From Nitrososphaerota archaeon (GTDB taxonomy: Archaea; Thermoproteota; Nitrososphaeria; Nitrososphaerales; JACPRH01): a DNA stretch of 64,000 nt. Below the pieces are notes generated by a model that was not told the DNA's origin, did no database searches, and saw nothing but the letters and a program-made list of their open reading frames with translations. Location of the stretch: NCBI GenBank assembly GCA_016190055.1, contig JACPRH010000006.1, forward strand, positions 1 to 64,000. Reading direction: 5' to 3'. The translations under genes and the position numbers were made by a program. Shown in pieces: positions 1 to 64,000 of the stretch (positions within the stretch are counted from its first letter, which is position 1; every line of letters starts with the position of its first letter).

Positions 1-2
1 AT

Positions 3-200
3 TACGTCTCTCCCTTTCTCCTTTTGGTAATATTTACATTTGGGATTTTGGCAAGTAATCTGAATCAAACTCCTTGGACGTGCCATGACGCCATAACAGG
101 TACGAAGCAGTATATTAAACCATCTAAATTAGGACAGTGCCCGCATTTCCTTTCAACCACTTTTTTATCTCTGACAGAATATATAACTTGGTTTTACTGA
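3..200 (+). CDS. possible C-terminal end of a membrane protein (partial)
   Basis: The frame is open from the window edge to a TGA at 198-200 and has no start codon I would trust, so it may be the tail of a gene beginning to the left. The roughly 65 residues begin with a hydrophobic stretch, followed by a polar part with two cysteines. No family is recognised. A 65-codon open frame can occur by chance, so this is weak. Confidence 0.28.
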   Translation, partial: YVSPFLLLVIFTFGILASNLNQTPWTCHDAITGTKQYIKPSKLGQCPHFLSTTFLSLTEYITWFY

Positions 201-431
201 GTATTTTGTGTGTCTGCTTTCTTGGCCTTTGCTGTTTCTAGGACTTCTGCTTGTGTTAATGACCTGTTCCTAGGTTGGATATTCAGTCAGCAAATACCTC
301 TAGTCAAAGTAAGGAGTATCTAATCTTCGCCACCCGAAACTCAATACTCGGTTACAACACCGGGGAATAATAGAACGGGCTGGGAACTCTAACTGCTCAC
401 GATAAATACATGTCGTACTTGTATTACAGTG

Positions 432-647
432 ATGAGCGATACAGTATCTGTCAGACTACCCAAAGATATAGCGAAGAGGTTGGATGAACTCGCTAAATCA
501 CTTGATCGTTCAAAAACCTATATTGTCACAAAGGCTCTGCGAGAATACCTTGAAGAGTACGAGGACTACCTTATCGCTCTGAACCGATTAAACGACAAGA
601 ATGACCGCGTAATCTCTGAGAAAGAACTGGTCAAACTTGGGCCATAA
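432..647 (+). CDS. ribbon-helix-helix antitoxin (RelB/CopG type)
   Basis: This 71-72 residue protein starts with a ribbon-helix-helix DNA-binding domain: a short strand (TVSVRLP, about residues 5-11) followed by two helices with the AKRLDELAKSLDRSKTYIV pattern typical of CopG/RelB antitoxins. The acidic C-terminal helix would wrap the toxin. GTG at 429 or ATG at 432 could start it. A TATA-like ataaata lies about 25-30 bases upstream, which suggests a short leader. It overlaps the next gene by 11 bases, the standard antitoxin-toxin arrangement. RHH antitoxins usually repress their own operon. Confidence 0.85.
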   Translation: MSDTVSVRLPKDIAKRLDELAKSLDRSKTYIVTKALREYLEEYEDYLIALNRLNDKNDRVISEKELVKLGP

Positions 648-888
648 AATCCTCTACAAAGCCTCCGTTCGACAGGACCTCAAACAGATAGACTCAAAAA
701 ACGCGGAAAAGATAATCAACGAAATAAGAACCATCTTAGGAAGCAATCCACGAACCGGCGAAGCTCTCCAAGGAGAATTCAGAGGCCTCTTCAAACTCCG
801 AATCGGTGACTACAGTGTAATTTACGCTCTGATAGATGACGATGTACTCGTACTAAGAATCAGACACAGAAGCAACGCCTACGAATAG
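637..888 (+). CDS. RelE/ParE-family toxin
   Basis: An 83-residue basic protein of the RelE/ParE superfamily. It has an N-terminal helical pair (KASVRQDLKQID), then the diagnostic strand pattern FRGLFKLRIGDYSVIYAL and a final VLRIRHRSNAYE strand, matching RelE toxins that carry R/H residues near the C-terminus. RelE members cleave ribosome-bound mRNA, whereas ParE members poison gyrase; the short form and the C-terminal RHR fit RelE better, but this is inference. The start is a TTG inside the antitoxin reading frame, so the two are translationally coupled. Confidence 0.85.
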   Translation: MGHKILYKASVRQDLKQIDSKNAEKIINEIRTILGSNPRTGEALQGEFRGLFKLRIGDYSVIYALIDDDVLVLRIRHRSNAYE

Positions 889-1084
889 CAAGTCACACTC
901 CAGCATATACCATCAATAATCAGACTGTCAAACATTGATTTGATCGTCCTTCTACCGCATAATCCTCAACCTAAACTATACTACCAACTAAGAGCACACA
1001 CCGCGTAAAAACACGCAGAACAAAGCAAAACCCAACCCATTAACAACACCGACCTACAAGATCCTTATATTTTCAATGCGTATT

Positions 1085-1216
1085 CTTGGGGGATAATCTT
1101 GCAGCCAGAACCAATGCTTTCAACAAGCACTGCAGATCCGGAGCTTTGCTCCAAGCAGATCCATTAGAACCGTAATTGGATTCTTATGCTCTTTTCATTG
1201 CTTTATAACCTCCCCC
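1085..1216 (-). ncRNA. candidate structured RNA, copy A of a two-copy family
   Basis: The 181 bases at 1085-1265 match those at 31355-31535 over the same length, with long conserved blocks and diverged positions between. On the minus strand a TATA-like TATACTAT centred near 1243 lies about 27 bases before a GGGGGA, and the matching UCCCCC occurs at the other end (bases 1211-1216 and 1088-1093), so the proposed transcript closes on itself. Copy B has the same spacing. Copy A also contains a small hairpin (GGAGC-AAA-GCUCC). No known RNA family is recognised, and the strand is inferred from the TATA position. Confidence 0.45.
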
Positions 1217-1265
1217 TAGGCCGAGGCAAGCCCGCGTAATAGTATACTTTGTGAAGCACTGCAAG
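1085..1265. repeat. 181-bp dispersed repeat, copy A
   Basis: This is the left copy of a two-copy intergenic repeat. Blocks shared with 31355-31535 include cttgggggataatc, gctttcaacaagcactgca, tccaagcagatc, ctccccctaggccgagg and gcgtaatagtatac. The intervening bases differ, so this is an old duplication or a conserved gene family, not a recent copy. No open frame is shared by the two copies. The rest of the 889-1385 gap shows nothing else I can name. Confidence 0.8.
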
Positions 1266-1385
1266 TATTGCTAAACATCCGATATTTACCAGGGAGATGA
1301 CAGAACCGGTTGAAACTGGGAATACATTATTAATAGACCGTTCACTGGATGCATAATAATTGGTTGGGCGAGGAGGTTGAGCTGA

Positions 1386-3011
1386 ATGCCTCTGCTGAAT
1401 TTAGGGTGGCGGGAAGATGAGCCGTTTCAAGTCGACGCTGATACAGTAGCGACTGGAAGAACCTGCATTTTAGGTGCTAGTGGAAGCGGTAAGAGCTATA
1501 CTGTTGGGGTTCTCTGTGAGGAGCTTTGCAGAAACAAGGTTCCGTTCATGCTCATCGATACAGAGGGAGAGTACTCCGGGCTGAAGGAGAAGTATGAGGC
1601 TGTTCGGATAGGCGACGACGAACAGTGCGATCTTAAGTGGGGTGAATTTGACGTTCAGGATCTGGCGAGTAGGGCGCCTGATATACCTCCTCTGATAGTT
1701 GATCTCTCAGAAGCGGATAATCCCCGGGAAAAGATTGGGTCGCTGCTCTCAAGAATCTACCGGGAGATATCAACGCGAAGAACACCGTACCTAGTGATCC
1801 TGGAGGAGGCTGACAAATTCGTGCCTCAAGCAGGCGACAGGCTGCAGATATTCGACGAAATTGCGAGGAGGGGACGTAAACGCGGGCTTGGACTCGTAAT
1901 ATGCACCCAACGGCCATCGCTGGTAGACAAGAATATACTGAGCCAGTGCGGGAACCAACTGATCGGGAAACTGGTCATCAATAATGATCTTCAAGCGGTG
2001 TCCCAATTCTTTCCCGGAAGAGGACTGCCAGAGCAGTTAACCACTCTAACAAGAGGAGAATTCTACGCAACAGGCGGGTTATCCCCCATCGCTCCTGCCC
2101 GCATAAAGATTAGGACAAGAGAGACATCAGACGGCGGCATCACACCAAAGCTCGCCGACAAACCGAAGTTGAAAGCGTACGAGACCTTCACTCGTCTTCC
2201 ACCAAAAACACCTGTTCCAGTCGCAGTTGAACCGCTGCCTGCGAAACCCGGTGAACGCATCGCTCAGAATACTGACTTGAGCACTGAGAAGGAGCATCTT
2301 GGCCTCCAGCCGCTGATTAACGCCTCAGAAGTACCTTTGATAGTTAAGCGTGAGAAGAGCTTTATGATCTTCGGTGAGGAGGAGGTGGTCGCCGAAGTCA
2401 AATCAGCTTGGCGACCCATTGTAAAGGTCGGCGTAAGTGTCAAGGTCGGTGTGGTGAAGAAGAGGTTTGAAACCCTGTTCTTTCTCCTAGACGGAGTCAC
2501 GGGACAATGCGTCGAGTTTACTGATAAACTGGTCTTCAGAGAAGGATTAAACCGACTCATAGGTTTGAGTGCGCTGCAGATAGAGCTGCTGAGAGCCCTT
2601 CCACCTGACAGCGATTCCAGCTTCATCGAGATCGCAGGCCGCATCGGAGTGTCTGACGATATGGTGCGCAAAGAAATCAGGCTTCTTGAGAAAAGAAGAC
2701 TTGTACGGGCATCCCGAAAAGGGCGAATGAAGATGTTTCGAAGAACAGCCGATCTACCAAGAGTAAAGATGGATAAGAGAGAGATAGAGCTAGATGCAGT
2801 AAATGTCTCCGAGAAAGATCTAGACGGCATTACCGTAAAAAAATCCGAGGTAAAAGAAGTGATCGAAGGACTGTTTGACCAGCACAACTTGGAAAGCTTC
2901 GAACCGTTCTCCTACCCTCTATACCGCGTGAAACTACTCTTAGGCCAGAAGAGCAGAACAGTCTGGATAGACGGCAGAACCGGCAAAAACATTGAGCCCA
3001 GACCTGCATAG
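1386..3011 (+). CDS. HerA/DUF87-type ATPase with C-terminal winged helix
   Basis: A 541-residue P-loop ATPase. The Walker A motif GASGSGKS is at 30-37, a conserved LIDTEGEY block follows at 57-63, the Walker B strand with EE (VILEEADKF) lies near 137-145, and a TQRPS sensor motif follows. This order matches the HerA/FtsK-like DUF87 family, whose members pump or translocate DNA or proteins as hexamers. Residues after about 400 carry a winged-helix-like segment (IEIAGRIGVSDDMVRKEIRLLEKRRLVR). A strong ribosome site (ggaggtt) lies eight bases before the ATG. The gene stands alone with no NurA partner nearby, so a DNA-repair role is not supported by context. Confidence 0.8.
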   Translation: MPLLNLGWREDEPFQVDADTVATGRTCILGASGSGKSYTVGVLCEELCRNKVPFMLIDTEGEYSGLKEKYEAVRIGDDEQCDLKWGEFDVQDLASRAPDIPPLIVDLSEADNPREKIGSLLSRIYREISTRRTPYLVILEEADKFVPQAGDRLQIFDEIARRGRKRGLGLVICTQRPSLVDKNILSQCGNQLIGKLVINNDLQAVSQFFPGRGLPEQLTTLTRGEFYATGGLSPIAPARIKIRTRETSDGGITPKLADKPKLKAYETFTRLPPKTPVPVAVEPLPAKPGERIAQNTDLSTEKEHLGLQPLINASEVPLIVKREKSFMIFGEEEVVAEVKSAWRPIVKVGVSVKVGVVKKRFETLFFLLDGVTGQCVEFTDKLVFREGLNRLIGLSALQIELLRALPPDSDSSFIEIAGRIGVSDDMVRKEIRLLEKRRLVRASRKGRMKMFRRTADLPRVKMDKREIELDAVNVSEKDLDGITVKKSEVKEVIEGLFDQHNLESFEPFSYPLYRVKLLLGQKSRTVWIDGRTGKNIEPRPA

Positions 3012-3120
3012 GATACACGGTTTAATGCCGAGTGATGCGCCTCATTTGTCACTCCTAGCCATCAGTAAATGAAGCAAGGCAAAAGAAACAAACAAATGTA
3101 TCCTTGTCTAAAGTAGAGGC

Positions 3121-4500
3121 ATGGCTACTACCAGTCGCAAACGGTTATTCGGCACCAGCGGTATCCGAGGAATTCCCGGTCAAGACATTACATTAAATTT
3201 CGTCACCGAGATGGCTCAAGCTGTCGGAACATTCTTCGAAAAAGGCCCCATCCTAGTCGGTCACGACACTAGGCATTCTGGCCCAACTTTAGCTAAAGCC
3301 GTTGCAGCAGGGCTTATGAGTGTCGGCCTCGATGTCGGGGAAGCCGGTCTGCTCCCAACTCCTGCGCTCCAGTACTGCGTCAGAAACATGGAGTACAACG
3401 GCGGCATAATGATCACCGCATCACACAACCCGTCCCAATACAACGGGATGAAGGTGTCGGGAAGCGACGGAATAGACACCACCCGAGACGAAGAGCAGAT
3501 AATCGAAAACATCTACTACGACAAGAAGTTCAGATTAGCCGACTGGAAAACCGTAGGCAACTCCTTCCAAGACACAAAAACCATCCGAACCTACAGCGAA
3601 GCCATCCTATCACAAGTAAATGTCGACGAGATACGGAAACGCAACTTCCGAGTAGTAGTCGATCTCGGCAACGGAGCCCAGTGCGTAGCCGCCCCCTACA
3701 TCTTAGAGCATCTGAACTGTAAACCAATTTCCCTGAACGCTCAGCCTGACGGTGATTTCCCGGGGCGAGGCGCCGAACCCACCCCAGACGTGCTTAAAGG
3801 ACTCTCAGAGGCCGTTAAAACCTACGGCGCCGACATCGGCGTAGCTTACGACGGTGACGGTGACCGAAGTCTCTTCTGTGACGAGAAGGGAGTAATACAT
3901 TACGGCGACCGCTCAGCCGCTCTGCTCACCGACTATATTCTCACCCAAAATCCCGGAGCCCTAATCGTAACTACCGTCAGCGCCTCTCAGGCGATTGATG
4001 ACATTGTTGAAGCGCGAGGCGGCGAAATCTTCAAAACTAAGGTGGGTAGTGTAGATGTTTCAAACGCGATGGTTGAGCGCAAAGCGCTCTTCGGACTAGA
4101 AGAGAACGGCGGCTGCTTCTATGCCCCACATATCCCGGTAAGAGACGGAGCAATGACCTCAGCATTAATCCTCGAAGCGATGGCGAAGAGCAGCAAACCA
4201 TTCTCAGAAATGCTGAACAGCCTCCCCAACTACCAGCAGCGAAAAGCAAAGTTCGAGTGCACGAGCGAAAAAGTACCCCGAGTAATGGAGCGGATAGCCG
4301 CCTACGCCAAAGGCAAAATAGAAACAATCGACGGCCTAAAAATCTGGCCAGACGACAAAACCTGGATTCTCCTCCGACCAAGTGGAACAGAACCTGTCCT
4401 ACGTGTCTTCGCAGAATCAGACCGAAAAGACAAACTCGACGCGATGATCAACGAATACTCAGAAGTCGTAAAAGACACATTAAAACGAACAAGCAGCTAA
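3121..4500 (+). CDS. glmM: phosphohexomutase (phosphoglucosamine/phosphomannomutase type)
   Basis: A 459-residue alpha-D-phosphohexomutase that interconverts sugar 1- and 6-phosphates. All four family signatures are present: the phosphoserine loop TASHNPSQYNG with catalytic Ser101, the metal loop DGDGDRS (Asp244, Asp246, Asp248), the sugar-binding GLEENGG near 325, and the phosphate-binding RPSGTEPVLRV near the C-terminus. The full length equals the archaeal family norm. Substrate (glucosamine or mannose) cannot be decided from motifs; archaeal GlmM is the closest guess and would feed UDP-GlcNAc synthesis. A second, diverged paralogue lies at 6077-7399. Confidence 0.85.
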   Translation: MATTSRKRLFGTSGIRGIPGQDITLNFVTEMAQAVGTFFEKGPILVGHDTRHSGPTLAKAVAAGLMSVGLDVGEAGLLPTPALQYCVRNMEYNGGIMITASHNPSQYNGMKVSGSDGIDTTRDEEQIIENIYYDKKFRLADWKTVGNSFQDTKTIRTYSEAILSQVNVDEIRKRNFRVVVDLGNGAQCVAAPYILEHLNCKPISLNAQPDGDFPGRGAEPTPDVLKGLSEAVKTYGADIGVAYDGDGDRSLFCDEKGVIHYGDRSAALLTDYILTQNPGALIVTTVSASQAIDDIVEARGGEIFKTKVGSVDVSNAMVERKALFGLEENGGCFYAPHIPVRDGAMTSALILEAMAKSSKPFSEMLNSLPNYQQRKAKFECTSEKVPRVMERIAAYAKGKIETIDGLKIWPDDKTWILLRPSGTEPVLRVFAESDRKDKLDAMINEYSEVVKDTLKRTSS

Positions 4501-4579
4501 CCTATCCATCTCAGCTGAAACCTGCCTATACGCTGGTTGCTTACTCATCAGCGTAACCACCTACTTTATCTATATTCAG

Positions 4580-5054
4580 TTGAAGACATCACTGAATAAC
4601 CAGATGATTCCGGCGCCTATATTGGGTTTCGCATTGCACGCTGGGACCTCCATTATCGTATCGGGATTGAACATGTTACTCTTAACCGGGGTCTTGATCA
4701 TAATTCTTTCAGGAATTAAGTACGGTCGAATTAAGACAGGCGACAACCTCAAAACTCATCGCAACTACATGACCGCCGCAACTATCGTTACCATCGCAGG
4801 AATCATTATTGTGATGCTTCCTGCTTTCTACCGCTACTACACAGATCCAGACGTAGCGTTTTACTCAACACTCTCCATATCCACGTTAATCCACGCCAGC
4901 TGTAAGCGGCCCAGCATTACTGCTAGGGATACTCTTTAGTCTCCATAAGTTGCCCAGAAATGTAAAACCGTGGATGCGTTTAACAGTGATACTATGGATA
5001 TCCGCCATCGCTGTAGGCATAGTTCTGTTTATCCAAATGCTGGCTGCGGTGTAA
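4580..5054 (+). pseudogene. DUF420-like membrane protein with a frameshift
   Basis: From a TTG at 4580 the frame encodes two or three hydrophobic helices and the H-rich pattern (KTHRNYMTAATI, LIHAS) typical of the small DUF420 membrane family. It then falls into an unrelated tail ending at 4939. Removing one base near 4901 (the T after the HAS codons) joins it to the +1 frame, which continues VSGPALLLGILFSLHKLP and ends in another transmembrane helix at 5054. The restored protein is about 157 residues with four helices, the usual family size. Either the gene is freshly broken or this is a sequencing or assembly error. Confidence 0.6.
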
Positions 5055-5100
5055 CTCAACAGTCCAGAATATGTCATCGAGGCGTTCAAGCAAGCTTGAG

Positions 5101-6111
5101 CTAGCTAAGATGAATCCAGCCCTTTCGCTCAATTTCGAAGCTACGCGAATCGTCAGTAAACACTACTTGTCCATTTTCAGAAGTTACTTTTCCAATCTCT
5201 ATTAGGCGTTGCCCTAACTTCTCGGCTGTTTGCTTAGCCCATCTCAACTTATTCTCAGGGATTGTGGCCACAATCTCATACTCTTCTCCGCCATAAAGAA
5301 CAGCCGCGTCCAAATCAAGCCCAATCTTTTCAGCCGCGTCACTAAGCCCCTGATCAACCGGCAACCTAGATATCTCAAAGCCTACTTCACTCGCATCAGC
5401 AAGCTGATGAAGCGACAAAGCTAATCCATCACTCGAATCAATTGAGGACGACAATAATTCTTCCGCAGTCAACTCTATCCCCAGCTGCAACCGAGGAGTA
5501 GGCAACAAAACAGATGATACTGCCAGACTCCACAATTCCTCAGGAACCTTAAACCCCTCCTGCAGAACCTTAAGCCCAACCGACTGATACCCGAAGGGTC
5601 CAGTCACAACTACTCGGTCCCCGGGGGCTGCACCTCGCCGCTCCGTAATTCTCTTAGCAAAACCTAGCATGCAACAGTCGATAACAACATCGTCAGCCTC
5701 GTTAGTATCCCCGCCCACAATGTTGAAGCCAAACTCGTCACGAGCCTCCTTGAAACCTCTAGCCATTTCCTTAACCTCCTTCAGAGTTATGGTAGACGGT
5801 AAAGCTAGGGACAGAAGCACAGCTTGAGGCTGAACCCCCTTAGCGGCGAAATCACTCACACAGGCCACAATGCTTTTTCTAGCCATCTGCCAAGTCTCCA
5901 TTCCCTTCGGAACATCGGTCTTCCGAACCAACATGTCAGTCTTGGCCACCAAATCACCCTCGCCGCGCGGCAGAACCGCTACATCATCCCCGATCTTCGA
6001 GTAAGGTGAGGCAGGCTGGCCGACAGTTTCCAAAATAATCCGTATCACATCATACTCATCAGGCTTCACAGTCTGATCAGCCCTCCTGAAGAATCTTGAC
6101 GATTTTCTCAC
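5101..6111 (-). CDS. thiL: thiamine-monophosphate kinase
   Basis: A 336-residue ThiL that phosphorylates thiamine monophosphate to the active diphosphate with ATP. The N-terminal GDDVAVLP loop, KTDMLVRKTD, the conserved GVQPQAVLLSLALP strand, VGGDTNEADD and the later SIDSSDGLALSLHQLA block are all in family order (AIR synthase/ThiL fold, metal-binding aspartates in GDD, GGDT and SSDG). The start overlaps the end of the upstream phosphohexomutase by 35 bases, so the two are cotranscribed and coupled; the first 15 or so residues could be over-called. Confidence 0.9.
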   Translation of the reverse strand: MRKSSRFFRRADQTVKPDEYDVIRIILETVGQPASPYSKIGDDVAVLPRGEGDLVAKTDMLVRKTDVPKGMETWQMARKSIVACVSDFAAKGVQPQAVLLSLALPSTITLKEVKEMARGFKEARDEFGFNIVGGDTNEADDVVIDCCMLGFAKRITERRGAAPGDRVVVTGPFGYQSVGLKVLQEGFKVPEELWSLAVSSVLLPTPRLQLGIELTAEELLSSSIDSSDGLALSLHQLADASEVGFEISRLPVDQGLSDAAEKIGLDLDAAVLYGGEEYEIVATIPENKLRWAKQTAEKLGQRLIEIGKVTSENGQVVFTDDSRSFEIERKGWIHLS

Positions 6112-7399
6112 GATACTGCTTCATTAGGCCGACGGCCTCAGCCTCGGATCTAGCTTCAACCGATATCCTAACAATATCTTCTGTTCCTGAAGGTCGAACA
6201 AGAACCCATGCGCGACCCGGCTTCCTTAACTTGACCCCGTCAATAGTCTCCTTCTCCCCCGGCTCCTCCTCACTCAGAATCTTGACTACTCGGAGAGCGT
6301 TTTCGCGGATGCACGGAATCTTTTCTCTCAGGCTGTAATACTTCGGCAAGCCTTCGATGATACTTTTCAGCCCTCCCGATTGATGCACAGCCTTAGCTGC
6401 GAGAGCTGATGCGAGAAGGCCGTCGCGGCAAAGGTTGAATTCAGATAGAATTAGGCCGCCGCTGCTTCCCTCGCCGCCAATCTTGATCTTCTCTTCAAGC
6501 ATTCGCCGCACAACATTAGCCTCTCCGACTTTGCTGGTGACTACTCGGTGACCGGCTTCTTCAACCAGCTGCTCAACCGCTGAGGAGGTGTCGATGCTGG
6601 CAACAACATCCTCCATCGCCCCGATATCCGCAAGATGCTTCAGGTGAAGAAGCAGAGTGTAATCCGCAGGAAGCTTCAAGCCATCGCTATCCATGAAGAC
6701 GACTCGGTCAGCATCGCAGTCATAAGCCACCGCAAAATCAACTCCACTGCTCTTAACCAAGTCGGAAAGAGCTTTAAGCGGATCCCTAGTCGGATCCATA
6801 TCTCGAGTAAAAACCCCGGGTGAACCGTTAACAGTCATTACTCGGCAACCTAGTTCACGGAAAACTCTGGGGGCGACGAGGCTTCCAGCTCCGCCTCCGA
6901 GATCAAGCGCAATCTTCAACCCTGAACAGCTTCCTCGACCAACATACTCAACAATATCTGAAGGATACCGCGGCTCAACAAGGAAAACTCGCCCAACCTT
7001 CAATCCCTCCTTAGGTGTCTCAGCAATCTTGAGAAGCTGGTTCAGCTCGTCCTCAAAGATGCCGCGCCCACCCTTCAAAACAAACTTCGCACCATTCCAC
7101 TCAGGCGGATTATGAGATGCTGAAACTATGAGGCCCCCGTCAATCTCCTGCTTCCTAACCTCACGGAAAACAGCAGGCGTAGATGTGACCCCGAGGTCGA
7201 ACACGGTGCAACCGGCACCGAGCAACCCAGAGATCACTGCATCCGAAGCCATCTTCCCAGTAGATCTGGTGTCACGGCCGACCGCGCACCTCTTTCCTCC
7301 AATGAACTCTCCGAAGGCCCTGCCAATCCTAACATAATCCTCAGCGGTGAGATCTTGACCTATGATTCCTCGAATGCCCGAGATAGAGATGACCGTCAA
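6077..7399 (-). CDS. glmM: second phosphohexomutase (phosphoglucosamine mutase-like)
   Basis: A 440-residue paralogue of the enzyme at 3121-4500. The catalytic loop is SASHNPPEWNG (Ser95). The metal loop reads DCDADR (227-232), with Cys and Ala where the other copy has Gly. A GEGSSGG sugar loop and RPSGTEDIVRISVEA complete the site. The metal aspartates are retained, so it should be active. It precedes thiL with a 35-base overlap. Two family members so close together suggest different sugar substrates, for example glucosamine against mannose/glucose phosphate, but which is which cannot be read here. Confidence 0.82.
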   Translation of the reverse strand: MTVISISGIRGIIGQDLTAEDYVRIGRAFGEFIGGKRCAVGRDTRSTGKMASDAVISGLLGAGCTVFDLGVTSTPAVFREVRKQEIDGGLIVSASHNPPEWNGAKFVLKGGRGIFEDELNQLLKIAETPKEGLKVGRVFLVEPRYPSDIVEYVGRGSCSGLKIALDLGGGAGSLVAPRVFRELGCRVMTVNGSPGVFTRDMDPTRDPLKALSDLVKSSGVDFAVAYDCDADRVVFMDSDGLKLPADYTLLLHLKHLADIGAMEDVVASIDTSSAVEQLVEEAGHRVVTSKVGEANVVRRMLEEKIKIGGEGSSGGLILSEFNLCRDGLLASALAAKAVHQSGGLKSIIEGLPKYYSLREKIPCIRENALRVVKILSEEEPGEKETIDGVKLRKPGRAWVLVRPSGTEDIVRISVEARSEAEAVGLMKQYREKIVKILQEG

Positions 7400-7490
7400 T
7401 CTACACTACAGCGGAGAAGTAGGTAAGTCGGGGAGAAAAAAAGGTTGGTTCGAAAAAGATTAACCATACCGGCCATATTTACACAACGGA

Positions 7491-8630
7491 ATGAAAGTTC
7501 GAGACGGTACGAGCCTTATCCTGACGTTGCTTCTTCCTTTACTAGTGTTAGCATTAATCATCTCTATTCATCAGCCCGCGCAGGCTCAAACACCTTACCA
7601 CTGGCTCACCCTTCCCCCGATGCCTACGCCTAGGACCGAGGTAACCTCCGCCGTTATAGGGAACGATGTCTACGTCATAGGAGGCGCACAAGAAGGACCA
7701 GTAGCCTCGAATAAGGTCGAAATCTTCAACATGGATAACAGGAGCTGGCGAAACGGCCCTCCACTACCTGCTCCGCTACACCACGCTGTAGCAGTCAACT
7801 TCCAAGGCAAAATCTATGTTCTCGGAGGCTACTTGGACGGCTGGATATCCGTCAACACCACATACGTTTACGATCCGAGTGATGGTCGTTGGCGCGACGG
7901 GCCAAAGATACCTGGAGCCAAAGCGGCCTTCACTGCCCAAGTTATCGATGACCGCATCTACACCTTTGGCGGCGCAACAACAAAGATCGTCAACGGCCGC
8001 CTAACCCAAGAGGTTCTAAACACCACCGAATACTACGACGCGGAAACGGGCCTATGGAGAACCGCGAGCCCACTGCCGACTCCTAGAGAACACTTAGCAT
8101 CAGCCGAAATCCAAGGAAAAATCTACGTGATAGGCGGAAGAAAACTCACATTAGAATCTAACAGCAACATCAACGAGGAGTACGACCCTAAAACCGACAC
8201 ATGGACAGAAAAAGCGCCGATGCCCACAGCACGCGGAGGCATTGCAGCCGCCACAATAGGCACAAGAATCTTCGTATTCGGAGGCGAAGCAACCACCGGC
8301 ACCTACAACACAGCCGAAATGTACGATCCAGCCAAAAATACATGGGTAAAGATTGATCCAATGCCGACTGCACGCCACGGATTAACCGCCCAAGCAGTAC
8401 GAGGCGGCATCCTAGTTGTCGGAGGTGGGCCGCAACCGGGCTTCACTTACAGTGGAGTAAACGAACTTCTCGACCCCGACTCCGCGGAAGAACTCGCAAG
8501 TCCAGCAACCTCTTCAGACAATAAACTAACCTTGGGTAATGTCGGGCTTCTAGTAATACTCGGCGCAGGCATCATAATCTTAATGGTTGTTTCAATGCTT
8601 CTATATCTGAAAAAACCACGTACCGGCTAG
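7491..8630 (+). CDS. secreted Kelch-repeat protein with C-terminal membrane anchor
   Basis: A 379-residue surface protein. Residues 1-32 form a signal peptide ending near AQAQ. At least five Kelch repeats follow, recognisable by recurring double-glycine strands (YVIGGAQEG, YVLGGYLDG, YTFGGATTK, YVIGGRKL, FVFGGEAT) paired with downstream W residues and MPTPR/MPTAR loops, which together form a beta-propeller. A hydrophobic helix (about 347-371) and a basic tail (LKKPRTG) anchor the C-terminus in the membrane. Kelch propellers bind proteins or sugars; no catalytic residues are evident. It is divergent from the gene to its left, and the intergenic space would hold both promoters. Confidence 0.85.
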   Translation: MKVRDGTSLILTLLLPLLVLALIISIHQPAQAQTPYHWLTLPPMPTPRTEVTSAVIGNDVYVIGGAQEGPVASNKVEIFNMDNRSWRNGPPLPAPLHHAVAVNFQGKIYVLGGYLDGWISVNTTYVYDPSDGRWRDGPKIPGAKAAFTAQVIDDRIYTFGGATTKIVNGRLTQEVLNTTEYYDAETGLWRTASPLPTPREHLASAEIQGKIYVIGGRKLTLESNSNINEEYDPKTDTWTEKAPMPTARGGIAAATIGTRIFVFGGEATTGTYNTAEMYDPAKNTWVKIDPMPTARHGLTAQAVRGGILVVGGGPQPGFTYSGVNELLDPDSAEELASPATSSDNKLTLGNVGLLVILGAGIIILMVVSMLLYLKKPRTG

Positions 8631-8706
8631 CCGATTGTTAGCATGCTGATAAACAGCGACAATCCTTGAATGTTTTTATCATCTTCACTATAAGTATAAT
8701 CTTGGA

Positions 8707-9915
8707 ATGCCTCGTGCATCAAGCATAGATCCGCATACCCTTTTCTCTAAGGTAGATTCGAGAGAAGCAGCCAATCTAGTTAGCTCTATGGTTCAGATTC
8801 CCAGTGTTAACCCACCTGGGAACGAGGAGAGTATTGCACAGTTCTTAGCTGGGAAGATGAGTGAGATAGGGCTTGAGGTGGAAACCTTCGAGTCTGCACC
8901 TCACCGCCCTAACGTTATCGGTCGGCTCCGAGGCACCGGAGGTGGTCCTGTATTGATGTTGAACGGTCACTTAGATGTTGTTCCACCCGGCGATCCAGGT
9001 CTCTGGACTGTTGAGCCCTTTGGGGGCGAGATAAGACACGGCAAGGTCTATGGTCGAGGCTCAGCTGATATGCGGGGTGGCCTCGCATCAATGCTTCTAG
9101 CCGCGAAGGTTCTCAGAGAGGCCGGTGTACCTCTGAAGGGAGATCTGCTTCTAACCGGGGTCGCGGATGAGGAGGTCGGAGGCAAAGGAGCTAACGATGT
9201 TGTGGATCGAGGCTACTCTGCGGATATGGTGGTTATCTGTGAACCAACCGATCTGGTGCCGCTTAGAGCACATAAAGGAATACTGTGGCTGGAAATATCT
9301 ACAGCTGGGAATGCTCTTCACTCCAGCCGAGTCTCCTCAAAAGGCACCTGGGGTGAAGTTAACGCAATCTACAAAATGACTGAAGTGATAAAGGCGCTTC
9401 AAAACTATCTCACCGAGCTTGAGAAGCGAACCAACCCCCTAGTAGGCAACCCGACTGTAAGCGTCGGAACAATAACCGGCGGCACAAAAACAAACATTGT
9501 GCCTGACCGCTGCACAATAACCGTTGACCGCCGTCTCCTACCCGACGAGTCGCCTGAAGAGGCTAAGGCAGAGATTGAGCAGATACTTCTAAAGCTAAGC
9601 GAACAAGATCCCAAGTTAAAGACTGATCTGAAAGTGATAATCAGCCGAAGCGGAGCAGTAACCCCTGAGGACTCACCGATTGTCCAGTTATCCAAGGCAG
9701 CAGCTGAAGAGGCTCTGGGCAAACCTGTTGAGGTCTCCGGATGTCCTGCAACCAGCGATATGGAAGTCTTCGTTAACCGTGCAGGCTGGCCCACTGTGAT
9801 AATGGGGCCGGGCCGCATCGGAACCGCACATATCGTGGACGAGTATATTGATGTGGATCAGGTAGTAGCGGCCGCTAAGATCTACATCAGTCTAGCGTTG
9901 AAGACCCTAAGCTAG
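8707..9915 (+). CDS. M20-family amidohydrolase (ArgE/DapE-like)
   Basis: A 402-residue zinc peptidase-like hydrolase. LNGHLDVVPPG carries the first metal His and the activating Asp, GRGSADMRGG the bridging Asp, ADEEVGGKGA the catalytic Glu and next metal ligand, and VICEPTD another ligand; the last His is in GPGRIGTAHIVDEY. The central GALHSSR-type dimerisation domain is present. Family members remove acyl groups from N-acetylornithine, N-succinyl-diaminopimelate or other N-acyl amino acids. The genes around it are not arginine or lysine synthesis genes, so the substrate is left open. A short leader follows a tataagtataat-like promoter. Confidence 0.88.
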   Translation: MPRASSIDPHTLFSKVDSREAANLVSSMVQIPSVNPPGNEESIAQFLAGKMSEIGLEVETFESAPHRPNVIGRLRGTGGGPVLMLNGHLDVVPPGDPGLWTVEPFGGEIRHGKVYGRGSADMRGGLASMLLAAKVLREAGVPLKGDLLLTGVADEEVGGKGANDVVDRGYSADMVVICEPTDLVPLRAHKGILWLEISTAGNALHSSRVSSKGTWGEVNAIYKMTEVIKALQNYLTELEKRTNPLVGNPTVSVGTITGGTKTNIVPDRCTITVDRRLLPDESPEEAKAEIEQILLKLSEQDPKLKTDLKVIISRSGAVTPEDSPIVQLSKAAAEEALGKPVEVSGCPATSDMEVFVNRAGWPTVIMGPGRIGTAHIVDEYIDVDQVVAAAKIYISLALKTLS

Positions 9916-9955
9916 CCTAGTTCACTGAAGCCGCTACTACCGCTGTGTTTTTTGC

Positions 9956-10957
9956 TTATTCGACCTGTTGGTCTGGCCACATCATTTTGCGGAGGTCTTT
10001 GCCTACCTTTTCGACTGGGTGCTTCGCTAGCTCAGTCATGTATTTGTCGAAGGCTTCTTTGCCCTCTTTTCGGTAGGTTTCTACCCATTCTTGAGCGAAG
10101 TGACCTGATTGAATGTCCTTCAGAGCTTTCTGCATTCCCATCTTCGAGGGTTCGCCTACAGCCCATGCGCCGCGTGTTAACCCTCCGTACCTGGCTGTTT
10201 CGCTGACTCTGCGGTACATTCCGCCTATTCCGTATCTCTGTATGAGGTCAACTATGAGTTTCAGCTCGTGGAGGCACTCGAAGTACGCGATCTCCGGCTG
10301 GTATCCGGATTCAACCAAGGTCTCGAAGGCGTTTCGGATCAGACGGTCTACTCCCCCGCAGAGATCAATCTGCTCTCCGAACAGATCTGTTTCAGCCTCC
10401 TCTTTGAAGCTGGTCTCCAGTACTCCGGCCTTGGAGCAGCCGACACCTTTAGCCATCGCAAGCGCACGTTTCAATGCTTTTCCGGTGTGATCCTGCTGCA
10501 CAGCTACAAGCGCGGGTGTACCGAAGCCTTCGAGGTAAACCTCTCTAACCCGTTGACCGGGTGACTTTGGAGCAATCATTACAACGTCAATATCCTTCGG
10601 AGGCATAATCCACTTGAAAGTGATAGCGGCTCCGTGCGAGAAGCTCAAGCATTTACCGACCTTCAAATGAGGAGCAATCTCGTCTCGATAAGTGTCGGCC
10701 TGAGCCATGTCAGGTATCAAAATGTGGATGATATCCGCCTTCTCAGCGGCCTCTCCAACGGTGTAAACATGGTGACCATCATCCTTAGCCTTCTTCCAGC
10801 TCGCCCCCTCCTTCCTCAAACCAACTATCACATTGAGGCCTGAATCCTTCATGTTGCTGGCCTGCGCATGCCCCTGGCTACCGTAACCGATCACAGCAAT
10901 AGTCTCATTCTTGACAGCGTCGAGGTTGATGTCTGAATCATACCATCTTCGACTCAT
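9956..10957 (-). CDS. ilvC: ketol-acid reductoisomerase
   Basis: A 333-residue class I ketol-acid reductoisomerase, the second step of valine, leucine and isoleucine synthesis, converting acetolactate or acetohydroxybutyrate to the dihydroxy acids with NADPH. The dinucleotide loop GYGSQGHAQA is at about 24-33, MIAPKSPGQRVREVY follows, and the acidic metal ligands lie in EEAETDLFGEQ with the C-terminal YFECLHELKLIVDL. Length is normal. It stands alone, without ilvB, ilvN or leu genes nearby. Confidence 0.95.
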   Translation of the reverse strand: MSRRWYDSDINLDAVKNETIAVIGYGSQGHAQASNMKDSGLNVIVGLRKEGASWKKAKDDGHHVYTVGEAAEKADIIHILIPDMAQADTYRDEIAPHLKVGKCLSFSHGAAITFKWIMPPKDIDVVMIAPKSPGQRVREVYLEGFGTPALVAVQQDHTGKALKRALAMAKGVGCSKAGVLETSFKEEAETDLFGEQIDLCGGVDRLIRNAFETLVESGYQPEIAYFECLHELKLIVDLIQRYGIGGMYRRVSETARYGGLTRGAWAVGEPSKMGMQKALKDIQSGHFAQEWVETYRKEGKEAFDKYMTELAKHPVEKVGKDLRKMMWPDQQVE

Positions 10958-11320
10958 ATCTCTAATATCATCTCACAGCGGCTCTGCAAGACCCCGAAGG
11001 CTAAAAAGCCTTACTTCACAATGATACTGTATACTTCGTTGCATGGCAAAATTCTGAATCTTGAATGTCGAGGTGGCGCCGTGATCTATTGGTCAGCCAA
11101 CCACTCATTTACTTTGTAATGTTAATCTCGATTGTTGATGTAGCTAGTTCTACCCGGGACTTCTGTTTCATCTTCGGGTGATGTGTGCTTGCTCACTCTG
11201 CGTGATCACCAGATAATGGAGCAGAACCCAAGAACTAAATAGAACACATTAGATTCGAGAATCGTCGCCTTCTGCAGGAATACTGAAGTATCTTGGATGG
11301 CAGCTGTCTTTTGATCTTAG
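10958..11320. other. intergenic region, nothing identified
   Basis: About 360 bases separate the start of ilvC (minus strand) from the 3' end of the Hsp20-like gene. It should hold the ilvC promoter. I see no tRNA-like fold, repeat shared with the rest of the window, or convincing small open frame. Confidence 0.4.
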
Positions 11321-11818
11321 CTAGCTTAACTGATCTCTTCTCGGGCTGTCTTCTCGGGTTTCTTTGACTCGGCTTAACCTGACGTTTAGGACTCCGTTGA
11401 CGTAGGATATGTCGATTAGGCTCAGCCCTTTAGGTGTGGAGACCTTCTTCTTGAAGCCGTCTCCACCGAAGATTGTAAGCGATCCTTCACGGAGCTCTAC
11501 CTTAATGTTTTCAACTGGCCCAGGCACCTCAGCTACGAAGGTCACCGTGTCCTTTCCCTCAAGAATGTCGTAGTTCCACTTCTTAGCGGTCTGACCCGGT
11601 CCAAGCTCCTTCTTCATCATCTGCCTAATCTCCCGTAACCAGTAAACCATCAGCGCAGCAGCTATCCCTGCGAGAATAAGACCGAGCAATCCTCGCTGAA
11701 CTCTAACTAGGAAAAGAAGCAGAACACCAACTAGGAAGACACCGGCCACGAGAATAAACATGGATGCCACATCTGCTAGGTAATTGGTACTCGCCTGCGG
11801 CGCCCGGTTATCTGGCAA
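11321..11818 (-). CDS. membrane-anchored Hsp20/alpha-crystallin-like protein
   Basis: A 165-residue protein. Two hydrophobic helices (about 18-38 and 43-62) are followed by a domain with the alpha-crystallin/p23 strand pattern: TVTFVAEVPGPVENIKVELR, SLTIFGG, KKKVSTPKGL and the closing YVNGVLNVRLSR, which corresponds to the family's NGVL motif. The C-terminal tail is charged. Ordinary archaeal small heat-shock proteins are soluble; an N-terminal membrane hairpin is less usual and would place the chaperone-like domain on the inner membrane surface. No I-X-I tail motif is visible. Confidence 0.7.
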   Translation of the reverse strand: MPDNRAPQASTNYLADVASMFILVAGVFLVGVLLLFLVRVQRGLLGLILAGIAAALMVYWLREIRQMMKKELGPGQTAKKWNYDILEGKDTVTFVAEVPGPVENIKVELREGSLTIFGGDGFKKKVSTPKGLSLIDISYVNGVLNVRLSRVKETREDSPRRDQLS

Positions 11819-12024
11819 TGCTAGAACCCTTAACTACATACGTAACTTCACGCTATAAATCTCTTGCTAACACCAACCGACCTTATTATCCGCCAGATCG
11901 TATCTACTATCAACGGTTTACTAGATGTTGATTGTGAAAAAGTCTTCTAGTGGAACTGCACGAACAGTTGCAGTATAATGTGTGACAGACCGATAACTTT
12001 ACAGGATACCATTCTCAGTATCAC

Positions 12025-14118
12025 TTGAAAGTGCCATCTACAGACCGGAAACGTGGAATAATCCACACGTTGCTATTTTTAGCTATACTGGTAGCCGGCA
12101 TTTTCACACCCATAGCGTTTGCAGCACCCCTAGATACCTCCGACAAGGACTGGCAGTACGTGAACGGTAACAGTTGGGGCTGGAACTACAGTCCAGAGAC
12201 CCAGATTACGAAGAGTAACGTTAAGAATCTTGAAGTGAAGTGGGTTTTCTCTCTAGGCAGCAAGGCGTTGGCACCAGCTGGATTGCAATCCGTTCCTTTA
12301 ACCGAGGGTTCAAGCGCACCACCTATTGTAAGAAACGGCATCGTATACATCACAACCAACTTCCTCAAGACATACGCCATAGACGCCAAGACCGGTCGAC
12401 AGATATGGACCCACGACTACAACGCTGATCTTAACGACATCCACAAAAAACTACCCATGGATGTAACTGGCCCAAGAGTCGGCGGCGCACATCTGCACGC
12501 CTTCAGATACTGGGAGGGCGGTGACGCGGTTCTCCTCTACGGTATGGCCTGCGACTTCTACGGACTAGACGCCAAGACAGGCCGAGAGAAAATTCATGTT
12601 TACGATCTCTGCAAAAATGTGCCTGGAAATGTCTACATGTATCAGTTCGGAGGCATCGAATCCCTTAACGGCGCAAACAACATAGCGACCTATGAGAAGG
12701 GGCGTCAGTTCATCTTTGTCCTGTCTAGCAGCTCGATAACAAGGATACCTATTCCTGCTTCACGCCACGTCACTATGGGCATCGATATGAACAGTAGCAA
12801 AATACTGTGGAGAGTATTCAGCCAGCCTCCCAGCGACAAACTCAGCAAAGACTGGGACCTACAGGAATGCAGTATAGGCTACTTCCAGACCTATCCCTGC
12901 ACCGAAGTAGCAGCAAAGAACCCTGCGGGCCTAGAGTGGGACTGGGCCTTCCCCAATGAGGGTCCCAGCCGATGGGGTGGTGTATCAGCTAATTGGGGAC
13001 AACCCGTGGTAGATGAAGAAACAGGCATCCTGTACACCCAAACAGGTAACCAGTCTCCATACGGAAACATGTCTATGACACCAGGACCAAGACTCTACGG
13101 AAGCACCATCATGGCTATCGACATGAATATTGGTAAGCGCAAATGGTGGCTGCAGCCTTTCCCAAGAGATCCATATGATTTTGATTGCAACTGGGGAGGT
13201 ATCTTGGCTGAAGTTAACGGCCTAGGCAAAGTCTACATGAAGGGCTGTAAAGAGGGAAGATTATACGTGATGGATGCGGCGACAGGTAAGCCACATTACG
13301 TTGTTGACGTGATTAAGGAGCAGGTGGCTTGGGGTCAAGTCACCTCAGCGGCTTTGAAGGAGCCTCCACAAGGCGGTGTAAGATATCATCTTACGAATCC
13401 GTTCAACTATTCCGATCTTAGAGAATGGAGATCTATTGCGGATGGACGGTACTGTAAGCCGCCCTGCAACGTGTATCCACACTTCTACAACGGTTTATTC
13501 GGCATAGACATGTCTTACGATCCTACGACGCAGACCCTGTATCACTACGCTGCAGGTCTACAGGTTGTGGTTATCCACGAGTCTCCCTACGTGGAGGGGC
13601 AGCTGCTTGTTGACATAAGAATACTCCCAGAAACAAACACCACTGTAGTGGCCCGTGACGCTGCGACAGGCAAAGTGAAGTGGACATATTTCTATCCCTA
13701 CGGAATGCAGCGCTCCGCAATGGTCGCCACACCGGAAATGGTGTTCACCGGCTTCACAGACGGCTACATGAGGTTCTTCGACAAAGTCAACGGCAAAATG
13801 CTGCGCGAAGTCAACCTCGGATCAGAGATAACTGTAAGCGTAACTACAGGCCAAGACTCCGCAGGTGACCAGAAAATATTTGCGATGCTCGGCACCCGAG
13901 TTAACAACGTACCCGGCAGCCTAGTGGCTCTGGGCTTAACCGAAAAAACTATCTCTACCACCGTGAAGACCACCACAACAACCACCACGGTAACGGTAAC
14001 AACAGGAAGTGCTAATCAGGCAGAAACTGTCCCCGCTGAAATAGCATACGCTTCAGTCGCGGTGGCCGTAATAGCGGTAATCGCGGCGGTTATTCTAGTA
14101 GCGAGAAGGCAACGTTAA
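12025..14118 (+). CDS. secreted PQQ-dehydrogenase-like beta-propeller protein
   Basis: A 697-residue extracellular protein starting at TTG 12025. A signal peptide ends near residue 31 (AFAAP). The body carries repeats of the quinoprotein propeller pattern (YAIDAKTGRQIW, GLDAKTGREKI, GIDMNSSKILW, YVMDAATGKPHY, ARDAATGKVKW). The opening WGWNYSPETQITKSNV resembles the start of quinoprotein alcohol dehydrogenases. A threonine stalk and a C-terminal helix with basic end (VARRQR) anchor it. Whether PQQ is bound is not established: the adjacent-cysteine pair typical of methanol dehydrogenases is not seen. A structural or binding role is equally possible. Confidence 0.75.
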   Translation: MKVPSTDRKRGIIHTLLFLAILVAGIFTPIAFAAPLDTSDKDWQYVNGNSWGWNYSPETQITKSNVKNLEVKWVFSLGSKALAPAGLQSVPLTEGSSAPPIVRNGIVYITTNFLKTYAIDAKTGRQIWTHDYNADLNDIHKKLPMDVTGPRVGGAHLHAFRYWEGGDAVLLYGMACDFYGLDAKTGREKIHVYDLCKNVPGNVYMYQFGGIESLNGANNIATYEKGRQFIFVLSSSSITRIPIPASRHVTMGIDMNSSKILWRVFSQPPSDKLSKDWDLQECSIGYFQTYPCTEVAAKNPAGLEWDWAFPNEGPSRWGGVSANWGQPVVDEETGILYTQTGNQSPYGNMSMTPGPRLYGSTIMAIDMNIGKRKWWLQPFPRDPYDFDCNWGGILAEVNGLGKVYMKGCKEGRLYVMDAATGKPHYVVDVIKEQVAWGQVTSAALKEPPQGGVRYHLTNPFNYSDLREWRSIADGRYCKPPCNVYPHFYNGLFGIDMSYDPTTQTLYHYAAGLQVVVIHESPYVEGQLLVDIRILPETNTTVVARDAATGKVKWTYFYPYGMQRSAMVATPEMVFTGFTDGYMRFFDKVNGKMLREVNLGSEITVSVTTGQDSAGDQKIFAMLGTRVNNVPGSLVALGLTEKTISTTVKTTTTTTTVTVTTGSANQAETVPAEIAYASVAVAVIAVIAAVILVARRQR

Positions 14119-14175
14119 ACAGAATCTAATCTGCAACCATCCCACAATTGATCCAACACGTTTGACGTTAGTTAG

Positions 14176-17034
14176 CTAGCTTGGCTTTTCGAAGCTTATG
14201 CTGATGTAGTGGAGCTCTACGATACCGTTTACGTTTACGAGCATACCGTAGTTCACTACTGAGTCCTGTCGCCACCTCAGTATTCTGCCTTCACTTGCTG
14301 CACTGCTCCAGTTGCCGACGAAGGATGTTACGAGTGGAACTGTATTGTTCCTGTCCTGAGCTGATGCGTAGGTCACGTTTCCTTCAAGGAACACTATGTC
14401 TGGATGCACCTCCTTCGGCTCCACCACCTTCAGGCCTTTGTCGAGAAAGATCTGCTCAATCAGTGCTCGTCGATCAGAGGCCCCGATTTCCTCAACTGGA
14501 GGCGCTTCAACGCCACCCAGCTTTGCCAGATAGTTGCTAAAGGCCTCCTCCGTGGTTGATCCGAGGCCGATGAAGGTTTGGCCGGTGAAGCTGGCTCCAA
14601 CCGCCGCTACCAGTCCCATCTGCGTAATTACTCCACCGCTTTTAGCCGTGTAAACAGGGATGAAGTATACGTCCTGATCTCCTATACGATAGAGAATGTT
14701 GTCTCCTTCTTTGACTCCTCCAGCGCTGCTGAGAAGCGTTTTCCGCTCAGCATAGTCCTTGTCCTTCTGAAGAGCTTCGAGAACGGCTGTGGGACCAAGC
14801 AGCTTCGTCGATGAGTCCAGCGGTACCTGGTAGAAAATTATTTGGCCAAGGCTGGAATAGTCGTTCCTCACCACAGCATATCCTGCGAGGTTTCTACCAG
14901 GTGAGTCTCTTAGCTGAAGCGAAAGGATACCGAGGAACTCAGGTTGATTGAAGAGCGGCGGCTTCGAGATAACGTAGTATGTATCTAGGCCAGCGGGAAC
15001 CTCAAAAAAGTCCTTCGCTGAGATAAACGTAGCCGGATCTGATACGTGGTAATAATTGTACATTGAGACGCGCCATTCGAACAGCTCCTCAGGATATCGG
15101 GTCTGATCCTTGAGCCAATCAGGCATCTCAGTTGATACGTAATCACCGTATGATGTTTTGAAGAGTTGGCTGAAAAAGTCGTTACCTGTAACGATGACCT
15201 GAATATTGCCGTTATAAATATCGATCAGCGCATAGCCGACCTGTCTCAGCAGAGGTCTTCCAGTGCTCCAAGGTATGTCTCCCCCGTCAAGACCTACGAT
15301 CAACGGCATCGCCCAGTACGTGTTCTTGCCGTCAGTAACAGGGTACATGTCAACCGGTTTTCCTACGAAGTCATACATGAAGTACGGGTAAAGCATCCTC
15401 ATACGGTCGTAGACATCCTTGTACCTCAATGCGTGAACTGTATCGTCAGGGAAGGACACTAGGAATGTAGAGTCAAAAATCCAGCTCAGCGGCGGCCTAA
15501 TATCTATTCCACCTGTACCATTGTAAAGTGTGTCTCCCACCTCTGCGCTTCGACCGCTTTTAAGCGGGTAAGCCGCCCAAGTATCAGTCAACAGGCCTCC
15601 TTCGCCGTAGTAGATTTGACGTTGCTGGAAGAATTTCGCGGAGTTCACTATCGTACCTTCGTGACCGTCTAGGAGAAGGAAGCCGTTCGGAACATGTGTA
15701 TAATACATATGTTCTAGGAACCATCTGTTCCCACTCTCTACTGTCCTAGGGAGAACCGGTTTCATCGATGCACTCCAGTAAAGCGTGTTATTGAAACGGA
15801 GGATATCCGAATCCTCAAAGTCAACGTAAGGAATAAGCCCAATCTCAGGTTTCAGCTTAGCATTAGATGCCTCTAAATCCCAAAGACGAACCTTGCTTAG
15901 GAGCTCGCTGTAGTTCGCCACATACTGCTTGATCCGCTCAGGCGCAACAGGTGTAATGCTGAAGTTATACCGCACCTCATTAACTGCGTCGAGCTGAGCG
16001 AGGTAACGGTTCACCGAGATTTCCTGAGTAGTGTAAGGCCCCATCCACTCAACCTTCCTTGCATCAGCTATGCTGTTCTGCACCGTGACCAGTGAACCTA
16101 CGAATAGCACGACGATCAAAACAGAGACGATTCTAAGCACAATTGCACGACTCGTAATAGGCAAACGGCGCTTCCTCCGGGATCTGTCGAGAAATGCAAA
16201 GACAGCTAAGAGCGCTGCTGCTACGAATAACCCGCCGATAACGTATTTTGTATTGTAGTCAATGTACGAAGGGAAGAAGAAGTTTACTCCAGTCCAAGTT
16301 AGAGCAAGGGCGATTAACCCTTCAATAGTTGCAAGCGGCACATTCACCTGTTGCCCCGGCTCGGTTGACTGCAGAAATGCTGATGTCCCAACCTTTACTG
16401 CCTGTGTAAAACCGACTAGAAGTATCAGCCTGACCCCGAGAACCATCAAAATCGGCGAGATCAAGAGAGTTAGAACAGGCGCCAGAGGAACAACGTTCTG
16501 CTGCGCATATGTCATGTCAAGCGGAGGTGTAGCGAAAGGTAGTGTGAAGAGCTCAGGTATGTTAGTGATGTTGGACTCCCAACCGTTAAGCATAGCTTGA
16601 ACAGCCATACCGAAGATAATGTTCGCGAAAATCGTCATTCCGACAAGCACCTTCGTGATCTGCCACAGCGCAAACTTCACTGGACTGAGCCGGAAGTACG
16701 TGAAGTCTAGGTATTCTGGAGGAATTGACAGAATTTCTCCGCGCGACCTGAAGACCCGTAATATCAGTCGAATGAACCACCACGTGATAGATCGGCGGTT
16801 CCTAAAGTCTATACGAAGCAGCGCAATAGCTGCGAGAATGAACCCGCCTAACGTCTCAAAGTAGAACGGTCGAGTGAAGAGCTCACCGAACTCTTCAACG
16901 TTTAGCCAGAACCAGATGACCTGTCCACCGATCAGCCAGACTGTGAAGAGGACTATGACAATGAAGAGGATCCAAAACATCCTCCAAGACATCCCCCGCA
17001 CCTCAGGCGGTCTCTCCCTATCTCCGTAATCCAT
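14176..17034 (-). CDS. UPF0182 family membrane protein
   Basis: A 952-residue protein with about seven transmembrane helices in the first third (residues 18-45, 60-78, 125-150, 180-210 and others to about 325), followed by a long extracytoplasmic region with the family's conserved segments (YTTQEISVNRYLAQLDAVNEVRYNF, PYVDFEDSDILRF, WYLEHMYYTH-like, YPYFMYD). UPF0182 proteins occur in many bacteria and archaea with unknown function. The length is normal for the family. It is convergent with the PQQ-like gene and leaves 57 bases between stops. Confidence 0.88.
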   Translation of the reverse strand: MDYGDRERPPEVRGMSWRMFWILFIVIVLFTVWLIGGQVIWFWLNVEEFGELFTRPFYFETLGGFILAAIALLRIDFRNRRSITWWFIRLILRVFRSRGEILSIPPEYLDFTYFRLSPVKFALWQITKVLVGMTIFANIIFGMAVQAMLNGWESNITNIPELFTLPFATPPLDMTYAQQNVVPLAPVLTLLISPILMVLGVRLILLVGFTQAVKVGTSAFLQSTEPGQQVNVPLATIEGLIALALTWTGVNFFFPSYIDYNTKYVIGGLFVAAALLAVFAFLDRSRRKRRLPITSRAIVLRIVSVLIVVLFVGSLVTVQNSIADARKVEWMGPYTTQEISVNRYLAQLDAVNEVRYNFSITPVAPERIKQYVANYSELLSKVRLWDLEASNAKLKPEIGLIPYVDFEDSDILRFNNTLYWSASMKPVLPRTVESGNRWFLEHMYYTHVPNGFLLLDGHEGTIVNSAKFFQQRQIYYGEGGLLTDTWAAYPLKSGRSAEVGDTLYNGTGGIDIRPPLSWIFDSTFLVSFPDDTVHALRYKDVYDRMRMLYPYFMYDFVGKPVDMYPVTDGKNTYWAMPLIVGLDGGDIPWSTGRPLLRQVGYALIDIYNGNIQVIVTGNDFFSQLFKTSYGDYVSTEMPDWLKDQTRYPEELFEWRVSMYNYYHVSDPATFISAKDFFEVPAGLDTYYVISKPPLFNQPEFLGILSLQLRDSPGRNLAGYAVVRNDYSSLGQIIFYQVPLDSSTKLLGPTAVLEALQKDKDYAERKTLLSSAGGVKEGDNILYRIGDQDVYFIPVYTAKSGGVITQMGLVAAVGASFTGQTFIGLGSTTEEAFSNYLAKLGGVEAPPVEEIGASDRRALIEQIFLDKGLKVVEPKEVHPDIVFLEGNVTYASAQDRNNTVPLVTSFVGNWSSAASEGRILRWRQDSVVNYGMLVNVNGIVELHYISISFEKPS

Positions 17035-17221
17035 GATTAGGCGTCACTCTGACCATCATATCAACATCATATAAATCTTGAAGCGACTAAGTGATTAAGA
17101 GGGCAAAGACGGCTATATATGATTCAAACAGCGTCTGTTGACCGATTCTGAGTATTTTGCTCGGCTTCGCCTGTAGGTTTCATCATCCGTAGTAAGTATA
17201 TAGCCTACTTATACATCATCA

Positions 17222-18217
17222 ATGGCGATGACATTAGCCGATCCGTTCGGCAGAGCAGTAACTCAGGCACGTATCTCCCTTAACAGCTCGGCTGATTGTA
17301 ACTTCAGCTGCGACTTCTGTCATAAGGAGGGTATTGATGAAACTAGTAAACCTTTGATTACCCCTGAAGAGATTGAACGGATAATTCGCATCATGGGTCT
17401 CTTCGGCATTGACCGTATCAAGCTCACCGGCGGTGAACCGATGCTTAGGCGAGACATCGTCGAGATTGTTGAGCGTATCCGCAGGGCTGGTGTGAAAGAG
17501 GTTTCTCTCAGCAGCAATGGAACTCGCCTCACCAAAATGGCCCCTGCGCTAAAGGCCGCTGGTCTGGCCAGAGTAAACATCAGTCTTCATAGTCTCAATA
17601 GAGAACGGTTCAAGCTGATCACCGGTGCAGACAGGCTTCCCGACACCCTCTCTGGGATCAATGCTTCAATAGACGCTGGGTTGCTTCCCGTCAAGATTAA
17701 CACTACGCTGCTGCGCGGTGTGAACCATGATGAAATTGGAGATCTAGTGGAGTTCTCTCACAGCCTCGGAGGCGGAAAAACCAATGTGCTTCAACTCATC
17801 GAGCTGGTTATGACTATGCCTGATTATTATGAGATGTATCACTACCCGCTGGCATCAATCGAGGAGGATCTGAAGAGCCAGGCTACAGTTGTGACTGAAC
17901 GTGTTCTGCATAGGCGGCCGCGATACGAGCTTTCTAACGGAGTGACTGTTGAGCTTGTTAAACCGATGCATAACAGCGAGTTCTGCATGGGCTGCAACCG
18001 CATCAGAATCACTCATGACGGAAAGTTCAAGCCCTGCCTAATGAGGCACGATAATCACGTTGACTTCCTAGCCGCGATGAGGCGAGGCGCAGCTGACAAA
18101 GAAATTATTGATCTCTTCAAACAGGCAGTTTCTCTGAGAGAACCTTTCTTCAAACCAAACGTTGAAGCGGTAAGCCGCGTACACCCGCCCTTCTCCCACG
18201 AACACACTCATCTGTAA
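17222..18217 (+). CDS. moaA: GTP 3',8-cyclase, molybdenum cofactor synthesis
   Basis: A 331-residue radical-SAM enzyme that rearranges GTP in the first step of molybdopterin synthesis. The N-terminal CNFSCDFC motif (Cys26, Cys30, Cys33) binds the SAM cluster and LTGGEPMLRRD is the SAM-binding strand. The C-terminal FCMGCNRIRITHDGKFKPCLM supplies the second cluster that marks MoaA among radical-SAM proteins. The final GG tail of bacterial MoaA is absent (it ends THL). A TATA-like cttatacat lies 10-20 bases before the ATG. No other moa genes are in the window. Confidence 0.93.
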   Translation: MAMTLADPFGRAVTQARISLNSSADCNFSCDFCHKEGIDETSKPLITPEEIERIIRIMGLFGIDRIKLTGGEPMLRRDIVEIVERIRRAGVKEVSLSSNGTRLTKMAPALKAAGLARVNISLHSLNRERFKLITGADRLPDTLSGINASIDAGLLPVKINTTLLRGVNHDEIGDLVEFSHSLGGGKTNVLQLIELVMTMPDYYEMYHYPLASIEEDLKSQATVVTERVLHRRPRYELSNGVTVELVKPMHNSEFCMGCNRIRITHDGKFKPCLMRHDNHVDFLAAMRRGAADKEIIDLFKQAVSLREPFFKPNVEAVSRVHPPFSHEHTHL

Positions 18218-18299
18218 CCGGTTTACGACTAATCTATTGCTACTTAGTACAGTCAAAACTTAAATCGGCAGTTAAAGGCATGATCACGGAGCATCGGAT

Positions 18300-19262
18300 A
18301 TGAGTCTGATAAAACTCCGTCTCTCGATATTAGGTACGCTTGCGTTTATTATTGGGCTATCAACGCTAGCATTTACAGTAGTTCTCACTCTCGTCGGAGG
18401 TCTCAACATCTTCGCCATCCTAGCATTCGTCATTCTCTTTAACTTGGCTCAATGGATCTTTGGCCCAGCCATCATCGACCGATTATACCGTGTGAAGGAG
18501 GTTTCCAGCAGTGAGCAGCCGCAGCTCCACAGGATAGTGGAGTCTATTTGCCAGAGAGCCGGGCTGCGAAAACCTAAGGTGATGCTCGCGGATATTCCTC
18601 TTGCGAACGCTTTCGCCTACGGCTCGCCTCGATACGGAAACAGAGTAGCCGTCACCACCGGTCTCCTGCACAATTTAGAGCCTGATGAGGTGGAGGCTGT
18701 ACTAGGGCATGAGCTTGGGCATCTGAAGCATCGTGATGTTCAAGTTATGATGTTCGCATCTGTTCTACCGGCTATCTTCTACTATATTGGCTCCAGTTTC
18801 ATGTACTCAAGCTTGTGGGGTGGCAACAGGCGTGACAATGGTGGAGCTGTTCTCATCGGAATAGCTGCAATGGTGCTCTACTGGATTCTGAGCCTAATGG
18901 TTCTCGGATTAAGCCGGCTTCGAGAGTACTACGCTGATCAACATGTAGTTGAGACTGTTGACGATGGAGCCCGTAAGCTTTCAGGCGCCTTGGCGAGGAT
19001 CGCCAGCTTAGACGCTCGAACAACGCGTACTGCTGGAGGCAGCAGCGGAATAAGCTCATTCAAGACCCTCTTCATCGCCGATCCAGACACAGCGAAAAGT
19101 GATGTTGAAACGATTTCAGGCTACAGTAAACGTCTCAGCAATCAGGAGCTGGTTAACCAGATGCTTTCTAGAAGGGTAACTGGCTTCGACAGGTTCATGG
19201 AGATCTTCTCAACACATCCTAACATGGTTAAGCGTCTACGTGCTCTTCAGCGCGCTCAGTAG
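18300..19262 (+). CDS. htpX: HtpX-type M48 membrane metalloprotease
   Basis: A 320-residue zinc protease of the membrane-protein quality-control family. Two N-terminal helices (8-30, 34-55) precede the catalytic domain with HELGH (His137, Glu138, His141), and the third zinc ligand Glu lies in LREYYADQHV. Two more hydrophobic helices interrupt the domain, as in HtpX. The C-terminal FSTHPNMVKRLRAL is also conserved. The gene ends 22 bases before the CDF transporter, so both probably share one transcript; zinc supply for the protease is a possible link but unproven. Confidence 0.92.
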   Translation: MSLIKLRLSILGTLAFIIGLSTLAFTVVLTLVGGLNIFAILAFVILFNLAQWIFGPAIIDRLYRVKEVSSSEQPQLHRIVESICQRAGLRKPKVMLADIPLANAFAYGSPRYGNRVAVTTGLLHNLEPDEVEAVLGHELGHLKHRDVQVMMFASVLPAIFYYIGSSFMYSSLWGGNRRDNGGAVLIGIAAMVLYWILSLMVLGLSRLREYYADQHVVETVDDGARKLSGALARIASLDARTTRTAGGSSGISSFKTLFIADPDTAKSDVETISGYSKRLSNQELVNQMLSRRVTGFDRFMEIFSTHPNMVKRLRALQRAQ

Positions 19263-19284
19263 ACTCTCTAGATAGGTTGCCGGC

Positions 19285-20679
19285 ATGCCTAATCGTAGTG
19301 AGGAGCACCGGGTCAAGTCCAGAGCTGCTAAATTTTCGATAGCGGTTTCGATCGGCCTCACCATCCTGAAGCTAGTGGTCGGTCTTCTCACCGGCAGCCT
19401 CGCAATTCTTTCACTTGCGGTCGACTCGTTCTTCGATATTGCTGGTTCAGCCACTACCCTGTTCTCGACGCGTATGTCCAGTAGACCCCCAGATCGCGAG
19501 CATCCCTACGGTCACGGCAAGATGGAGAACTTCGGTGGGCTTCTCGTAACCGTCATGCTTCTGATAACAGTCAGCTATCTTTTCTACGAGTCCTTCCTTA
19601 GAATCTTGAATCCTGTTCCAGTCGCTTCTGAAACTATTGGCATCATAGGAATGGGTATCGGAATCGTAGTCGAGTTCTTCTTCTCTTCGTTCTTGATACG
19701 GGTTGGACGGCGTTACAATAGTCAGGTATTGGAGGCTAATTCTCTTCAGTTCAGGATGGACATCTGGACGCAGAGCTTCGTTATCGTTGGGCTAGTCTTC
19801 ACCAGTCTCGGTTACCCGATCGTAGATCCTATCACTGCGATTCTCATATCGGTGTACATCGCCTATCTGGGAGTCAACATAGGGCGAAAGGCCGCTGATG
19901 CGCTGCTCGACCGGGCGCCGTCTGTTTTGGTTAAGCAGGTTGAGGAGGCTGTGGAGGGCTGTGTAGACGTTGTGAAGTACGATAATCTCCGGATTAGAAC
20001 CGCAGGCTCACAGACCTTTGTAGATCTCAGGGTCTACGTTCCTCGGATCTTTACGCTGGACAAGGCGCATAACATAGCCTCAAAGGTTGAGCGGCGGATC
20101 AGGAAGGCTGTTCCCGGCGCTGATGTCCTAGTCCATGTGGAAGCTGAGGCTGGGACGGAAGGTGAAAAGACAGCTGATCGGGTTCGCTTAATCGCCACGA
20201 ATATCCCCGGCGTCAGAGGTATCCACGATATCTGGATGAGAGATGTGGAAGGCGTAACCGAGCTGGATATTCATCTTCAAGTCGATTCAGACCTCTCGCT
20301 TACCGAGGGGCATCGAGTCGCCTCTAATCTTGAGGAGCGGCTAAGAAAGGAGTTTGGGCCGGAGTCAAGAATCATCACACATATTGACGTTGAAGTAGAT
20401 CGGGTTGTTCATCAAGAGCCTCTGGAGAGCGCGCCTGAAATCACTCAAGCCGTACGGAAGATTATCTCAGGTGTTGAAGAGGTCGAGCGGTGCGACAGCA
20501 TCTCAGCCAACAGTCTTGATGACTGGATCCATGTATCGGTCACCTGCGTTCTCAAGAAAGATATGACGGTGAAGGAGGCGCACGCAGTCGCTGAGAAAAT
20601 AGAGACTTTGGTAATTAGCAACATCGCCGGAGTCAGCAAGGTCTTCGTCCACACAGAACCACCAGCCGAGCAGAAATAA
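19285..20679 (+). CDS. cation diffusion facilitator with three tandem C-terminal domains
   Basis: A 464-residue CDF transporter exporting divalent metals (Zn, Fe, Mn or similar) by proton exchange. The six-helix core holds the two metal motifs (AVDSFFD in helix 2, RMDIWTQS in helix 5) and the conserved REHPYGHGKMEN loop. Family members normally end with one ferredoxin-like domain of about 80 residues. Here three successive copies are visible at about 211-293, 294-373 and 374-464, each with a GV(R/K)-x-hydrophobic start and a closing H-(I/V)-x-V/E strand (VLVHVEAE, IITHIDVE, VFVHTEPP). Extra copies suggest added metal sensing or oligomerisation. Confidence 0.88.
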   Translation: MPNRSEEHRVKSRAAKFSIAVSIGLTILKLVVGLLTGSLAILSLAVDSFFDIAGSATTLFSTRMSSRPPDREHPYGHGKMENFGGLLVTVMLLITVSYLFYESFLRILNPVPVASETIGIIGMGIGIVVEFFFSSFLIRVGRRYNSQVLEANSLQFRMDIWTQSFVIVGLVFTSLGYPIVDPITAILISVYIAYLGVNIGRKAADALLDRAPSVLVKQVEEAVEGCVDVVKYDNLRIRTAGSQTFVDLRVYVPRIFTLDKAHNIASKVERRIRKAVPGADVLVHVEAEAGTEGEKTADRVRLIATNIPGVRGIHDIWMRDVEGVTELDIHLQVDSDLSLTEGHRVASNLEERLRKEFGPESRIITHIDVEVDRVVHQEPLESAPEITQAVRKIISGVEEVERCDSISANSLDDWIHVSVTCVLKKDMTVKEAHAVAEKIETLVISNIAGVSKVFVHTEPPAEQK

Positions 20680-20831
20680 TAACCGGTGTTACCAGTCAAC
20701 AACGTGTAAGTGAGCACGTTTAATCTATCTGCGCAAGTCTATTTTATTTCCTACATAATCTAATGGAACTTCACCACCGAACTTAAACCGCCAGTAAGCA
20801 AAACAAAACTGGAATGTGGTGTAGTTAGTGT

Positions 20832-21161
20832 ATGAAAGAGAATGCAAAGAAGATACATGCAATATCTCGGAGTATCGAGGATCACGCCAAGTTTCTCTCG
20901 GAAACAAAAATTGACGTTGGCTCCGTAAAAAAACCGCTGCAGGACACCATGAAAAGCCGTTCTCCGGGGGATGGTCTGCTCCGAGCCGGGTTTGCCCTTA
21001 CGGTCTTAAGTCCCGATCCATTTACAGATGCCGTCGGCATACCTATGATGGCTACAGGCTATGCGCTGAAGAAAACTAGAAGCTGCATAGGCATTAAGGA
21101 CATAACCATCGAGCTCAACGAAAACCTGAAGACTCTGAAGAACCTCAAACTAGACCTCTAG
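20832..21161 (+). CDS. small hypothetical protein
   Basis: A 109-residue protein, no family recognised. It is mainly helical, with a charged N-terminal half, a glycine/proline-rich middle (SPGDGLLRAGFALTVLSPDPFTD) that could form a re-entrant or short membrane-associated segment, and a leucine-rich basic end. The codon usage resembles that of its neighbours and no opposite-strand gene explains it. It starts at ATG 20832 shortly after the CDF gene (about 150 bases), in the same direction. Confidence 0.55.
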   Translation: MKENAKKIHAISRSIEDHAKFLSETKIDVGSVKKPLQDTMKSRSPGDGLLRAGFALTVLSPDPFTDAVGIPMMATGYALKKTRSCIGIKDITIELNENLKTLKNLKLDL

Positions 21162-21283
21162 CTACAGCAACCACCTTTAGATGTTCTGAACCATTCCTCT
21201 CCCTGCAGCGAACGTTTTGCTGAAGTTGTCCCGAGGGTTACGCTTAAATACAGTCCCGCGTTCCTATGCGTTCGGCATATCTC

Positions 21284-21454
21284 ATGTCTACTTATAGTAA
21301 AGGTCAAACATGGGGAGCCTTGAAAAAGGCTTGGAAGGCGTATAAGATAGCAAAGGTTCAAAACGATAAGAGTCAAATGAAGCAGTACGCCCAAAGAATT
21401 CAGACTCTTCAAAAGGAGCTGGGACTGAAGCCGGCTCAGTTCGACGTCCTGTAG
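21284..21454 (+). CDS. small basic helical protein, hypothetical
   Basis: A 56-residue protein (62 if ATG 21266 is used). The sequence is lysine- and glutamine-rich and helical (WGALKKAWKAYKIAKVQNDK, then QRIQTLQKELGLKP). I prefer the ATG at 21284 because a TATA-like cttaaatac at about 21243-21251 would place transcription start near 21270-21275. Short charged proteins of this kind are often nucleic-acid or ribosome binders, but no family is recognised here. Confidence 0.55.
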   Translation: MSTYSKGQTWGALKKAWKAYKIAKVQNDKSQMKQYAQRIQTLQKELGLKPAQFDVL

Positions 21455-21558
21455 GCCGTTTAACCGTTTTCTGTTTAATTCAGCTTTAACGGTCTTCCTG
21501 ACTTTTTATGGCACTTATTATTTAACTAGCGATTACTATATTAATATCAGCAGAAGGT

Positions 21559-23319
21559 TTGCCGCAGGTAGATATCGTGAACCGGCACCTAGTCAAATTT
21601 GTAGAGGACACAGCTAAGTTAACTCAGCCTGACACCATCTACTGGTGCAACGGCTTGGAGGCTGAGTATCGTTCCCTTATCGAGCAGATGCTGGATGACG
21701 GCACCCTCACTGAGCTGAATCAAGCGAAGTTCCCTAACTGCTACCTTCACCGAAGCGATCCGAATGATGTCGCTAGGACCGAGCACCTCACCTTTGTCTG
21801 CACTAGCAGTAAAGATAACGCTGGTTGCACGAATAACTGGGCCGATCCTGATGAGACCAAGAATAAGATGAACAGCCTGTTCAACAGCTGCATGGAGGGG
21901 CGAACAATGTACGTTGTTCCTTACATCATGGGGCCGGAGAGTTCGCCGCACTCTCAGGTTGGTGTTCAGATAACTGATAGCCCATATGTAGTAGTTAATC
22001 TGCAGATTATGACTCGGATGGGCAGAATAGCTCTTAACCGGCTAGGCAACTCTGATCGTTTTATCAGAGGCGTTCACTCAATAGGCGAGCTTGATCCCGG
22101 GCGGCGGTTCATCTGCCATTTTCCCGAGGAAAACCTCATTATGAGCTACGGCTCAGGTTACGGTGGAAACGCTCTCCTCAGCAAGAAATGTCATTCGCTA
22201 CGGCTAGCGAGCGTGATGGCTAGAGACGAGGGGTGGCTGGCTGAGCACATGTTGATTCTCGGTTTAGAGAGCCCTGATAGCGATGTGACCTATATGAGCG
22301 GTGCGTTTCCAAGCGCAAGCGGCAAGACTAACCTCGCTATGCTGAAGCCTCCGAAGAGCCAGAATGGCTGGACAGTTTGGACAATGGGTGACGACATAGC
22401 TTGGATTTACCCCGGCCAAGATGGGCGCTTCTGGACGATTAACCCTGAAGCAGGCTTCTTCGCGGTCGCGCCCGGAACCACTTGGAAAACAAATCCTAAT
22501 GCCTTGGAGACAATGATGAAAAACACCGTCTTCACTAATGTTGCAGTCACCGGTGACGGATCTCCATGGTGGGATGGTCTCACCGATGAGATTCCGCCTG
22601 GAGTAATCGACTGGCAGGGAAACCCTTGGAGCCCCGGGACAGCTAAGGCAGCTCATCCCAACGCTCGCTTCACCACCTCGATACGACAGATCCCTTCGCT
22701 CTCTCCTCATCTGGATGATCCTAAGGGGGTGCCGCTCTCAGCGATACTGTTCGGTGGGCGAAGAGCCAGCTTAACCCCGCTTGTCTTCGAAGCCTTCGAC
22801 TGGGTTCACGGAGTCTTCATTGGTGCGACTATGGCCGCTGAGACAACTGCCGCGGCGGTTGGGACTGTTGGCGTAGTCCGCAGGGATCCGATGGCTATGC
22901 GTCCCTTCTGCGGCTACAATATTGCTGACTACTTCAAGCACTGGGTTAAAATGGGCTCCAAAGTTTCTAAGCCTCCGCGTATCTTCCATGTAAACTGGTT
23001 CCGAACAAACAGTAAAGGCGAATATCTGTGGCCAGGCTTCGGCGAAAATGTTCGCGTACTGAAATGGATCAGCGAAAGAGTCAACGGAAAAGGTGATGCG
23101 GTTAAAACTCCGATTGGGTACGTGCCTAAGCAGGACGCATTGGATCTCAAAGGACTAAAAATCTCTCCGGAAGCGTTGGAGGATCTGCTTCGAGTTGACA
23201 GTAAGGGTTGGCTGAAGGAACTGGAAGACATCAGGGTCTTCCTGAACTCTCTAGGTGAAAGAGTACCTGAGGAGATGTGGCGTGAGTTCTCCAAGCTCGA
23301 GTCGAGACTAAACAGCTAA
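21559..23319 (+). CDS. pckG: phosphoenolpyruvate carboxykinase (GTP)
   Basis: A 586-residue GTP-dependent PEP carboxykinase that converts oxaloacetate to PEP for gluconeogenesis. The P-loop FPSASGKTNLAML lies near 248-260 with the downstream GDDIAWI metal block. The active-site cysteine typical of the GTP family is within this P-loop region in most relatives; here serine/alanine (PSASGKT) stands in the position often occupied by Ala-Cys, which is unusual enough to check. Also visible are substrate-site YGSGYGGNALLSKKCH and the later FGGRRASLTPLV and NWFR motifs. Start is TTG 21559. Confidence 0.93.
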   Translation: MPQVDIVNRHLVKFVEDTAKLTQPDTIYWCNGLEAEYRSLIEQMLDDGTLTELNQAKFPNCYLHRSDPNDVARTEHLTFVCTSSKDNAGCTNNWADPDETKNKMNSLFNSCMEGRTMYVVPYIMGPESSPHSQVGVQITDSPYVVVNLQIMTRMGRIALNRLGNSDRFIRGVHSIGELDPGRRFICHFPEENLIMSYGSGYGGNALLSKKCHSLRLASVMARDEGWLAEHMLILGLESPDSDVTYMSGAFPSASGKTNLAMLKPPKSQNGWTVWTMGDDIAWIYPGQDGRFWTINPEAGFFAVAPGTTWKTNPNALETMMKNTVFTNVAVTGDGSPWWDGLTDEIPPGVIDWQGNPWSPGTAKAAHPNARFTTSIRQIPSLSPHLDDPKGVPLSAILFGGRRASLTPLVFEAFDWVHGVFIGATMAAETTAAAVGTVGVVRRDPMAMRPFCGYNIADYFKHWVKMGSKVSKPPRIFHVNWFRTNSKGEYLWPGFGENVRVLKWISERVNGKGDAVKTPIGYVPKQDALDLKGLKISPEALEDLLRVDSKGWLKELEDIRVFLNSLGERVPEEMWREFSKLESRLNS

Positions 23320-23511
23320 CAGAATAAAGAAGCAACAACCCGATGAGTCGTCTAGAATCGGCGCAACTAATTAGTTAAACGACAATAATAATGATAAGGA
23401 AAGAATTCACTCGGGATGAAGGTGAAAGCGGAGTGTATCTCCGCCTAGATGAGCGTCTCCCGAGTGTATGCGGAAAACTGTCTGCAGCTCTATGACGTAT
23501 ACTTCTTGTCT

Positions 23512-23652
23512 CTAAAGCTCGATTCTCTGCAGCTGGTGACCCTTGTGGTTGTTAATGTGGGATACGGCGCTTCCGATTTGGAGAGTCTCGTAGCCACATG
23601 AACAGGCGTATTTCCAGCCGCTTCCGACCTTTGCCTCTGGTTTCTTACTCAT
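23512..23652 (-). CDS. 46-residue zinc-finger miniprotein
   Basis: A minus-strand frame in an otherwise empty 490-base gap encodes 46 residues: a basic start (MSKKPEAKVGSGWKY), then CSCGYETL (Cys17 and Cys19) and HINNHKGH (His32, His36 and His39), a plausible C2H2-like zinc site. A very good promoter supports it: TATA box ttataaat at 23688-23695 preceded by an A-rich stretch, and an aaggtg ribosome site six to eight bases before the ATG. Such miniproteins are common in archaea and often bind DNA or RNA; the target is unknown. Confidence 0.6.
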   Translation of the reverse strand: MSKKPEAKVGSGWKYACSCGYETLQIGSAVSHINNHKGHQLQRIEL

Positions 23653-23687
23653 TGAAATGCACCTTCGCTGAGCGACTTTTGGAGACC

Positions 23688-23695
23688 TTATAAAT
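23688..23695 (-). promoter_or_regulatory. TATA box for the zinc-finger miniprotein
   Basis: On the minus strand the sequence reads atttataa, with an A-rich element upstream in the BRE position. It lies about 38 bases before the ATG at 23652, giving a leader of roughly a dozen bases. Confidence 0.5.
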
Positions 23696-23809
23696 TTTTT
23701 CGTATTTGGACCGATGAATAATATGTAAAAACGTTCTATGCCGTCTGTGCAGATGCCTCCGTGGACCGTACGCTTTAATGCTTAGGTGAGCTGAGGGGAG
23801 TCGGATCAT

Positions 23810-24832
23810 TTGAAAGCTGTACTGTTAAAAGAATCTAATAAGGTAGTGGTTGAAGAACTATCCATACCGCAGCTAGATAAAGGCGATATTCTTGTTGAGA
23901 TGAAGGCATGCGGCCTCTGCGGCACCGATATCGAGAAAATGCATGGGCAGTACACTGCGGCTCGCCCCGTTTTAGGGCACGAGGCCACCGGTATTATTAC
24001 AGAGGTAGGGGAGGATGTGGACGGCTTCAAGGTTGGGGATCGTGTTTTTCCCCATCATCACACGCCCTGCTACAGCTGCCACTTCTGCAAGCATGGCAGT
24101 GAAACTATGTGCAGCAGCTTCCGGACGAGCAACCTTGACCCCTGCGGCTTCGCTGAATACTTCCGTGTTCCAGCCTTCAACATTCACCAAGGCGGCGTCC
24201 TGAAACTACCTGGGTCAGTCGGGTTTGAGGCTGCGAGCCTGATTGAACCTGTTAGCTGCTGCATCAGAGGTCTCAACCGCTGCGGGGTTTCGAGTGGAGA
24301 CTCGGTTCTCGTAGTCGGGGCTGGCCCGATGGGGCTGATGCATCTTCAACTGCTAAAGCAGCTGGGTGCCCAAGTTCTGATCAGCGAGGTTAACCCTGTG
24401 CGGCTCGCCTACGCTGAGAAGCTGGGTGCTCACCAGGTCTACGATGCGGCTAAAGTAGATGTCCCTTCAACTGTCAGGAAGGATACTGATGGACGGGGTG
24501 TTGATGTGGCGTTGGTCGCGGCTGGAAGCCCTAAGACGATAGTCCAGGCTCTCAAATCGGTGCGGAAAGGTGGGACTGTCTGCCTGTTCGGGGTTCCGAT
24601 AGTCGGCTCTGTTCTAGACTATGATTTCAGCAACATCTTCAACTCAGAGATCTCGATAGTATCAAGCTACGGCTCAACTGAGCGAGAAACCAAGGAGGCT
24701 CTGCGAATGATCGAGGAGCATCGGATCGATACTGCTTCACTGATAACCCGCCGATTCAGGTTAGAGGAGTTCGAAAAGGCGGTCGAGACGGCGATGAAAG
24801 GCGACTCCCTGAAAATCGTAATTACTCCATAA
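23810..24832 (+). CDS. zinc-dependent medium-chain alcohol/polyol dehydrogenase
   Basis: A 340-residue MDR-family dehydrogenase. Catalytic zinc ligands are Cys in ACGLCGTDIEK (about 37), GHEATG (His about 59) and the later acidic ligand. The structural zinc lobe CYSCHFCKHGSETMC has all four cysteines. The Rossmann motif VVGAGPMGLMHLQL near 165-178 binds NAD(P). This is the threonine/sorbitol/glucose dehydrogenase branch; the substrate is not set by context. Start is TTG 23810 and the gene is monocistronic. Confidence 0.87.
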   Translation: MKAVLLKESNKVVVEELSIPQLDKGDILVEMKACGLCGTDIEKMHGQYTAARPVLGHEATGIITEVGEDVDGFKVGDRVFPHHHTPCYSCHFCKHGSETMCSSFRTSNLDPCGFAEYFRVPAFNIHQGGVLKLPGSVGFEAASLIEPVSCCIRGLNRCGVSSGDSVLVVGAGPMGLMHLQLLKQLGAQVLISEVNPVRLAYAEKLGAHQVYDAAKVDVPSTVRKDTDGRGVDVALVAAGSPKTIVQALKSVRKGGTVCLFGVPIVGSVLDYDFSNIFNSEISIVSSYGSTERETKEALRMIEEHRIDTASLITRRFRLEEFEKAVETAMKGDSLKIVITP

Positions 24833-24976
24833 CAGTTAATGTTGCGATCTTGCCGCAAGTATCTCAGAAAAACACTATGTCACCATATGAATTGTAATAT
24901 TTGGATAAATCACTTTCTTTTTAGAAATTAAATAGTAGTCTGCGTGAGCTGTTGTCAAATTCAGCGTGCAGCTATT

Positions 24977-24991
24977 GATGCCTCAGGCATC
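24977..24991. promoter_or_regulatory. 15-bp palindrome, possible operator
   Basis: GATGCCTCAGGCATC is a perfect 7+1+7 palindrome in the roughly 300-base gap before the pilin-like cluster. The same palindrome with a different centre base occurs at 55236-55250. Apart from AT-rich promoter-like tracts around 24900-24930, nothing else is seen in this gap. Confidence 0.3.
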
Positions 24992-25143
24992 GTTACTTCA
25001 ATGTTCTACTCAGTCCAGAAGTGCATTTGCAATCTCTAAGCAGTGATAGCACTAGGAATGAGAAGCTGCTTTCCATCTAAGGTAATTTAAGAGTGTTTAG
25101 CCGGCTTTTAAACAGTAGTTAAGGTGTTTATTCGGTGATTACG

Positions 25144-25698
25144 ATGCAAAGAACCCGAAATAATCTGGGTGACTTGGAGGGAACAAAGGTGAAGGCCAAG
25201 ACTAGACCTGTAATGGGGTTTACTGGTCCAGTTGCTATTCTTCTAGTTGTACTCGCAGCTGCAGCTATCTACACAGCTGGAGCTCCAAGTATTACTACGA
25301 ATGATTACTCACAATACGATGCTGAGATCATTACGTCAGGAGGTAACCTCACCTTGACACCGAAAGGTGTTGATGCACTCTCCAGGACTCAGGCGGCGGA
25401 CGGCGATACTCAGGGAACTGGTATAACAATGTCCTCTTCAGGTAGCCCTACAGGTAACACTGCCTTAACCAAAGGGAATTGGGGGTATAAAGTAGAGGTT
25501 CAGGCGATCACAGGCAACACACCCGCAACCTCAGATTTCATGGTGGAGCTGAAGGTTAATGGAACAGTTGTAGATACGTTGTACGTGAAGTCGGACGCTG
25601 CTCCTGCTACTGGTGAAAAAGTTACCTTAACTTACGATCTTGGAACAAGTACGCTAGGCAATGTACAGTCATTCGTGATACAAGCCACGAAACTGTAG
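25144..25698 (+). CDS. small pilin-like secreted protein (TasA/AbpA-like candidate)
   Basis: A 184-187 residue secreted protein (GTG 25135 or ATG 25144). A basic N-terminus and a hydrophobic segment (about 27-48) end before an alanine/glycine-rich cleavage zone (YTAGAPSITTNDYS). The mature part is beta-rich and low in cysteine. Its start (NDYSQ) and end (GYKVEVQ, LKVNGTVVDTLYVKSDAAPA) match the protein at 28790-29920. With a SipW-like signal peptidase two genes on, the arrangement recalls TasA fibres of Bacillus and the TasA-related archaeal bundling pili, whose subunits join by donor-strand exchange. The family assignment is inferred from layout, not from a database match. Confidence 0.6.
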   Translation: MQRTRNNLGDLEGTKVKAKTRPVMGFTGPVAILLVVLAAAAIYTAGAPSITTNDYSQYDAEIITSGGNLTLTPKGVDALSRTQAADGDTQGTGITMSSSGSPTGNTALTKGNWGYKVEVQAITGNTPATSDFMVELKVNGTVVDTLYVKSDAAPATGEKVTLTYDLGTSTLGNVQSFVIQATKL

Positions 25699-25752
25699 GC
25701 TAGGCTGAGTACGACGGATAGAGCAACCGCTCGAAGCAAAGAGAGGGTCCCC

Positions 25753-28122
25753 TTGGGAAGAAGGAGGAAGGCTTCGAACAGGATTGCTCTAACCCTAGCC
25801 GTCCTTTCATTTGTACTCCTCGATGCACTAGTTATACTCTCAACCTCTAGCCGTGCTTACGGCGCCAACACTTCGAGTTTCGCTGTCAATTTCGATACCT
25901 TCCCCCGGAGGACGTCTCTCATCGTCGATGGTGTAACCTATCTTCCTCAACAGCAACCTGTTACGTTCAATTGGCTAAATGGAACAGTTCACACCTTCGG
26001 TGTTACTCGGGATGTGACTAATTTTGACTCGGGGAAAAGATACAAATTTGAGAAGTGGAATGATGGTTTCAATACAGGCGGCATCAGAACAATTACTGCA
26101 AGTGCCGATCAAAGTTACATCGCTATCTTTCGTACGCAGTACTACGTAGTAGTGGAGGCTGAGTACGGGACTCCTGAAGGTGAAGGATGGTATGATGAAG
26201 GAAGCACTGTACCGATTAGAGTGGAGCCTACATTCGATATTATTCCAGGTCAAAGCCGCATGGTTTTCATCTCATGGAGCCAAGGTCTCAAGCCAAAGGC
26301 TAATGAGAACCTTGTAACAGTATTTAGTCCGTCCACAATCACTGCGAGCTGGAAAAAACAGTATTTGCTTGAAGTCGCCTCCGAAGTGAAAGGAGCGGTG
26401 GCGGCCGGATCAGGTTGGTACGATGAAGGGTCTGAAGCCAGTATCCTAACCTCCTCTGAGTATATACTAAGGGCTGGTGAGCACAAGTACCTCTTTAACG
26501 GCTGGGTATCTGCTGGAGATAATCCACCTAATCTGGAACGGCAGGATGCGCCCAACACAGTTGTCAAGGTGGATAACTATTACAGCATTCGAGCAGCTTG
26601 GACTGAAATGTGGCGTCTCACTGTTCTTAGTGATCCGTCAGATCTGATAAGCCGTGGAGAAAACGAGTGGTACAAGGCGGGCTCTACAGTAACCTTAGAG
26701 AGGGCGCCAGATAAAAAAACCGGATACAAGTTTCAGGAATGGTGGATAGACGGCGCACCAGTTAGCTCCAACCCACCTACTGTCGAGATGGATCAACGTC
26801 ATGTTGTCGAAGCAAGATTCTCGAAGTACTATACAGTAATTATGGATACATATCCGCGTGTCTCACCTATCACCGTAGATAAACAGATTTTTCTTCCAAG
26901 CAGCCTGCCTCTGACCTTCGAGTGGACACAGGATTCCGAACACACATTCGGGCTACCAGCTGGAGTTGTGCCAGGATCGGTTGGAACACGCTACATATTT
27001 ACAGGGTGGAACGATCTTGAAACCAATGCGAGTAGACACGTAACTGTAAAGAGCGATACCGTTTACACCGCCTTACTGAGGACACAGTACTACCTTTCGA
27101 TAACCTCTGAACATGGATCACCAGTAGGTGAAGGATGGTACGACGCCAACAGTGTAGCCACCTTCAAGGTGGAATCTCTTGCAGATATTATCGCTGACCA
27201 ATCCCGACACAGGTTTGTAGGCTGGGAAAAGGGGCAAACAAGATGGAACCCTAATAACTCAATTGAAATTTCTGGCCCTACATCAGTAGCAGCGCAATGG
27301 ATAACGCAGTATTGGCTGAATGTATCAACACCGGTGATAGGCACATCTGCTAAAGGCTCAGGCTGGTACGACGATGGAAGCAAGGTTAAGATCTATACAA
27401 CACCACTTTACGAGCCTGAGTATAACGGCCACAAGTTTACCTTCAAGCAGTGGAGTAGTAGCCAGCAGTCGGCGATTATCGAGAACTCCCAGAAGGAGGC
27501 TACAATAGTCCTAGTTGACAGCTACTATGACATTAATGCTGAGTGGAACGAATGGTATTATTTGAGTGTGGAGAGCCTGTACGGTGAACCGAAGGGTGGT
27601 GGATATTACCTGAAAGGTGACGAAGTAATAGTGTCAGTCACCTCCCCCTTCGAGACACAACCATTTCAAAGCAGGCTTACATTTGTAAAATGGATCGGAG
27701 ACCTAGAGACGAATGAGAACAAAGTATCGTTGATTATGGATCGCGCAAAGAGCCTTACTGCGGAATGGCTGAAGCAGTATTATCTCAAAATTGTTTCAGT
27801 CAGTAGCAACGTGCAAGGCGTAGGTTGGTATGATGAAGGAAGTCAGGCGAAGGTCTTTGCAGAGAAGAGTATAAGCGCCGGCATCGGTCGGTGGACCAAA
27901 TTTGAGAGTTGGAGCGGTGATTTGCTAAGCAGTCGAAATGAAGCAGAGCTACTCATGGATTCGCCGCACACAATTTACGCGAATTGGAGCACAGATTCAA
28001 CGCAGTTTAGCATTTTACTAATCTCTATGATCGGCAGCGGACTAGCGGTTACCTTCATTCTGGTAAGGAACAAATTCAACTTGAAAAAGTGGAGGAATAT
28101 AACTTACGATGAGATGCTTTGA
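25753..28122 (+). CDS. large secreted repeat protein with C-terminal membrane anchor
   Basis: A 789-residue surface protein from TTG 25753. After a signal segment (about 10-37), the body is two super-blocks, each opened by a unit like VNFDTFPRR...VDG / VIMDTYPRV...VDK (about residues 45 and 360). These are followed by three and four units of about 75-80 residues. Each unit has an aromatic-YL-V strand, a G-x-G-WYDEGS turn and a closing Y-x-I/A-x-W strand (for example EGEGWYDEGS, GSGWYDEGS, GEGWYDANS, VGWYDEGS). This is the beta-repeat style of bacterial InlB B-repeat adhesins. A helix (about 756-775) and basic tail anchor the end. Probable role: adhesin or stalk of the pilus-like cluster. Confidence 0.7.
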   Translation: MGRRRKASNRIALTLAVLSFVLLDALVILSTSSRAYGANTSSFAVNFDTFPRRTSLIVDGVTYLPQQQPVTFNWLNGTVHTFGVTRDVTNFDSGKRYKFEKWNDGFNTGGIRTITASADQSYIAIFRTQYYVVVEAEYGTPEGEGWYDEGSTVPIRVEPTFDIIPGQSRMVFISWSQGLKPKANENLVTVFSPSTITASWKKQYLLEVASEVKGAVAAGSGWYDEGSEASILTSSEYILRAGEHKYLFNGWVSAGDNPPNLERQDAPNTVVKVDNYYSIRAAWTEMWRLTVLSDPSDLISRGENEWYKAGSTVTLERAPDKKTGYKFQEWWIDGAPVSSNPPTVEMDQRHVVEARFSKYYTVIMDTYPRVSPITVDKQIFLPSSLPLTFEWTQDSEHTFGLPAGVVPGSVGTRYIFTGWNDLETNASRHVTVKSDTVYTALLRTQYYLSITSEHGSPVGEGWYDANSVATFKVESLADIIADQSRHRFVGWEKGQTRWNPNNSIEISGPTSVAAQWITQYWLNVSTPVIGTSAKGSGWYDDGSKVKIYTTPLYEPEYNGHKFTFKQWSSSQQSAIIENSQKEATIVLVDSYYDINAEWNEWYYLSVESLYGEPKGGGYYLKGDEVIVSVTSPFETQPFQSRLTFVKWIGDLETNENKVSLIMDRAKSLTAEWLKQYYLKIVSVSSNVQGVGWYDEGSQAKVFAEKSISAGIGRWTKFESWSGDLLSSRNEAELLMDSPHTIYANWSTDSTQFSILLISMIGSGLAVTFILVRNKFNLKKWRNITYDEML

Positions 28123-28303
28123 AGATCTTTTGAGCGGCTCAGCGTCCCGTAGCTCAATCAAAGGCGGGGCTTTGCGGAAATGCGTCAAAGCAGTCAATGT
28201 TTCCCATCTTTCATTGGTAATGGGAAAAGCGGTAAAATGTCAGCGCGTGGTCGAGACTTATTTGGACTGCTCACCTAATGTGTTTTGGAGGTGGCTGTGA
28301 AGA
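28123..28303. other. leader region before the signal peptidase gene
   Basis: About 180 bases separate the repeat protein from the signal peptidase. A strong ribosome site ggaggtgg at 28287-28294 serves the TTG at 28304. The phrase ccgtagctcaat near 28147 looks like a tRNA D-arm, but no acceptor or anticodon stem accompanies it. No convincing gene is seen. Confidence 0.4.
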
Positions 28304-28786
28304 TTGAAGCTTAGCAGGGTAATTCATGTGAATCAGAAGACGCTTGTTTTCCTATGCGGTACCTTAACTTCAGTATCAGCTATATTTCTAGCGCAATCTC
28401 TTCTGCCTCTGCCTGTACCTTTCTTTATCGTAATTTCCGACAGTATGGTGCCCGCGATACAGGCTGGTGATGTGGTTGTGCTTGAGTCGGTTCAACCGCA
28501 GGAGATAGCTGTGGGGGATGTGATTGCCTTCAAGCCGCCGGTTAAGACTGTGGCTGAGACATTGGTTCACCGTGTCACAAGGGTAAACTTTGGTGAGGAG
28601 GGGGCTCTCATGTATGTCACTAAGGGTGATGCGAATCAACTGGAAGACTCATTCAAGGTAGAGTATGATGATGTTGTGGGGCGGGTTCTATTCAAGGTTC
28701 CCTACATAGGGCAAGCGTTCTTCCTATTTACGAATCCTTTGGTGTTGATTTTGGTCGTAATTCTGGGGTTACGCCGATTCCTTTAG
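28304..28786 (+). CDS. SipW/ER-type signal peptidase I
   Basis: A 160-residue type I signal peptidase. One N-terminal transmembrane segment (about 13-34) precedes the catalytic serine motif SDSMVPAI (Ser47). The general base is a histidine in TLVHRVTRV (His89), not the lysine of bacterial LepB, so this is the Ser/His class shared by archaea, the ER and Bacillus SipW. A second hydrophobic helix ends the protein. Start TTG 28304 is set by the ggaggtgg ribosome site. It lies among three secreted proteins and three bases before the next start, so it is probably their dedicated processing enzyme. Confidence 0.88.
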   Translation: MKLSRVIHVNQKTLVFLCGTLTSVSAIFLAQSLLPLPVPFFIVISDSMVPAIQAGDVVVLESVQPQEIAVGDVIAFKPPVKTVAETLVHRVTRVNFGEEGALMYVTKGDANQLEDSFKVEYDDVVGRVLFKVPYIGQAFFLFTNPLVLILVVILGLRRFL

Positions 28787-28789
28787 GCT

Positions 28790-29920
28790 ATGAGGTGCGG
28801 CGAAGTGGGCCGTAAAGCAAAGAAGCGACAACGGTCTTTTGCGGTTGTTTTCGATCTTTTTCTCGTATTACTATTGTTGGCAATAGTGGGATCAGGTTTC
28901 CTCAGCGGCGGTGCTAGCTTGAGTTTGAACGATTACTCTGAACTAACGGCTGAGGCGAACAGCGCCACTAACGATTTGCAGGTACGAGCTAGTGGAGTAT
29001 GGGTGACAACTGAAAATACTGCTGCGCAGGGAGATACACCGGCGGCGGCGCTTACACTTTCAAACCTTACTACTTTTGGAAGAGACACCTTCACCGACCC
29101 GGATGCTACTCAGCTTCGAAACCACATTCCGGATGTCGGAACCGGCTGGACAACCAGCACTAATAGTATTGATATCCGGAGTAACACTGCTGGATTGAAG
29201 ATCAATACTGGTACTAAACAGGTAGGGCGGGAAATGACTAACCTCGGTAATGATGACATGAATGTCACTGCAACACTCAACATTGTGGTGGCTGACTGTA
29301 GGGGTGTCAACCAATACGCAGGTATTGTCGCACGACTATCTCCAAGCAACTTCAACAACCATTACCTAGTTACGCTAGAAGATCAATGCCCATCTCAGGT
29401 CGGACTATACAAGGTTGTTGGGGGAGTGAAGACCCAGCTGGGCGCAAGCTACTCTCTGGCGGGAGGACAGCTTAGTGCGACAGTTAGGCTTGAGTTATAC
29501 AACAATTCTCAGAGGGTCTTTGTAGACGGTACTCAGCGAATTACAACCAGCGAGCCGGATACCACGCTTCAGGGAAATAACTTCGCTGGAGTAGCCTTCT
29601 CAGATACCAGAAAAAATAGACCCGCGACTGATGATTTTCTCAGCGGAACCCTACCTGTGCGGGAAGAGCTTACGTATAACCCGCACATGGCAACCACTTC
29701 GGGTCACTACATCTATCAGGTTGAAGTTCGAGCTAGATCAACTGCACCGCCAAACACCACCTACAAGGTCTCCTTACTGCTTAACGGTAACCTCGTTGAC
29801 GATCTTTACGTGAAAACGGATGCAAGTCCCGCTTCCAACCAAGTTCTCTACGCGCAGTTCGACATCGGCACCACAATAAACAGGAATGCACTATACTCCA
29901 TCGATGTCCAGCAGGTTTAG
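28790..29920 (+). CDS. pilin-like secreted protein with an inserted lectin-like domain
   Basis: A 376-residue secreted protein. The basic start and hydrophobic segment (about 17-40) lead to a mature beginning (SLSLNDYSELTAEANS) that parallels the small protein at 25144. Its last 75 residues (HYIYQVEVRA, LLLNGNLVDDLYVKTDASPA, YSIDVQ) match that protein's last 75. Between these, residues about 85-290 form an extra domain with a concanavalin/LamG-like pattern (DTFTDPDATQLRNH, AGIVARLSPSNFNNHYLVT, VRLELYNNSQRVFVDG, FAGVAFSD). It therefore looks like the same subunit fold with a binding domain inserted, perhaps the tip or adhesive subunit. Confidence 0.6.
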   Translation: MRCGEVGRKAKKRQRSFAVVFDLFLVLLLLAIVGSGFLSGGASLSLNDYSELTAEANSATNDLQVRASGVWVTTENTAAQGDTPAAALTLSNLTTFGRDTFTDPDATQLRNHIPDVGTGWTTSTNSIDIRSNTAGLKINTGTKQVGREMTNLGNDDMNVTATLNIVVADCRGVNQYAGIVARLSPSNFNNHYLVTLEDQCPSQVGLYKVVGGVKTQLGASYSLAGGQLSATVRLELYNNSQRVFVDGTQRITTSEPDTTLQGNNFAGVAFSDTRKNRPATDDFLSGTLPVREELTYNPHMATTSGHYIYQVEVRARSTAPPNTTYKVSLLLNGNLVDDLYVKTDASPASNQVLYAQFDIGTTINRNALYSIDVQQV

Positions 29921-30036
29921 CAGGTATAGGCGGGCGGAATGCTGAACGACGATTGTTCCCTAGCTCCCCAATGTGCCTTGGTGACAGTTAGCTTTAACTA
30001 GCCGGAGCCTGCCGATGGGCGTAGAGGTTGGTTTCG

Positions 30037-30846
30037 ATGGATTGGGGAATGAAGAATCGGTTTTCAAAAATAATTAGGCCTGATACCGGCCGCACAGTGA
30101 TGTTGGCTGTTGATCACGGCTATTTCCAAGGCCCTACCACTGGGTTGGAAGAGCCTCGGAAGACGGTTGAGCAGCTTCTCCCATACGCTGATGCTTTGAT
30201 GTTGACCCGAGGCGTCCTACGAACCTCGATTGACCCCGCGGTAAGTACTCCAATCGTTCTACGCGTCTCTGGCGGCACCAGCATCTTGAAGGAACTATCC
30301 AACGAAGGATTAACCACCTCTATCGAGGATGCAATCCGCCTCAACGTTTCAGCAGTAACAATGTCAATCTTTGTCGGAGGCGAATATGAGAGGCAGACGC
30401 TCCTAAACCTATCTAAACTCGTCAATCTCGGCGAACGATACGGCATACCTGTGTTGGCTGTGACTGCGGTGGGGCGTGACATGAACCGTGATGCGCGCTA
30501 TCTCGGACTAGCCTGCCGCATAGCGGCTGAGCTTGGTGCCCACTTCGTGAAGACTTACTTCTGTGAGGATTTCGAGAAAGTTGTGAGGGGTTGCCCAGTG
30601 CCTCTAGTTGTCGCGGGCGGCAAGAAGATTCCTGAGCAAGACGCTCTACAGCTCACCTACAATGCAATTCATGCTGGAGCCGTCGGAGTCGACATGGGTC
30701 GAAACATCTTCCAATCTGAAGCACCGGTTGCTATGATCAAGGCTGTTCGCTCAATTGTGCATGAGAATGCGACCGTAGATGAAGCGTCTATCCTCTACAA
30801 CCTACTTAAAGCGGAAGAAACAAAGCCTAAAGTCCCAGCACAATAA
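30037..30846 (+). CDS. class I aldolase of the DhnA/LsrF family
   Basis: A 269-residue TIM-barrel aldolase (ATG 30037, with a gaggt ribosome site eight bases upstream; TTG 30028 is possible). The opening [18 protein letters not shown], the central [16 protein letters not shown] and the Schiff-base lysine strand HFVKTYF match archaeal LsrF/DhnA enzymes. VAGGKKIP and [10 protein letters not shown] bind phosphate. Relatives include LsrF thiolase, class I fructose-bisphosphate aldolase and the ADTH synthase of the archaeal shikimate route; the sequence looks nearest LsrF, but substrate cannot be fixed. The ADTH option is noted because an EPSP synthase is in this window. Confidence 0.8.
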
Positions 30847-30872
30847 CAGAAAGGCCAAGGCCACAATTTTTT

Positions 30873-31136
30873 CTAAAGTCGTCTCTCCCAGCCGGTGATA
30901 GTGAAGCGGCGTAGATGGTTGGCGTGATAAGGGTCGTTCTTCGCCATCTGCTCTGCCTCTTCGGGGGAGTTGGCTGCAAGAATATACATCCCTCCTGTGC
31001 CGTCGGAGAATCTTCCCGCCATCTGCAGCCTGCCCTCCTTCTTCAACTGAGTCAAGTACGTTAAATGCGCCTCTCGATAAGGAACGCTCTTCTCACGGTC
31101 AACTGCGAGGCTAGATAAGACAAGATATTCAGGCAT
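30873..31136 (-). CDS. YciI-family protein
   Basis: An 87-residue ferredoxin-like protein of the YciI family. Visible are the opening strand EYLVLSSLA, REAHLTYLTQLKKEGRLQMAGRFSDGTGGMYIL with the family's conserved His, and the DPYHANHLRRFTITGW ending, where the second conserved His sits. YciI proteins are small, often dimeric, with a putative His/Asp active site of unknown substrate. It is convergent with the aldolase gene. Confidence 0.85.
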   Translation of the reverse strand: MPEYLVLSSLAVDREKSVPYREAHLTYLTQLKKEGRLQMAGRFSDGTGGMYILAANSPEEAEQMAKNDPYHANHLRRFTITGWERRL

Positions 31137-31354
31137 ACTTCCGGTCTAAGCCGCCCATGATTAATAGATAACGCATCAACTGAAGCTACGTATATCGTCC
31201 CCGTAAACCAAACCTGATTTCATCACCTAAACTAACCTCTATTCGCTCACCCCGATGCTACAGCCAATCTACCAACAATAAGCTGACTAGCAATGCATGT
31301 CTTGCAGCTCAGAAATGTATCTACAATAATTCTACCACATTAACCAAGAAAGCA

Positions 31355-31487
31355 CTTGGGGGATAATCCTGCAACCAAAACAAACGCTTTCAACAAGCAC
31401 TGCAAGCCCGCAGCTTCAATCCAAGCAGATCGCTTAGACCAGCAGCTTGATTCTTATGCCTATTTCAAGAGTATATGAACTCCCCCC
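31355..31487 (-). ncRNA. candidate structured RNA, copy B of a two-copy family
   Basis: Second copy of the family at 1085-1216. On the minus strand a TATACTAT centred near 31515 stands about 28 bases upstream of a G-run, and the partner stem is GGGGGA (31358-31363 on plus) with UCCCCC (31481-31486), the same 123-base offset as copy A. Promoter, both stem halves and the internal gctttcaacaagcactgca block are conserved, while sequence between drifts. It lies about 130 bases outside the left boundary of the integrated element. Confidence 0.45.
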
Positions 31488-31535
31488 TAGGCCGAGGGCA
31501 GCAGGCGTAATAGTATACGGCGTGAAGCATCGCAA
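31355..31535. repeat. 181-bp dispersed repeat, copy B
   Basis: Homologous over its full length to 1085-1265, with near-identical blocks separated by diverged bases. The rest of the 31137-31664 gap shows no gene. Confidence 0.8.
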
Positions 31536-31664
31536 ATCTGTCTAGCACAGCAGAGCAGCATAACACTACTTGCCGATAACACGTGTTCTCATCCAAATAT
31601 TCAGAGCGTGCTCGTGGCTCCAAGCTAAAATTGCAAGGAAGGGTGCGCAGCTTCGTTTCTACCG

Positions 31665-31758
31665 TCACCGCAACGCTTAATCATCTATCTCTCATGCGGC
31701 TTGTTGGTGAACTAGCTAGTCTCTAGATTAGCTCATCTGGTGGCCGCTGTGGTGTAGC
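31665..31758. repeat. left attachment site (attL): tRNA-His 5' fragment with decayed promoter
   Basis: Holds the same 24-base block (31665-31688) and 19-base tRNA start (31740-31758) as the right end. The spacer aligns with that at 54067-54114, but where the right copy reads ctatacc the left reads catgcgg, so the TATA-like element is lost. This fits the left copy being the original chromosomal promoter, no longer needed after integration. Confidence 0.75.
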
Positions 31759-31803
31759 ATAACTGCATCTAGATGTCGCTAAGTATTTATTTCGGCGAAG
31801 GTA

Positions 31804-33219
31804 ATGCTCCCACTGATAGCCTTGAAGGCGCCTGATGGCCGCTTGAAAGTTGACGGATGGGTCAGTAAGTATCCTTCAGTGCAGCTGCTTCTTGATCACT
31901 TGAAGCGCAAGACTAGAAGCGAAACCTCTCGTGTGAAGTTTCTGCACGATGTGGACAAGTTTCTACAGTTCGTTAAAATGGAACCTGATCAGCTTGTTTC
32001 TCTAGAGCCCGCTGAGATTGAGAAGCTGCTCCAAAGATTTGTCGATGAAATGAATGACGGTGTGAAGAGTCTTCGCTACGTTAACGGCATTGCCGGTGAC
32101 GTGATTACGTTTCTGCAGTGCAACGGCTTCAAGAACGGGAGATCCGTTGAGATTGAGAAGCTGCATATTCCGGCTAGATACAGGTCGAAGGGCGAGCATA
32201 TTCCTCAGCCGGCGGAGATCGAGGCGATGGCTGCCTCCTGCGGCTCTACCCTGAACGGTCTTAGGGACAAGGCAATGATCCTGTGCAGCTACACCAGCGG
32301 GCTGCGGAACTCCACGTTGAGAGCTCTGAGATACGGTGACGTCCAGAGCGAGTTGGAGAACAGCAGCAACAACAAAGGCAACGGTAAAGATGGAAACGGT
32401 GCTGACAGAGATTCATCAGCTGCAGATCCTGTTGCTGTTCTGGTGCCTGTTTACGCTCGGATGAAGCAGTATGTAGCTGGGGCCTGTAAAGGCAACATCC
32501 CATATTTCACCTTCTTCAACAATGAAGCGGTTAGCTCGCTCAGAACTTACTTGGATGAGCGTAAGCGAGTTTACGGCGGAGCACTTGACGGAAAGGATCC
32601 GCTGTTTCACAGCGAGGTTCCCAGAATACCTAAACCTCAGCGAACGCACACCACAGTCGGCAAAGATCATTTTGAGAGGATTACGAAGAAGGCTGCCCGG
32701 CACGCCGGCATCGCCAAGTGGAGCGACGTGTATGTTCACACATTGAGAAAGGCCTTTGAGTCAGCTCTGAGAAACAGCAACCTCGACCCTGATGACCGGG
32801 AGTTCCTGATGGGACACATCCTCCAAGGCTCCAAAGACCCTTACTACGATAAGACCCGGGTGGAAGAGATGAGAAAGAAATACTTGACGGTCAAGTTCTT
32901 CCCCCACAAGTCTCCTCAAACAGAGGATCTGAGGAAAAAGCAGATCCTGGACACGGTGAAGCTTCTAGGCTTCGGCGAGGACAAGATTAAGAGGGTCGAA
33001 GAGGCCTTGGCGAAGTATAAGACAGCGGACGAAGCTATAAGCGAAATCCGGAAGCTCAGCGTTAACGGCTACAACAGCGGCGGTAACGGCAACGGTGTTG
33101 TCAGCAAGCATAAGGTTGTCACAGAAGATGAGTTGCTGCAGCATCTCGACGAGGGCTGGAGCATTGTCAGAGAACTGACTCCCGGAAAGATAATCATTGG
33201 AAGAGGAGCAGATTTTTAG
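31804..33219 (+). CDS. tyrosine recombinase/integrase of the element
   Basis: A 471-residue integrase. The N-terminal SAM-like core-binding domain covers about 20-120. The catalytic set is Arg168 (SGLRNSTLRAL), His312 and Arg315 (VHTLRKAF), His338 (LMGHIL) and a tyrosine at 347/348 (DPYYDKT). An insertion of about 25 residues rich in N, G and S (185-208) interrupts the catalytic domain. The tail after the tyrosine is long (about 120 residues) and ends in LLQHLDEGWSIVRELTPGK, a C-terminal motif seen in archaeal integrases. It sits directly inside attL with a tatttatt promoter ten bases upstream, so it should act on the tRNA-His site. Confidence 0.92.
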   Translation: MLPLIALKAPDGRLKVDGWVSKYPSVQLLLDHLKRKTRSETSRVKFLHDVDKFLQFVKMEPDQLVSLEPAEIEKLLQRFVDEMNDGVKSLRYVNGIAGDVITFLQCNGFKNGRSVEIEKLHIPARYRSKGEHIPQPAEIEAMAASCGSTLNGLRDKAMILCSYTSGLRNSTLRALRYGDVQSELENSSNNKGNGKDGNGADRDSSAADPVAVLVPVYARMKQYVAGACKGNIPYFTFFNNEAVSSLRTYLDERKRVYGGALDGKDPLFHSEVPRIPKPQRTHTTVGKDHFERITKKAARHAGIAKWSDVYVHTLRKAFESALRNSNLDPDDREFLMGHILQGSKDPYYDKTRVEEMRKKYLTVKFFPHKSPQTEDLRKKQILDTVKLLGFGEDKIKRVEEALAKYKTADEAISEIRKLSVNGYNSGGNGNGVVSKHKVVTEDELLQHLDEGWSIVRELTPGKIIIGRGADF

Positions 33220-33359
33220 TTAGTCGTAATTGCGAGCTTTGAGAGGGCTTGAGACTTCAGGTAGAAAGACACTCAATTATTGGAACTGATGAAGTGGTCG
33301 TGTTAAGCCGAAGCGAGAGAGGTGTTTTCGCTACTGGATTTGGTCTCAAAACTTACGCG

Positions 33360-34298
33360 TTATCTCTTTCGTCTTAGAAGGGCTATTGCCAGCAACGCAG
33401 CAATCGTTGAAGCACCTATTGCCCAAGCATATGTTGAAGAATCCGTTCTCGTTTCGATGGTAGTGGGCCCCGTGACTGTGGTAGCCTCAACGGTTTTGGA
33501 GCCTGTGACGGTTATAGTTTCAGTGATTGTTGTCGTGGTTGTGAGGGCTACTTGGGGAAACGTGATGTAGACGGTAGTGGTCACTGTCTTGAGCGGCCCA
33601 GTGGTGGTGTTGGATGTAGTTGAGGGGCCTGCGAGCTGGGGAATGTTGGTGTCCTCGATTATCCTTTCCATCCTCACCGAGTTCCCACAGTTGTCTGCTG
33701 AGCACAAGTCCACCTGCTTGACTCTGACCAAGGTTTCTTTGTCAAACCATATCGTCGAGTTCGGATAGTCGGAGTTTGGGTAGAACCCCACCACGTTGAA
33801 TTTGTAGGCCTGGTAGGTGCGTCCATTTAGTCCTTTGACCTCTTCAAGCGGTGGGTGTTCGCTCATCACAGTCTTGTTAGATACTGTCAAGTAAGAATCA
33901 GTTAGCCCCTCAGCAAAGCCAGATTGTTCGACCCTCTCGTCGAGTTGTCCCCGCCAGCCCTGTGGGAAATTGGTTGGGATTTCTGCGCCGAAAGTCTCTA
34001 TCCGTATCTGGTTGAGATAGGGCGTAGTATCATTGATCATCGTAACCCTCATGTGCACCGTTCCAGTCACCCCCGATACAGTCACTGAAAACAGGTACGT
34101 CACGTAGTCCCCGACATTCATCCACTTTGGTCGAATCAGATCATATGATGAACCAAGCGCGGACGCATCCTTAATCAGGGGTGCAGTGAAGAGTAGCAGA
34201 AGAAAGACAAACATTATCGGGAATAACGCGGTTCTCTTCAAAGACAACAGTAAATATCGTGGAAGCAACCCATAAGTTTTGCATTTGTTGGCTAGCAC
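33360..34298 (-). CDS. secreted, membrane-anchored protein of unknown function
   Basis: A 312-residue surface protein. A signal segment (about 21-47) ends at ALGSS. A beta-rich domain of about 180 residues (YVTYLFSVTVSGVTGTVHMRVTMIND, YKFNVVGFYP, IWFDKETLVRVKQVDL) contains a CSADNC pair. Then come a stalk made mostly of Thr/Val/Ser (ITETITVTGSKTVEATTVTG) and a C-terminal helix with basic end (LALLRRKR-like). Stalk and anchor resemble those of the PQQ-like protein. No catalytic motif or family is recognised. It diverges from the next gene. Confidence 0.7.
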   Translation of the reverse strand: MLANKCKTYGLLPRYLLLSLKRTALFPIMFVFLLLLFTAPLIKDASALGSSYDLIRPKWMNVGDYVTYLFSVTVSGVTGTVHMRVTMINDTTPYLNQIRIETFGAEIPTNFPQGWRGQLDERVEQSGFAEGLTDSYLTVSNKTVMSEHPPLEEVKGLNGRTYQAYKFNVVGFYPNSDYPNSTIWFDKETLVRVKQVDLCSADNCGNSVRMERIIEDTNIPQLAGPSTTSNTTTGPLKTVTTTVYITFPQVALTTTTTITETITVTGSKTVEATTVTGPTTIETRTDSSTYAWAIGASTIAALLAIALLRRKR

Positions 34299-34324
34299 CC
34301 CAGATCCTGACCGTCGATAACAAA

Positions 34325-35239
34325 ATGCAGAATAACGCTAGCTCCTCAAGCACCGTTGCTTTGACCCAGCCAAGCGAGCCTGAATGGGTGACATATGCTA
34401 GGAGCCTCTTGGAGGAGAGCAGGACAGATATCAAAGTCGCCCGGATGTTGTCGAAGTCGCCATCGCCGGGGATGCAGAGGAGACGGCTCTTCTTTCTCCA
34501 GCAGTCAATGGAGAAGGCGACCAAGAGCATCATGCCGATCATAGGACCAATGGTAATGAACCTGTCCAAGGTTCTCACGTTCGGGCACCTTTTGGGAGGC
34601 AGTGGCCTTCGCGATGACAAGGCGCTGGAAGCCCTTACCGAGAGGGCGAGACGGCTGTTTAGGGAGTACACGGTAAACACGCGGGACGCTCCCAAGAAGC
34701 TGGGCCATGATCCCTCGGAGAGATTGCAGATCATGTCGCTGCTCGAATCCCTCTACAGTTACTCCAGAACAATCGGGCTGGATCAGGAAATAGTTGACAA
34801 CATACAAAACACGCTGGCGTCATTCAAGGAAGACGAGCCATCCAAGATTATCGCGCGGATAGAGGGGGAGGAAACACGCAGGGAACAGTTGGTGCAGAGG
34901 AAAGAGGAATTGAAGTCTCGCATGTCAACGCAGGGTCTCAGCCAGCAGCAGCGTTCAGTAGAGTTCTGGAAACTGATTGTGGTGCCGGGCCACTTGATTG
35001 ACATGATGGAAATCGTCCTGTACTTCCGCTTATGCTCATGCCTTGCACAGTTTGAGCAGGCAAGCCGGTATCCCGAGGAGCAAGTGCCGAAGCACCTTAT
35101 GGACAGCCTCGACATCATCGACTACCGAGCAGCCAAGTTAATCGAAAAATGCGCCAAGTTGTATAAAGATCCATGGGCCATAAGAACGTGGGACAATATG
35201 CTCCAGGAAGAATCTGGGAGGAGCGACATGGCCTGCTAG
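34325..35239 (+). CDS. HEPN-like helical protein, hypothetical
   Basis: A 304-residue soluble helical protein (ATG 34325; an upstream in-frame ATG at 34259 would overlap the divergent gene). Residues 20-75 resemble a HEPN domain: ARSLLEESRTDIKVARML followed by RRRLFFLQQSMEKATKSIMPI, the family's QQ-x2-EKA-x-K helix. No clear R-x4-6-H ribonuclease motif is present, so it may be a non-catalytic HEPN protein. The middle (IARIEGEETRREQLVQRKEEL) is a likely coiled coil. HEPN proteins are frequent in defence islands, which fits its place on this element. Confidence 0.55.
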   Translation: MQNNASSSSTVALTQPSEPEWVTYARSLLEESRTDIKVARMLSKSPSPGMQRRRLFFLQQSMEKATKSIMPIIGPMVMNLSKVLTFGHLLGGSGLRDDKALEALTERARRLFREYTVNTRDAPKKLGHDPSERLQIMSLLESLYSYSRTIGLDQEIVDNIQNTLASFKEDEPSKIIARIEGEETRREQLVQRKEELKSRMSTQGLSQQQRSVEFWKLIVVPGHLIDMMEIVLYFRLCSCLAQFEQASRYPEEQVPKHLMDSLDIIDYRAAKLIEKCAKLYKDPWAIRTWDNMLQEESGRSDMAC

Positions 35240-35562
35240 GACATGGATCTACCCAAGAATGCGCACTAGCAGCAGAGCACAAGATGAGGGCAGATTTTGA
35301 GCTGATAAATCAAGTCAAGTGTAAGGTGACAAGTAGCTTTTGAGGCAAAATTCTTCAGTCACCTCTTGCAGACAGGTGCTAGATGATAGCTACTAAGCAT
35401 GATATGCTAAAGGTGAGCCTTTTTCAAACTGGGATAATTTGAGGACTATGGAGCTTATGCCGATTTTAGTGTCCTTTGCTTAGGATGTATTGAATTGGAA
35501 AAACTTCGCTTAAGGTCACAGATATCGCGAGTAGAAGGAAGTAGACTTGGCTTTCTGTGTTA
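35240..35562. other. intergenic region, nothing identified
   Basis: About 320 bases between the HEPN-like gene and the 3' end of the AbrB-tailed gene on the opposite strand. AT-rich, with no tRNA, repeat or open frame that I can support. Confidence 0.35.
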
Positions 35563-36156
35563 TTATTCAAGTTTTATCTTTGCCTTTCTGAGTATAACGT
35601 TGCCAGAGGAGTCTTGGAGAAAAGCTATGTAATCACCTGTCTGAAGTTGAAGTTTCTTAATAATTTCTTGAGGCAACCTGACAGCATTTTCGTTCTCGAA
35701 CTTGGAAAAACGAGGACTGCCAGAAGAACTGTCTTCAGCTTTTTGATCCACTTCGGTTTGCTTCTTACAATACTCAGTTTCATACCAGTCAAGCAAGTAT
35801 CGGTATTGCTGAGGTATTTCCTCGGGACTTGGAGTTATTTTGCCTTTTTCTCTTGATGGATGATACGGGTCTCCAGGGCGATATAGTCTGAACCATCCAT
35901 TGCTAACAGCTAAAAGTTTTCTGTGTATATCGGGTTGAGCTTTTCTGTTGGCAACGCAGTGCGAAGAAATATGTGTGGTGAGTGTAGAATCGGATACCTG
36001 CAACAGGCCTAGTTGCTTTGCCTTTTGAAAGATTTCTTTATGACTAAATTTATCCCTGCTCGTATTTTCTTGGTGAAGAAGAGCGGTCGCTATCCAAACG
36101 ACTGCAGCCGTTGATGGCCCAGTCGAATATTTTTCGAAGTCTATCTCAGACGCCAT
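35563..36156 (-). CDS. two-domain protein: N-terminal helical domain plus AbrB-like swapped-hairpin domain
   Basis: A 197-residue protein. The first 110 residues look like a winged-helix-type domain found near restriction genes (ATALLHQENTSRDKFSHKEIFQKAKQLGLL, HISSHCVANRKAQPD, GWFRLYRPGDP). After a charged linker, the last 50 residues form an AbrB/SpoVT-type hairpin (FENENAVRLPQEIIKKLQLQTGDYIAFLQD). AbrB domains bind DNA as dimers, so this is probably a regulator, perhaps of the nearby defence genes. The N-terminal assignment is pattern-based only. Confidence 0.6.
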   Translation of the reverse strand: MASEIDFEKYSTGPSTAAVVWIATALLHQENTSRDKFSHKEIFQKAKQLGLLQVSDSTLTTHISSHCVANRKAQPDIHRKLLAVSNGWFRLYRPGDPYHPSREKGKITPSPEEIPQQYRYLLDWYETEYCKKQTEVDQKAEDSSSGSPRFSKFENENAVRLPQEIIKKLQLQTGDYIAFLQDSSGNVILRKAKIKLE

Positions 36157-36422
36157 ACATCAATATTACCCCTAAATCTTTATATAAAGATTACGCAAAT
36201 TTCTGAGAGGCTGTTTACCAGGGCTGGCGATAGCTATGCTTTTCTGAAGTGCAGGATGCATCGTCTATCCGCTTTGTTGGCAGGGTAAGTAATCAGGCAT
36301 ACATCACCCTAAGACGAAATACAGTCTAGGAAGACGATTGAGCTTCTAGGGCATGTATCACGTCAAGAAGTTTTCTCAGGAGGATGACTCGATATCGAAG
36401 TTGCTGCTTGAGTGGTTGGTCG

Positions 36423-37385
36423 TTATCTGTGACTAAGCCCAACAATTTGATCAATATCGCTGCGGTTGAGCTTGATTCTTGCGAGTCCTTTATCTCTATT
36501 CGCCCTAAACCAACTGACCCTTTCATCCAGCTGAGTCTCCCAAGCAGATGAATCAACCTTTATTTTCCTAATGATACTAGAGGCCGTTGCTGAAGGCCAA
36601 GCGCTCTTAACTTCTATTACGTACAAGATCTTTGATCCCTTTATTCTCGCTAATGCATCAATTTCCCCACATGGTAAGTCCTTAACATGCCACACTTGAC
36701 ATCTTAATTGTTTGAGTTTATCTCTAACCTTCTGCTCAAATTGGTGGGTTGTCTTATTTTGGTATTTTATAAAGTCGAATTCCGTCTTGATTAGTTCCCT
36801 TCGAACGTATTCAGTGTAAAGCATCCCTGCTCTACTAAGCGCAGTCGCACCAAAAATTACGTACACATGCTTACGCGAGCTTGCCACTCTTACAATTGGC
36901 TTGAAGACTACGCTATCAGTATTGCCAAAGAATTTGTACCATTTCCACTCGGCACCTAGCACTGGACTCTCAAGATAGGAAATTATCGCCTCGACAACTT
37001 CATTCTTCAGGTTTAATGTCGCTGATGCTTGATCAATTAACTTACTCAGCTCCATGAATTTAGCCTCAGAATAAAACAGGGTTGGATTAATAACACAAAT
37101 AGTGCTAACGAACTTGATGAACCGAAGCATATCAGTTAGTTTGAACCCAAACGTGCGAACAAATCCTTCGTCGAACGGCTCCCCCAAGCGAATATACCCA
37201 TTACTTTCTGAACTTGGGTTAGATTCAAGATATTTGTCGCTGTCTATTAACGCGTCAAAATAGTTAGTTATAGCGGCATCATATCCTTTTTCTAAATGCA
37301 CACTTATGACCGGTCTCATGCACCTCGACCGCGTCATTAGTTCTAGAATAGTGAAGATAATCTGAAGTATAACATAGTCCGACAA
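36423..37385 (-). CDS. PD-(D/E)XK nuclease domain (3' part of a frameshifted gene)
   Basis: A 320-residue frame whose last third is a PD-(D/E)XK nuclease: helix Glu217 (HQFEQKVRDKL), then GEIDALARIKG (Asp243) and YVIEVKSAW (Glu258, Lys260), the full D-(E/x)-K core. The preceding 200 residues are helical. It overlaps the frame at 37279-37770 by 107 bases in the +1 register, and both look like natural protein only up to the A-run at 37287-37291. Removing one A there gives one protein of about 450 residues. If genuinely separate, ATG near 37319 is the better start. Confidence 0.65.
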   Translation of the reverse strand: MSDYVILQIIFTILELMTRSRCMRPVISVHLEKGYDAAITNYFDALIDSDKYLESNPSSESNGYIRLGEPFDEGFVRTFGFKLTDMLRFIKFVSTICVINPTLFYSEAKFMELSKLIDQASATLNLKNEVVEAIISYLESPVLGAEWKWYKFFGNTDSVVFKPIVRVASSRKHVYVIFGATALSRAGMLYTEYVRRELIKTEFDFIKYQNKTTHQFEQKVRDKLKQLRCQVWHVKDLPCGEIDALARIKGSKILYVIEVKSAWPSATASSIIRKIKVDSSAWETQLDERVSWFRANRDKGLARIKLNRSDIDQIVGLSHR

Positions 37386-37770
37386 GACAATCTGTCAATC
37401 TAGCGAGACGAGCCTTGGTATCTCTATCAATGGGTCCTGAGCTTTCGCTGCCAGAGTTTATCACCGCTTCAACAAGATATCTATAGATAACGGCAAGCTC
37501 ATTTTTCTCTTGCTTCTTCTCGCTTTCCCCGTAAATTGCATATATTGAAGTAGTTTCAAAGTCTTGGTATATCTTGCGGAGTGCATCCTGTCTAGAAAAT
37601 TTTCTCAAGGTTGCAGTAATCTCTTGGTGGAATCTATTGGCCAACTGATTCACGATACGCTTAGCTTCATCCCCACTGAAAGTGCCTGTAGCACAGACGT
37701 CTAGCACAAGTTCTCTGAACTCATCTGTCAGGATATGTCTTACACCAAATTTGTCCTCAGGGTGGCTCAA
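37279..37770 (-). CDS. N-terminal part of the frameshifted nuclease gene, or a separate helical protein
   Basis: A 163-residue helical frame starting at TTG 37770 (no ATG is available; the next upstream in-frame stop is 14 codons earlier). No family is recognised. Its final residues (HETGHKCAFRK) run straight into GYDAAITNYFDAL of the neighbouring frame if one A of the run at 37287-37291 is skipped, so it is most likely the front of the PD-(D/E)XK nuclease gene. About 150 bases separate it from the zinc-ribbon gene upstream. Confidence 0.5.
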   Translation of the reverse strand: MSHPEDKFGVRHILTDEFRELVLDVCATGTFSGDEAKRIVNQLANRFHQEITATLRKFSRQDALRKIYQDFETTSIYAIYGESEKKQEKNELAVIYRYLVEAVINSGSESSGPIDRDTKARLARLTDCLVGLCYTSDYLHYSRTNDAVEVHETGHKCAFRKRI

Positions 37771-37920
37771 GAGAGTAAACTGGATTGTCTGAAGCCATTG
37801 AAATATAGTTTACTCGCAGCAGGAGTCATGCTAAGCCTTCAGTTGCTGGCAGGTGATTTGCAATTGTTGGTCACAAGGACTTTACAGAGTCCCTTACTAC
37901 CTGGTGAGCGATGTCTCCGA

Positions 37921-38946
37921 TTAAGAACTAGTTCCGTCTTGTTGTTCGCTTTCGGCAAAGCGCCTGCGAACTTCTGCGCTGAATTTATCGACAGCTTCAG
38001 GTGATAGTAGATCTAAGAGCCTTTCAAGTCTATGAAGCAATTCGTATCTTCGGAGATTCTCAGGTGTGTCATCAGGGATCTTAAGATATGTGGCTAGCCC
38101 TATTGACTTGCTGGTCTCCCTCTTCACCTGAGGATCCTTCAGCAATTCTGCGCAGTATTCCCCTAGCCCAATGATTATTCTTTTGAGGAGATTCCTCAAT
38201 CCAAAACAATAGACGAAGACCATTAGTCGCTCTCTAGCTAGCCCCAAATTAGCTAAATCTTCAGATTCCTTGCTTTTTACCCCGCTGAGACATTCGAACA
38301 ATGTAGTGAATACTCTGTCCGAGTAGAACGAACCGGCCTTCATGGGAAAGCCTAGTGATCCTGGATCAACCCAAACCCCGAGGTTGGGGTCATAATCGAC
38401 GTATAGTGTCGCTCGCCTTAAAGATTCTAAATCTTGGTATACGTTGTCTAGCTGATTTACCCATATCTTGAGAAGTTTCATCAGCTTGACGGCAGCCTTG
38501 ATGCGTTCATCGTGGTTCATAAACCTCTTATAGTAATCTTTGTCATAATCGAGATCCTTTCTTGACATAATGTACTCGAATGCTAGACCAGCTTTCCCCA
38601 CCTCCTGCATAGAATGGTGAAGAAGCGAAAGCGACGTGACTACCCTTGGGTAATCCATCTTGGACATGAACGTTCCTACTTCTTTATCACTTAGCTTCCC
38701 GATATCAGCGTCGCTTACGTTCATACACCAGTCGTAGAGGTCAGGTTCTGCTGACTTGAGAAGAAAATCAGCATCGAGCAGAAGCCTCGCTGCGTTAGAA
38801 GCTGCTAAAGTTGCGCACAAGTAAAGGCTACCCCATTTAATGCAACGGCAATAATGCTCTTGCCTCGATCGCCCTAAAGGGAATAGATAACCACCGGGCG
38901 GCTTCTCCTTACCGCAATTAGGGCAAATTTCCATATGTATCGGCAC
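37921..38946 (-). CDS. zinc-ribbon helical protein of unknown family
   Basis: A 341-residue protein, family not recognised. The start carries CPNCGKEKPPGG (Cys9, Cys12) and HYCRC (about 32-35), a four-ligand zinc site. The remainder is almost entirely helical with many charged residues. It is the first gene after the cysteine desulfurase on the same strand (140-base gap), so it may be a late member of the phosphorothioation operon or have its own promoter. A zinc ribbon plus helical body suits a nucleic-acid-binding or scaffold role, but this is a guess. Confidence 0.6.
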   Translation of the reverse strand: MPIHMEICPNCGKEKPPGGYLFPLGRSRQEHYCRCIKWGSLYLCATLAASNAARLLLDADFLLKSAEPDLYDWCMNVSDADIGKLSDKEVGTFMSKMDYPRVVTSLSLLHHSMQEVGKAGLAFEYIMSRKDLDYDKDYYKRFMNHDERIKAAVKLMKLLKIWVNQLDNVYQDLESLRRATLYVDYDPNLGVWVDPGSLGFPMKAGSFYSDRVFTTLFECLSGVKSKESEDLANLGLARERLMVFVYCFGLRNLLKRIIIGLGEYCAELLKDPQVKRETSKSIGLATYLKIPDDTPENLRRYELLHRLERLLDLLSPEAVDKFSAEVRRRFAESEQQDGTSS

Positions 38947-39086
38947 TTCAACCAGAGATATAAGCTAGTTTCAATGTCGCTGTAAAGTCATCAACTAGCG
39001 CTGAACAAATCACACCCTCAACAAATCGTTAAATTAAGAGAGCGCATTTTCAACCAAAATAAGGCCTAAATTTTTCCAGATAATTA

Positions 39087-40271
39087 TCAGTTTAGAGCAG
39101 AAAAGCTACTGACTGCCTCAGATATTATACTGCTCGCTTGCTCTACTTCGCTTCTAGTGGTAAACCGGCCAAGTCCGACTCGGATAGTGCTATAGGCGTC
39201 CTCTCGCGATAAGCCAATCGCTAATAGGACATGCGAAGGCTCTGGTGCGCCCGAGGCACAGGCTGAACCAGTGCTAAGGATCAGTTGGGGCATATTCACG
39301 ATCATAGCTTCTGCCTCTATCCTTGGGAATGTTAAGCTACTATTACCCGGGAGCCTATTGGAAATTGCACCGTTAATCTGCATGTTATCAATTTGTGAGT
39401 ACAGATTCTCTTCAAATAAGTCTCGCAAAGAACTGATGTGACTAGCTTCTTTGGGTAGTTCCTTTGAGCTGATGGCACAAGCTTCTCCAAAACCTACGAT
39501 GCCGGGTACATTAAGGGTTCCTGATCTAAGGTTATGTTCTTGGCCACCTCCTATTAGGAGCGGCTTTAATGGGAATGAGTGAGGTCCGTCGTTTATGAAA
39601 AGCGCGCCTACACCTTTGGGTCCATAAAGCTTGTGAGAACTGACAGAAAGCAAGTCTATTCCCCACATCCTAACATTGACTGGAATTTTACCCACTGCCT
39701 GGGCAGCATCACAATGCACAACTGCGCCTCTATCATGCGCCATCTCCACGATTTGCGGAATAGGCTGTAAAGTTCCGATCTCGTTATTGGCTGCCTGAAC
39801 AGAAACCACTAGGGTTCTATTGGTAATTACCTTTCTCGCTGACTCAAGATCAACAAGACCAGTTCTATCCACTGGCAGAAGTTTGATGGTATAGCCTAGT
39901 TCGTGACACACATTTAAAACAGATTTATGTTCAATTGGCGTCGTCACAATTTCGTTTCTTTTACCTCGATACGCTCTAGCAAATCCCTGTAAGGCGAGAT
40001 TATTGCTCTCTGTGGCACCTGCTGTGAAGATTATCTCTTCAGGCATGGCTCCCATGATCCCGGATATTTGCATACGTGCCTTTTCCACCGCTTCAGCTGC
40101 TTCTTGACCACAGGGATGCAATGAACTAGATGGATTTCCAAACTTCTCTATGAAATAGGGTAACATAGCGTTCAATACACGTGTGTCACAGGGGGTTGTC
40201 GCATGATAGTCCAGATAGATCGCTCTTGCTAACTGATTTTGCTCAGGCTTCCTACGATTCATGCTAAGCAT
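39087..40271 (-). CDS. sspA: cysteine desulfurase of the phosphorothioation system (SspA/DndA-like)
   Basis: A 394-residue PLP enzyme that takes sulfur from cysteine onto its own cysteine as persulfide. IYLDYHATTPC opens the fold, TAGATESNN and HKSVLN line the cofactor site, Lys214 (SSHKLYGPKG) is the Schiff-base lysine, and Cys338 in STGSACASGAPEP is the catalytic cysteine on its loop. The motifs equal IscS/NifS, so sequence alone cannot tell a housekeeping enzyme from a Dnd/Ssp one. The call rests on its position at the end of the sspB-C-D operon, 46 bases after the DGQHR gene. No IscU-type scaffold is nearby. Confidence 0.85.
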   Translation of the reverse strand: MLSMNRRKPEQNQLARAIYLDYHATTPCDTRVLNAMLPYFIEKFGNPSSSLHPCGQEAAEAVEKARMQISGIMGAMPEEIIFTAGATESNNLALQGFARAYRGKRNEIVTTPIEHKSVLNVCHELGYTIKLLPVDRTGLVDLESARKVITNRTLVVSVQAANNEIGTLQPIPQIVEMAHDRGAVVHCDAAQAVGKIPVNVRMWGIDLLSVSSHKLYGPKGVGALFINDGPHSFPLKPLLIGGGQEHNLRSGTLNVPGIVGFGEACAISSKELPKEASHISSLRDLFEENLYSQIDNMQINGAISNRLPGNSSLTFPRIEAEAMIVNMPQLILSTGSACASGAPEPSHVLLAIGLSREDAYSTIRVGLGRFTTRSEVEQASSIISEAVSSFSALN

Positions 40272-40317
40272 CCCAGCGTTATTATATTAGAATTGTATAG
40301 GATCGGTAAGTCAGCGG

Positions 40318-41613
40318 TCATGGATACCGTAATAACTCGACTTCTTTCTTTTCTATGTTGAGCCGACCAGCAAGTTTCTTCCTCAAGTCATCTTCAGTTA
40401 CTTTTAACTTTGCAAGATGTCCACCGACGCTATAGAACATCAGTAATTCAGCTGCTTTCTGGTTCTCCGGTTCAGTTTTCATTACGCTGCTAGATGGATC
40501 CCAGAGTAGACCCACCCAGGGTTTGTTACTTAACATCATGGGCACCTTAGATATACGTTCGATTGCTGCATCAAGAGAAAGTTTCTCGTAAAACATCAGA
40601 TTACGGATTACCCTTGTTGTAATGAGTAGGCCCATAGGTCGAAATAGTAGATGTCCCCCGTCAGAGCTTCGGTATTGTCCCGCCACCTGCTTTTCTGGTT
40701 TACTCTCTTTCATTTCTTGGACTTGCGGGAAATACTTGCATAGTGTATCCCAGAAACGTGTTGAGTCCTTGTAAAGTTCCTTAAGTTTATCATCTGATGG
40801 GCGCTTTGTCCTAAACCTCTTCCACGCTTTTGTGGCACTACCCATACTGAGATAGATGTTTAGACAATCATAAAGAGCAATGATACTTGTAAAACTTTGC
40901 TTGTCCTTTACCGAGACACTTTTTGGCATCCTCAAAGATATTTTTTCTTGGAAAAGAGAATAGTCCTCAACTAGATCTCTCGTAATTATTGCTACTGCAT
41001 CATCTTCGTCCAACGCGATAGTATCTTTCTTTCCGACTGGCTTGGCATATTTATTGAGGGTGGTAAAGAGACGTCTTGTACGCTGAAACCCTTCTGGATC
41101 CTTATCCCTTTGTGTCTGGGTAATAGCCGCAACGAATATTACAGAAATCTCCTCGTTCGCAAGTTTAGGATCGTCACGAATAGCATCTCGGATGCCCTGC
41201 ACTCTATGCTGTCCATCAATGGCGAACAACGTTTCATGCCCGTCAAGCCTCAGAATGCCTAAGGCCCCTTTAATGTAATCAGGTAATTCTTCTGAAAAAG
41301 TGATTGGCATATCACGTATGGATAACTCGAACCAGTTAGGATTGCCTCCGTAAGCACCCACAACTAATGAATTGAAGAACCGTTGATCCTGTGTCTTCAA
41401 ATATTCTGCTATATCCTCGGCTCTGGGTTCAAGGCTCCGTTGAAGAAGCTCCTGTAATCGCTTACTGGAATGTATCTGCTGGACTATGTTTATTCGTTTA
41501 ACAACTTCACTCATCTTCATGAATGAAATATAGTAATGCCATATACCCATATGCGCTTTAAGCGCGGGAAGCACCAAAACTTCATTATTATCTCTATTTT
41601 CTGAATTACTCAT
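40318..41613 (-). CDS. DGQHR-domain protein (DndB-like)
   Basis: A 431-residue protein with DGQHR at 133-137 (TLFAIDGQHRVQGI) and the downstream RRLFTTLNKYAKPVGKKD block of the DGQHR/DndB family. DndB proteins bind phosphorothioated DNA and repress dnd operons; the related DGQQR motif of DUF262/SspE is an NTPase site used in phosphorothioate-sensing restriction. Whether this copy regulates or takes part in restriction is open. It overlaps the GIY-YIG gene by four bases (ATGA type), so the two are translated together, probably in equal amounts. Confidence 0.8.
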   Translation of the reverse strand: MSNSENRDNNEVLVLPALKAHMGIWHYYISFMKMSEVVKRINIVQQIHSSKRLQELLQRSLEPRAEDIAEYLKTQDQRFFNSLVVGAYGGNPNWFELSIRDMPITFSEELPDYIKGALGILRLDGHETLFAIDGQHRVQGIRDAIRDDPKLANEEISVIFVAAITQTQRDKDPEGFQRTRRLFTTLNKYAKPVGKKDTIALDEDDAVAIITRDLVEDYSLFQEKISLRMPKSVSVKDKQSFTSIIALYDCLNIYLSMGSATKAWKRFRTKRPSDDKLKELYKDSTRFWDTLCKYFPQVQEMKESKPEKQVAGQYRSSDGGHLLFRPMGLLITTRVIRNLMFYEKLSLDAAIERISKVPMMLSNKPWVGLLWDPSSSVMKTEPENQKAAELLMFYSVGGHLAKLKVTEDDLRKKLAGRLNIEKKEVELLRYP

Positions 41614-42101
41614 GGAAACGCAGCCTTCACAACAGGATTTAGCTCTGCTCCGAACTCGTCATTACAAGGAGGGATATATGCACTTCTTAACTTATGTTCA
41701 ACATCGTCAAGCAATGCCTTATCCACTTCTGTATAATAGAACCAAATATTGTTGTTATACAACGTTAGACATCTAAAGATCTTTGGACGCCCGCTCTCTC
41801 GCCGCTCGGAAGTCAGATACTCCCCAAACCTACGTCTTAGGGAATCTGTTTGTCCCACATACATCAAATAAGCGCAATTTGGATGATTGGCAATGCTCGG
41901 CATTACAACCAGAGTATAAATTCCTGACTTGGCCGGAATGTTACGCTTTTCTGAATCCACTAGCCTGTAACTACGCCAGTTATGCGTATCAACATAAGTC
42001 GCCCAATATTTGGGCGAAAGCGCAAACGAGTAGACATAGCTCATCAAGTCACTTTGCTTACCAACCATATCTACGTGTTCTAAAGGTTGCATACTAAGCA
42101 C
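41610..42101 (-). CDS. GIY-YIG nuclease embedded in the phosphorothioation operon
   Basis: A 163-residue protein that is mostly one GIY-YIG domain after about 55 N-terminal residues. All catalytic landmarks are in place: SGIYTLVV (60-62), MYVGQT (81-83), the arginine at 90/91 (SLRRRFGEY), the metal Glu135 (DDVEHKLRS) and the closing PPCN (Asn147). It should therefore be an active, metal-dependent DNA nuclease. It overlaps sspD by 22 bases and the DGQHR gene by four, which makes it an integral member. Candidate role: cutting DNA that lacks, or carries foreign, phosphorothioate marks, guided by the DGQHR partner. Confidence 0.85.
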   Translation of the reverse strand: MLSMQPLEHVDMVGKQSDLMSYVYSFALSPKYWATYVDTHNWRSYRLVDSEKRNIPAKSGIYTLVVMPSIANHPNCAYLMYVGQTDSLRRRFGEYLTSERRESGRPKIFRCLTLYNNNIWFYYTEVDKALLDDVEHKLRSAYIPPCNDEFGAELNPVVKAAFP

Positions 42102-42916
42102 CCATCCTGGTTATCTCGATCGATATCGAATTGTCCAGAAAATATCTCTACTAGCGTACTGTGCTGGTTCCTAGCAGTCTCTTGAGCCATACGTTTGGCA
42201 TCTTGCTCTATTATTTGTTGGATGCGCTGGGGCTTTGATAGTTCATCCAAGCCTTCCCTTTGGGACCATGTATAGTCGAGTTCAGGTTTCTCATACCCCT
42301 TTGCCTTTTCAAACAAGTCGGGATGGTTCTTAAGGAGACCTACCCATTCAATACGACGCTGGAAAAAGCAGAAGTAGCAGCCTGAACGAGTGCGCCACGA
42401 ATAATAATTTGGCATACCGATTCCGCTTTCTTCAAGGATCTTGAAGACGTCTCTTTTAGATATTTTAGCGTCCTTAAACGGATAGACTGGCGTGATGTTG
42501 GGCTTAGTCGAGATATAGCCCTGCCTATTCTCATCGCCCCTTATTGCTATGTATAAGCGGACTGAGTCATCGCCTATGTACACCTCAAATGGCTCAATCT
42601 TTAGCTTGCGAGTACACCAGCGTACTTGAGGTGACGGCAAGTAGTTTCGATACACGGCTAGCCAATGGTCGAAACCTCTTTCTCCTCGCTTAGACGATAA
42701 TCGGACTATTGGCTTACCTAGGTAAGATTCGACTTTATTGAGAAACTCATAAGTCTCCGGCAACTCCTTGTGAGTATCGCAAAAGACGTACTCCATGTTT
42801 ATTTCAGGATGGTTGTTCTTCATGTAGACGCTTAGGGCAGTGCTGTCTTTTCCGCCTGAAAGCAACAGTATATGTCTGATGGGTTTTGCGTTGTCCATGT
42901 TAGTTCTCCTTTTCAT
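42080..42916 (-). CDS. sspD: PP-loop ATP pyrophosphatase / PAPS-reductase-like protein (SspD/DndC-like)
   Basis: A 278-residue enzyme of the adenine-nucleotide alpha-hydrolase group. The PP-loop SGGKDS is at 20-25. Cysteine pairs follow: Cys101 in RWCTRKLK and CYFC (180-183) in SGCYFCFFQRR, arranged like the cluster ligands of PAPS-reductase-type DndC/SspD; a last CLVC lies at the C-terminus. In phosphorothioation, this protein activates the DNA phosphate with ATP and passes sulfur from the desulfurase. Overlaps of 17 bases with sspC and 22 bases with the GIY-YIG gene show tight coupling. Confidence 0.85.
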   Translation of the reverse strand: MKRRTNMDNAKPIRHILLLSGGKDSTALSVYMKNNHPEINMEYVFCDTHKELPETYEFLNKVESYLGKPIVRLSSKRGERGFDHWLAVYRNYLPSPQVRWCTRKLKIEPFEVYIGDDSVRLYIAIRGDENRQGYISTKPNITPVYPFKDAKISKRDVFKILEESGIGMPNYYSWRTRSGCYFCFFQRRIEWVGLLKNHPDLFEKAKGYEKPELDYTWSQREGLDELSKPQRIQQIIEQDAKRMAQETARNQHSTLVEIFSGQFDIDRDNQDGCLVCNL

Positions 42917-45900
42917 TCAAATACTTTTGAGACGCAAGAGCAAGTGCAGCTAAGTGTAGTTGCCTGTCTTCATTTAAGCTCTTTTCAAGGATATTTATAA
43001 TCTTTTCCGCCATCTCGTTAACTTCTTGACTTCTCTCCACGGCTACCGAGATTAATTGTGTCTCGTTTGAGCGAACATCTAAAAGTCCAATGCGAATGAT
43101 TAGGGGTGCACCTGTGCGATTAGTCTCAGCCACCATTTCTTCAAGCGCTGCAAAATCATTTGTTAACTGTCGCAATTGAACTTGAAAGTTTAGAATATCT
43201 GTATCATTCCACTGGGATGGAGGCACCCCACGGTTTATGACCCGAGCAAAAACTTCTCGCCAGTCGCGGTCTCCTAATCGACCGACTTCTCGGACAAACA
43301 AGGCTAAGGTGCCCTCAACCACATATTCGTCTAGCTGTCTTGCTCGTTCAACTATTCTTCGGCGAGCTTCATCCGACTTGTCGGGTAACCTAAATGCAAT
43401 CCGCACTTGTGCTTCAATTTCATCCAACAGCTGAGGATACGCATGTTGGAGTTCAATCAGACTTTGTTTCAGTTCTTTCGCAAATGTAGTAACATCCTCC
43501 TCGCTTTGCAAGTTCAAGCCAAGGGCTACTGGAAGCTGCTGAAATACCAATGAATATGGATCACGTGCTTCAAGGAGCGCATCCCTGACTTTTGCAGAGT
43601 GAGCAAATTTGAGGCGCTTAGTACGTTTCGTATAACCTGGAAGACTTGCAACAAACATCACAAGAGGCTTGACTACCTGAAGTAAAGTAAGTTTCATCTT
43701 AGTATCGACTTGCCAGCCGATAGATTCGATAACTCTGTTGATCGCTTCGAATGCCTCACGCTGGTTCTTATTGACAGCATATCGTTGGACCTCAAACAGT
43801 TCAGGAACGCGTGTAAGCATCTCGAAAACTTCGATACTGGGTTCAGGTATGAACGTTCCATTTTGGTATAATGCTACATCATCCCTATTCGCTAACAGAA
43901 GAGCACAAAACAAGACCGGTATAGGCCCGTCTCGCAGCCCGTAGGGTGGTGACTTGAGCCGAGCAAATAATTCCATCACTGGTTTGCGACCTGAACGTGT
44001 ACTGGATAAGAAACCCTCCATGGACCTCCAAACGGGTAACCATTGTTGATTTGGCTGCCCAAAGCACAACTTTCCACCCCGACTTCTGTAGAAGCCTCCA
44101 TTTTCCAGTAAGGCATGAAACATGCTTGCCTCTGCAGGATTACCTTCAATCCCGAGGTTGGGCTTGCCCTCACCGTTAAACATAGCTTGCAACAGATTAC
44201 GACGAGCCGCTACCGCAGCTGGTGAGATATTCTCACGGTTTAATAGCTCATTATTGAACACGGGGGATTTATCGTATACCTTCTCGCAAAGCTCTGAAAT
44301 CCATTTCATGAACTCTGTAGCGGATGGAGGGTTGTGCATTTCCCCGGATTGCACCCAATCTGAGGCTGTTGGGTCTAGTGGGTATCCACTTGCGCCGAAG
44401 ACATTACCTGCAATATCCAGCAACCGTTTCCTAGATTGCGTCATCCTTGCTCGCACTTCTTGACGTGCTACTGGATCGCCTTGTAGCGCTTGAATGTTCT
44501 CGTTAATCCATGTCCATATCTCAAATTCATGTAGCGCCTTTTCCAAGCCGGCTATAGGTCTTGGGCCTGCGACGATTCGTAGTAGACCCCTTGAACTGCT
44601 GTTTTTTTGTAGACGCTTCACCTCATCTAGTATCTTGCTGCGCTCCTTTTCGTTAGAGGTTACAATGAACAACAGTTGCCCATCGGCTGATCCCAAATCT
44701 CTTGTCATGGACTCTTTTAGATTATGATTGCGCCCACTGATAACATCCACCTCCAAGTATCGTAAAGTGCCTGTAAGGACGTAATGCCTTCGAGCGACCA
44801 ACGGCCGTAGCGTGACTAGCTTCTTCAACTGTTCGGCAGAGTCCTGCGTAGGCAAGCGCATTTCGGCCTCATGATAGCAGGCTTCTAGGTCAACATCAGA
44901 GCCCTCCCATAAGCCATAAGCATCTTCGTGACGTCGGTATACAATTATTTTAGCGCCTTCTAGATATTCAATCGCCTCATCTACACTCGGATCGTTAATT
45001 GCCAAGCCTAGTGTTTCTTTTGAAGCTCGCAATCCAGTGGGCAGGCCATACATACCCAGCAATCCGATCGTTTTTACAACACTTTTGGCTAATTGTGGCG
45101 CATCAGCATTTACTCTATGCAATGCATGATCAATTTCTGCCCAGCGTCGCGACCTATTACTTGCAAATACTGCACTTGCCATATTTGTCACGATATAATC
45201 ATAAAGAGAGTCTATCCTGTAAAATGACACGGCTTCTGTGTTAGATGTGTTTAGGTGTGTAAACTCCCTGAATCCATAAGGCTCCTGCCCTGATAGGAAT
45301 GAGAACAAAGAACGTTCATTTTGAGCCATTTCACTTCTAAAAAGAGGCCAAAGGATAAGGGCAGTTAATGGGTGCAAAGGAATGCAAGATGGTAGTAATT
45401 CATCAATAGGTAACCGCCTAGTTGCCTCTTTTAAGGCAGGTGCTTGTAGTATGCGGCTTAGTTGTTGCGCATATTTTTTCTCCACCTTAGCAGGATATTT
45501 TCTTTCAATGGCTGCTCCAATGAGACGCAATATTTGTTCAGGCGGTTCCAAAAAAGGCATATCGATGAAGCGGCCCTGAACTTTCTGCCACTCCCTACGC
45601 TGCGTCTCTTCGACTTCGCGTAAATAGTCAGAGAACGCAGTATGGAGAATAGTTACCAAGAGTATAGGTGGGTTACCTCGATTTGTTGCTTCGGCTAACT
45701 GTTGTATAACGAACAAATCTTCAGTGTCTATATGTTGTGCAGTGTATTCGAGAAACTTACCGAATTCATCAATAATCACGAGTAACCCGGCATAGCCATT
45801 GTCGCCGACCACCGCAGCGGCTTCTTCAAAGAGGGTAACAAGTTCGGACCCAGTAATTCTTTGATTCTGCGCAGCTTGCTGGATGCGCTTGGCTAGCTTT

Positions 45901-46295
45901 GGTACAATCGGCAGAACACTTTCACTAAGTCTATCAAGCAAGGCAGGGACCAACTGAGACCTTTGACCTACTACAAGAACAGGCAAGAACGGCTTATTTC
46001 CCACATCTAGTTCTTTTCTAAGCAGTTGTCCATCTGTGTTCAACGGCTTGCTGTTGGCTAATACATCGGTGAGAAACAGAGCAAAAGCAGATTTTCCTGT
46101 CCCATATGGTCCAGTAATTGACCAAGCTCTAGAATTGGTTTCTGAAAGCCCACTTCTTACTATTTGCGATGCCAGCTTACGCGCAGTTGGCGTTAGAAGA
46201 TATTCATCCAGTCCCCGTTTATCGCTCCAATCACGAACCAGCTGAGTTGAGCGCTGAAAGCGCGAGTGTATTGTTAATGTTTCTTTAAGTGTCAA
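42900..46295 (-). CDS. sspC: large P-loop ATPase of the Ssp system (SspC-like)
   Basis: An 1131-residue ATPase. The Walker A motif GPYGTGKS is at 62-69 and the Walker B motif LLVIIDEFGKF at 171-181. A conserved EDLFVIQQLAEATNR stretch and the later MPFLEPPEQILRLI follow. The rest is a long helical region with no other named motif. Such ATPases accompany DUF4007 and PAPS-reductase genes in Ssp modification clusters and resemble in layout the BrxC/PglY ATPases of BREX. It probably drives opening or scanning of DNA during modification. It begins 25 bases after sspB. Confidence 0.82.
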   Translation of the reverse strand: MTLKETLTIHSRFQRSTQLVRDWSDKRGLDEYLLTPTARKLASQIVRSGLSETNSRAWSITGPYGTGKSAFALFLTDVLANSKPLNTDGQLLRKELDVGNKPFLPVLVVGQRSQLVPALLDRLSESVLPIVPKLAKRIQQAAQNQRITGSELVTLFEEAAAVVGDNGYAGLLVIIDEFGKFLEYTAQHIDTEDLFVIQQLAEATNRGNPPILLVTILHTAFSDYLREVEETQRREWQKVQGRFIDMPFLEPPEQILRLIGAAIERKYPAKVEKKYAQQLSRILQAPALKEATRRLPIDELLPSCIPLHPLTALILWPLFRSEMAQNERSLFSFLSGQEPYGFREFTHLNTSNTEAVSFYRIDSLYDYIVTNMASAVFASNRSRRWAEIDHALHRVNADAPQLAKSVVKTIGLLGMYGLPTGLRASKETLGLAINDPSVDEAIEYLEGAKIIVYRRHEDAYGLWEGSDVDLEACYHEAEMRLPTQDSAEQLKKLVTLRPLVARRHYVLTGTLRYLEVDVISGRNHNLKESMTRDLGSADGQLLFIVTSNEKERSKILDEVKRLQKNSSSRGLLRIVAGPRPIAGLEKALHEFEIWTWINENIQALQGDPVARQEVRARMTQSRKRLLDIAGNVFGASGYPLDPTASDWVQSGEMHNPPSATEFMKWISELCEKVYDKSPVFNNELLNRENISPAAVAARRNLLQAMFNGEGKPNLGIEGNPAEASMFHALLENGGFYRSRGGKLCFGQPNQQWLPVWRSMEGFLSSTRSGRKPVMELFARLKSPPYGLRDGPIPVLFCALLLANRDDVALYQNGTFIPEPSIEVFEMLTRVPELFEVQRYAVNKNQREAFEAINRVIESIGWQVDTKMKLTLLQVVKPLVMFVASLPGYTKRTKRLKFAHSAKVRDALLEARDPYSLVFQQLPVALGLNLQSEEDVTTFAKELKQSLIELQHAYPQLLDEIEAQVRIAFRLPDKSDEARRRIVERARQLDEYVVEGTLALFVREVGRLGDRDWREVFARVINRGVPPSQWNDTDILNFQVQLRQLTNDFAALEEMVAETNRTGAPLIIRIGLLDVRSNETQLISVAVERSQEVNEMAEKIINILEKSLNEDRQLHLAALALASQKYLNEKEN

Positions 46296-46320
46296 AGTTA
46301 TTCACAACCTTGGGCTTTTC

Positions 46321-47238
46321 TCATTTCTTGTAATAGTTGGCTAGGATGTCTATCAGCCTAGGTTGTGGTCTCGTTTTTAGTAGTATTCGGGTCCCCGCAG
46401 TATCACCGTAAGACAATCCGCTCCAAGATGGAAGATTCTCCAATCGCTCAGCAATCGCGTTTTCACTCATCTTGAAGGCAGAGCCCGGGCTTCCTGGTGC
46501 ATAAGATAAAGTCTCGAAAGATACCGTTCCTTGATTTGGTAAAAGATGAGTCCAGAAATCTAGGAGCGCAAAAACAAAGATTTCATTTTGTAGTAGAGGC
46601 TTCGGACCTCGCACGAACTCGTAAATCCCATGTGCCGTTTCGACGATCAGGCCTAACTCTACTAGAGGACAATCAAATGTATCCTCTCGAGGTCGTGTAG
46701 GAGTCACTTTTGACTGGATGTATGTCCTCAGGAACACATCAACATCTCTTTTTAATGAGGCTGGACTCGCTTGTGAAGTTGGAGATCTGGCAATTATCTT
46801 TAGCAATCTTTCAACTATATGTTGCTCCGTGAACTCTGAAAAATTCCACCGAGAGAACATGAGGTACCATGTTGATGCTCGCTCGGGTTTACTAACGAGC
46901 AACCAATGTAGGAGCCACAGTGTAGTTTGATGTTCTAGATATGGATCCCACCCATCTTTACCAAAGACCGCTAACCCTATCTCGGTAGGTCGGTATCTTG
47001 AGCGATCAATCGGCTCGATTAGATTCAAGGCCTCACACCAATGTCGTATTGAGGCGACCATATTCTTGCCGACACCAAGGATTACAACTGCATCATCGCG
47101 GAAAAACAGGTCAGGATATTCTTGTACCTTCTGTACACCCTTGGTTAACCAAGTATAACGGAAAGGAAAGGTCTCATGTCCACTGAATCTATAACGAACA
47201 TCTTCATCACTTAGTTGAGGCAGAAACTGGTAGGTCAA
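46321..47238 (-). CDS. sspB: DUF4007 protein, SspB-like nickase candidate
   Basis: A 305-residue DUF4007 protein, first gene of the operon. The N-terminal signature RYRFSGHETFPFRYTWLTKG (16-35) and VILGVGKNMVASIRHWCEA (about 51-69) are the family hallmarks, followed by the GWDPYLEHQTTLWLLHWLL helix. In described Ssp systems SspB is the nicking protein that opens one strand for single-stranded sulfur insertion. I recall the DUF4007 link from that literature; no separate nuclease motif is obvious here. The start is TTG 47238 after a ggtgag site. Possible TATA elements lie at 47303-47310 and near 47340-47357. Confidence 0.8.
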   Translation of the reverse strand: MTYQFLPQLSDEDVRYRFSGHETFPFRYTWLTKGVQKVQEYPDLFFRDDAVVILGVGKNMVASIRHWCEALNLIEPIDRSRYRPTEIGLAVFGKDGWDPYLEHQTTLWLLHWLLVSKPERASTWYLMFSRWNFSEFTEQHIVERLLKIIARSPTSQASPASLKRDVDVFLRTYIQSKVTPTRPREDTFDCPLVELGLIVETAHGIYEFVRGPKPLLQNEIFVFALLDFWTHLLPNQGTVSFETLSYAPGSPGSAFKMSENAIAERLENLPSWSGLSYGDTAGTRILLKTRPQPRLIDILANYYKK

Positions 47239-47513
47239 TCACTCACCATGGATACTGGCTTCAGACCTTCTAGATTTTGGCTGAGTTCACTGACGCCTCT
47301 TGCCATATAATCGAAGCCAACTATGGCTTGATACGTTTAATATCTATAATTAAACCTTTTAGTCCCGCTACCGAAGTAAAGCCTTGCGGAATCAAGCGTA
47401 TCTACCTAACTGGTCTGTATAATAGCGGTCAAAAAGGTCAGAAACTGGTACAGATCCCGTGAGAGGCACTTTAACTAATCTGCAGAGAATCACATATAAC
47501 GCATTTTATCATT

Positions 47514-47687
47514 TTATTGGTTTGCCGGCTTGATGATCCCTTTCTTGATGTAGATTCTGTCTCCTTCATCGTAGAAAAGGATGTAATCACCTTCGTCGAG
47601 CCTACCGAGCCGTTCCTGAATATCCTTAGGGATAGTGATCTGCCGTTTTGCTGTAACTTTTGCCCTTTGGATAGGCTTGTCTTGCAT
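47514..47687 (-). CDS. AbrB/SpoVT-family DNA-binding protein
   Basis: A 57-residue swapped-hairpin protein from the ATG at 47687: KVTAKRQITIPKDIQERLGRLDEGDYILFYDEGDRIYIKKG, the standard AbrB/MazE pattern with the TIPK turn. A 35-residue upstream extension in frame is probably not translated. It lies about 275 bases upstream of the ssp operon on the same strand and is divergent from the secreted protein, so it is a candidate local repressor. No toxin gene is attached, so it is not clearly an antitoxin. Confidence 0.8.
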   Translation of the reverse strand: MQDKPIQRAKVTAKRQITIPKDIQERLGRLDEGDYILFYDEGDRIYIKKGIIKPANQ

Positions 47688-47790
47688 AGAAACCCCGAAT
47701 CTAGAAACAGCATAAAACAGTAGCCAAGGAAGTAAGGAATCATAGAAATACTTAAATCCAGAATCTAGAAAAATAGCAAAAGGTGGAAGC

Positions 47791-49341
47791 ATAACTCAGC
47801 TTACTATAAAGAGGCGCAAAGGTGCAAGCAAGACCATACTGATAGTAATTACTCTTCTCATCATAATTATTTCCGCGATACTACTTGCTATCTCTTCAAT
47901 ATGGCTGATGCAGTCATCACAGGACGTGCAAGCAGCACAAAATGATGTGAAGAAGGCCTGCGAGAATTTAGCTCAATCAGTGCTCAGTAACATGAATACA
48001 CCAGGCTATGCCGCGAGTCCTGAGATACAGCGTGGATTAGATAGGTGCGTAAAGGATGGGTATATTACGAGAAATCTGCTTAGTTCGACCTCCACTAGAA
48101 CATTTATTACAAGCACTTCTAACACAATTACATCCACAACATCTAACGGTAACTCGTTGCCGCTAAAGCTTCAATGGGTGAAGGAATGGGGGAATTCAGG
48201 TGATGATGCTTATCGGGTGGCAACCGGCAATAGTGCTACCTACCTGCTGATCGCCTCATCAAACGATTACATTCACTCTTGGAATGGTTATCTAGTCAAG
48301 TATGATTCTGCGGGGATTGTAAAGTGGTTCAACCAGCTGTATGAGAAGCCTACTGACTTGGCGGTAAAAGGAGATTACGTGTATCTTGTAGGGGAGCGCG
48401 GAGACTACGGCGGCCCGCTTCCAACCGCTAAAAGATCCTGGTCAGATATGTTCCTGATGACGTATAACTCAGAAGGTAAGCTTCTGCTAAACAAGACCTA
48501 CCCTGAAGAGTCTTGGAAGGGCGGCTTCGGAGCCTCAACTGACAGAGAAATCCCGAAAAAGGTGGTGGTACTAGATGATAAGATCCTCATCGCAGGAGTT
48601 AAGCTGCCTTGGATAGGAGGTGCTGGATCATTTGGCACCGGTGACTTCCTTATTCTAAGCTTGGATCTTCAAGGAAACATGCAGTGGCATAAGTCTTGGC
48701 CTAGTTCGACTCTGAAAAAGGAGCTGTTCTATCCTAGCAAAATCGCGATAACTGACAGTTTCGTCTATCTAGCGGCCACGCTGAGTCCGTCTAACGGGTT
48801 CCAGCGGGTCTTGATTGAGAAGCATGATTTTGATGGAAGCCTGAAGTGGAACAGGACCGTTGAGAAAAAAGACTGGGCGTATATTGACGTAGAGTCTATC
48901 GCCGCGCAAGATGGTTCGATATACATTGGAGGCCACGTGTCTCGATTCGTGGATGGGCGAACCGAAGAGAGCGATGTTCTACTAATGAAATACAGCGCCG
49001 ACGGGACGCTAGAGTGGCAGAAGATTTGGGGCGATAAGGGGGCTGATAAAGTTAAGAGCATCGTTGTGACCCAAAACACGCTCTACGTAGTGGGGACCAT
49101 CGGAGTTCAAAACCAAGTCACAGGGACATACTACCCGTATCTTTTCCTGCATAAGTATGCTCCCAACGGTTACCTTCTTTACCAAACAACCTGGGCAAAG
49201 TCGATGCTTCAATCACCTATGCCTAATTCAGATATAACCGATGAAATCTACCCGAGTCAGCTTGCAGTAAATCAGGACTCAGTATACGTTGCCGGCCGAA
49301 CATTCTGGGATGGGGGTTTCCTGCTGAGGTATGGGGGGTAA
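47791..49341 (+). CDS. membrane-anchored secreted beta-propeller-like protein
   Basis: A propeller-type surface protein of about 516 residues. The first ATG in frame (47908) would begin after the membrane segment. The frame upstream reads KRRKGASKTILIVITLLIII..., a clear basic-plus-transmembrane N-terminus, yet it contains no ATG, GTG or TTG. An ATA at 47791 sits four bases after an aggtgg ribosome site and is the best-placed start, possibly a mutated ATG. After an S/T linker (about 105-125), repeats of the type YDSAGIVKW, YNSEGKLLL, LDLQGNMQW, HDFDGSLKW, YSADGTLEW form propeller blades. No enzyme motif is seen. Confidence 0.6.
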   Translation: MTQLTIKRRKGASKTILIVITLLIIIISAILLAISSIWLMQSSQDVQAAQNDVKKACENLAQSVLSNMNTPGYAASPEIQRGLDRCVKDGYITRNLLSSTSTRTFITSTSNTITSTTSNGNSLPLKLQWVKEWGNSGDDAYRVATGNSATYLLIASSNDYIHSWNGYLVKYDSAGIVKWFNQLYEKPTDLAVKGDYVYLVGERGDYGGPLPTAKRSWSDMFLMTYNSEGKLLLNKTYPEESWKGGFGASTDREIPKKVVVLDDKILIAGVKLPWIGGAGSFGTGDFLILSLDLQGNMQWHKSWPSSTLKKELFYPSKIAITDSFVYLAATLSPSNGFQRVLIEKHDFDGSLKWNRTVEKKDWAYIDVESIAAQDGSIYIGGHVSRFVDGRTEESDVLLMKYSADGTLEWQKIWGDKGADKVKSIVVTQNTLYVVGTIGVQNQVTGTYYPYLFLHKYAPNGYLLYQTTWAKSMLQSPMPNSDITDEIYPSQLAVNQDSVYVAGRTFWDGGFLLRYGG

Positions 49342-49400
49342 AGTCTTAATTGCTTCTCTATCTCTATAGTGAATGCTTCAACTTGCCGAACAGCGACCAT

Positions 49401-49574
49401 ATGCATCACCAAAAGGCTAGCACAAAAGATCAAGCACCTGCGACATTATCTACAGAGGATATTGCTAGCAATGATTCTTGCCCGAGCTGCGGCATGGCAT
49501 TGGACGAGTCTGGTTCTTGCATATTTTGCGGTTACCCGGGCCTCGACCCAGACGAGGAACTCAATGATGTATGA
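49401..49574 (+). CDS. zinc-ribbon miniprotein
   Basis: A 57-residue acidic protein (ATG 49401; longer upstream frame possible). It ends in a compact ribbon, CPSCGMALDESGSCIFCGYPG, with two CxxC pairs ten residues apart, then an acidic tail. The cysteine spacing is regular enough to support a real gene. It follows the secreted propeller gene by about 60 bases in the same direction. Confidence 0.55.
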   Translation: MHHQKASTKDQAPATLSTEDIASNDSCPSCGMALDESGSCIFCGYPGLDPDEELNDV

Positions 49575-49842
49575 AGATAATACCTTGCCTAAACATTTCG
49601 TTTGAACCCTATCCCAAAATAGCTTGCGTAATCATGCGTGCAACGGCCTAAGCCTTCAACAATTGGCGAAGTTCAAACCCAAAAGAGCTCCTTAAATGGG
49701 AGACGGGGGCCTAGCAGTGGTGGATGGGTTTGCATGTGGCTCGTGAAAGGAGCTACATTGAAAAAATCCTACCTTCCTTGATAGTTCTCTTTCAGGCAAC
49801 TTGTACAAGATGCATGCTATACTTTCAAGGTTGAGTTTGAAG
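49575..49842. other. gap with a possible small hairpin RNA
   Basis: Contains an eight-base perfect inverted repeat, AGCTCCTT (49686-49693) and AAGGAGCT (49747-49754), enclosing 53 G-rich bases. It could be a structured RNA or chance. No open frame of note. Confidence 0.25.
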
Positions 49843-49956
49843 GTCGAACGGAAAAGTTGATGCGCTGTTAAGCATCCACCTTAGCAATGTAGTGCTCAAA
49901 CTTTCCGTTCAACTGTACAGTCGAATTTCCGTTAGAATTTCACGGTCGAACGGAAA
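49843..49956. promoter_or_regulatory. cluster of four related 13-base motifs (operator or iterons)
   Basis: Two direct copies of gtcgaacggaaaa (49843-49855, 49944-49956) flank two inverted near-copies (ctttccgttcaac near 49900, atttccgttagaa near 49926). All four lie within 115 bases just upstream of the ATG at 49961. Such an array is typical of an autoregulated operator or of replication iterons of a plasmid-like element. A degenerate inverted relative (ttttccgctcaat) occurs near 53884 at the other end of the cargo. Confidence 0.6.
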
Positions 49957-49960
49957 ATAC

Positions 49961-51079
49961 ATGTTTACCATTAAAATGGGAAATTTCATTAACCGAATAG
50001 CCACAAATATTGAAATAATCAAAGACTCTAACATGGGGGCGGGCAGCAAAAACGAGGAGAGAAACTTGCACATAAATGATGTACCGGACATTGATTTCGA
50101 CTCTTGGCTAGAGTCAAATGGCTTCAGCAAGGTTGAGCAAAAGATTCTGCGGACGCTAATCAATAATTTTAGAAATGGTAGTGAGCCATACATTTTCAGT
50201 AGAGCCGACTTTGGCGAGTTTGTCACCGAATGGAACCTTCCAGTAGACGATCTACAGGGTGCTATAGCCAACCTAAAGCGACGAAAAATAGTGTATCTTT
50301 ATCCCGATACTACGCTTTGGATGCTGAAGCTCGGACTGAAAAAAGATTGTATAAATGCATTCAAAGGACAACCCGCAGCGCCACCTACTACTACAAAAAC
50401 CGAGGCCGAAACAGATCCGGCTACTCAGCCTCTGTACATGACTACTACCAACATCACCCTTGGGGTGACCCCCCTGATGAATACTGCTGAGAGTGCGGCT
50501 GCCCTTCCTCATGTTCATTACCTAGCATGTACGGCTGAAGTGCGAGACGTATTCACTGGTCAGGTCATATCTGAGTGCTGGGATGCAGGTTGTGAGGTTG
50601 ATATTACGTTTGGAGCTCAGCGGCGTAAGATATCCTTCTCTGTGAGTCAGAACCGGCCTGGGCTTGGTTATGATGAGTTGGCGCATGTGCTGGGTCGAAT
50701 TTTTGAGCTTATTCAGCAAAAGCTTGGACGGAATGCTCTATACTCGGAGTTCAAAGTTGTCAACCTGCATCTGAATACTGATGTTCCGGGTCTGCGGTTG
50801 GAGGGAGCCAAAGCTGTTGCTTTGGATGATTTTAATGGTTGGTTTCTCCGACTTTACAATAAGGGGGATAGTTTGAGAGTTGAGAGCGGTGTCAACGCTA
50901 AGGCTAATTTGATGCTGGACAGAGCGCTGGACGCACTGCGATCGCCGGCAATCAGTGAAATGGTTGCTGGAATTTCCACTGAAGTCAGGTCTCTGAGAAG
51001 AGAGTTCAAGCAGTTGTGTAACGCTGTTCTTCAAGATTCTAAAAGGCAACAGGACGAAGAGACGTCGAGGGTTAAGTGA
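49961..51079 (+). CDS. element-encoded winged-helix protein, possible initiator or repressor
   Basis: A 372-residue protein from ATG 49961 (a GTG at 49892 would run through the motif array and is unlikely). Residues about 45-125 (VEQKILRTLINNF...ADFGEFVTEWNLPVDDLQGAIANLKRRKIVYLYP) form a winged-helix-like domain. A linker rich in P/T/A follows. The C-terminal half (FGAQRRKISFSVSQNRPGLGYDELAHVLGRIFELIQQKLG...) is of unknown fold and ends in a coiled coil (EVRSLRREFKQLCNAVLQDSKRQQ). Because the four-motif array abuts its start, it may bind it, as a replication initiator or autorepressor. No known family is recognised. Confidence 0.55.
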   Translation: MFTIKMGNFINRIATNIEIIKDSNMGAGSKNEERNLHINDVPDIDFDSWLESNGFSKVEQKILRTLINNFRNGSEPYIFSRADFGEFVTEWNLPVDDLQGAIANLKRRKIVYLYPDTTLWMLKLGLKKDCINAFKGQPAAPPTTTKTEAETDPATQPLYMTTTNITLGVTPLMNTAESAAALPHVHYLACTAEVRDVFTGQVISECWDAGCEVDITFGAQRRKISFSVSQNRPGLGYDELAHVLGRIFELIQQKLGRNALYSEFKVVNLHLNTDVPGLRLEGAKAVALDDFNGWFLRLYNKGDSLRVESGVNAKANLMLDRALDALRSPAISEMVAGISTEVRSLRREFKQLCNAVLQDSKRQQDEETSRVK

Positions 51080-51171
51080 TTGATTGGAATCATCAGGTGA
51101 AACAAAGATTGAGGCAACCCGAAGACCGCCGACAGCGAATTGAGGACCTAACGGAAGTGGTGGCCTGATCA

Positions 51172-51627
51172 TTGACCTTACCCTCGCAAAAGTCACTACG
51201 ACGAATCGAAGCAAGACAGAAAACTGATGCAAGGCCGCGGCCGTCGTCGTTATCATCAGCACTCAACTCTGATACCGATCAAATCCGGCAGAGGCTTGAG
51301 ACGGAGATAGTAAGGATCAAACGGAGAATGCCTATTCTTTCCCCTGTCAAGGTTGTCTGGTTGCCTGGTGAAAAGGCCAGTATAAACGGCAAACAGCTTG
51401 AGGAATTGGTTGTAGGCGACGAAGTTAGGATATACAGCGCGGACTCAAGTAGGGTCGTTGAACTGTTGGCTCACGGCTGCGCTGAATGGCTTCTCAACCT
51501 ACATTCACAACCGTATCGGCTGATGGTGAATAAATTGATTGAAGTGTTCGAGGAGATACAGTACTCTCAGAAGGAGCGAATAGCTGATGCAATTGCCGGT
51601 GTTCTCATAATAAGGTGCGAAGAATAG
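51172..51627 (+). CDS. hypothetical element protein
   Basis: A 151-residue protein from TTG 51172. The first 45 residues are basic and serine-rich and probably disordered. The remainder is a compact domain (SPVKVVWLPGEKASINGKQLEELVVGDEVRIYS, then helical ELLAHGCAEWLLNLHSQPYRLMVNKLIEVFEEI). No family is recognised. It follows the winged-helix gene by 92 bases on the same strand and is likely its operon partner. Confidence 0.5.
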   Translation: MTLPSQKSLRRIEARQKTDARPRPSSLSSALNSDTDQIRQRLETEIVRIKRRMPILSPVKVVWLPGEKASINGKQLEELVVGDEVRIYSADSSRVVELLAHGCAEWLLNLHSQPYRLMVNKLIEVFEEIQYSQKERIADAIAGVLIIRCEE

Positions 51628-52060
51628 ACCGGCTGGTTATGCTTGTATTAAACTTGTAATGATACTTCTTTCTAGCATAAGCGTGCGTAAATAACTGAAA
51701 CAGAACTTAAAAGCATGGGCTGTAGACTAAAATGAACACAGATGCAACTATGGAGCGTGACTACTGGGGCTAATAAGAGCGTACCAGTCGGGCTGAAGTC
51801 AAGACTCATCAGAGATTAGATGTTGAAGAGCTTTCTAAAGCTGGCATTCCTAAGCAATCACTTTAGCTGCCGAGAACTTTAAAAAGATTGAGAAATCCTT
51901 AATAGTAATGCTTGCGCTATATTTTTTCACACTAAGATAAGTGGAGGCCGCCCAGATTTGATGGAAATCATAGAGCGAGAAATAGGTAACCGGAGGTTAA
52001 CCTTTTGCGTAAACAATTTATATATGTTGTAATAAGAACGAATGTTGTGCTGATGTCCTA
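51628..52060. other. intergenic region with the aroA promoter
   Basis: About 430 bases with no supported gene. A good TATA box (tttatata, 52017-52024) stands about 40 bases before the TTG start of aroA. Several other AT-rich tracts occur around 51900-51930. Confidence 0.45.
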
Positions 52061-53419
52061 TTGAACGTATCACTAGCAAGACCGGACGTTCTGGCAGGGA
52101 CAATCAAAGCCCCTCCCTCCAAGTCAGAAACACACCGTGTAATAGTCGCATCGGCTATGGATAGAGCTAGTGAGGTTCTAAGTCCACTTTATGCTGATTC
52201 CACTGAGGCGACACGCAGAGCATGCATAGCGCTTGGAGCCACTATAAGACAAGAGGGACAAGATCTTTTTGTCGATGGCTTCAAGGGGCAACCAAGGTCT
52301 GGTGGCATTATCAACGTTGGCAACTCTGGTACTACTATGCGGCTAACTATATCATTAGCAAGCCTATGCAGAGATGGAAAGACAACCACTATAATCGGTG
52401 ATTCGTCACTAAGTAGACGACCAAACGGGCCGCTCGTGGCTGCACTTCGTGAGCTTGGCGTGGATATTAAAGGACAAGGAACCAATGACACTGCACCCGT
52501 CACCGTAAAGGGTAATGGTCTCAAGGGGGGCAACGTGAAGATATCGGTATCTGAGAGTTCACAGTATGTTTCGTCTCTCCTTATGGCTTGCCCCTGTGCC
52601 GATTCCGATACTACCATCGATGTTATTGGGGCTATGAGTTCAAAGCCCTACATAGAGATGACCCTCGAACTGTTGAAGCAGTATCACATTGAAATAGACC
52701 ATTCAAAAGATCTAAGGCACTTTTACATGCCAGGAAAACAGCAATTCCGTGGTCCTAAGAAGATTAGCGTAAAGGGCGATTACTCTCAAGCCGCATTCTT
52801 TCTGGCTGCAGGCTCACTTTTCCCATCGGAAATCACTGTAGAGAATCTCTACAAAGATAGGCAGGGCGACCGGAAGTTCTTAGATATACTTACTCAAATG
52901 GGTGTCAAGCTAGAAATCCATGAGTCAAGTGTAAGTGTCAAGGGACCGTATCATCTTGAAGGAATAGATGTGGATCTTGGAGATACTCCAGATCTTTTCC
53001 CAATCACAGCCGTTCTAGGTGCGTTTGCATCTGGACGAACCAAGATGTATAACATGCCTCAGATACGGTACAAAGAATCTGACAGAATTGCTGTAATGAA
53101 AAGAGAGCTAGAAAGATACGGTGCACGTGTAGAGGAAGGTGAGGACTACATGACGGTATACGGGTTGCGTTCGCCAAACAAACAACATCTTGTATTTGAT
53201 CCGAAAGATCCTCGCACTCATGTAGCTGATCACCGCGTAGAAATGTCGTTGTCTATCCTAGCGCTTGCTAGCGATCAGATATGGCTTGGTGACAGCCAAT
53301 GTATTAGTATCTCGTATCCAGGGTACTTCGAAGACCTGCAAAGACTTGGTGTTGAAGTGCATCAGAATGAGCATTTGGCAGTGCCGACGAAAGGGAGAAT
53401 GTTGCCGCAGGTTCGTTAA
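52061..53419 (+). CDS. aroA: 3-phosphoshikimate 1-carboxyvinyltransferase (EPSP synthase)
   Basis: A 452-residue EPSP synthase, which joins PEP to shikimate-3-phosphate in chorismate synthesis. Family motifs are complete: APPSKSETHR (18-27), the NSGTTMRL loop, SSLSRRPNGPL, SSQYVSSLLMACP, GDYSQAAFFLAAG, the catalytic DTPDLFPITAVL aspartate, RYKESDRIAVM and DHRVEMSLSILAL. It starts with TTG 52061. No other shikimate genes adjoin it, and it lies inside the att repeats, so it is either unusual cargo or a core gene captured with the element. Confidence 0.93.
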   Translation: MNVSLARPDVLAGTIKAPPSKSETHRVIVASAMDRASEVLSPLYADSTEATRRACIALGATIRQEGQDLFVDGFKGQPRSGGIINVGNSGTTMRLTISLASLCRDGKTTTIIGDSSLSRRPNGPLVAALRELGVDIKGQGTNDTAPVTVKGNGLKGGNVKISVSESSQYVSSLLMACPCADSDTTIDVIGAMSSKPYIEMTLELLKQYHIEIDHSKDLRHFYMPGKQQFRGPKKISVKGDYSQAAFFLAAGSLFPSEITVENLYKDRQGDRKFLDILTQMGVKLEIHESSVSVKGPYHLEGIDVDLGDTPDLFPITAVLGAFASGRTKMYNMPQIRYKESDRIAVMKRELERYGARVEEGEDYMTVYGLRSPNKQHLVFDPKDPRTHVADHRVEMSLSILALASDQIWLGDSQCISISYPGYFEDLQRLGVEVHQNEHLAVPTKGRMLPQVR

Positions 53420-53834
53420 GAGCGGTCCCAAAGTAAGCAAGAGCGAAGCTTCCAAGATAATCAACAAGATATCTAGGTCACAAGAAACTTTAACGCATCT
53501 AGACGAACTAGGTACCACTAGACAAACCGTAATAGATTACATCCAGCTAAATTTCACCCTCCCGATCAAAGGCAGAACTTGCCTATTCTTGAGCGAGAAC
53601 AATTGCATCATCCAGAGCGTTAAACCAAAAATCTGTTGCATGTATCCATTGGGCATTAGGAAGAAAAGAGAAACAACAGAAGTATCTATCGACTTGGACT
53701 GCCCTAGATGTGAAGGTATAGCAAAAGAACTTACCGAAGGTCGAATTCCTGAAGCAATACCGATTCCTCCTAACACATCCATAATTGTAACTAAATGCTC
53801 GGCCACAGAGGAATCTACACGTGAATGGAGATAG
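53367..53834 (+). CDS. YkgJ-family cysteine-cluster protein
   Basis: A 155-residue protein starting at ATG 53367, inside the aroA end (53-base overlap). It shows the YkgJ cysteine pattern: CRRKGECCRRF, later CLFLSENNCIIQSVKPKICCMYPLG and DCPRCEG, eight or more cysteines expected to bind zinc or an iron-sulfur cluster. The family's function is not settled. The overlap with aroA suggests joint transcription. Confidence 0.75.
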   Translation: MSIWQCRRKGECCRRFVKSGPKVSKSEASKIINKISRSQETLTHLDELGTTRQTVIDYIQLNFTLPIKGRTCLFLSENNCIIQSVKPKICCMYPLGIRKKRETTEVSIDLDCPRCEGIAKELTEGRIPEAIPIPPNTSIIVTKCSATEESTREWR

Positions 53835-54042
53835 GTACTGTCCTGATAACTGTTGAAGATGAGTTTCTGTAAGTTCACCGTGGATTTTCCGCTCAATTGT
53901 CTTCTCTTTCGTCAGGCTTTCATGTGATCTTCTCTGGCAATCGAGAGACTAAGCTTATGCAAGAACGGTTCCATCGTTGTTCTCTAATCATATTCAACCA
54001 TGTAGCCGTGGGATAAATAACACAAACATTTGGCAAGAATCA
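53835..54042. other. right end of the element, non-coding
   Basis: About 200 bases before the right attachment repeat. A degenerate copy of the 49.8-kb motif (ttttccgctcaat near 53884) is present. No open frame is supported. Confidence 0.35.
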
Positions 54043-54133
54043 TCACCGCAACGCTTAATCATCTATTCCCTATACCGTTTGTAGATGAGCTAATCCAATG
54101 ATTGGCGTCATCTAGTGGCCGCTGTGGTGTAGC
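54043..54133. repeat. right attachment site (attR): tRNA-His promoter and 5' end
   Basis: Carries the 24-base block (54043-54066), a spacer with a TATA-like ctatacc (about 54068-54076), and the 19-base tRNA start (54115-54133). It differs from attL mainly in the spacer. If crossover was in the 19-base block, the promoter now driving tRNA-His came from the element. Confidence 0.75.
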
Positions 54134-54215
54134 CTGGCAGCATAGGAGGCTGTGGACCTCTCGGCCGTGGGTTCGAAAATCCGTGTTTTACGGGTCGAAA
54201 GTCCCACCGGCGGCC
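54117..54215 (+). tRNA. tRNA-His (GTG) with a T-loop intron
   Basis: The genomic sequence folds with the extra G at -1 paired to C73, the histidine hallmark, a 7-bp acceptor, anticodon arm GGAGG-CUGUGGA-CCUCU (anticodon GTG) and T-stem GUGGG/CCCAC. The T-loop is 31 bases long instead of 7: about 24 bases (54178-54201, exact register ambiguous) are intronic and form a CCGU/ACGG hairpin. Introns near position 59/60 are known in archaea and need a broad-specificity splicing endonuclease. CCA is not encoded. Confidence 0.9.
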
Positions 54216-54374
54216 CCTCACTACTCTATCGTTAGAAGAAGTGGTGAGTTGTCGGGGTTTGGCTGATTCCGGTCTTTTCAGTCTTCTTGTTGTTGCTGAA
54301 TTCGTTAACTGGAGCTGTTTTTCTTGCTGAAAGAGAGGAATCCTTATAAGCGGTAACGATGCGGTATCGAAAAG

Positions 54375-55166
54375 TTGGCTAACTATATTCCGCTTATCAC
54401 GACGATAGTTGCCTCAGTTTTTACTATTCTACTTCTCTGGCAGTATATTCATCGAAAGAAGATTCATCAGCTGGTCTGGACTACAGCGATGGCGCTCTAC
54501 GCGATCTCCGCCTTCATGGAGTTCTTGGCTAATCTTGACATAATCGGCCCCAGTATTCCTCTCATCAAAGTTTACTATGTTAGCGCTGGGCCTCTGGTTG
54601 GCTTGCTTGGCGCCGGTGTTCTCTTCCTGCTGGTTAAACGCAAATTCGCAAACATCTACTTAGGTGCAGTAGTAATCCTCGCCATAGCTCTCCTCGGTGC
54701 GGTCATGCTCGCCGATTTTGACCAGACAAAGATTGACACAAGTTTCCAGAAAGGACTTGCTCAAGGCTTCCATGATGTATCAACCTCTTTTCCTCTGACT
54801 GCACGAATTCCCTTTATAGTTCTGAGCGCTACAGGCGGCATCGTCTTGGTCGTAGGAGCTCTCTACAGCTTTGTACGGGACAGGAGCAGAACCTACAATA
54901 TTCCACTTCTACTAGGCGGCTTATTACCCTCGCTCGGCGGCTCCCTCCTCGGGTTACTGAACAGCGCAGATGTCTTCTTCGAGTTCGAGCTGGCTGGCAC
55001 AGTTTTCCTCTTCGCCGGGTTCGTAATGAGCATGCGGTATATCGGCAAGAAACCGGTTAAAGAAGCCGCTAAGCCTCCTGAAGAGGCTGCGAAACCCTCT
55101 GAGAAGACTGAAACTAAGACTAAGGCTCCTAAGAAACCTAACAAAGAAGACACCAAGACCCACTGA
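54375..55166 (+). CDS. polytopic membrane protein with lysine/proline-rich tail
   Basis: A 263-residue protein from TTG 54375. Seven hydrophobic helices can be counted between residues 4 and 222. The last 40 residues are cytoplasmic and repetitive in K, P, E, A and T (KEAAKPPEEAAKPSEKTETKTKAPKK), a low-complexity tail. No transporter or enzyme motif is recognised. Upstream of it, 54216-54374 holds the promoter region. Confidence 0.75.
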   Translation: MANYIPLITTIVASVFTILLLWQYIHRKKIHQLVWTTAMALYAISAFMEFLANLDIIGPSIPLIKVYYVSAGPLVGLLGAGVLFLLVKRKFANIYLGAVVILAIALLGAVMLADFDQTKIDTSFQKGLAQGFHDVSTSFPLTARIPFIVLSATGGIVLVVGALYSFVRDRSRTYNIPLLLGGLLPSLGGSLLGLLNSADVFFEFELAGTVFLFAGFVMSMRYIGKKPVKEAAKPPEEAAKPSEKTETKTKAPKKPNKEDTKTH

Positions 55167-55235
55167 CCGAACCTGCTTGACCATCCTTCCCTGATGCCTA
55201 TTGTTCTAAGGTGCGGTACGTGGGCAGTAGAGATC

Positions 55236-55250
55236 GATGCCTAAGGCATC
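55236..55250. promoter_or_regulatory. 15-bp palindrome, second copy
   Basis: GATGCCTAAGGCATC matches the palindrome at 24977-24991 except for the centre base. It lies in the gap before the zinc-ribbon miniprotein gene. Confidence 0.3.
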
Positions 55251-55418
55251 TTATCTTCTCTATTCATCTGTCGCTGCGTAGTTTCCGCTTAATAGGTTAG
55301 ATTGCATCAGGCGGGTAGATTGGGCGAAAGAAACGGTTGTGCGGAAACTGCTCTATCTGCAGCGGATTCGGGTGTCAACCACGGTTTAAGACTTGAGCGA
55401 AGCCACGGCTTACGTATA

Positions 55419-55562
55419 GTGAAAACCTGCCCAGTGTGCAACTCTTTGGTGAGACGTGTAAAGGCGAGCGATATAGAGTATTACTATAAGTGCTCCAACT
55501 GCGAGCGCACATTCGCACTAGGCGCCTACAAATCTATAATGAGCGAAGACCTGAAGGGTTAA
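55419..55562 (+). CDS. zinc-ribbon miniprotein
   Basis: A 47-residue protein from GTG 55419: KTCPVCNSLVRRVKASDIEYYYKCSNCERTF, with two CxxC pairs separated by a beta-hairpin, the rubredoxin-like zinc ribbon seen in many small archaeal proteins and in transposon or transcription proteins. A TATA-like tttaag about 30 bases upstream supports this start over the longer 86-residue reading from 55302. Confidence 0.6.
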   Translation: MKTCPVCNSLVRRVKASDIEYYYKCSNCERTFALGAYKSIMSEDLKG

Positions 55563-55715
55563 CCACAAGACCCCATTTCAGATCAAGCAAGCATGCAAGC
55601 AAGAAATCTTGTCTTATCCCCTTCTTATTCGGAAACAGGCTTAGAATGAGCGGAAGCGTTGTAAACCTACCTAGACACCTTAACGTTTTAATCACATAGG
55701 TTCGATGCCGGGAGT

Positions 55716-57119
55716 ATGCGGATTACCATTGACCTGCTTCAGAAGGCACTTCAAAACATCAGTCAAGTAAGTTACGCTGAAGCCCGGTATCACCACCGTA
55801 TACGAAATGAGATTTCTGTTGGGAACGGCGCTGTTGAAGAGGCAAAGTCAACTCAGAATGAAGGGGTCGGCTTCAGAGTGCTGGTTGACGGTGCCTGGGG
55901 TTTCGCCAGCACCAGCGACACCACCTTGCAGGTAATGGTTAAGACTTTGAATGACGCTTTTGGGATGGCGAAGATATCCGCCTCAGCTAAGAAGACGAAA
56001 ATAGCTGGGCTGGCTGAGGTTAAGCTCGCTAAAGGTGTTTTCCGTTCTCCGGTTGACGGCTCACTTGAAGATCATAACCTCGAAGAGAAGATGAATCTCG
56101 TTACGCAGACTGAAGCATCCACTCGTAAACACTTCGGCACAGTAAAGTCAGCTGCCTGCACCTATCGCGAGCTTATAGATCACAAGCTAATCGCTACCAT
56201 TGACGGTGCCGCTGCAGAGATCTTTGACTCTAAGCCTGAGTTCAGGATTACAGCGGTGGCGTCGAGAAACAGTGAGCGGATCAGTGCGTCCGAGACAGTC
56301 GGCGTTACAGGCGGATGGAATGATCTCTTCAGAAAGGACAGCGCTGAGGATATGTCGAGAAAGGCCGCTGAGACCGCTAAGAATCTTCTTGAGGCGAAGG
56401 AGCCTAAGGGGGAGCGAGCCACCGTAATTCTTGACTCAGGAATGGTGGGGCTCATAGCTCACGAGGCTATTGGGCATACTGTCGAGGCTGACTTTGTTCT
56501 TTCAGGCTCGATTGTCAATGGGAAGAGGGGGACGCAGATTGCAAGCGAACTGGTGACGCTGGTTGACAGCGGCTACTCAGATAATGTAGGAGGAGCAGCG
56601 GGAGTGCTCCTTGTCGATGACGAAGGGGTACCTGCTCACAAGACCGTGGTGATTGAGAAAGGTTTTCTCAGATCCTACCTTCACAACAGAGAGACTGCTG
56701 CGGAGTTCGGAGTGGCTCCTACAGGGAACGCAAGAGCCTTCGAGTACTCAGATGAACCGTTGATACGGATGAGGAACACCTATGTCGAGCCCGGTGACTA
56801 CTCGACCGAAGAGATGATTCGCGAAGTAAAGCACGGCTACTTGCTGAAGGGGCCGCGGAGCGGTCAGGCTGACGCCAACGGCGAATTCATGTTCGGAGCC
56901 CAAGAAGCCTATCTGGTTGAGAAGGGTGAGGTGAAGGATCTTTTGAAGGGCGTGACGATCAGTGGCCGTGCTCTAGACGTTTTGAAGACGGTTGATGCTC
57001 TTGGACGCGACTTCGCCTACGATATCGGAGCCGGTTACTGCGGCAAGAAGCAGCTAGCCAAGGTTGACGGTGGCGGCCCGCATCTAAGATGTAAGGCCTT
57101 GATTGGAGGCGTTCAGTAG
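55716..57119 (+). CDS. tldD: TldD metalloprotease subunit
   Basis: A 467-residue TldD. The zinc motif HEAIGHTVEAD (HExxxH) is central, and the C-terminal block with TDVLKGVTISGRALDVL and GYCGKKQ matches the family. TldD and TldE form a heterodimeric protease whose known bacterial role is trimming microcin B17 and peptides released from it; in archaea its peptide substrates are unknown. It precedes pmbA by three bases. Confidence 0.92.
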   Translation: MRITIDLLQKALQNISQVSYAEARYHHRIRNEISVGNGAVEEAKSTQNEGVGFRVLVDGAWGFASTSDTTLQVMVKTLNDAFGMAKISASAKKTKIAGLAEVKLAKGVFRSPVDGSLEDHNLEEKMNLVTQTEASTRKHFGTVKSAACTYRELIDHKLIATIDGAAAEIFDSKPEFRITAVASRNSERISASETVGVTGGWNDLFRKDSAEDMSRKAAETAKNLLEAKEPKGERATVILDSGMVGLIAHEAIGHTVEADFVLSGSIVNGKRGTQIASELVTLVDSGYSDNVGGAAGVLLVDDEGVPAHKTVVIEKGFLRSYLHNRETAAEFGVAPTGNARAFEYSDEPLIRMRNTYVEPGDYSTEEMIREVKHGYLLKGPRSGQADANGEFMFGAQEAYLVEKGEVKDLLKGVTISGRALDVLKTVDALGRDFAYDIGAGYCGKKQLAKVDGGGPHLRCKALIGGVQ

Positions 57120-57122
57120 ATA

Positions 57123-58475
57123 ATGATGAACCTTTCCGAGAATGAGCTCCTAGAGATATGCCGCTTAGCTGTTAAGCAGGCGGTTACGAAGGGCGCCGAT
57201 GAGGCTGAAGCATACGGTGTCTCCTCGATGGAGAGCGAAGCAGCTATTGAGCGAAACGACATAATGCTAGGTAAGTATCATCAAGCATCTGGTTTAGGCA
57301 TCAGGGTTCTTAAGAACCGGGCTTTAGGCTTCTCCTCGATTAACCGGCTGGGTCGAGCGCAGATAGAATCAGCGGTAGACGCTGCGTTGCAGATAGCTTC
57401 AAGAGGCTCGTCTGATCCCTATAATATGCTTCCGAAACCCTCTAAGATTCCTAGGCTATCAGGCATTCTTGATCCTGAGGCTGCGAGCTTCAGCCCTGAA
57501 GAAACGTTGAGGCATGCTGTGGATCTGCTTGAGACCGCTAAGAGATACGATAAGCGGGTTACGGTTGACAGCGGCGGCTTCAACACCTCCCTCTACTCCC
57601 ACGCGATAGTGAACTCTAACGGAGTCGAGGGCAGCGAGTCAGGCAGCGTATTCTCCTGGTTCATTATGGGAATGGCTATTCAAGGCGAGGAGGTTTCGAG
57701 CTTCGACTTCCAGTTCGACGGCTCCCACCACATGAAGAACATCGATGTTAACACCACCGCGAACCGGTTCGCCGAGAATGTCGTGTCATCACTCGGCTCT
57801 AAGCAATGCGAAGCCTGCAAAGGCACCCTTATCCTGGGCCCAGAGGCCGCTATTGAGCTGGCTCTGCAGACATTGATGAGCTCTGTCAACTCAAACAATG
57901 TCCAGAAGGGACGGAGTAAACTGGCGGGTCGCCTAGGTGAGCAGATAGCCTCTAGCGGATTAACAATTACTGACGATGCTACTTGGACTGAAGGATTAGC
58001 TGCAGGCAGCTTCGACAGAGAAGGTGTTCCTCCCAAGCCGCTCACAATAGTTGAAGACGGAGTGCTGCGCTCCTACCTCTACAACACCTACACCGCGGCT
58101 CGCGAAGGCGTCAAAAGCACAGGACACGCAGTAGGCGACGAAGAATCTTCACCGCGAGTAGGCACATCAAACGTTCTAGTGCAACCCGGCAGCAGCAGCC
58201 TAGAGAAACTGTTGAAGGAAGTTCGCCGCGGCATTCTGGTGACAAGGTTCTCAGGAAACGTGAACCCGATTAGCGGAGACTTCTCAGGTGTAGTTAAAGG
58301 CGGCCACCTCATCGTTAACGGCGAAAAGGTGCATCCGTTAAAGGAGACACTGATAGCAGGAAACGTCTTTGACCTCCTTCAAAACATCTCAGGCCTATCA
58401 AAGGAACGACAGAAAATCTTCAACTACTACTTGCCATACATTCGAGCTGAAAATGTCTCAGTCACCAGCGGCTAG
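57123..58475 (+). CDS. pmbA: TldE/PmbA subunit
   Basis: A 450-residue partner of TldD with the same fold but no HExxxH motif, as expected for the non-catalytic chain. Conserved are the N-terminal ESEAAIERND strand, LILGPEAAIELALQTL in the position of the zinc helix, GVPPKPLTIVEDGVLRSYLYNTYTA and the closing FSGNVNPISGDFSGVVKGGHLIVNGEK. It is cotranscribed with tldD, and a stop-to-start gap of three bases suggests coupling. Confidence 0.9.
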   Translation: MMNLSENELLEICRLAVKQAVTKGADEAEAYGVSSMESEAAIERNDIMLGKYHQASGLGIRVLKNRALGFSSINRLGRAQIESAVDAALQIASRGSSDPYNMLPKPSKIPRLSGILDPEAASFSPEETLRHAVDLLETAKRYDKRVTVDSGGFNTSLYSHAIVNSNGVEGSESGSVFSWFIMGMAIQGEEVSSFDFQFDGSHHMKNIDVNTTANRFAENVVSSLGSKQCEACKGTLILGPEAAIELALQTLMSSVNSNNVQKGRSKLAGRLGEQIASSGLTITDDATWTEGLAAGSFDREGVPPKPLTIVEDGVLRSYLYNTYTAAREGVKSTGHAVGDEESSPRVGTSNVLVQPGSSSLEKLLKEVRRGILVTRFSGNVNPISGDFSGVVKGGHLIVNGEKVHPLKETLIAGNVFDLLQNISGLSKERQKIFNYYLPYIRAENVSVTSG

Positions 58476-58583
58476 GTAAACTCAATCCAGCTCACAAGGT
58501 CGTCTCTGCTACATTACTGGTCTGAAAACTGTTAATAGCTGGATGAGCCGATAGGAGATCTGCGAAAAATGGCGGATTCTAAA

Positions 58584-58652
58584 GGTGTCCGGCGTGCAAT
58601 CGACGGGCAATCTGACCGGTTAATCCGGGGTGACGAATTTACGCCGGACACC
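58584..58652. ncRNA. candidate structured RNA (12-bp stem with inner hairpin)
   Basis: GGTGTCCGGCGT (58584-58595) pairs perfectly with ACGCCGGACACC (58641-58652). The 45-base loop contains a second hairpin, CCGG-ttaat-CCGG. The structure lies between pmbA and tRNA-Ala. It could be a guide RNA, an attenuator-like element or the terminus of a former mobile element. Neither strand nor class can be decided from sequence, and no family is recognised. Confidence 0.45.
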
Positions 58653-58712
58653 GGAAAAGCCGTTTAATGCGGATGAAACCTTAAATCACAAACCTAGGAA
58701 GACCAGTCCACC

Positions 58713-58807
58713 GGGCCGGTAGTTCAGTGGTAGAAACAGGCTTGAAAACCTGCTGAAGTGTCCGCCTCGCACGCGGGAGGTCGGGGGTTCAAATCCCCCC
58801 CGGTCCA
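58713..58807 (+). tRNA. tRNA-Ala (CGC) with a D-arm intron
   Basis: The acceptor GGGCCGG/CCGGUCC contains the G3-U70 pair that identifies alanine, with A73. The anticodon arm is CCGC-CUCGCAC-GCGG (58762-58776), anticodon CGC, and the T-arm GGGGG-UUCAAAU-CCCCC. About 23 bases (58736-58758) are inserted between D-stem positions 24 and 25 or 25 and 26. They form a CAGG/CCUG hairpin. After removal the D-stem closes with a G10-U25 wobble pair. Introns at 25/26 are known in archaea. Confidence 0.85.
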
Positions 58808-58865
58808 CCTCGATTTATGCGGTAAATCCTGTTGTGGAACCATTTAGAATACCTTCTAGGGCTGG

Positions 58866-59165
58866 CATTTGGTACCCAAACGAAAGTCTGTCAGCGGAAA
58901 GCAACTCCAGCTTCTTGAAGATGCGGATGTACGACGCTGGTTCAACAACCTCTCTAAAGGAAGCCCAATCGTCGCAGACATTCATCTCCGGGCTTTGGGA
59001 AGGTTCTGTGACCAGATCTGAACCACGCCGAAGCAGTTTGCTAAGATGCCCTTGAAGAGGATAGAGAATGTCACACAGGACTTTATCGATAAGATGGAGT
59101 CTCTGAAGAAACCATCAGGAGAGCTTTATTCACCGGGATACGTCGGGTCTTATCTTAAGCGCGCC
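58866..59165 (+). pseudogene. integrase remnant next to tRNA-Ala
   Basis: In one frame the DNA reads LEDADVRRWFNNLSKGSPIV, LRALGRFCDQI, then a TGA stop, then TTPKQFAKMPLKRIEN, QDFIDKMESLKKPSGELYSPGYVGSYLKRA. This is the N-terminal core-binding domain of archaeal XerA-like tyrosine recombinases, with an internal stop and no catalytic half. The position just downstream of tRNA-Ala suggests an old element once used that tRNA as its site. Confidence 0.6.
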
Positions 59166-59303
59166 ATATACTGGCGGTTTCGACCACTCTACCCAGAAGT
59201 CTCTGAGGTCATCCGGATGACCTCCATATTATGCAAGACATTAATAGTAATATTCCGTTATCCTACTCTATTACAAGGTACAGGAAAAGAGAGATCGCGA
59301 ACT

Positions 59304-59768
59304 ATGGACATGTTCCACAAGCATTTAACAGAAATGATACTTTCAATGGTAGTCCCATTCAGCATCTTTTTCGTTGTGATGCGAGTTACACTTCCCTCGG
59401 TGGGGTTTTCACCACCTTTCTTCCTCATGTTTCCAAGCGCTCTCTTTGTGATGATAGTGCCGATGACTGCATGGATGCTTTACCGCCATCACCCCTTGCG
59501 TGACATCGTAGAAATGAACGCCTCGATGTTTGCAGGGATGTTAGTCGTGCTACCTATCGCTAGGTTTGCATTCCCTTCCACATTCACAGATTCAGGCTCT
59601 GGAGTTATCTTTCCGCTCATACTCATCGCGATGACTGCTCCAATGGTCATTCTAATGCATGTGAAACGCGAGCATTACACTCATCACGGTCACAGTTCTG
59701 TTTCATCTCCACGTGTTTCACTCGTGTGTTTCAAAACGCGTGGTAGAATAATAGCGTTATTTGCTTGA
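59304..59768 (+). CDS. small polytopic membrane protein
   Basis: A 154-residue protein from ATG 59304. Four hydrophobic helices (about 9-28, 36-56, 75-95 and 102-120) are followed by a His-rich, basic tail (KREHYTHHGHSS). No family is recognised. The frame is continuous with the integrase remnant upstream, but that part is a different protein. Confidence 0.5.
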   Translation: MDMFHKHLTEMILSMVVPFSIFFVVMRVTLPSVGFSPPFFLMFPSALFVMIVPMTAWMLYRHHPLRDIVEMNASMFAGMLVVLPIARFAFPSTFTDSGSGVIFPLILIAMTAPMVILMHVKREHYTHHGHSSVSSPRVSLVCFKTRGRIIALFA

Positions 59769-59902
59769 TGCGTTAATCGGAAATATAAACGCTGATTATT
59801 CTGTCGTATATTATTATTAGTGCTGTTATTACTGTTGTTACCGAAACAACATTTTCCCACGACAGAAGTTCTACCATAGTACGCGTCAGGTATTCTAAGC
59901 AG

Positions 59903-60085
59903 TTAGTTATTGTGGCTTTTCTCTAGTAGGCTTAACCAAGTCTCTTTATCTTGCGAGGTGATACCCGCCTTCTGAACTGGTGTTTGACCATCTAGGGTTA
60001 TGTGCGGCTTAATGAAATTGTTATTGATTCTCACTCCCTCTGCAAGCGGTGTCCTCACGCTTTTCCATCCACAATGAACCCTTCC
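59903..60085 (-). pseudogene. transposase C-terminal remnant
   Basis: On the minus strand about 60 codons end in NNNFIKPHITLDGQTPVQKAGIT...WLSLLEKS. This is the characteristic end of DDE (integrase-core) transposases, where the N-F-x-R/K-P-H-x-x-L-x-G-x-T-P-x-x-x-A-G-I string follows the catalytic Glu. A stop lies immediately upstream in frame, and neighbouring frames give no clear continuation, so only a degraded fragment remains. No terminal inverted repeats are seen. Confidence 0.5.
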
Positions 60086-60219
60086 TTAACATCCTAAACT
60101 TACTCTATATCGATACGGCTAACAATCGGCTCATCGGAAGATGTCCTTCTGACCGGAGTTACACCCATTCTTTCGTTTACTCCCCTCGGTCCACTTTTAG
60201 ATTTATACTTGTACTGAAG

Positions 60220-60618
60220 TTATTTTATCATTACTGTGTCGAGTTTGAGATCTCTGAAATGCTCGTCGCCTGTCACAACTTTTCCTCCCTTTGTCCTTGC
60301 AGTTGCTAGGATAATAGAGTCAACGATACCCCATCTCTCGACGATCTTCTTTCTCTCTGATTGGATCCTTCCAGCCGTTTCCGCCAGTTCATCGTCGAGC
60401 GGTATCAAAGTGGTTTTTAGCCGGATGAACCGGAGTCTATCGGTTAAATCTACTCCATGTTTGAGGTATTTGTTAACTAGCTCAGATATCACGATAGTGG
60501 GTGTGTAAACACGGTCACTTTCTATGTACCGTTTCGCCCTTTTTCCAGCAACGCTTCCTGAGAAGTATTCAATCCATGCGAAGGTATCGATGACATATTG
60601 CTTTTCATCCAAAGGCAT
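60220..60618 (-). CDS. vapC: VapC-type PIN-domain toxin
   Basis: A 132-residue PIN ribonuclease. The acidic metal site is formed by VIDTFAWIEYF (first Asp), the ISELVN glutamate, WGIVDSIILATA (Asp) and VVTGDEHFRDL (Asp/Glu). VapC toxins cut tRNA or rRNA in a metal-dependent way. It lies three bases after its antitoxin gene. Confidence 0.9.
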   Translation of the reverse strand: MPLDEKQYVIDTFAWIEYFSGSVAGKRAKRYIESDRVYTPTIVISELVNKYLKHGVDLTDRLRFIRLKTTLIPLDDELAETAGRIQSERKKIVERWGIVDSIILATARTKGGKVVTGDEHFRDLKLDTVMIK

Positions 60619-60621
60619 AGA

Positions 60622-60831
60622 TCAGTGAACTTCCCCGGAAAATCTTTCATGCTCCTCTTGTGTAAGCTTGATCTTTCTTTTTCTATCAACTGCAAACATT
60701 GAACGAGGAGTTTCTTCAGACTTCTCGATCAACTTGTTGATGAGCTCGTCGAAGGTTTCTGCTCGCTCTTCATTCATTAGTCGCTTCAGCTTCTCCCATG
60801 TAGGTTCTTTAACTGCTACTGTCTTGCTCAT
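60622..60831 (-). CDS. vapB: VapB-type antitoxin
   Basis: A 69-residue protein from the ATG at 60831 (a longer frame starts at 60858). The N-terminus (KTVAVKEPTWEKLKRLMNEERAETFDELINKLIEK) has the strand-helix-helix of archaeal VapB antitoxins, followed by a flexible charged tail that would block the PIN active site. A tatatcata-like promoter lies just upstream. Confidence 0.8.
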   Translation of the reverse strand: MSKTVAVKEPTWEKLKRLMNEERAETFDELINKLIEKSEETPRSMFAVDRKRKIKLTQEEHERFSGEVH

Positions 60832-60963
60832 CAGCTTATAGAATGTATGATATATCATATAAGAAGTTTTCTCAGTTCGGCTGGCTCTACTTCATTTCTG
60901 GGTGTGGTGTACGCTCCTTTGTCTAGCGGGGTCACCCGATGACGAAGCAGAGCAGAGATGTGG

Positions 60964-62859
60964 TTATTGTGCTAGGTTTATTGTTGCGATCTCTTTCAGT
61001 GTGTCGATGTTGTTTGCTTTGATTTTTTCTGTTGAGATTGTGTATAGTGTTTCGCCGATGTAGAGGCTTCGAAGTATTTCATTTGAGGAGTACATGTAGT
61101 AGCCGCTTTTCAGGAATATTTCTGGATCGTCTATGTGGGTTATTGTTCCTTTGAGTGTGATTCCTGCTGTTGCGTCTACGTGTAGCGCGTAGGCTCCTTG
61201 AAACACGTATTCACCGTATGCTTCTGGGGGTGCTCCTTGCGGATATTTTTCTGGGAGGATTCTTGCTTCTAGTATGGGGAAGACCATGAGGCCGTTTCTT
61301 GCGTCGAAGAGTAGTGCGTGTGGGTCTTGTAGGACTGATGAATCGGTTCCTCTATCGCCTATTACATATTGGCTTACTTCTTGGGGGTTGTTTACGTCAG
61401 CTATGTTGAAGAGTGATACTTTGACTCCTTGGTATAATGCAAAGTCTCCTTGCTTTGATTCGACTGCGTCTTTTCCTATGCCAATTAGGTGGTTTTCGTC
61501 GAATGGGTACAGGTAGTTTGAGTATCCTGGGATTTTGAGTTTTCCTAATACTTTTGGTGCTTGAGGGTTACTTAGATCTAGTGTGAATAGTGGATCCACT
61601 TTCTTGAAGGTTACAAGATAGCCTTTTGCGCCCATGAATCGTGTTGAGTATATCTGTTCTCCTGGGGCAAGGTCTTCAAGTGTTCCGACAGTTTCTAGTT
61701 GTTGGTTCAGGATGTATATGTTGTTGCTGAATGCTGATCTTTCTCGGTTAAATGCGCTTGTGGTGGTGGTTGTTGTTGCTATTCTTAGGTGGTTTTCGTA
61801 TTCGTCCATTGAGTACTGGTTAAGGATGCTGCCTGGAACGGTTCCTGTTGCTTCGATTTTTATTGTTCCTTGGTTAATAGAGATTCTGTGGATGACAGTT
61901 TTGCCTTCGTTTGTCCACCAGCCTCCATCAGGTAAAACCACATAGATATTTTGTTGTGAGACGTATAGTGTAGTCGCGAAACCTGTTAGCATAACCTTCA
62001 TAGCAGGTTCTGCAGTTTCATCTTGAATGTTAACTGCTATTATCATCGTGTAGGATGAGGATATGTCACCGTTGTCTGAGTATTGGATTTCGTTAGCTGG
62101 AACTTTTTCTGTTTTCCCATCAGAGTTTATTGTGGGAAGAACAATCTCGTATTTGTCGTTCTGTCTATAGTGTACTGCTGGTTGGGAGGCTACTATGTAG
62201 ACCCAATTGTCAATCATTCTTGAATTTACGTAGGTTCCATTCACTGAGATGTCGCGGATAAGTTTGGGGCTGTTTTTCTGGGCTGTGTCGTAAACCTTTA
62301 TGTGGAATCCACTAACGTAAGGAGCAATCATCAAGTCTCTCCTAATTGCTGGTTCTCTCCCAATTGATTGTTCTCCCCTGAAAAACGAGTTTTCTTCGAA
62401 AAGCACCAATCTATCTTGGCTTATGAATAGACCCCTTATTCCGCCTTCGACTGACGAGTTTGAAACAATCTTCATCTGGTCAGCAGGATAAGCATTGACA
62501 ATTAGGAAGCTGTTTCCAGAAGCTAGATAGATGTATTTTCCGTCGGTCTTTACAATATCCGCTTCATCAACACCTGCAACTTGAACATTCGTTTCACTAT
62601 ATTCGGCTGCTCTTTGAGGTGCAGCTAGATCTACTGCAGCCTTCTCCATGAATACGGGACCTCCCATGAATGCGGGGCCTCTATTCTGTGGGTTGTTCAA
62701 TCCTTTCTCTATATACAAGTCTAGTTCCCAAATTGATCTGAATGTTTTAAATCCCTGAGTTTCAACTTCAGGAGTTTCTACCGTACCTAATACAGATACT
62801 ACTGATACTACTAAGAATGCTACCAGAAACGCACCCAGCATAGGTTTTCTATTCATCAT
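60964..62859 (-). CDS. secreted protein with C-terminal beta-propeller (COG4880-like)
   Basis: A 631-residue secreted protein. The signal peptide covers about 1-27. The segment YSETNVQVAGVDEADIVKTDGKYIYLASG (about 88-116) is the signature of the beta-propeller family known from archaea and some bacteria. Repeated hydrophobic blades follow, including VSGFHIKVYD, YLVTFKKVDPLFTLDLSNPQAPKVLGKL and LFDARNGLMVFPI. There is no C-terminal anchor. Function is unknown. The gene is monocistronic. Confidence 0.85.
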   Translation of the reverse strand: MMNRKPMLGAFLVAFLVVSVVSVLGTVETPEVETQGFKTFRSIWELDLYIEKGLNNPQNRGPAFMGGPVFMEKAAVDLAAPQRAAEYSETNVQVAGVDEADIVKTDGKYIYLASGNSFLIVNAYPADQMKIVSNSSVEGGIRGLFISQDRLVLFEENSFFRGEQSIGREPAIRRDLMIAPYVSGFHIKVYDTAQKNSPKLIRDISVNGTYVNSRMIDNWVYIVASQPAVHYRQNDKYEIVLPTINSDGKTEKVPANEIQYSDNGDISSSYTMIIAVNIQDETAEPAMKVMLTGFATTLYVSQQNIYVVLPDGGWWTNEGKTVIHRISINQGTIKIEATGTVPGSILNQYSMDEYENHLRIATTTTTTSAFNRERSAFSNNIYILNQQLETVGTLEDLAPGEQIYSTRFMGAKGYLVTFKKVDPLFTLDLSNPQAPKVLGKLKIPGYSNYLYPFDENHLIGIGKDAVESKQGDFALYQGVKVSLFNIADVNNPQEVSQYVIGDRGTDSSVLQDPHALLFDARNGLMVFPILEARILPEKYPQGAPPEAYGEYVFQGAYALHVDATAGITLKGTITHIDDPEIFLKSGYYMYSSNEILRSLYIGETLYTISTEKIKANNIDTLKEIATINLAQ

Positions 62860-63123
62860 GATCCCCGCATTATAGACGCCTAGCTCTAGGTATTAATCCA
62901 GTGATTAGAACTAGCTGTACAGAATTTAGAACAGCTGGGGACGGCGGCTTGGAATTTGTTTTATCCTTGGATCTACAGCTATCCCTAGTTTACTCCCCCG
63001 GTTCGCCAAAAAAAGTTTGCAGTAATAATCTGATTTCACTGTTTAAAAAATGATATAGCATTCTTATCCCTACATATTTATTAGATATCATGCCATTACG
63101 TGTTTAGTTTTGGAATTAATTGA
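62860..63123. other. divergent promoter region
   Basis: AT-rich tracts, including catatttattag near 63078-63090, could serve as the TATA box of the gene starting at 63124. No other feature is supported. Confidence 0.35.
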
Positions 63124-64000
63124 ATGGTGATGTTTGTGCCTTTAACTTCTAACTCTGATCTATACGGAGCGGTTCACGATGATGGAATTAAGAGGGTTGT
63201 GAATCATGTTATGTACCAGCGACCATCTCTCTTCAACTACGGTACAGCCGCGGTTAAGGCTAACTCAGACCTTCTCTGTGAGCCTATTGTCGCGTCACCT
63301 TCTGTGACTGAAAAAATAACGGTGCTGCCCCTAATCCCACTATTTCCATTCGGCGCCGTTAACATATCCTCGCCTGAACTGGGTGTAGATTTGTCGATTG
63401 CGAGCAATCTAGGTCTTGACTTTGTGGCTCAGCTCACTGCGCTGCAGGTTGATTTCCATCCCGGGGATATTTTTACGCTTCCATCTGAGTTGAATCCTCC
63501 TTTGCAGTCCCAGCGAATAGCCTTCCGTGTTTGTGTCTGCGCAGGCCTCGGTTGCATCCCGCGAGAAATTCTTCAACGAATACCTATTGATAAGGCTCGG
63601 CTCGGCAACTCAGGAATGATTAGAAGTAGTTCACGCTACAGTGCGCAGAGAAACTTGACCATGAGAGACGCTGGCGCTGAATATGAACCTGTATTGACAA
63701 AGAGGTATGAAGCCGCCGGATCCTACTCTGCTGCAATGGCCGGATTAAGGGAGATAGGACCCTTACGGCCCTTGTTTCCCCTTCCTATCCGTAAGCTTGA
63801 GTGCTTCTGCTTAGAGCTGTTTGGAGTAGGTCACTCCGAGTTTCAGGGTCCCAAAGGAGACCAGCGCCTACTTCTGAGGCTGGATGGGGCGGAGCTTGTC
63901 GATATAGCGCCTAAAGGGCTTGAGAACAGCTTGGAGTGTTACCTACAATTACTGGTTGACCGTGTAATCTTACCTGCCGTTAGCGATGTTGTCTCTGAAC
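63124..64000 (+). CDS. hypothetical protein, 3' end beyond the window
   Basis: An uninterrupted frame of 292 codons runs from ATG 63124 to the window edge without a stop, and its codon use looks like that of real genes here. Family not recognised. The N-terminal 140 residues are beta-rich and hydrophobic (ITVLPLIPLFPFGAVNI, LDFVAQLTALQVDF). The middle is polar (SRYSAQRNLTMRDAGAEYEP), and a second beta-rich part begins near 215 (LECFCLELFGVGH). There is no signal peptide or zinc motif. Confidence 0.75.
   Translation, partial: MVMFVPLTSNSDLYGAVHDDGIKRVVNHVMYQRPSLFNYGTAAVKANSDLLCEPIVASPSVTEKITVLPLIPLFPFGAVNISSPELGVDLSIASNLGLDFVAQLTALQVDFHPGDIFTLPSELNPPLQSQRIAFRVCVCAGLGCIPREILQRIPIDKARLGNSGMIRSSSRYSAQRNLTMRDAGAEYEPVLTKRYEAAGSYSAAMAGLREIGPLRPLFPLPIRKLECFCLELFGVGHSEFQGPKGDQRLLLRLDGAELVDIAPKGLENSLECYLQLLVDRVILPAVSDVVSE

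Follow-up and report, generated by a model that had tools for sequence, protein, structure and literature searches.

The Ssp phosphorothioate (PT) modification cluster of a Nitrososphaerota archaeon harbors two overlapping genes, coding for a GIY-YIG endonuclease and a divergent DndB-family protein with a DGQHR motif, which recur as a pair in many bacterial phyla and are found in association with both Ssp and Dnd modification genes. It is somewhat probable, in our estimation, that the pair constitutes a self-contained, mobile, PT-dependent sensor-nuclease module, and it is probably a virus-defence module that is missing from the defence catalogues. The observations behind this reading are the pairing itself, the overlap of the genes, the conserved active sites, the co-evolution of the two proteins, their links to both PT systems, the exchange between these systems and the carriage on mobile DNA.

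Genomic context of the archaeal gene pair

The window is the whole stretch of 64,000 nt that was analysed, and loci in other genomes are numbered with the prefix L. Six genes of the window, all read from its minus strand, form a co-directional Ssp run in the order sspB, sspC, sspD, GIY-YIG, DGQHR and sspA. The features of the locus are as follows:

31665..54143, strand not applicable: integrated element of about 22.4 kb with the Ssp cluster, flanked by direct repeats at 31665-31768 and 54043-54143
31804..33219, plus strand: site-specific recombinase-like ORF of 471 aa by the left repeat, assigned by reading the sequence and not by a profile
39087..40271, minus strand: sspA, cysteine desulfurase (PADLOC), 46 nt after the DGQHR gene on the same strand
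40318..41613, minus strand: DGQHR protein of the divergent DndB family, 431 aa, ATG start, candidate PT/NTP sensor
41610..41613, minus strand: ATGA, the 4 nt in which the stop of GIY-YIG and the start of DGQHR overlap
41610..42101, minus strand: GIY-YIG endonuclease, 163 aa from GTG; the ATG at 42092 is the likely true start
42080..42916, minus strand: sspD, PAPS-reductase-type sulfurtransferase (PADLOC SspD, 8.8e-113)
42900..46295, minus strand: sspC, AAA+ ATPase (PADLOC SspC, 1148 bits)
46321..47238, minus strand: sspB, DUF4007 (PADLOC SspB profile)

SspA, SspB, SspC and SspD were all matched by PADLOC, as is expected of an Ssp modification cluster. A sequence-only reading of this DNA had called the two ORFs of the pair, and their coordinates, strand and 4-nt ATGA overlap all check out. 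The overlap of 22 nt with sspD that it reported applies if the GTG start is used and shrinks to 13 nt with the ATG at 42092, which is situated near the starts of the homologues. The same reading had seen no SspE, DndFGH or Pbe in the element, and this was confirmed by the wider search: no Dnd, Pbe, SspF, SspG or SspH gene was found in the window, and neither an SspE-type DUF262 gene nor SspH in the source genome, which is 87.5% complete. This genome also yielded no GHKL-like protein of ~815 aa in a search run without a positive control. An AbiV/HEPN-like gene (37921-38946) and a NERD-like gene (36423-37385), both scoring below curated cut-offs, are located downstream of sspA in the same element.

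Conservation of the pair across genomes

An alignment of the DGQHR partner was searched against 84,980 species genomes and the best 80 of 189 relatives were kept; one relative from viral contigs, the plasmid loci and the window brought the number of mapped loci to 85. These DGQHR relatives are distributed over many bacterial phyla and one other archaeon. A GIY-YIG gene is located directly upstream on the same strand in 81 of the 85 loci, a proportion that describes the paired clade and not all DGQHR proteins, as the loci were picked by similarity to paired proteins. The two genes overlap by 4 nt in 33 and by 1 nt in 15 of the 81 paired loci (48 together), and no fused GIY-DGQHR gene was found. 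Among the exceptions, L035 starts at a contig edge, and in its genome sspD and a GIY-YIG gene share a contig, while L038 shows only a short ORF upstream with a contig edge close by. Two loci exhibit other arrangements: in L022 (7775-11215), a lone DGQHR gene of the paired type lies directly behind a CD-NTase-like ORF and an HNH effector gene, a CBASS-like setting without GIY-YIG, and in L023 (8609-11251) the DGQHR gene follows, in place of GIY-YIG, an HNH nuclease whose N-terminus reads like a sulfur-binding domain.

Searches of 72,556 plasmid records with each protein separately returned the same five records, in which the genes are adjacent and in identical order. For the DGQHR protein, these five were the best and the only near-full-length matches, and a second family member used as query again found the same five records with both genes and no others. 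A single-protein scan of viral contigs and a DNA-level search of E. coli gave no match. The two genes are a real and widely conserved PT-linked module, which supports this part of the sequence-only reading.

The GIY-YIG nuclease

The complete GIY-YIG active site described in the sequence-only reading is present in the window protein with G60-I-Y62, Y81-V-G83, R91, E135 and N147, of which Y62, Y81, R91, E135 and N147 make up the catalytic set. Residues G60, Y62, Y81, G83, R91, Y95, R105 and E135 are 96-100% conserved in 81 homologues, R105 being specific to this family of GIY-YIG proteins, and position 147 is occupied by N in 65% of them and otherwise by S or C. An N-terminal segment of the nuclease with W42 and P56 is likewise conserved. 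Since the active-site residues are conserved across these 81 relatives, the enzyme looks catalytically competent.

The window protein alone scores 17 bits against PF01541, below the gathering cut-off of 22.6, and 20 of 70 family members match this profile at E<0.01. A profile built from the 70-member alignment matches UvrC GIY-YIG crystal structures (E 1e-4), and the AlphaFold2 model (pLDDT 93.7) retrieves UvrC GIY-YIG domains in Foldseek at a TM score of 0.70 on the target. The GIY and YIG strands, the Arg helix and the Glu metal ligand of the GIY-YIG (URI) superfamily are all found. By these comparisons, the GIY-YIG proteins of the pairs are a divergent subfamily; no real model of this subfamily exists in PADLOC, which gave a single marginal match among the 70 members.

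The DGQHR protein and its relation to DndB and SspE

The DGQHR protein matches PF14072 (1.6e-30; 106.8 bits against a cut-off of 29.1) and TIGR03187 (9.5e-32; 110.8 bits against 58.85), and it stays below the cut-off of the DndB equivalog TIGR03233 (66.3 bits against 328). Its profile is homologous to that of canonical DndB across 354 columns (E 6e-29). Three motifs, Q58-R59, D133-GQHR-137 and F183xxxN187, are near-invariant and were listed as common to the DGQHR and DUF262 families (Machnicka et al., PMC4619093). Part of the invariance of the DGQHR motif reflects selection, as DGQH stood in one of two search patterns; QR and FxxxN are free of that bias. Conservation of QR, DGQHR and FxxxN would lend motif-level support to a PT-stimulated NTPase that gates a nickase.

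The AlphaFold2 model of the protein (pLDDT 91.8) retrieved no structure from the PDB at E<0.001. It matches viral proteins that carry the annotations DNA-sulfur-modification-associated, GmrSD N-terminal or DUF262, with partial TM scores, and the kinship to the SspE sensor domain and DUF262 is accordingly placed at the superfamily level. By sequence, the DGQHR protein is a divergent DndB-family (ParB/Srx-type) protein and a candidate PT/NTP sensor. In the phylogenetic tree, the paired DGQHR proteins form a single clade separate from canonical DndB (support 100). They are not simply a substitute for DndB, since canonical DndB is present in addition in six Dnd loci.

The sequence-only reading had interpreted the pair as an SspE split in two, with HNH swapped for GIY-YIG. 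This interpretation does not hold as homology: the sensor aligns to DndB and not to SspE, and the hhalign match to SspE relatives covers only 15 residues around DGQ-R with a probability of 1.6%. Neither protein, nor the genome that encodes them, has a match to PF03235, the DUF262 (GmrSD_N) domain of SspE, and no DUF1524 HNH domain exists in the same chain, the nuclease being a separate GIY-YIG protein. The underlying division into an NTPase/sensor chain and a nuclease chain survives in part: a ParB/Srx-type sensor fits the role of NTPase and PT reader and the nuclease is apparently intact.

Association with Ssp and Dnd systems

PT genes are found within ~10 kb in 66 of the 85 loci (Ssp in 50, Dnd in 14, both in two), and the remaining 19 loci are mostly fragmentary. 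Far from being confined to one Ssp cluster, the pair is carried by about 50 further Ssp-linked loci, so that the absence from all other Ssp clusters, which the sequence-only reading had named as a refutation, is not observed; and because 14 Dnd loci carry it, it is not Ssp-specific. Devosia marina (L047), Phaeovulum veldkampii (L053) and Roseobacter litoralis (L011) are cultivable organisms that have sspABCD together with the pair. About ten of 18 genomes without PT genes near the pair encode Ssp or Dnd elsewhere in the assembly. In L067 (Devosia aurantiaca), ~100 kb lie between the pair and sspB on one contig, which indicates that the pair need not adjoin the modification genes. The sspD gene directly precedes the pair in 29 loci, a slot that is occupied by SspE in other loci.

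Distance matrices from the 37 loci with all genes correlate strongly between the GIY-YIG and DGQHR proteins (r=0.92; Mantel 0/1000). SspB, SspC and SspD correlate among each other at 0.87-0.95, and the correlation of either protein of the pair with SspB, SspC or SspD reaches only 0.65-0.76. At least seven switches between Ssp and Dnd are needed by the DGQHR tree. Judged from these sequence data, the pair behaves like a cassette that moves from one modification system to another.

Frequency among Ssp loci and companion modules

For a sample based on SspB, 60 DUF4007 loci were taken from three groups with 1161 genomes in all. Four of these loci (~7%) carry the pair (Alphaproteobacteria 2/8, Bacteroidota 2/22, Chloroflexota 0/30), and it is absent from the other ~93%. 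None of the Nitrosopumilaceae Ssp loci that were examined contains it. The same 60 loci include three with SspFGH and two with a candidate SspE of the DGQQR type; PADLOC does not name the candidate in L284 SspE. In a published survey, 7.4% of sspBCD clusters were accompanied by SspE, 7.3% by SspFGH and 83.9% by neither, and the authors asked if further restriction partners exist (Wang et al. 2021, PMC8092258). In the SspB-based sample, the pair is about as common among Ssp loci as SspE or SspFGH.

Another known or likely effector module was identified in 38 of the 50 Ssp-linked pair loci. These companions include SspFGH (confirmed by PADLOC), Pbe-type helicase genes, a PLD/GHKL/DEAD trio, a GHKL-like protein of ~815 aa and SspE; they are found without the pair, and the pair without them (L267, L292 and the window). 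The pair and other restriction modules do not exclude each other in these loci, as SspFGH, Pbe and GHKL-type modules co-occur with the pair. SspE is seldom found together with it (two of 50 Ssp loci and one Dnd locus), in a sample that cannot show exclusion. The 14 Dnd loci and the frequently coexisting effectors argue that the pair is more than just the restriction half that an orphan Ssp system lacks.

Two of the companions are recurrent neighbors of Ssp clusters in their own right. The trio of PLD, GHKL-ATPase and DEAD-helicase genes occurs in 11 of the 60 SspB-sampled loci and matches no PADLOC system (e.g., L011:11477-15901; L055, L061, L064, L109 and others). The ~815-aa GHKL-like protein, which matches hardly anything in Pfam or PADLOC, adjoins Ssp clusters in six of the 60 (examples of the protein: L058:11242-13656; L087:11240-13642; L078, L085, L029, L018, L021).

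The integrated element and the origin of the archaeal pair

A genome of the same genus (G001) is continuous across the insertion site, with window positions 31.7-54.0 kb absent, and the repeats that flank the insert measure ~100 nt. The missing insert in this relative, the direct repeats and the recombinase-like ORF lead to the conclusion that the cluster reached the archaeon on an integrated element. The right repeat continues into a tRNA-like sequence, possibly tRNA-His, at which ARAGORN called no tRNA. An aroA-like gene (52061-53419) inside the element is 39% identical to the copy of the same-genus genome, and a second insertion of ~5.1 kb relative to that genome is found at window positions 24834-29986.

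The closest relatives of the window DGQHR protein in the tree are mostly bacterial and belong to Chloroflexota, a desulfobacterium and one archaeal metagenome-assembled genome. Vertical archaeal origin was ruled out: DGQHR is absent in 60 relatives, the Ssp loci of Nitrosopumilaceae are devoid of the pair, and 398 Thermoproteota genomes show only weak DndB-like matches besides the window.

Comparison with known systems

SspE (DUF262-DUF1524) resembles the pair in its linkage to SspABCD, often right after sspD, in its moderate frequency among Ssp loci and in the combination of a ParB/Srx-type domain with a DGQ-R motif and a nuclease, but it is a single chain with HNH, whereas the pair consists of two chains with GIY-YIG and a DndB-aligned sensor. 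DndI of the IscS-DndBCDE-DndI system likewise couples a PT-responsive ParB/Srx NTPase to a nuclease, at the Dnd mark; it is a one-chain DUF262-HNH protein in the dndFGH operon, while the pair occurs at Dnd and Ssp loci alike. With DndB (TIGR03233/PF14072), the pair shares the family and the DGQHR, QR and FxxxN motifs; its DGQHR protein differs by its separate clade and its near-constant GIY-YIG partner. SspFGH, DndFGH and Pbe are other modules that accompany these PT modification genes as alternatives, but their proteins are unrelated to the pair, and SspFGH and Pbe-type modules co-occur with it in many loci. URI/GIY-YIG nucleases near PT genes were reported for Dnd (Rakesh et al. 2024, PMC10853773), yet as standalone backups, and the available part of that paper describes neither a DndB-like partner nor an Ssp context. 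No description of the pair or of its Ssp association was found in a search of openly accessible article texts.

Proposed function and alternative explanations

In the reading we favor, the first gene would provide a GIY-YIG endonuclease and the second, usually translationally coupled gene a divergent DndB-family protein, which most likely binds DNA and presumably NTP and may read the PT mark introduced by SspABCD or DndACDE. The partner would control the nuclease, presumably in a physical complex, and direct the nicking or cutting to invading DNA that lacks the mark while marked host DNA is spared, resulting in phage restriction. Control could take the form of activation at PT, as in SspE, or of release at PT, as in DndI. 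A precedent exists in both of these proteins, in which a ParB/Srx NTPase domain reads PT and gates a nuclease (PMC9646914, PMC11662687).

As 38 of the 50 Ssp-linked loci carry another effector module, the pair may be an accessory of modification and not an effector. The DndB-like protein would then tune the PT frequency, the GIY-YIG enzyme would open PT sites or turn them over by nicking the DNA, and restriction would be left to SspFGH, Pbe or GHKL-type neighbors. A position inside the Ssp operon would suit such a role, as would the variety of the coexisting effector modules and the homology of the partner to DndB, the canonical form of which is a transcriptional regulator that represses dndBCDE (PMC4507180). 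However, published Dnd and Ssp modification works without the pair, no recognised companion stands beside the pair in the window, L267 and L292, and canonical DndB is present beside it in six Dnd loci. Moreover, it is often a unit of its own, convergent or divergent to dnd, unlike an autoregulator that heads its operon. We regard an accessory function, the main alternative, as unlikely.

A backup suicide effector, i.e., a nuclease that is restrained by PT or by the DGQHR protein and destroys host DNA when a phage inhibits the PT system, appears less plausible still. Rakesh et al. (2024, PMC10853773) put such a role forward for URI and NERD genes associated with Dnd modification genes, and other effectors are often co-resident with the pair. 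The genes described there sat at cluster boundaries and sometimes on the opposite strand, whereas the nuclease of the pair overlaps with a sensor gene as its constant partner and often lies within the operon. It is highly improbable that the pair is a passenger, a homing-endonuclease-like or selfish cassette of defence islands with no PT role. Mobile introns often contain GIY-YIG domains and the cassette does move between systems, but it is located neither in an intron nor in an interrupted gene, it is strictly paired with a PT-associated family, and PT genes are near most loci.

Significance

The pair is a testable candidate for a further Ssp restriction partner of the kind asked about by Wang et al. 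2021 (PMC8092258), and it bridges Ssp and Dnd. The chances are about even that a two-chain combination of a DndB-type reader and a GIY-YIG nuclease represents a further, modification-system-agnostic class of PT-dependent restriction, in which one cassette is swapped, in bacteria as well as archaea, between Ssp, with its single-strand marks, and Dnd, with its double-strand marks. The DGQHR half is filed as DndB (DNA sulfur modification protein) in public databases and is thereby hidden from view. If the reading is true, the DndB family would comprise not only transcriptional regulators but also proteins that control nucleases directly.
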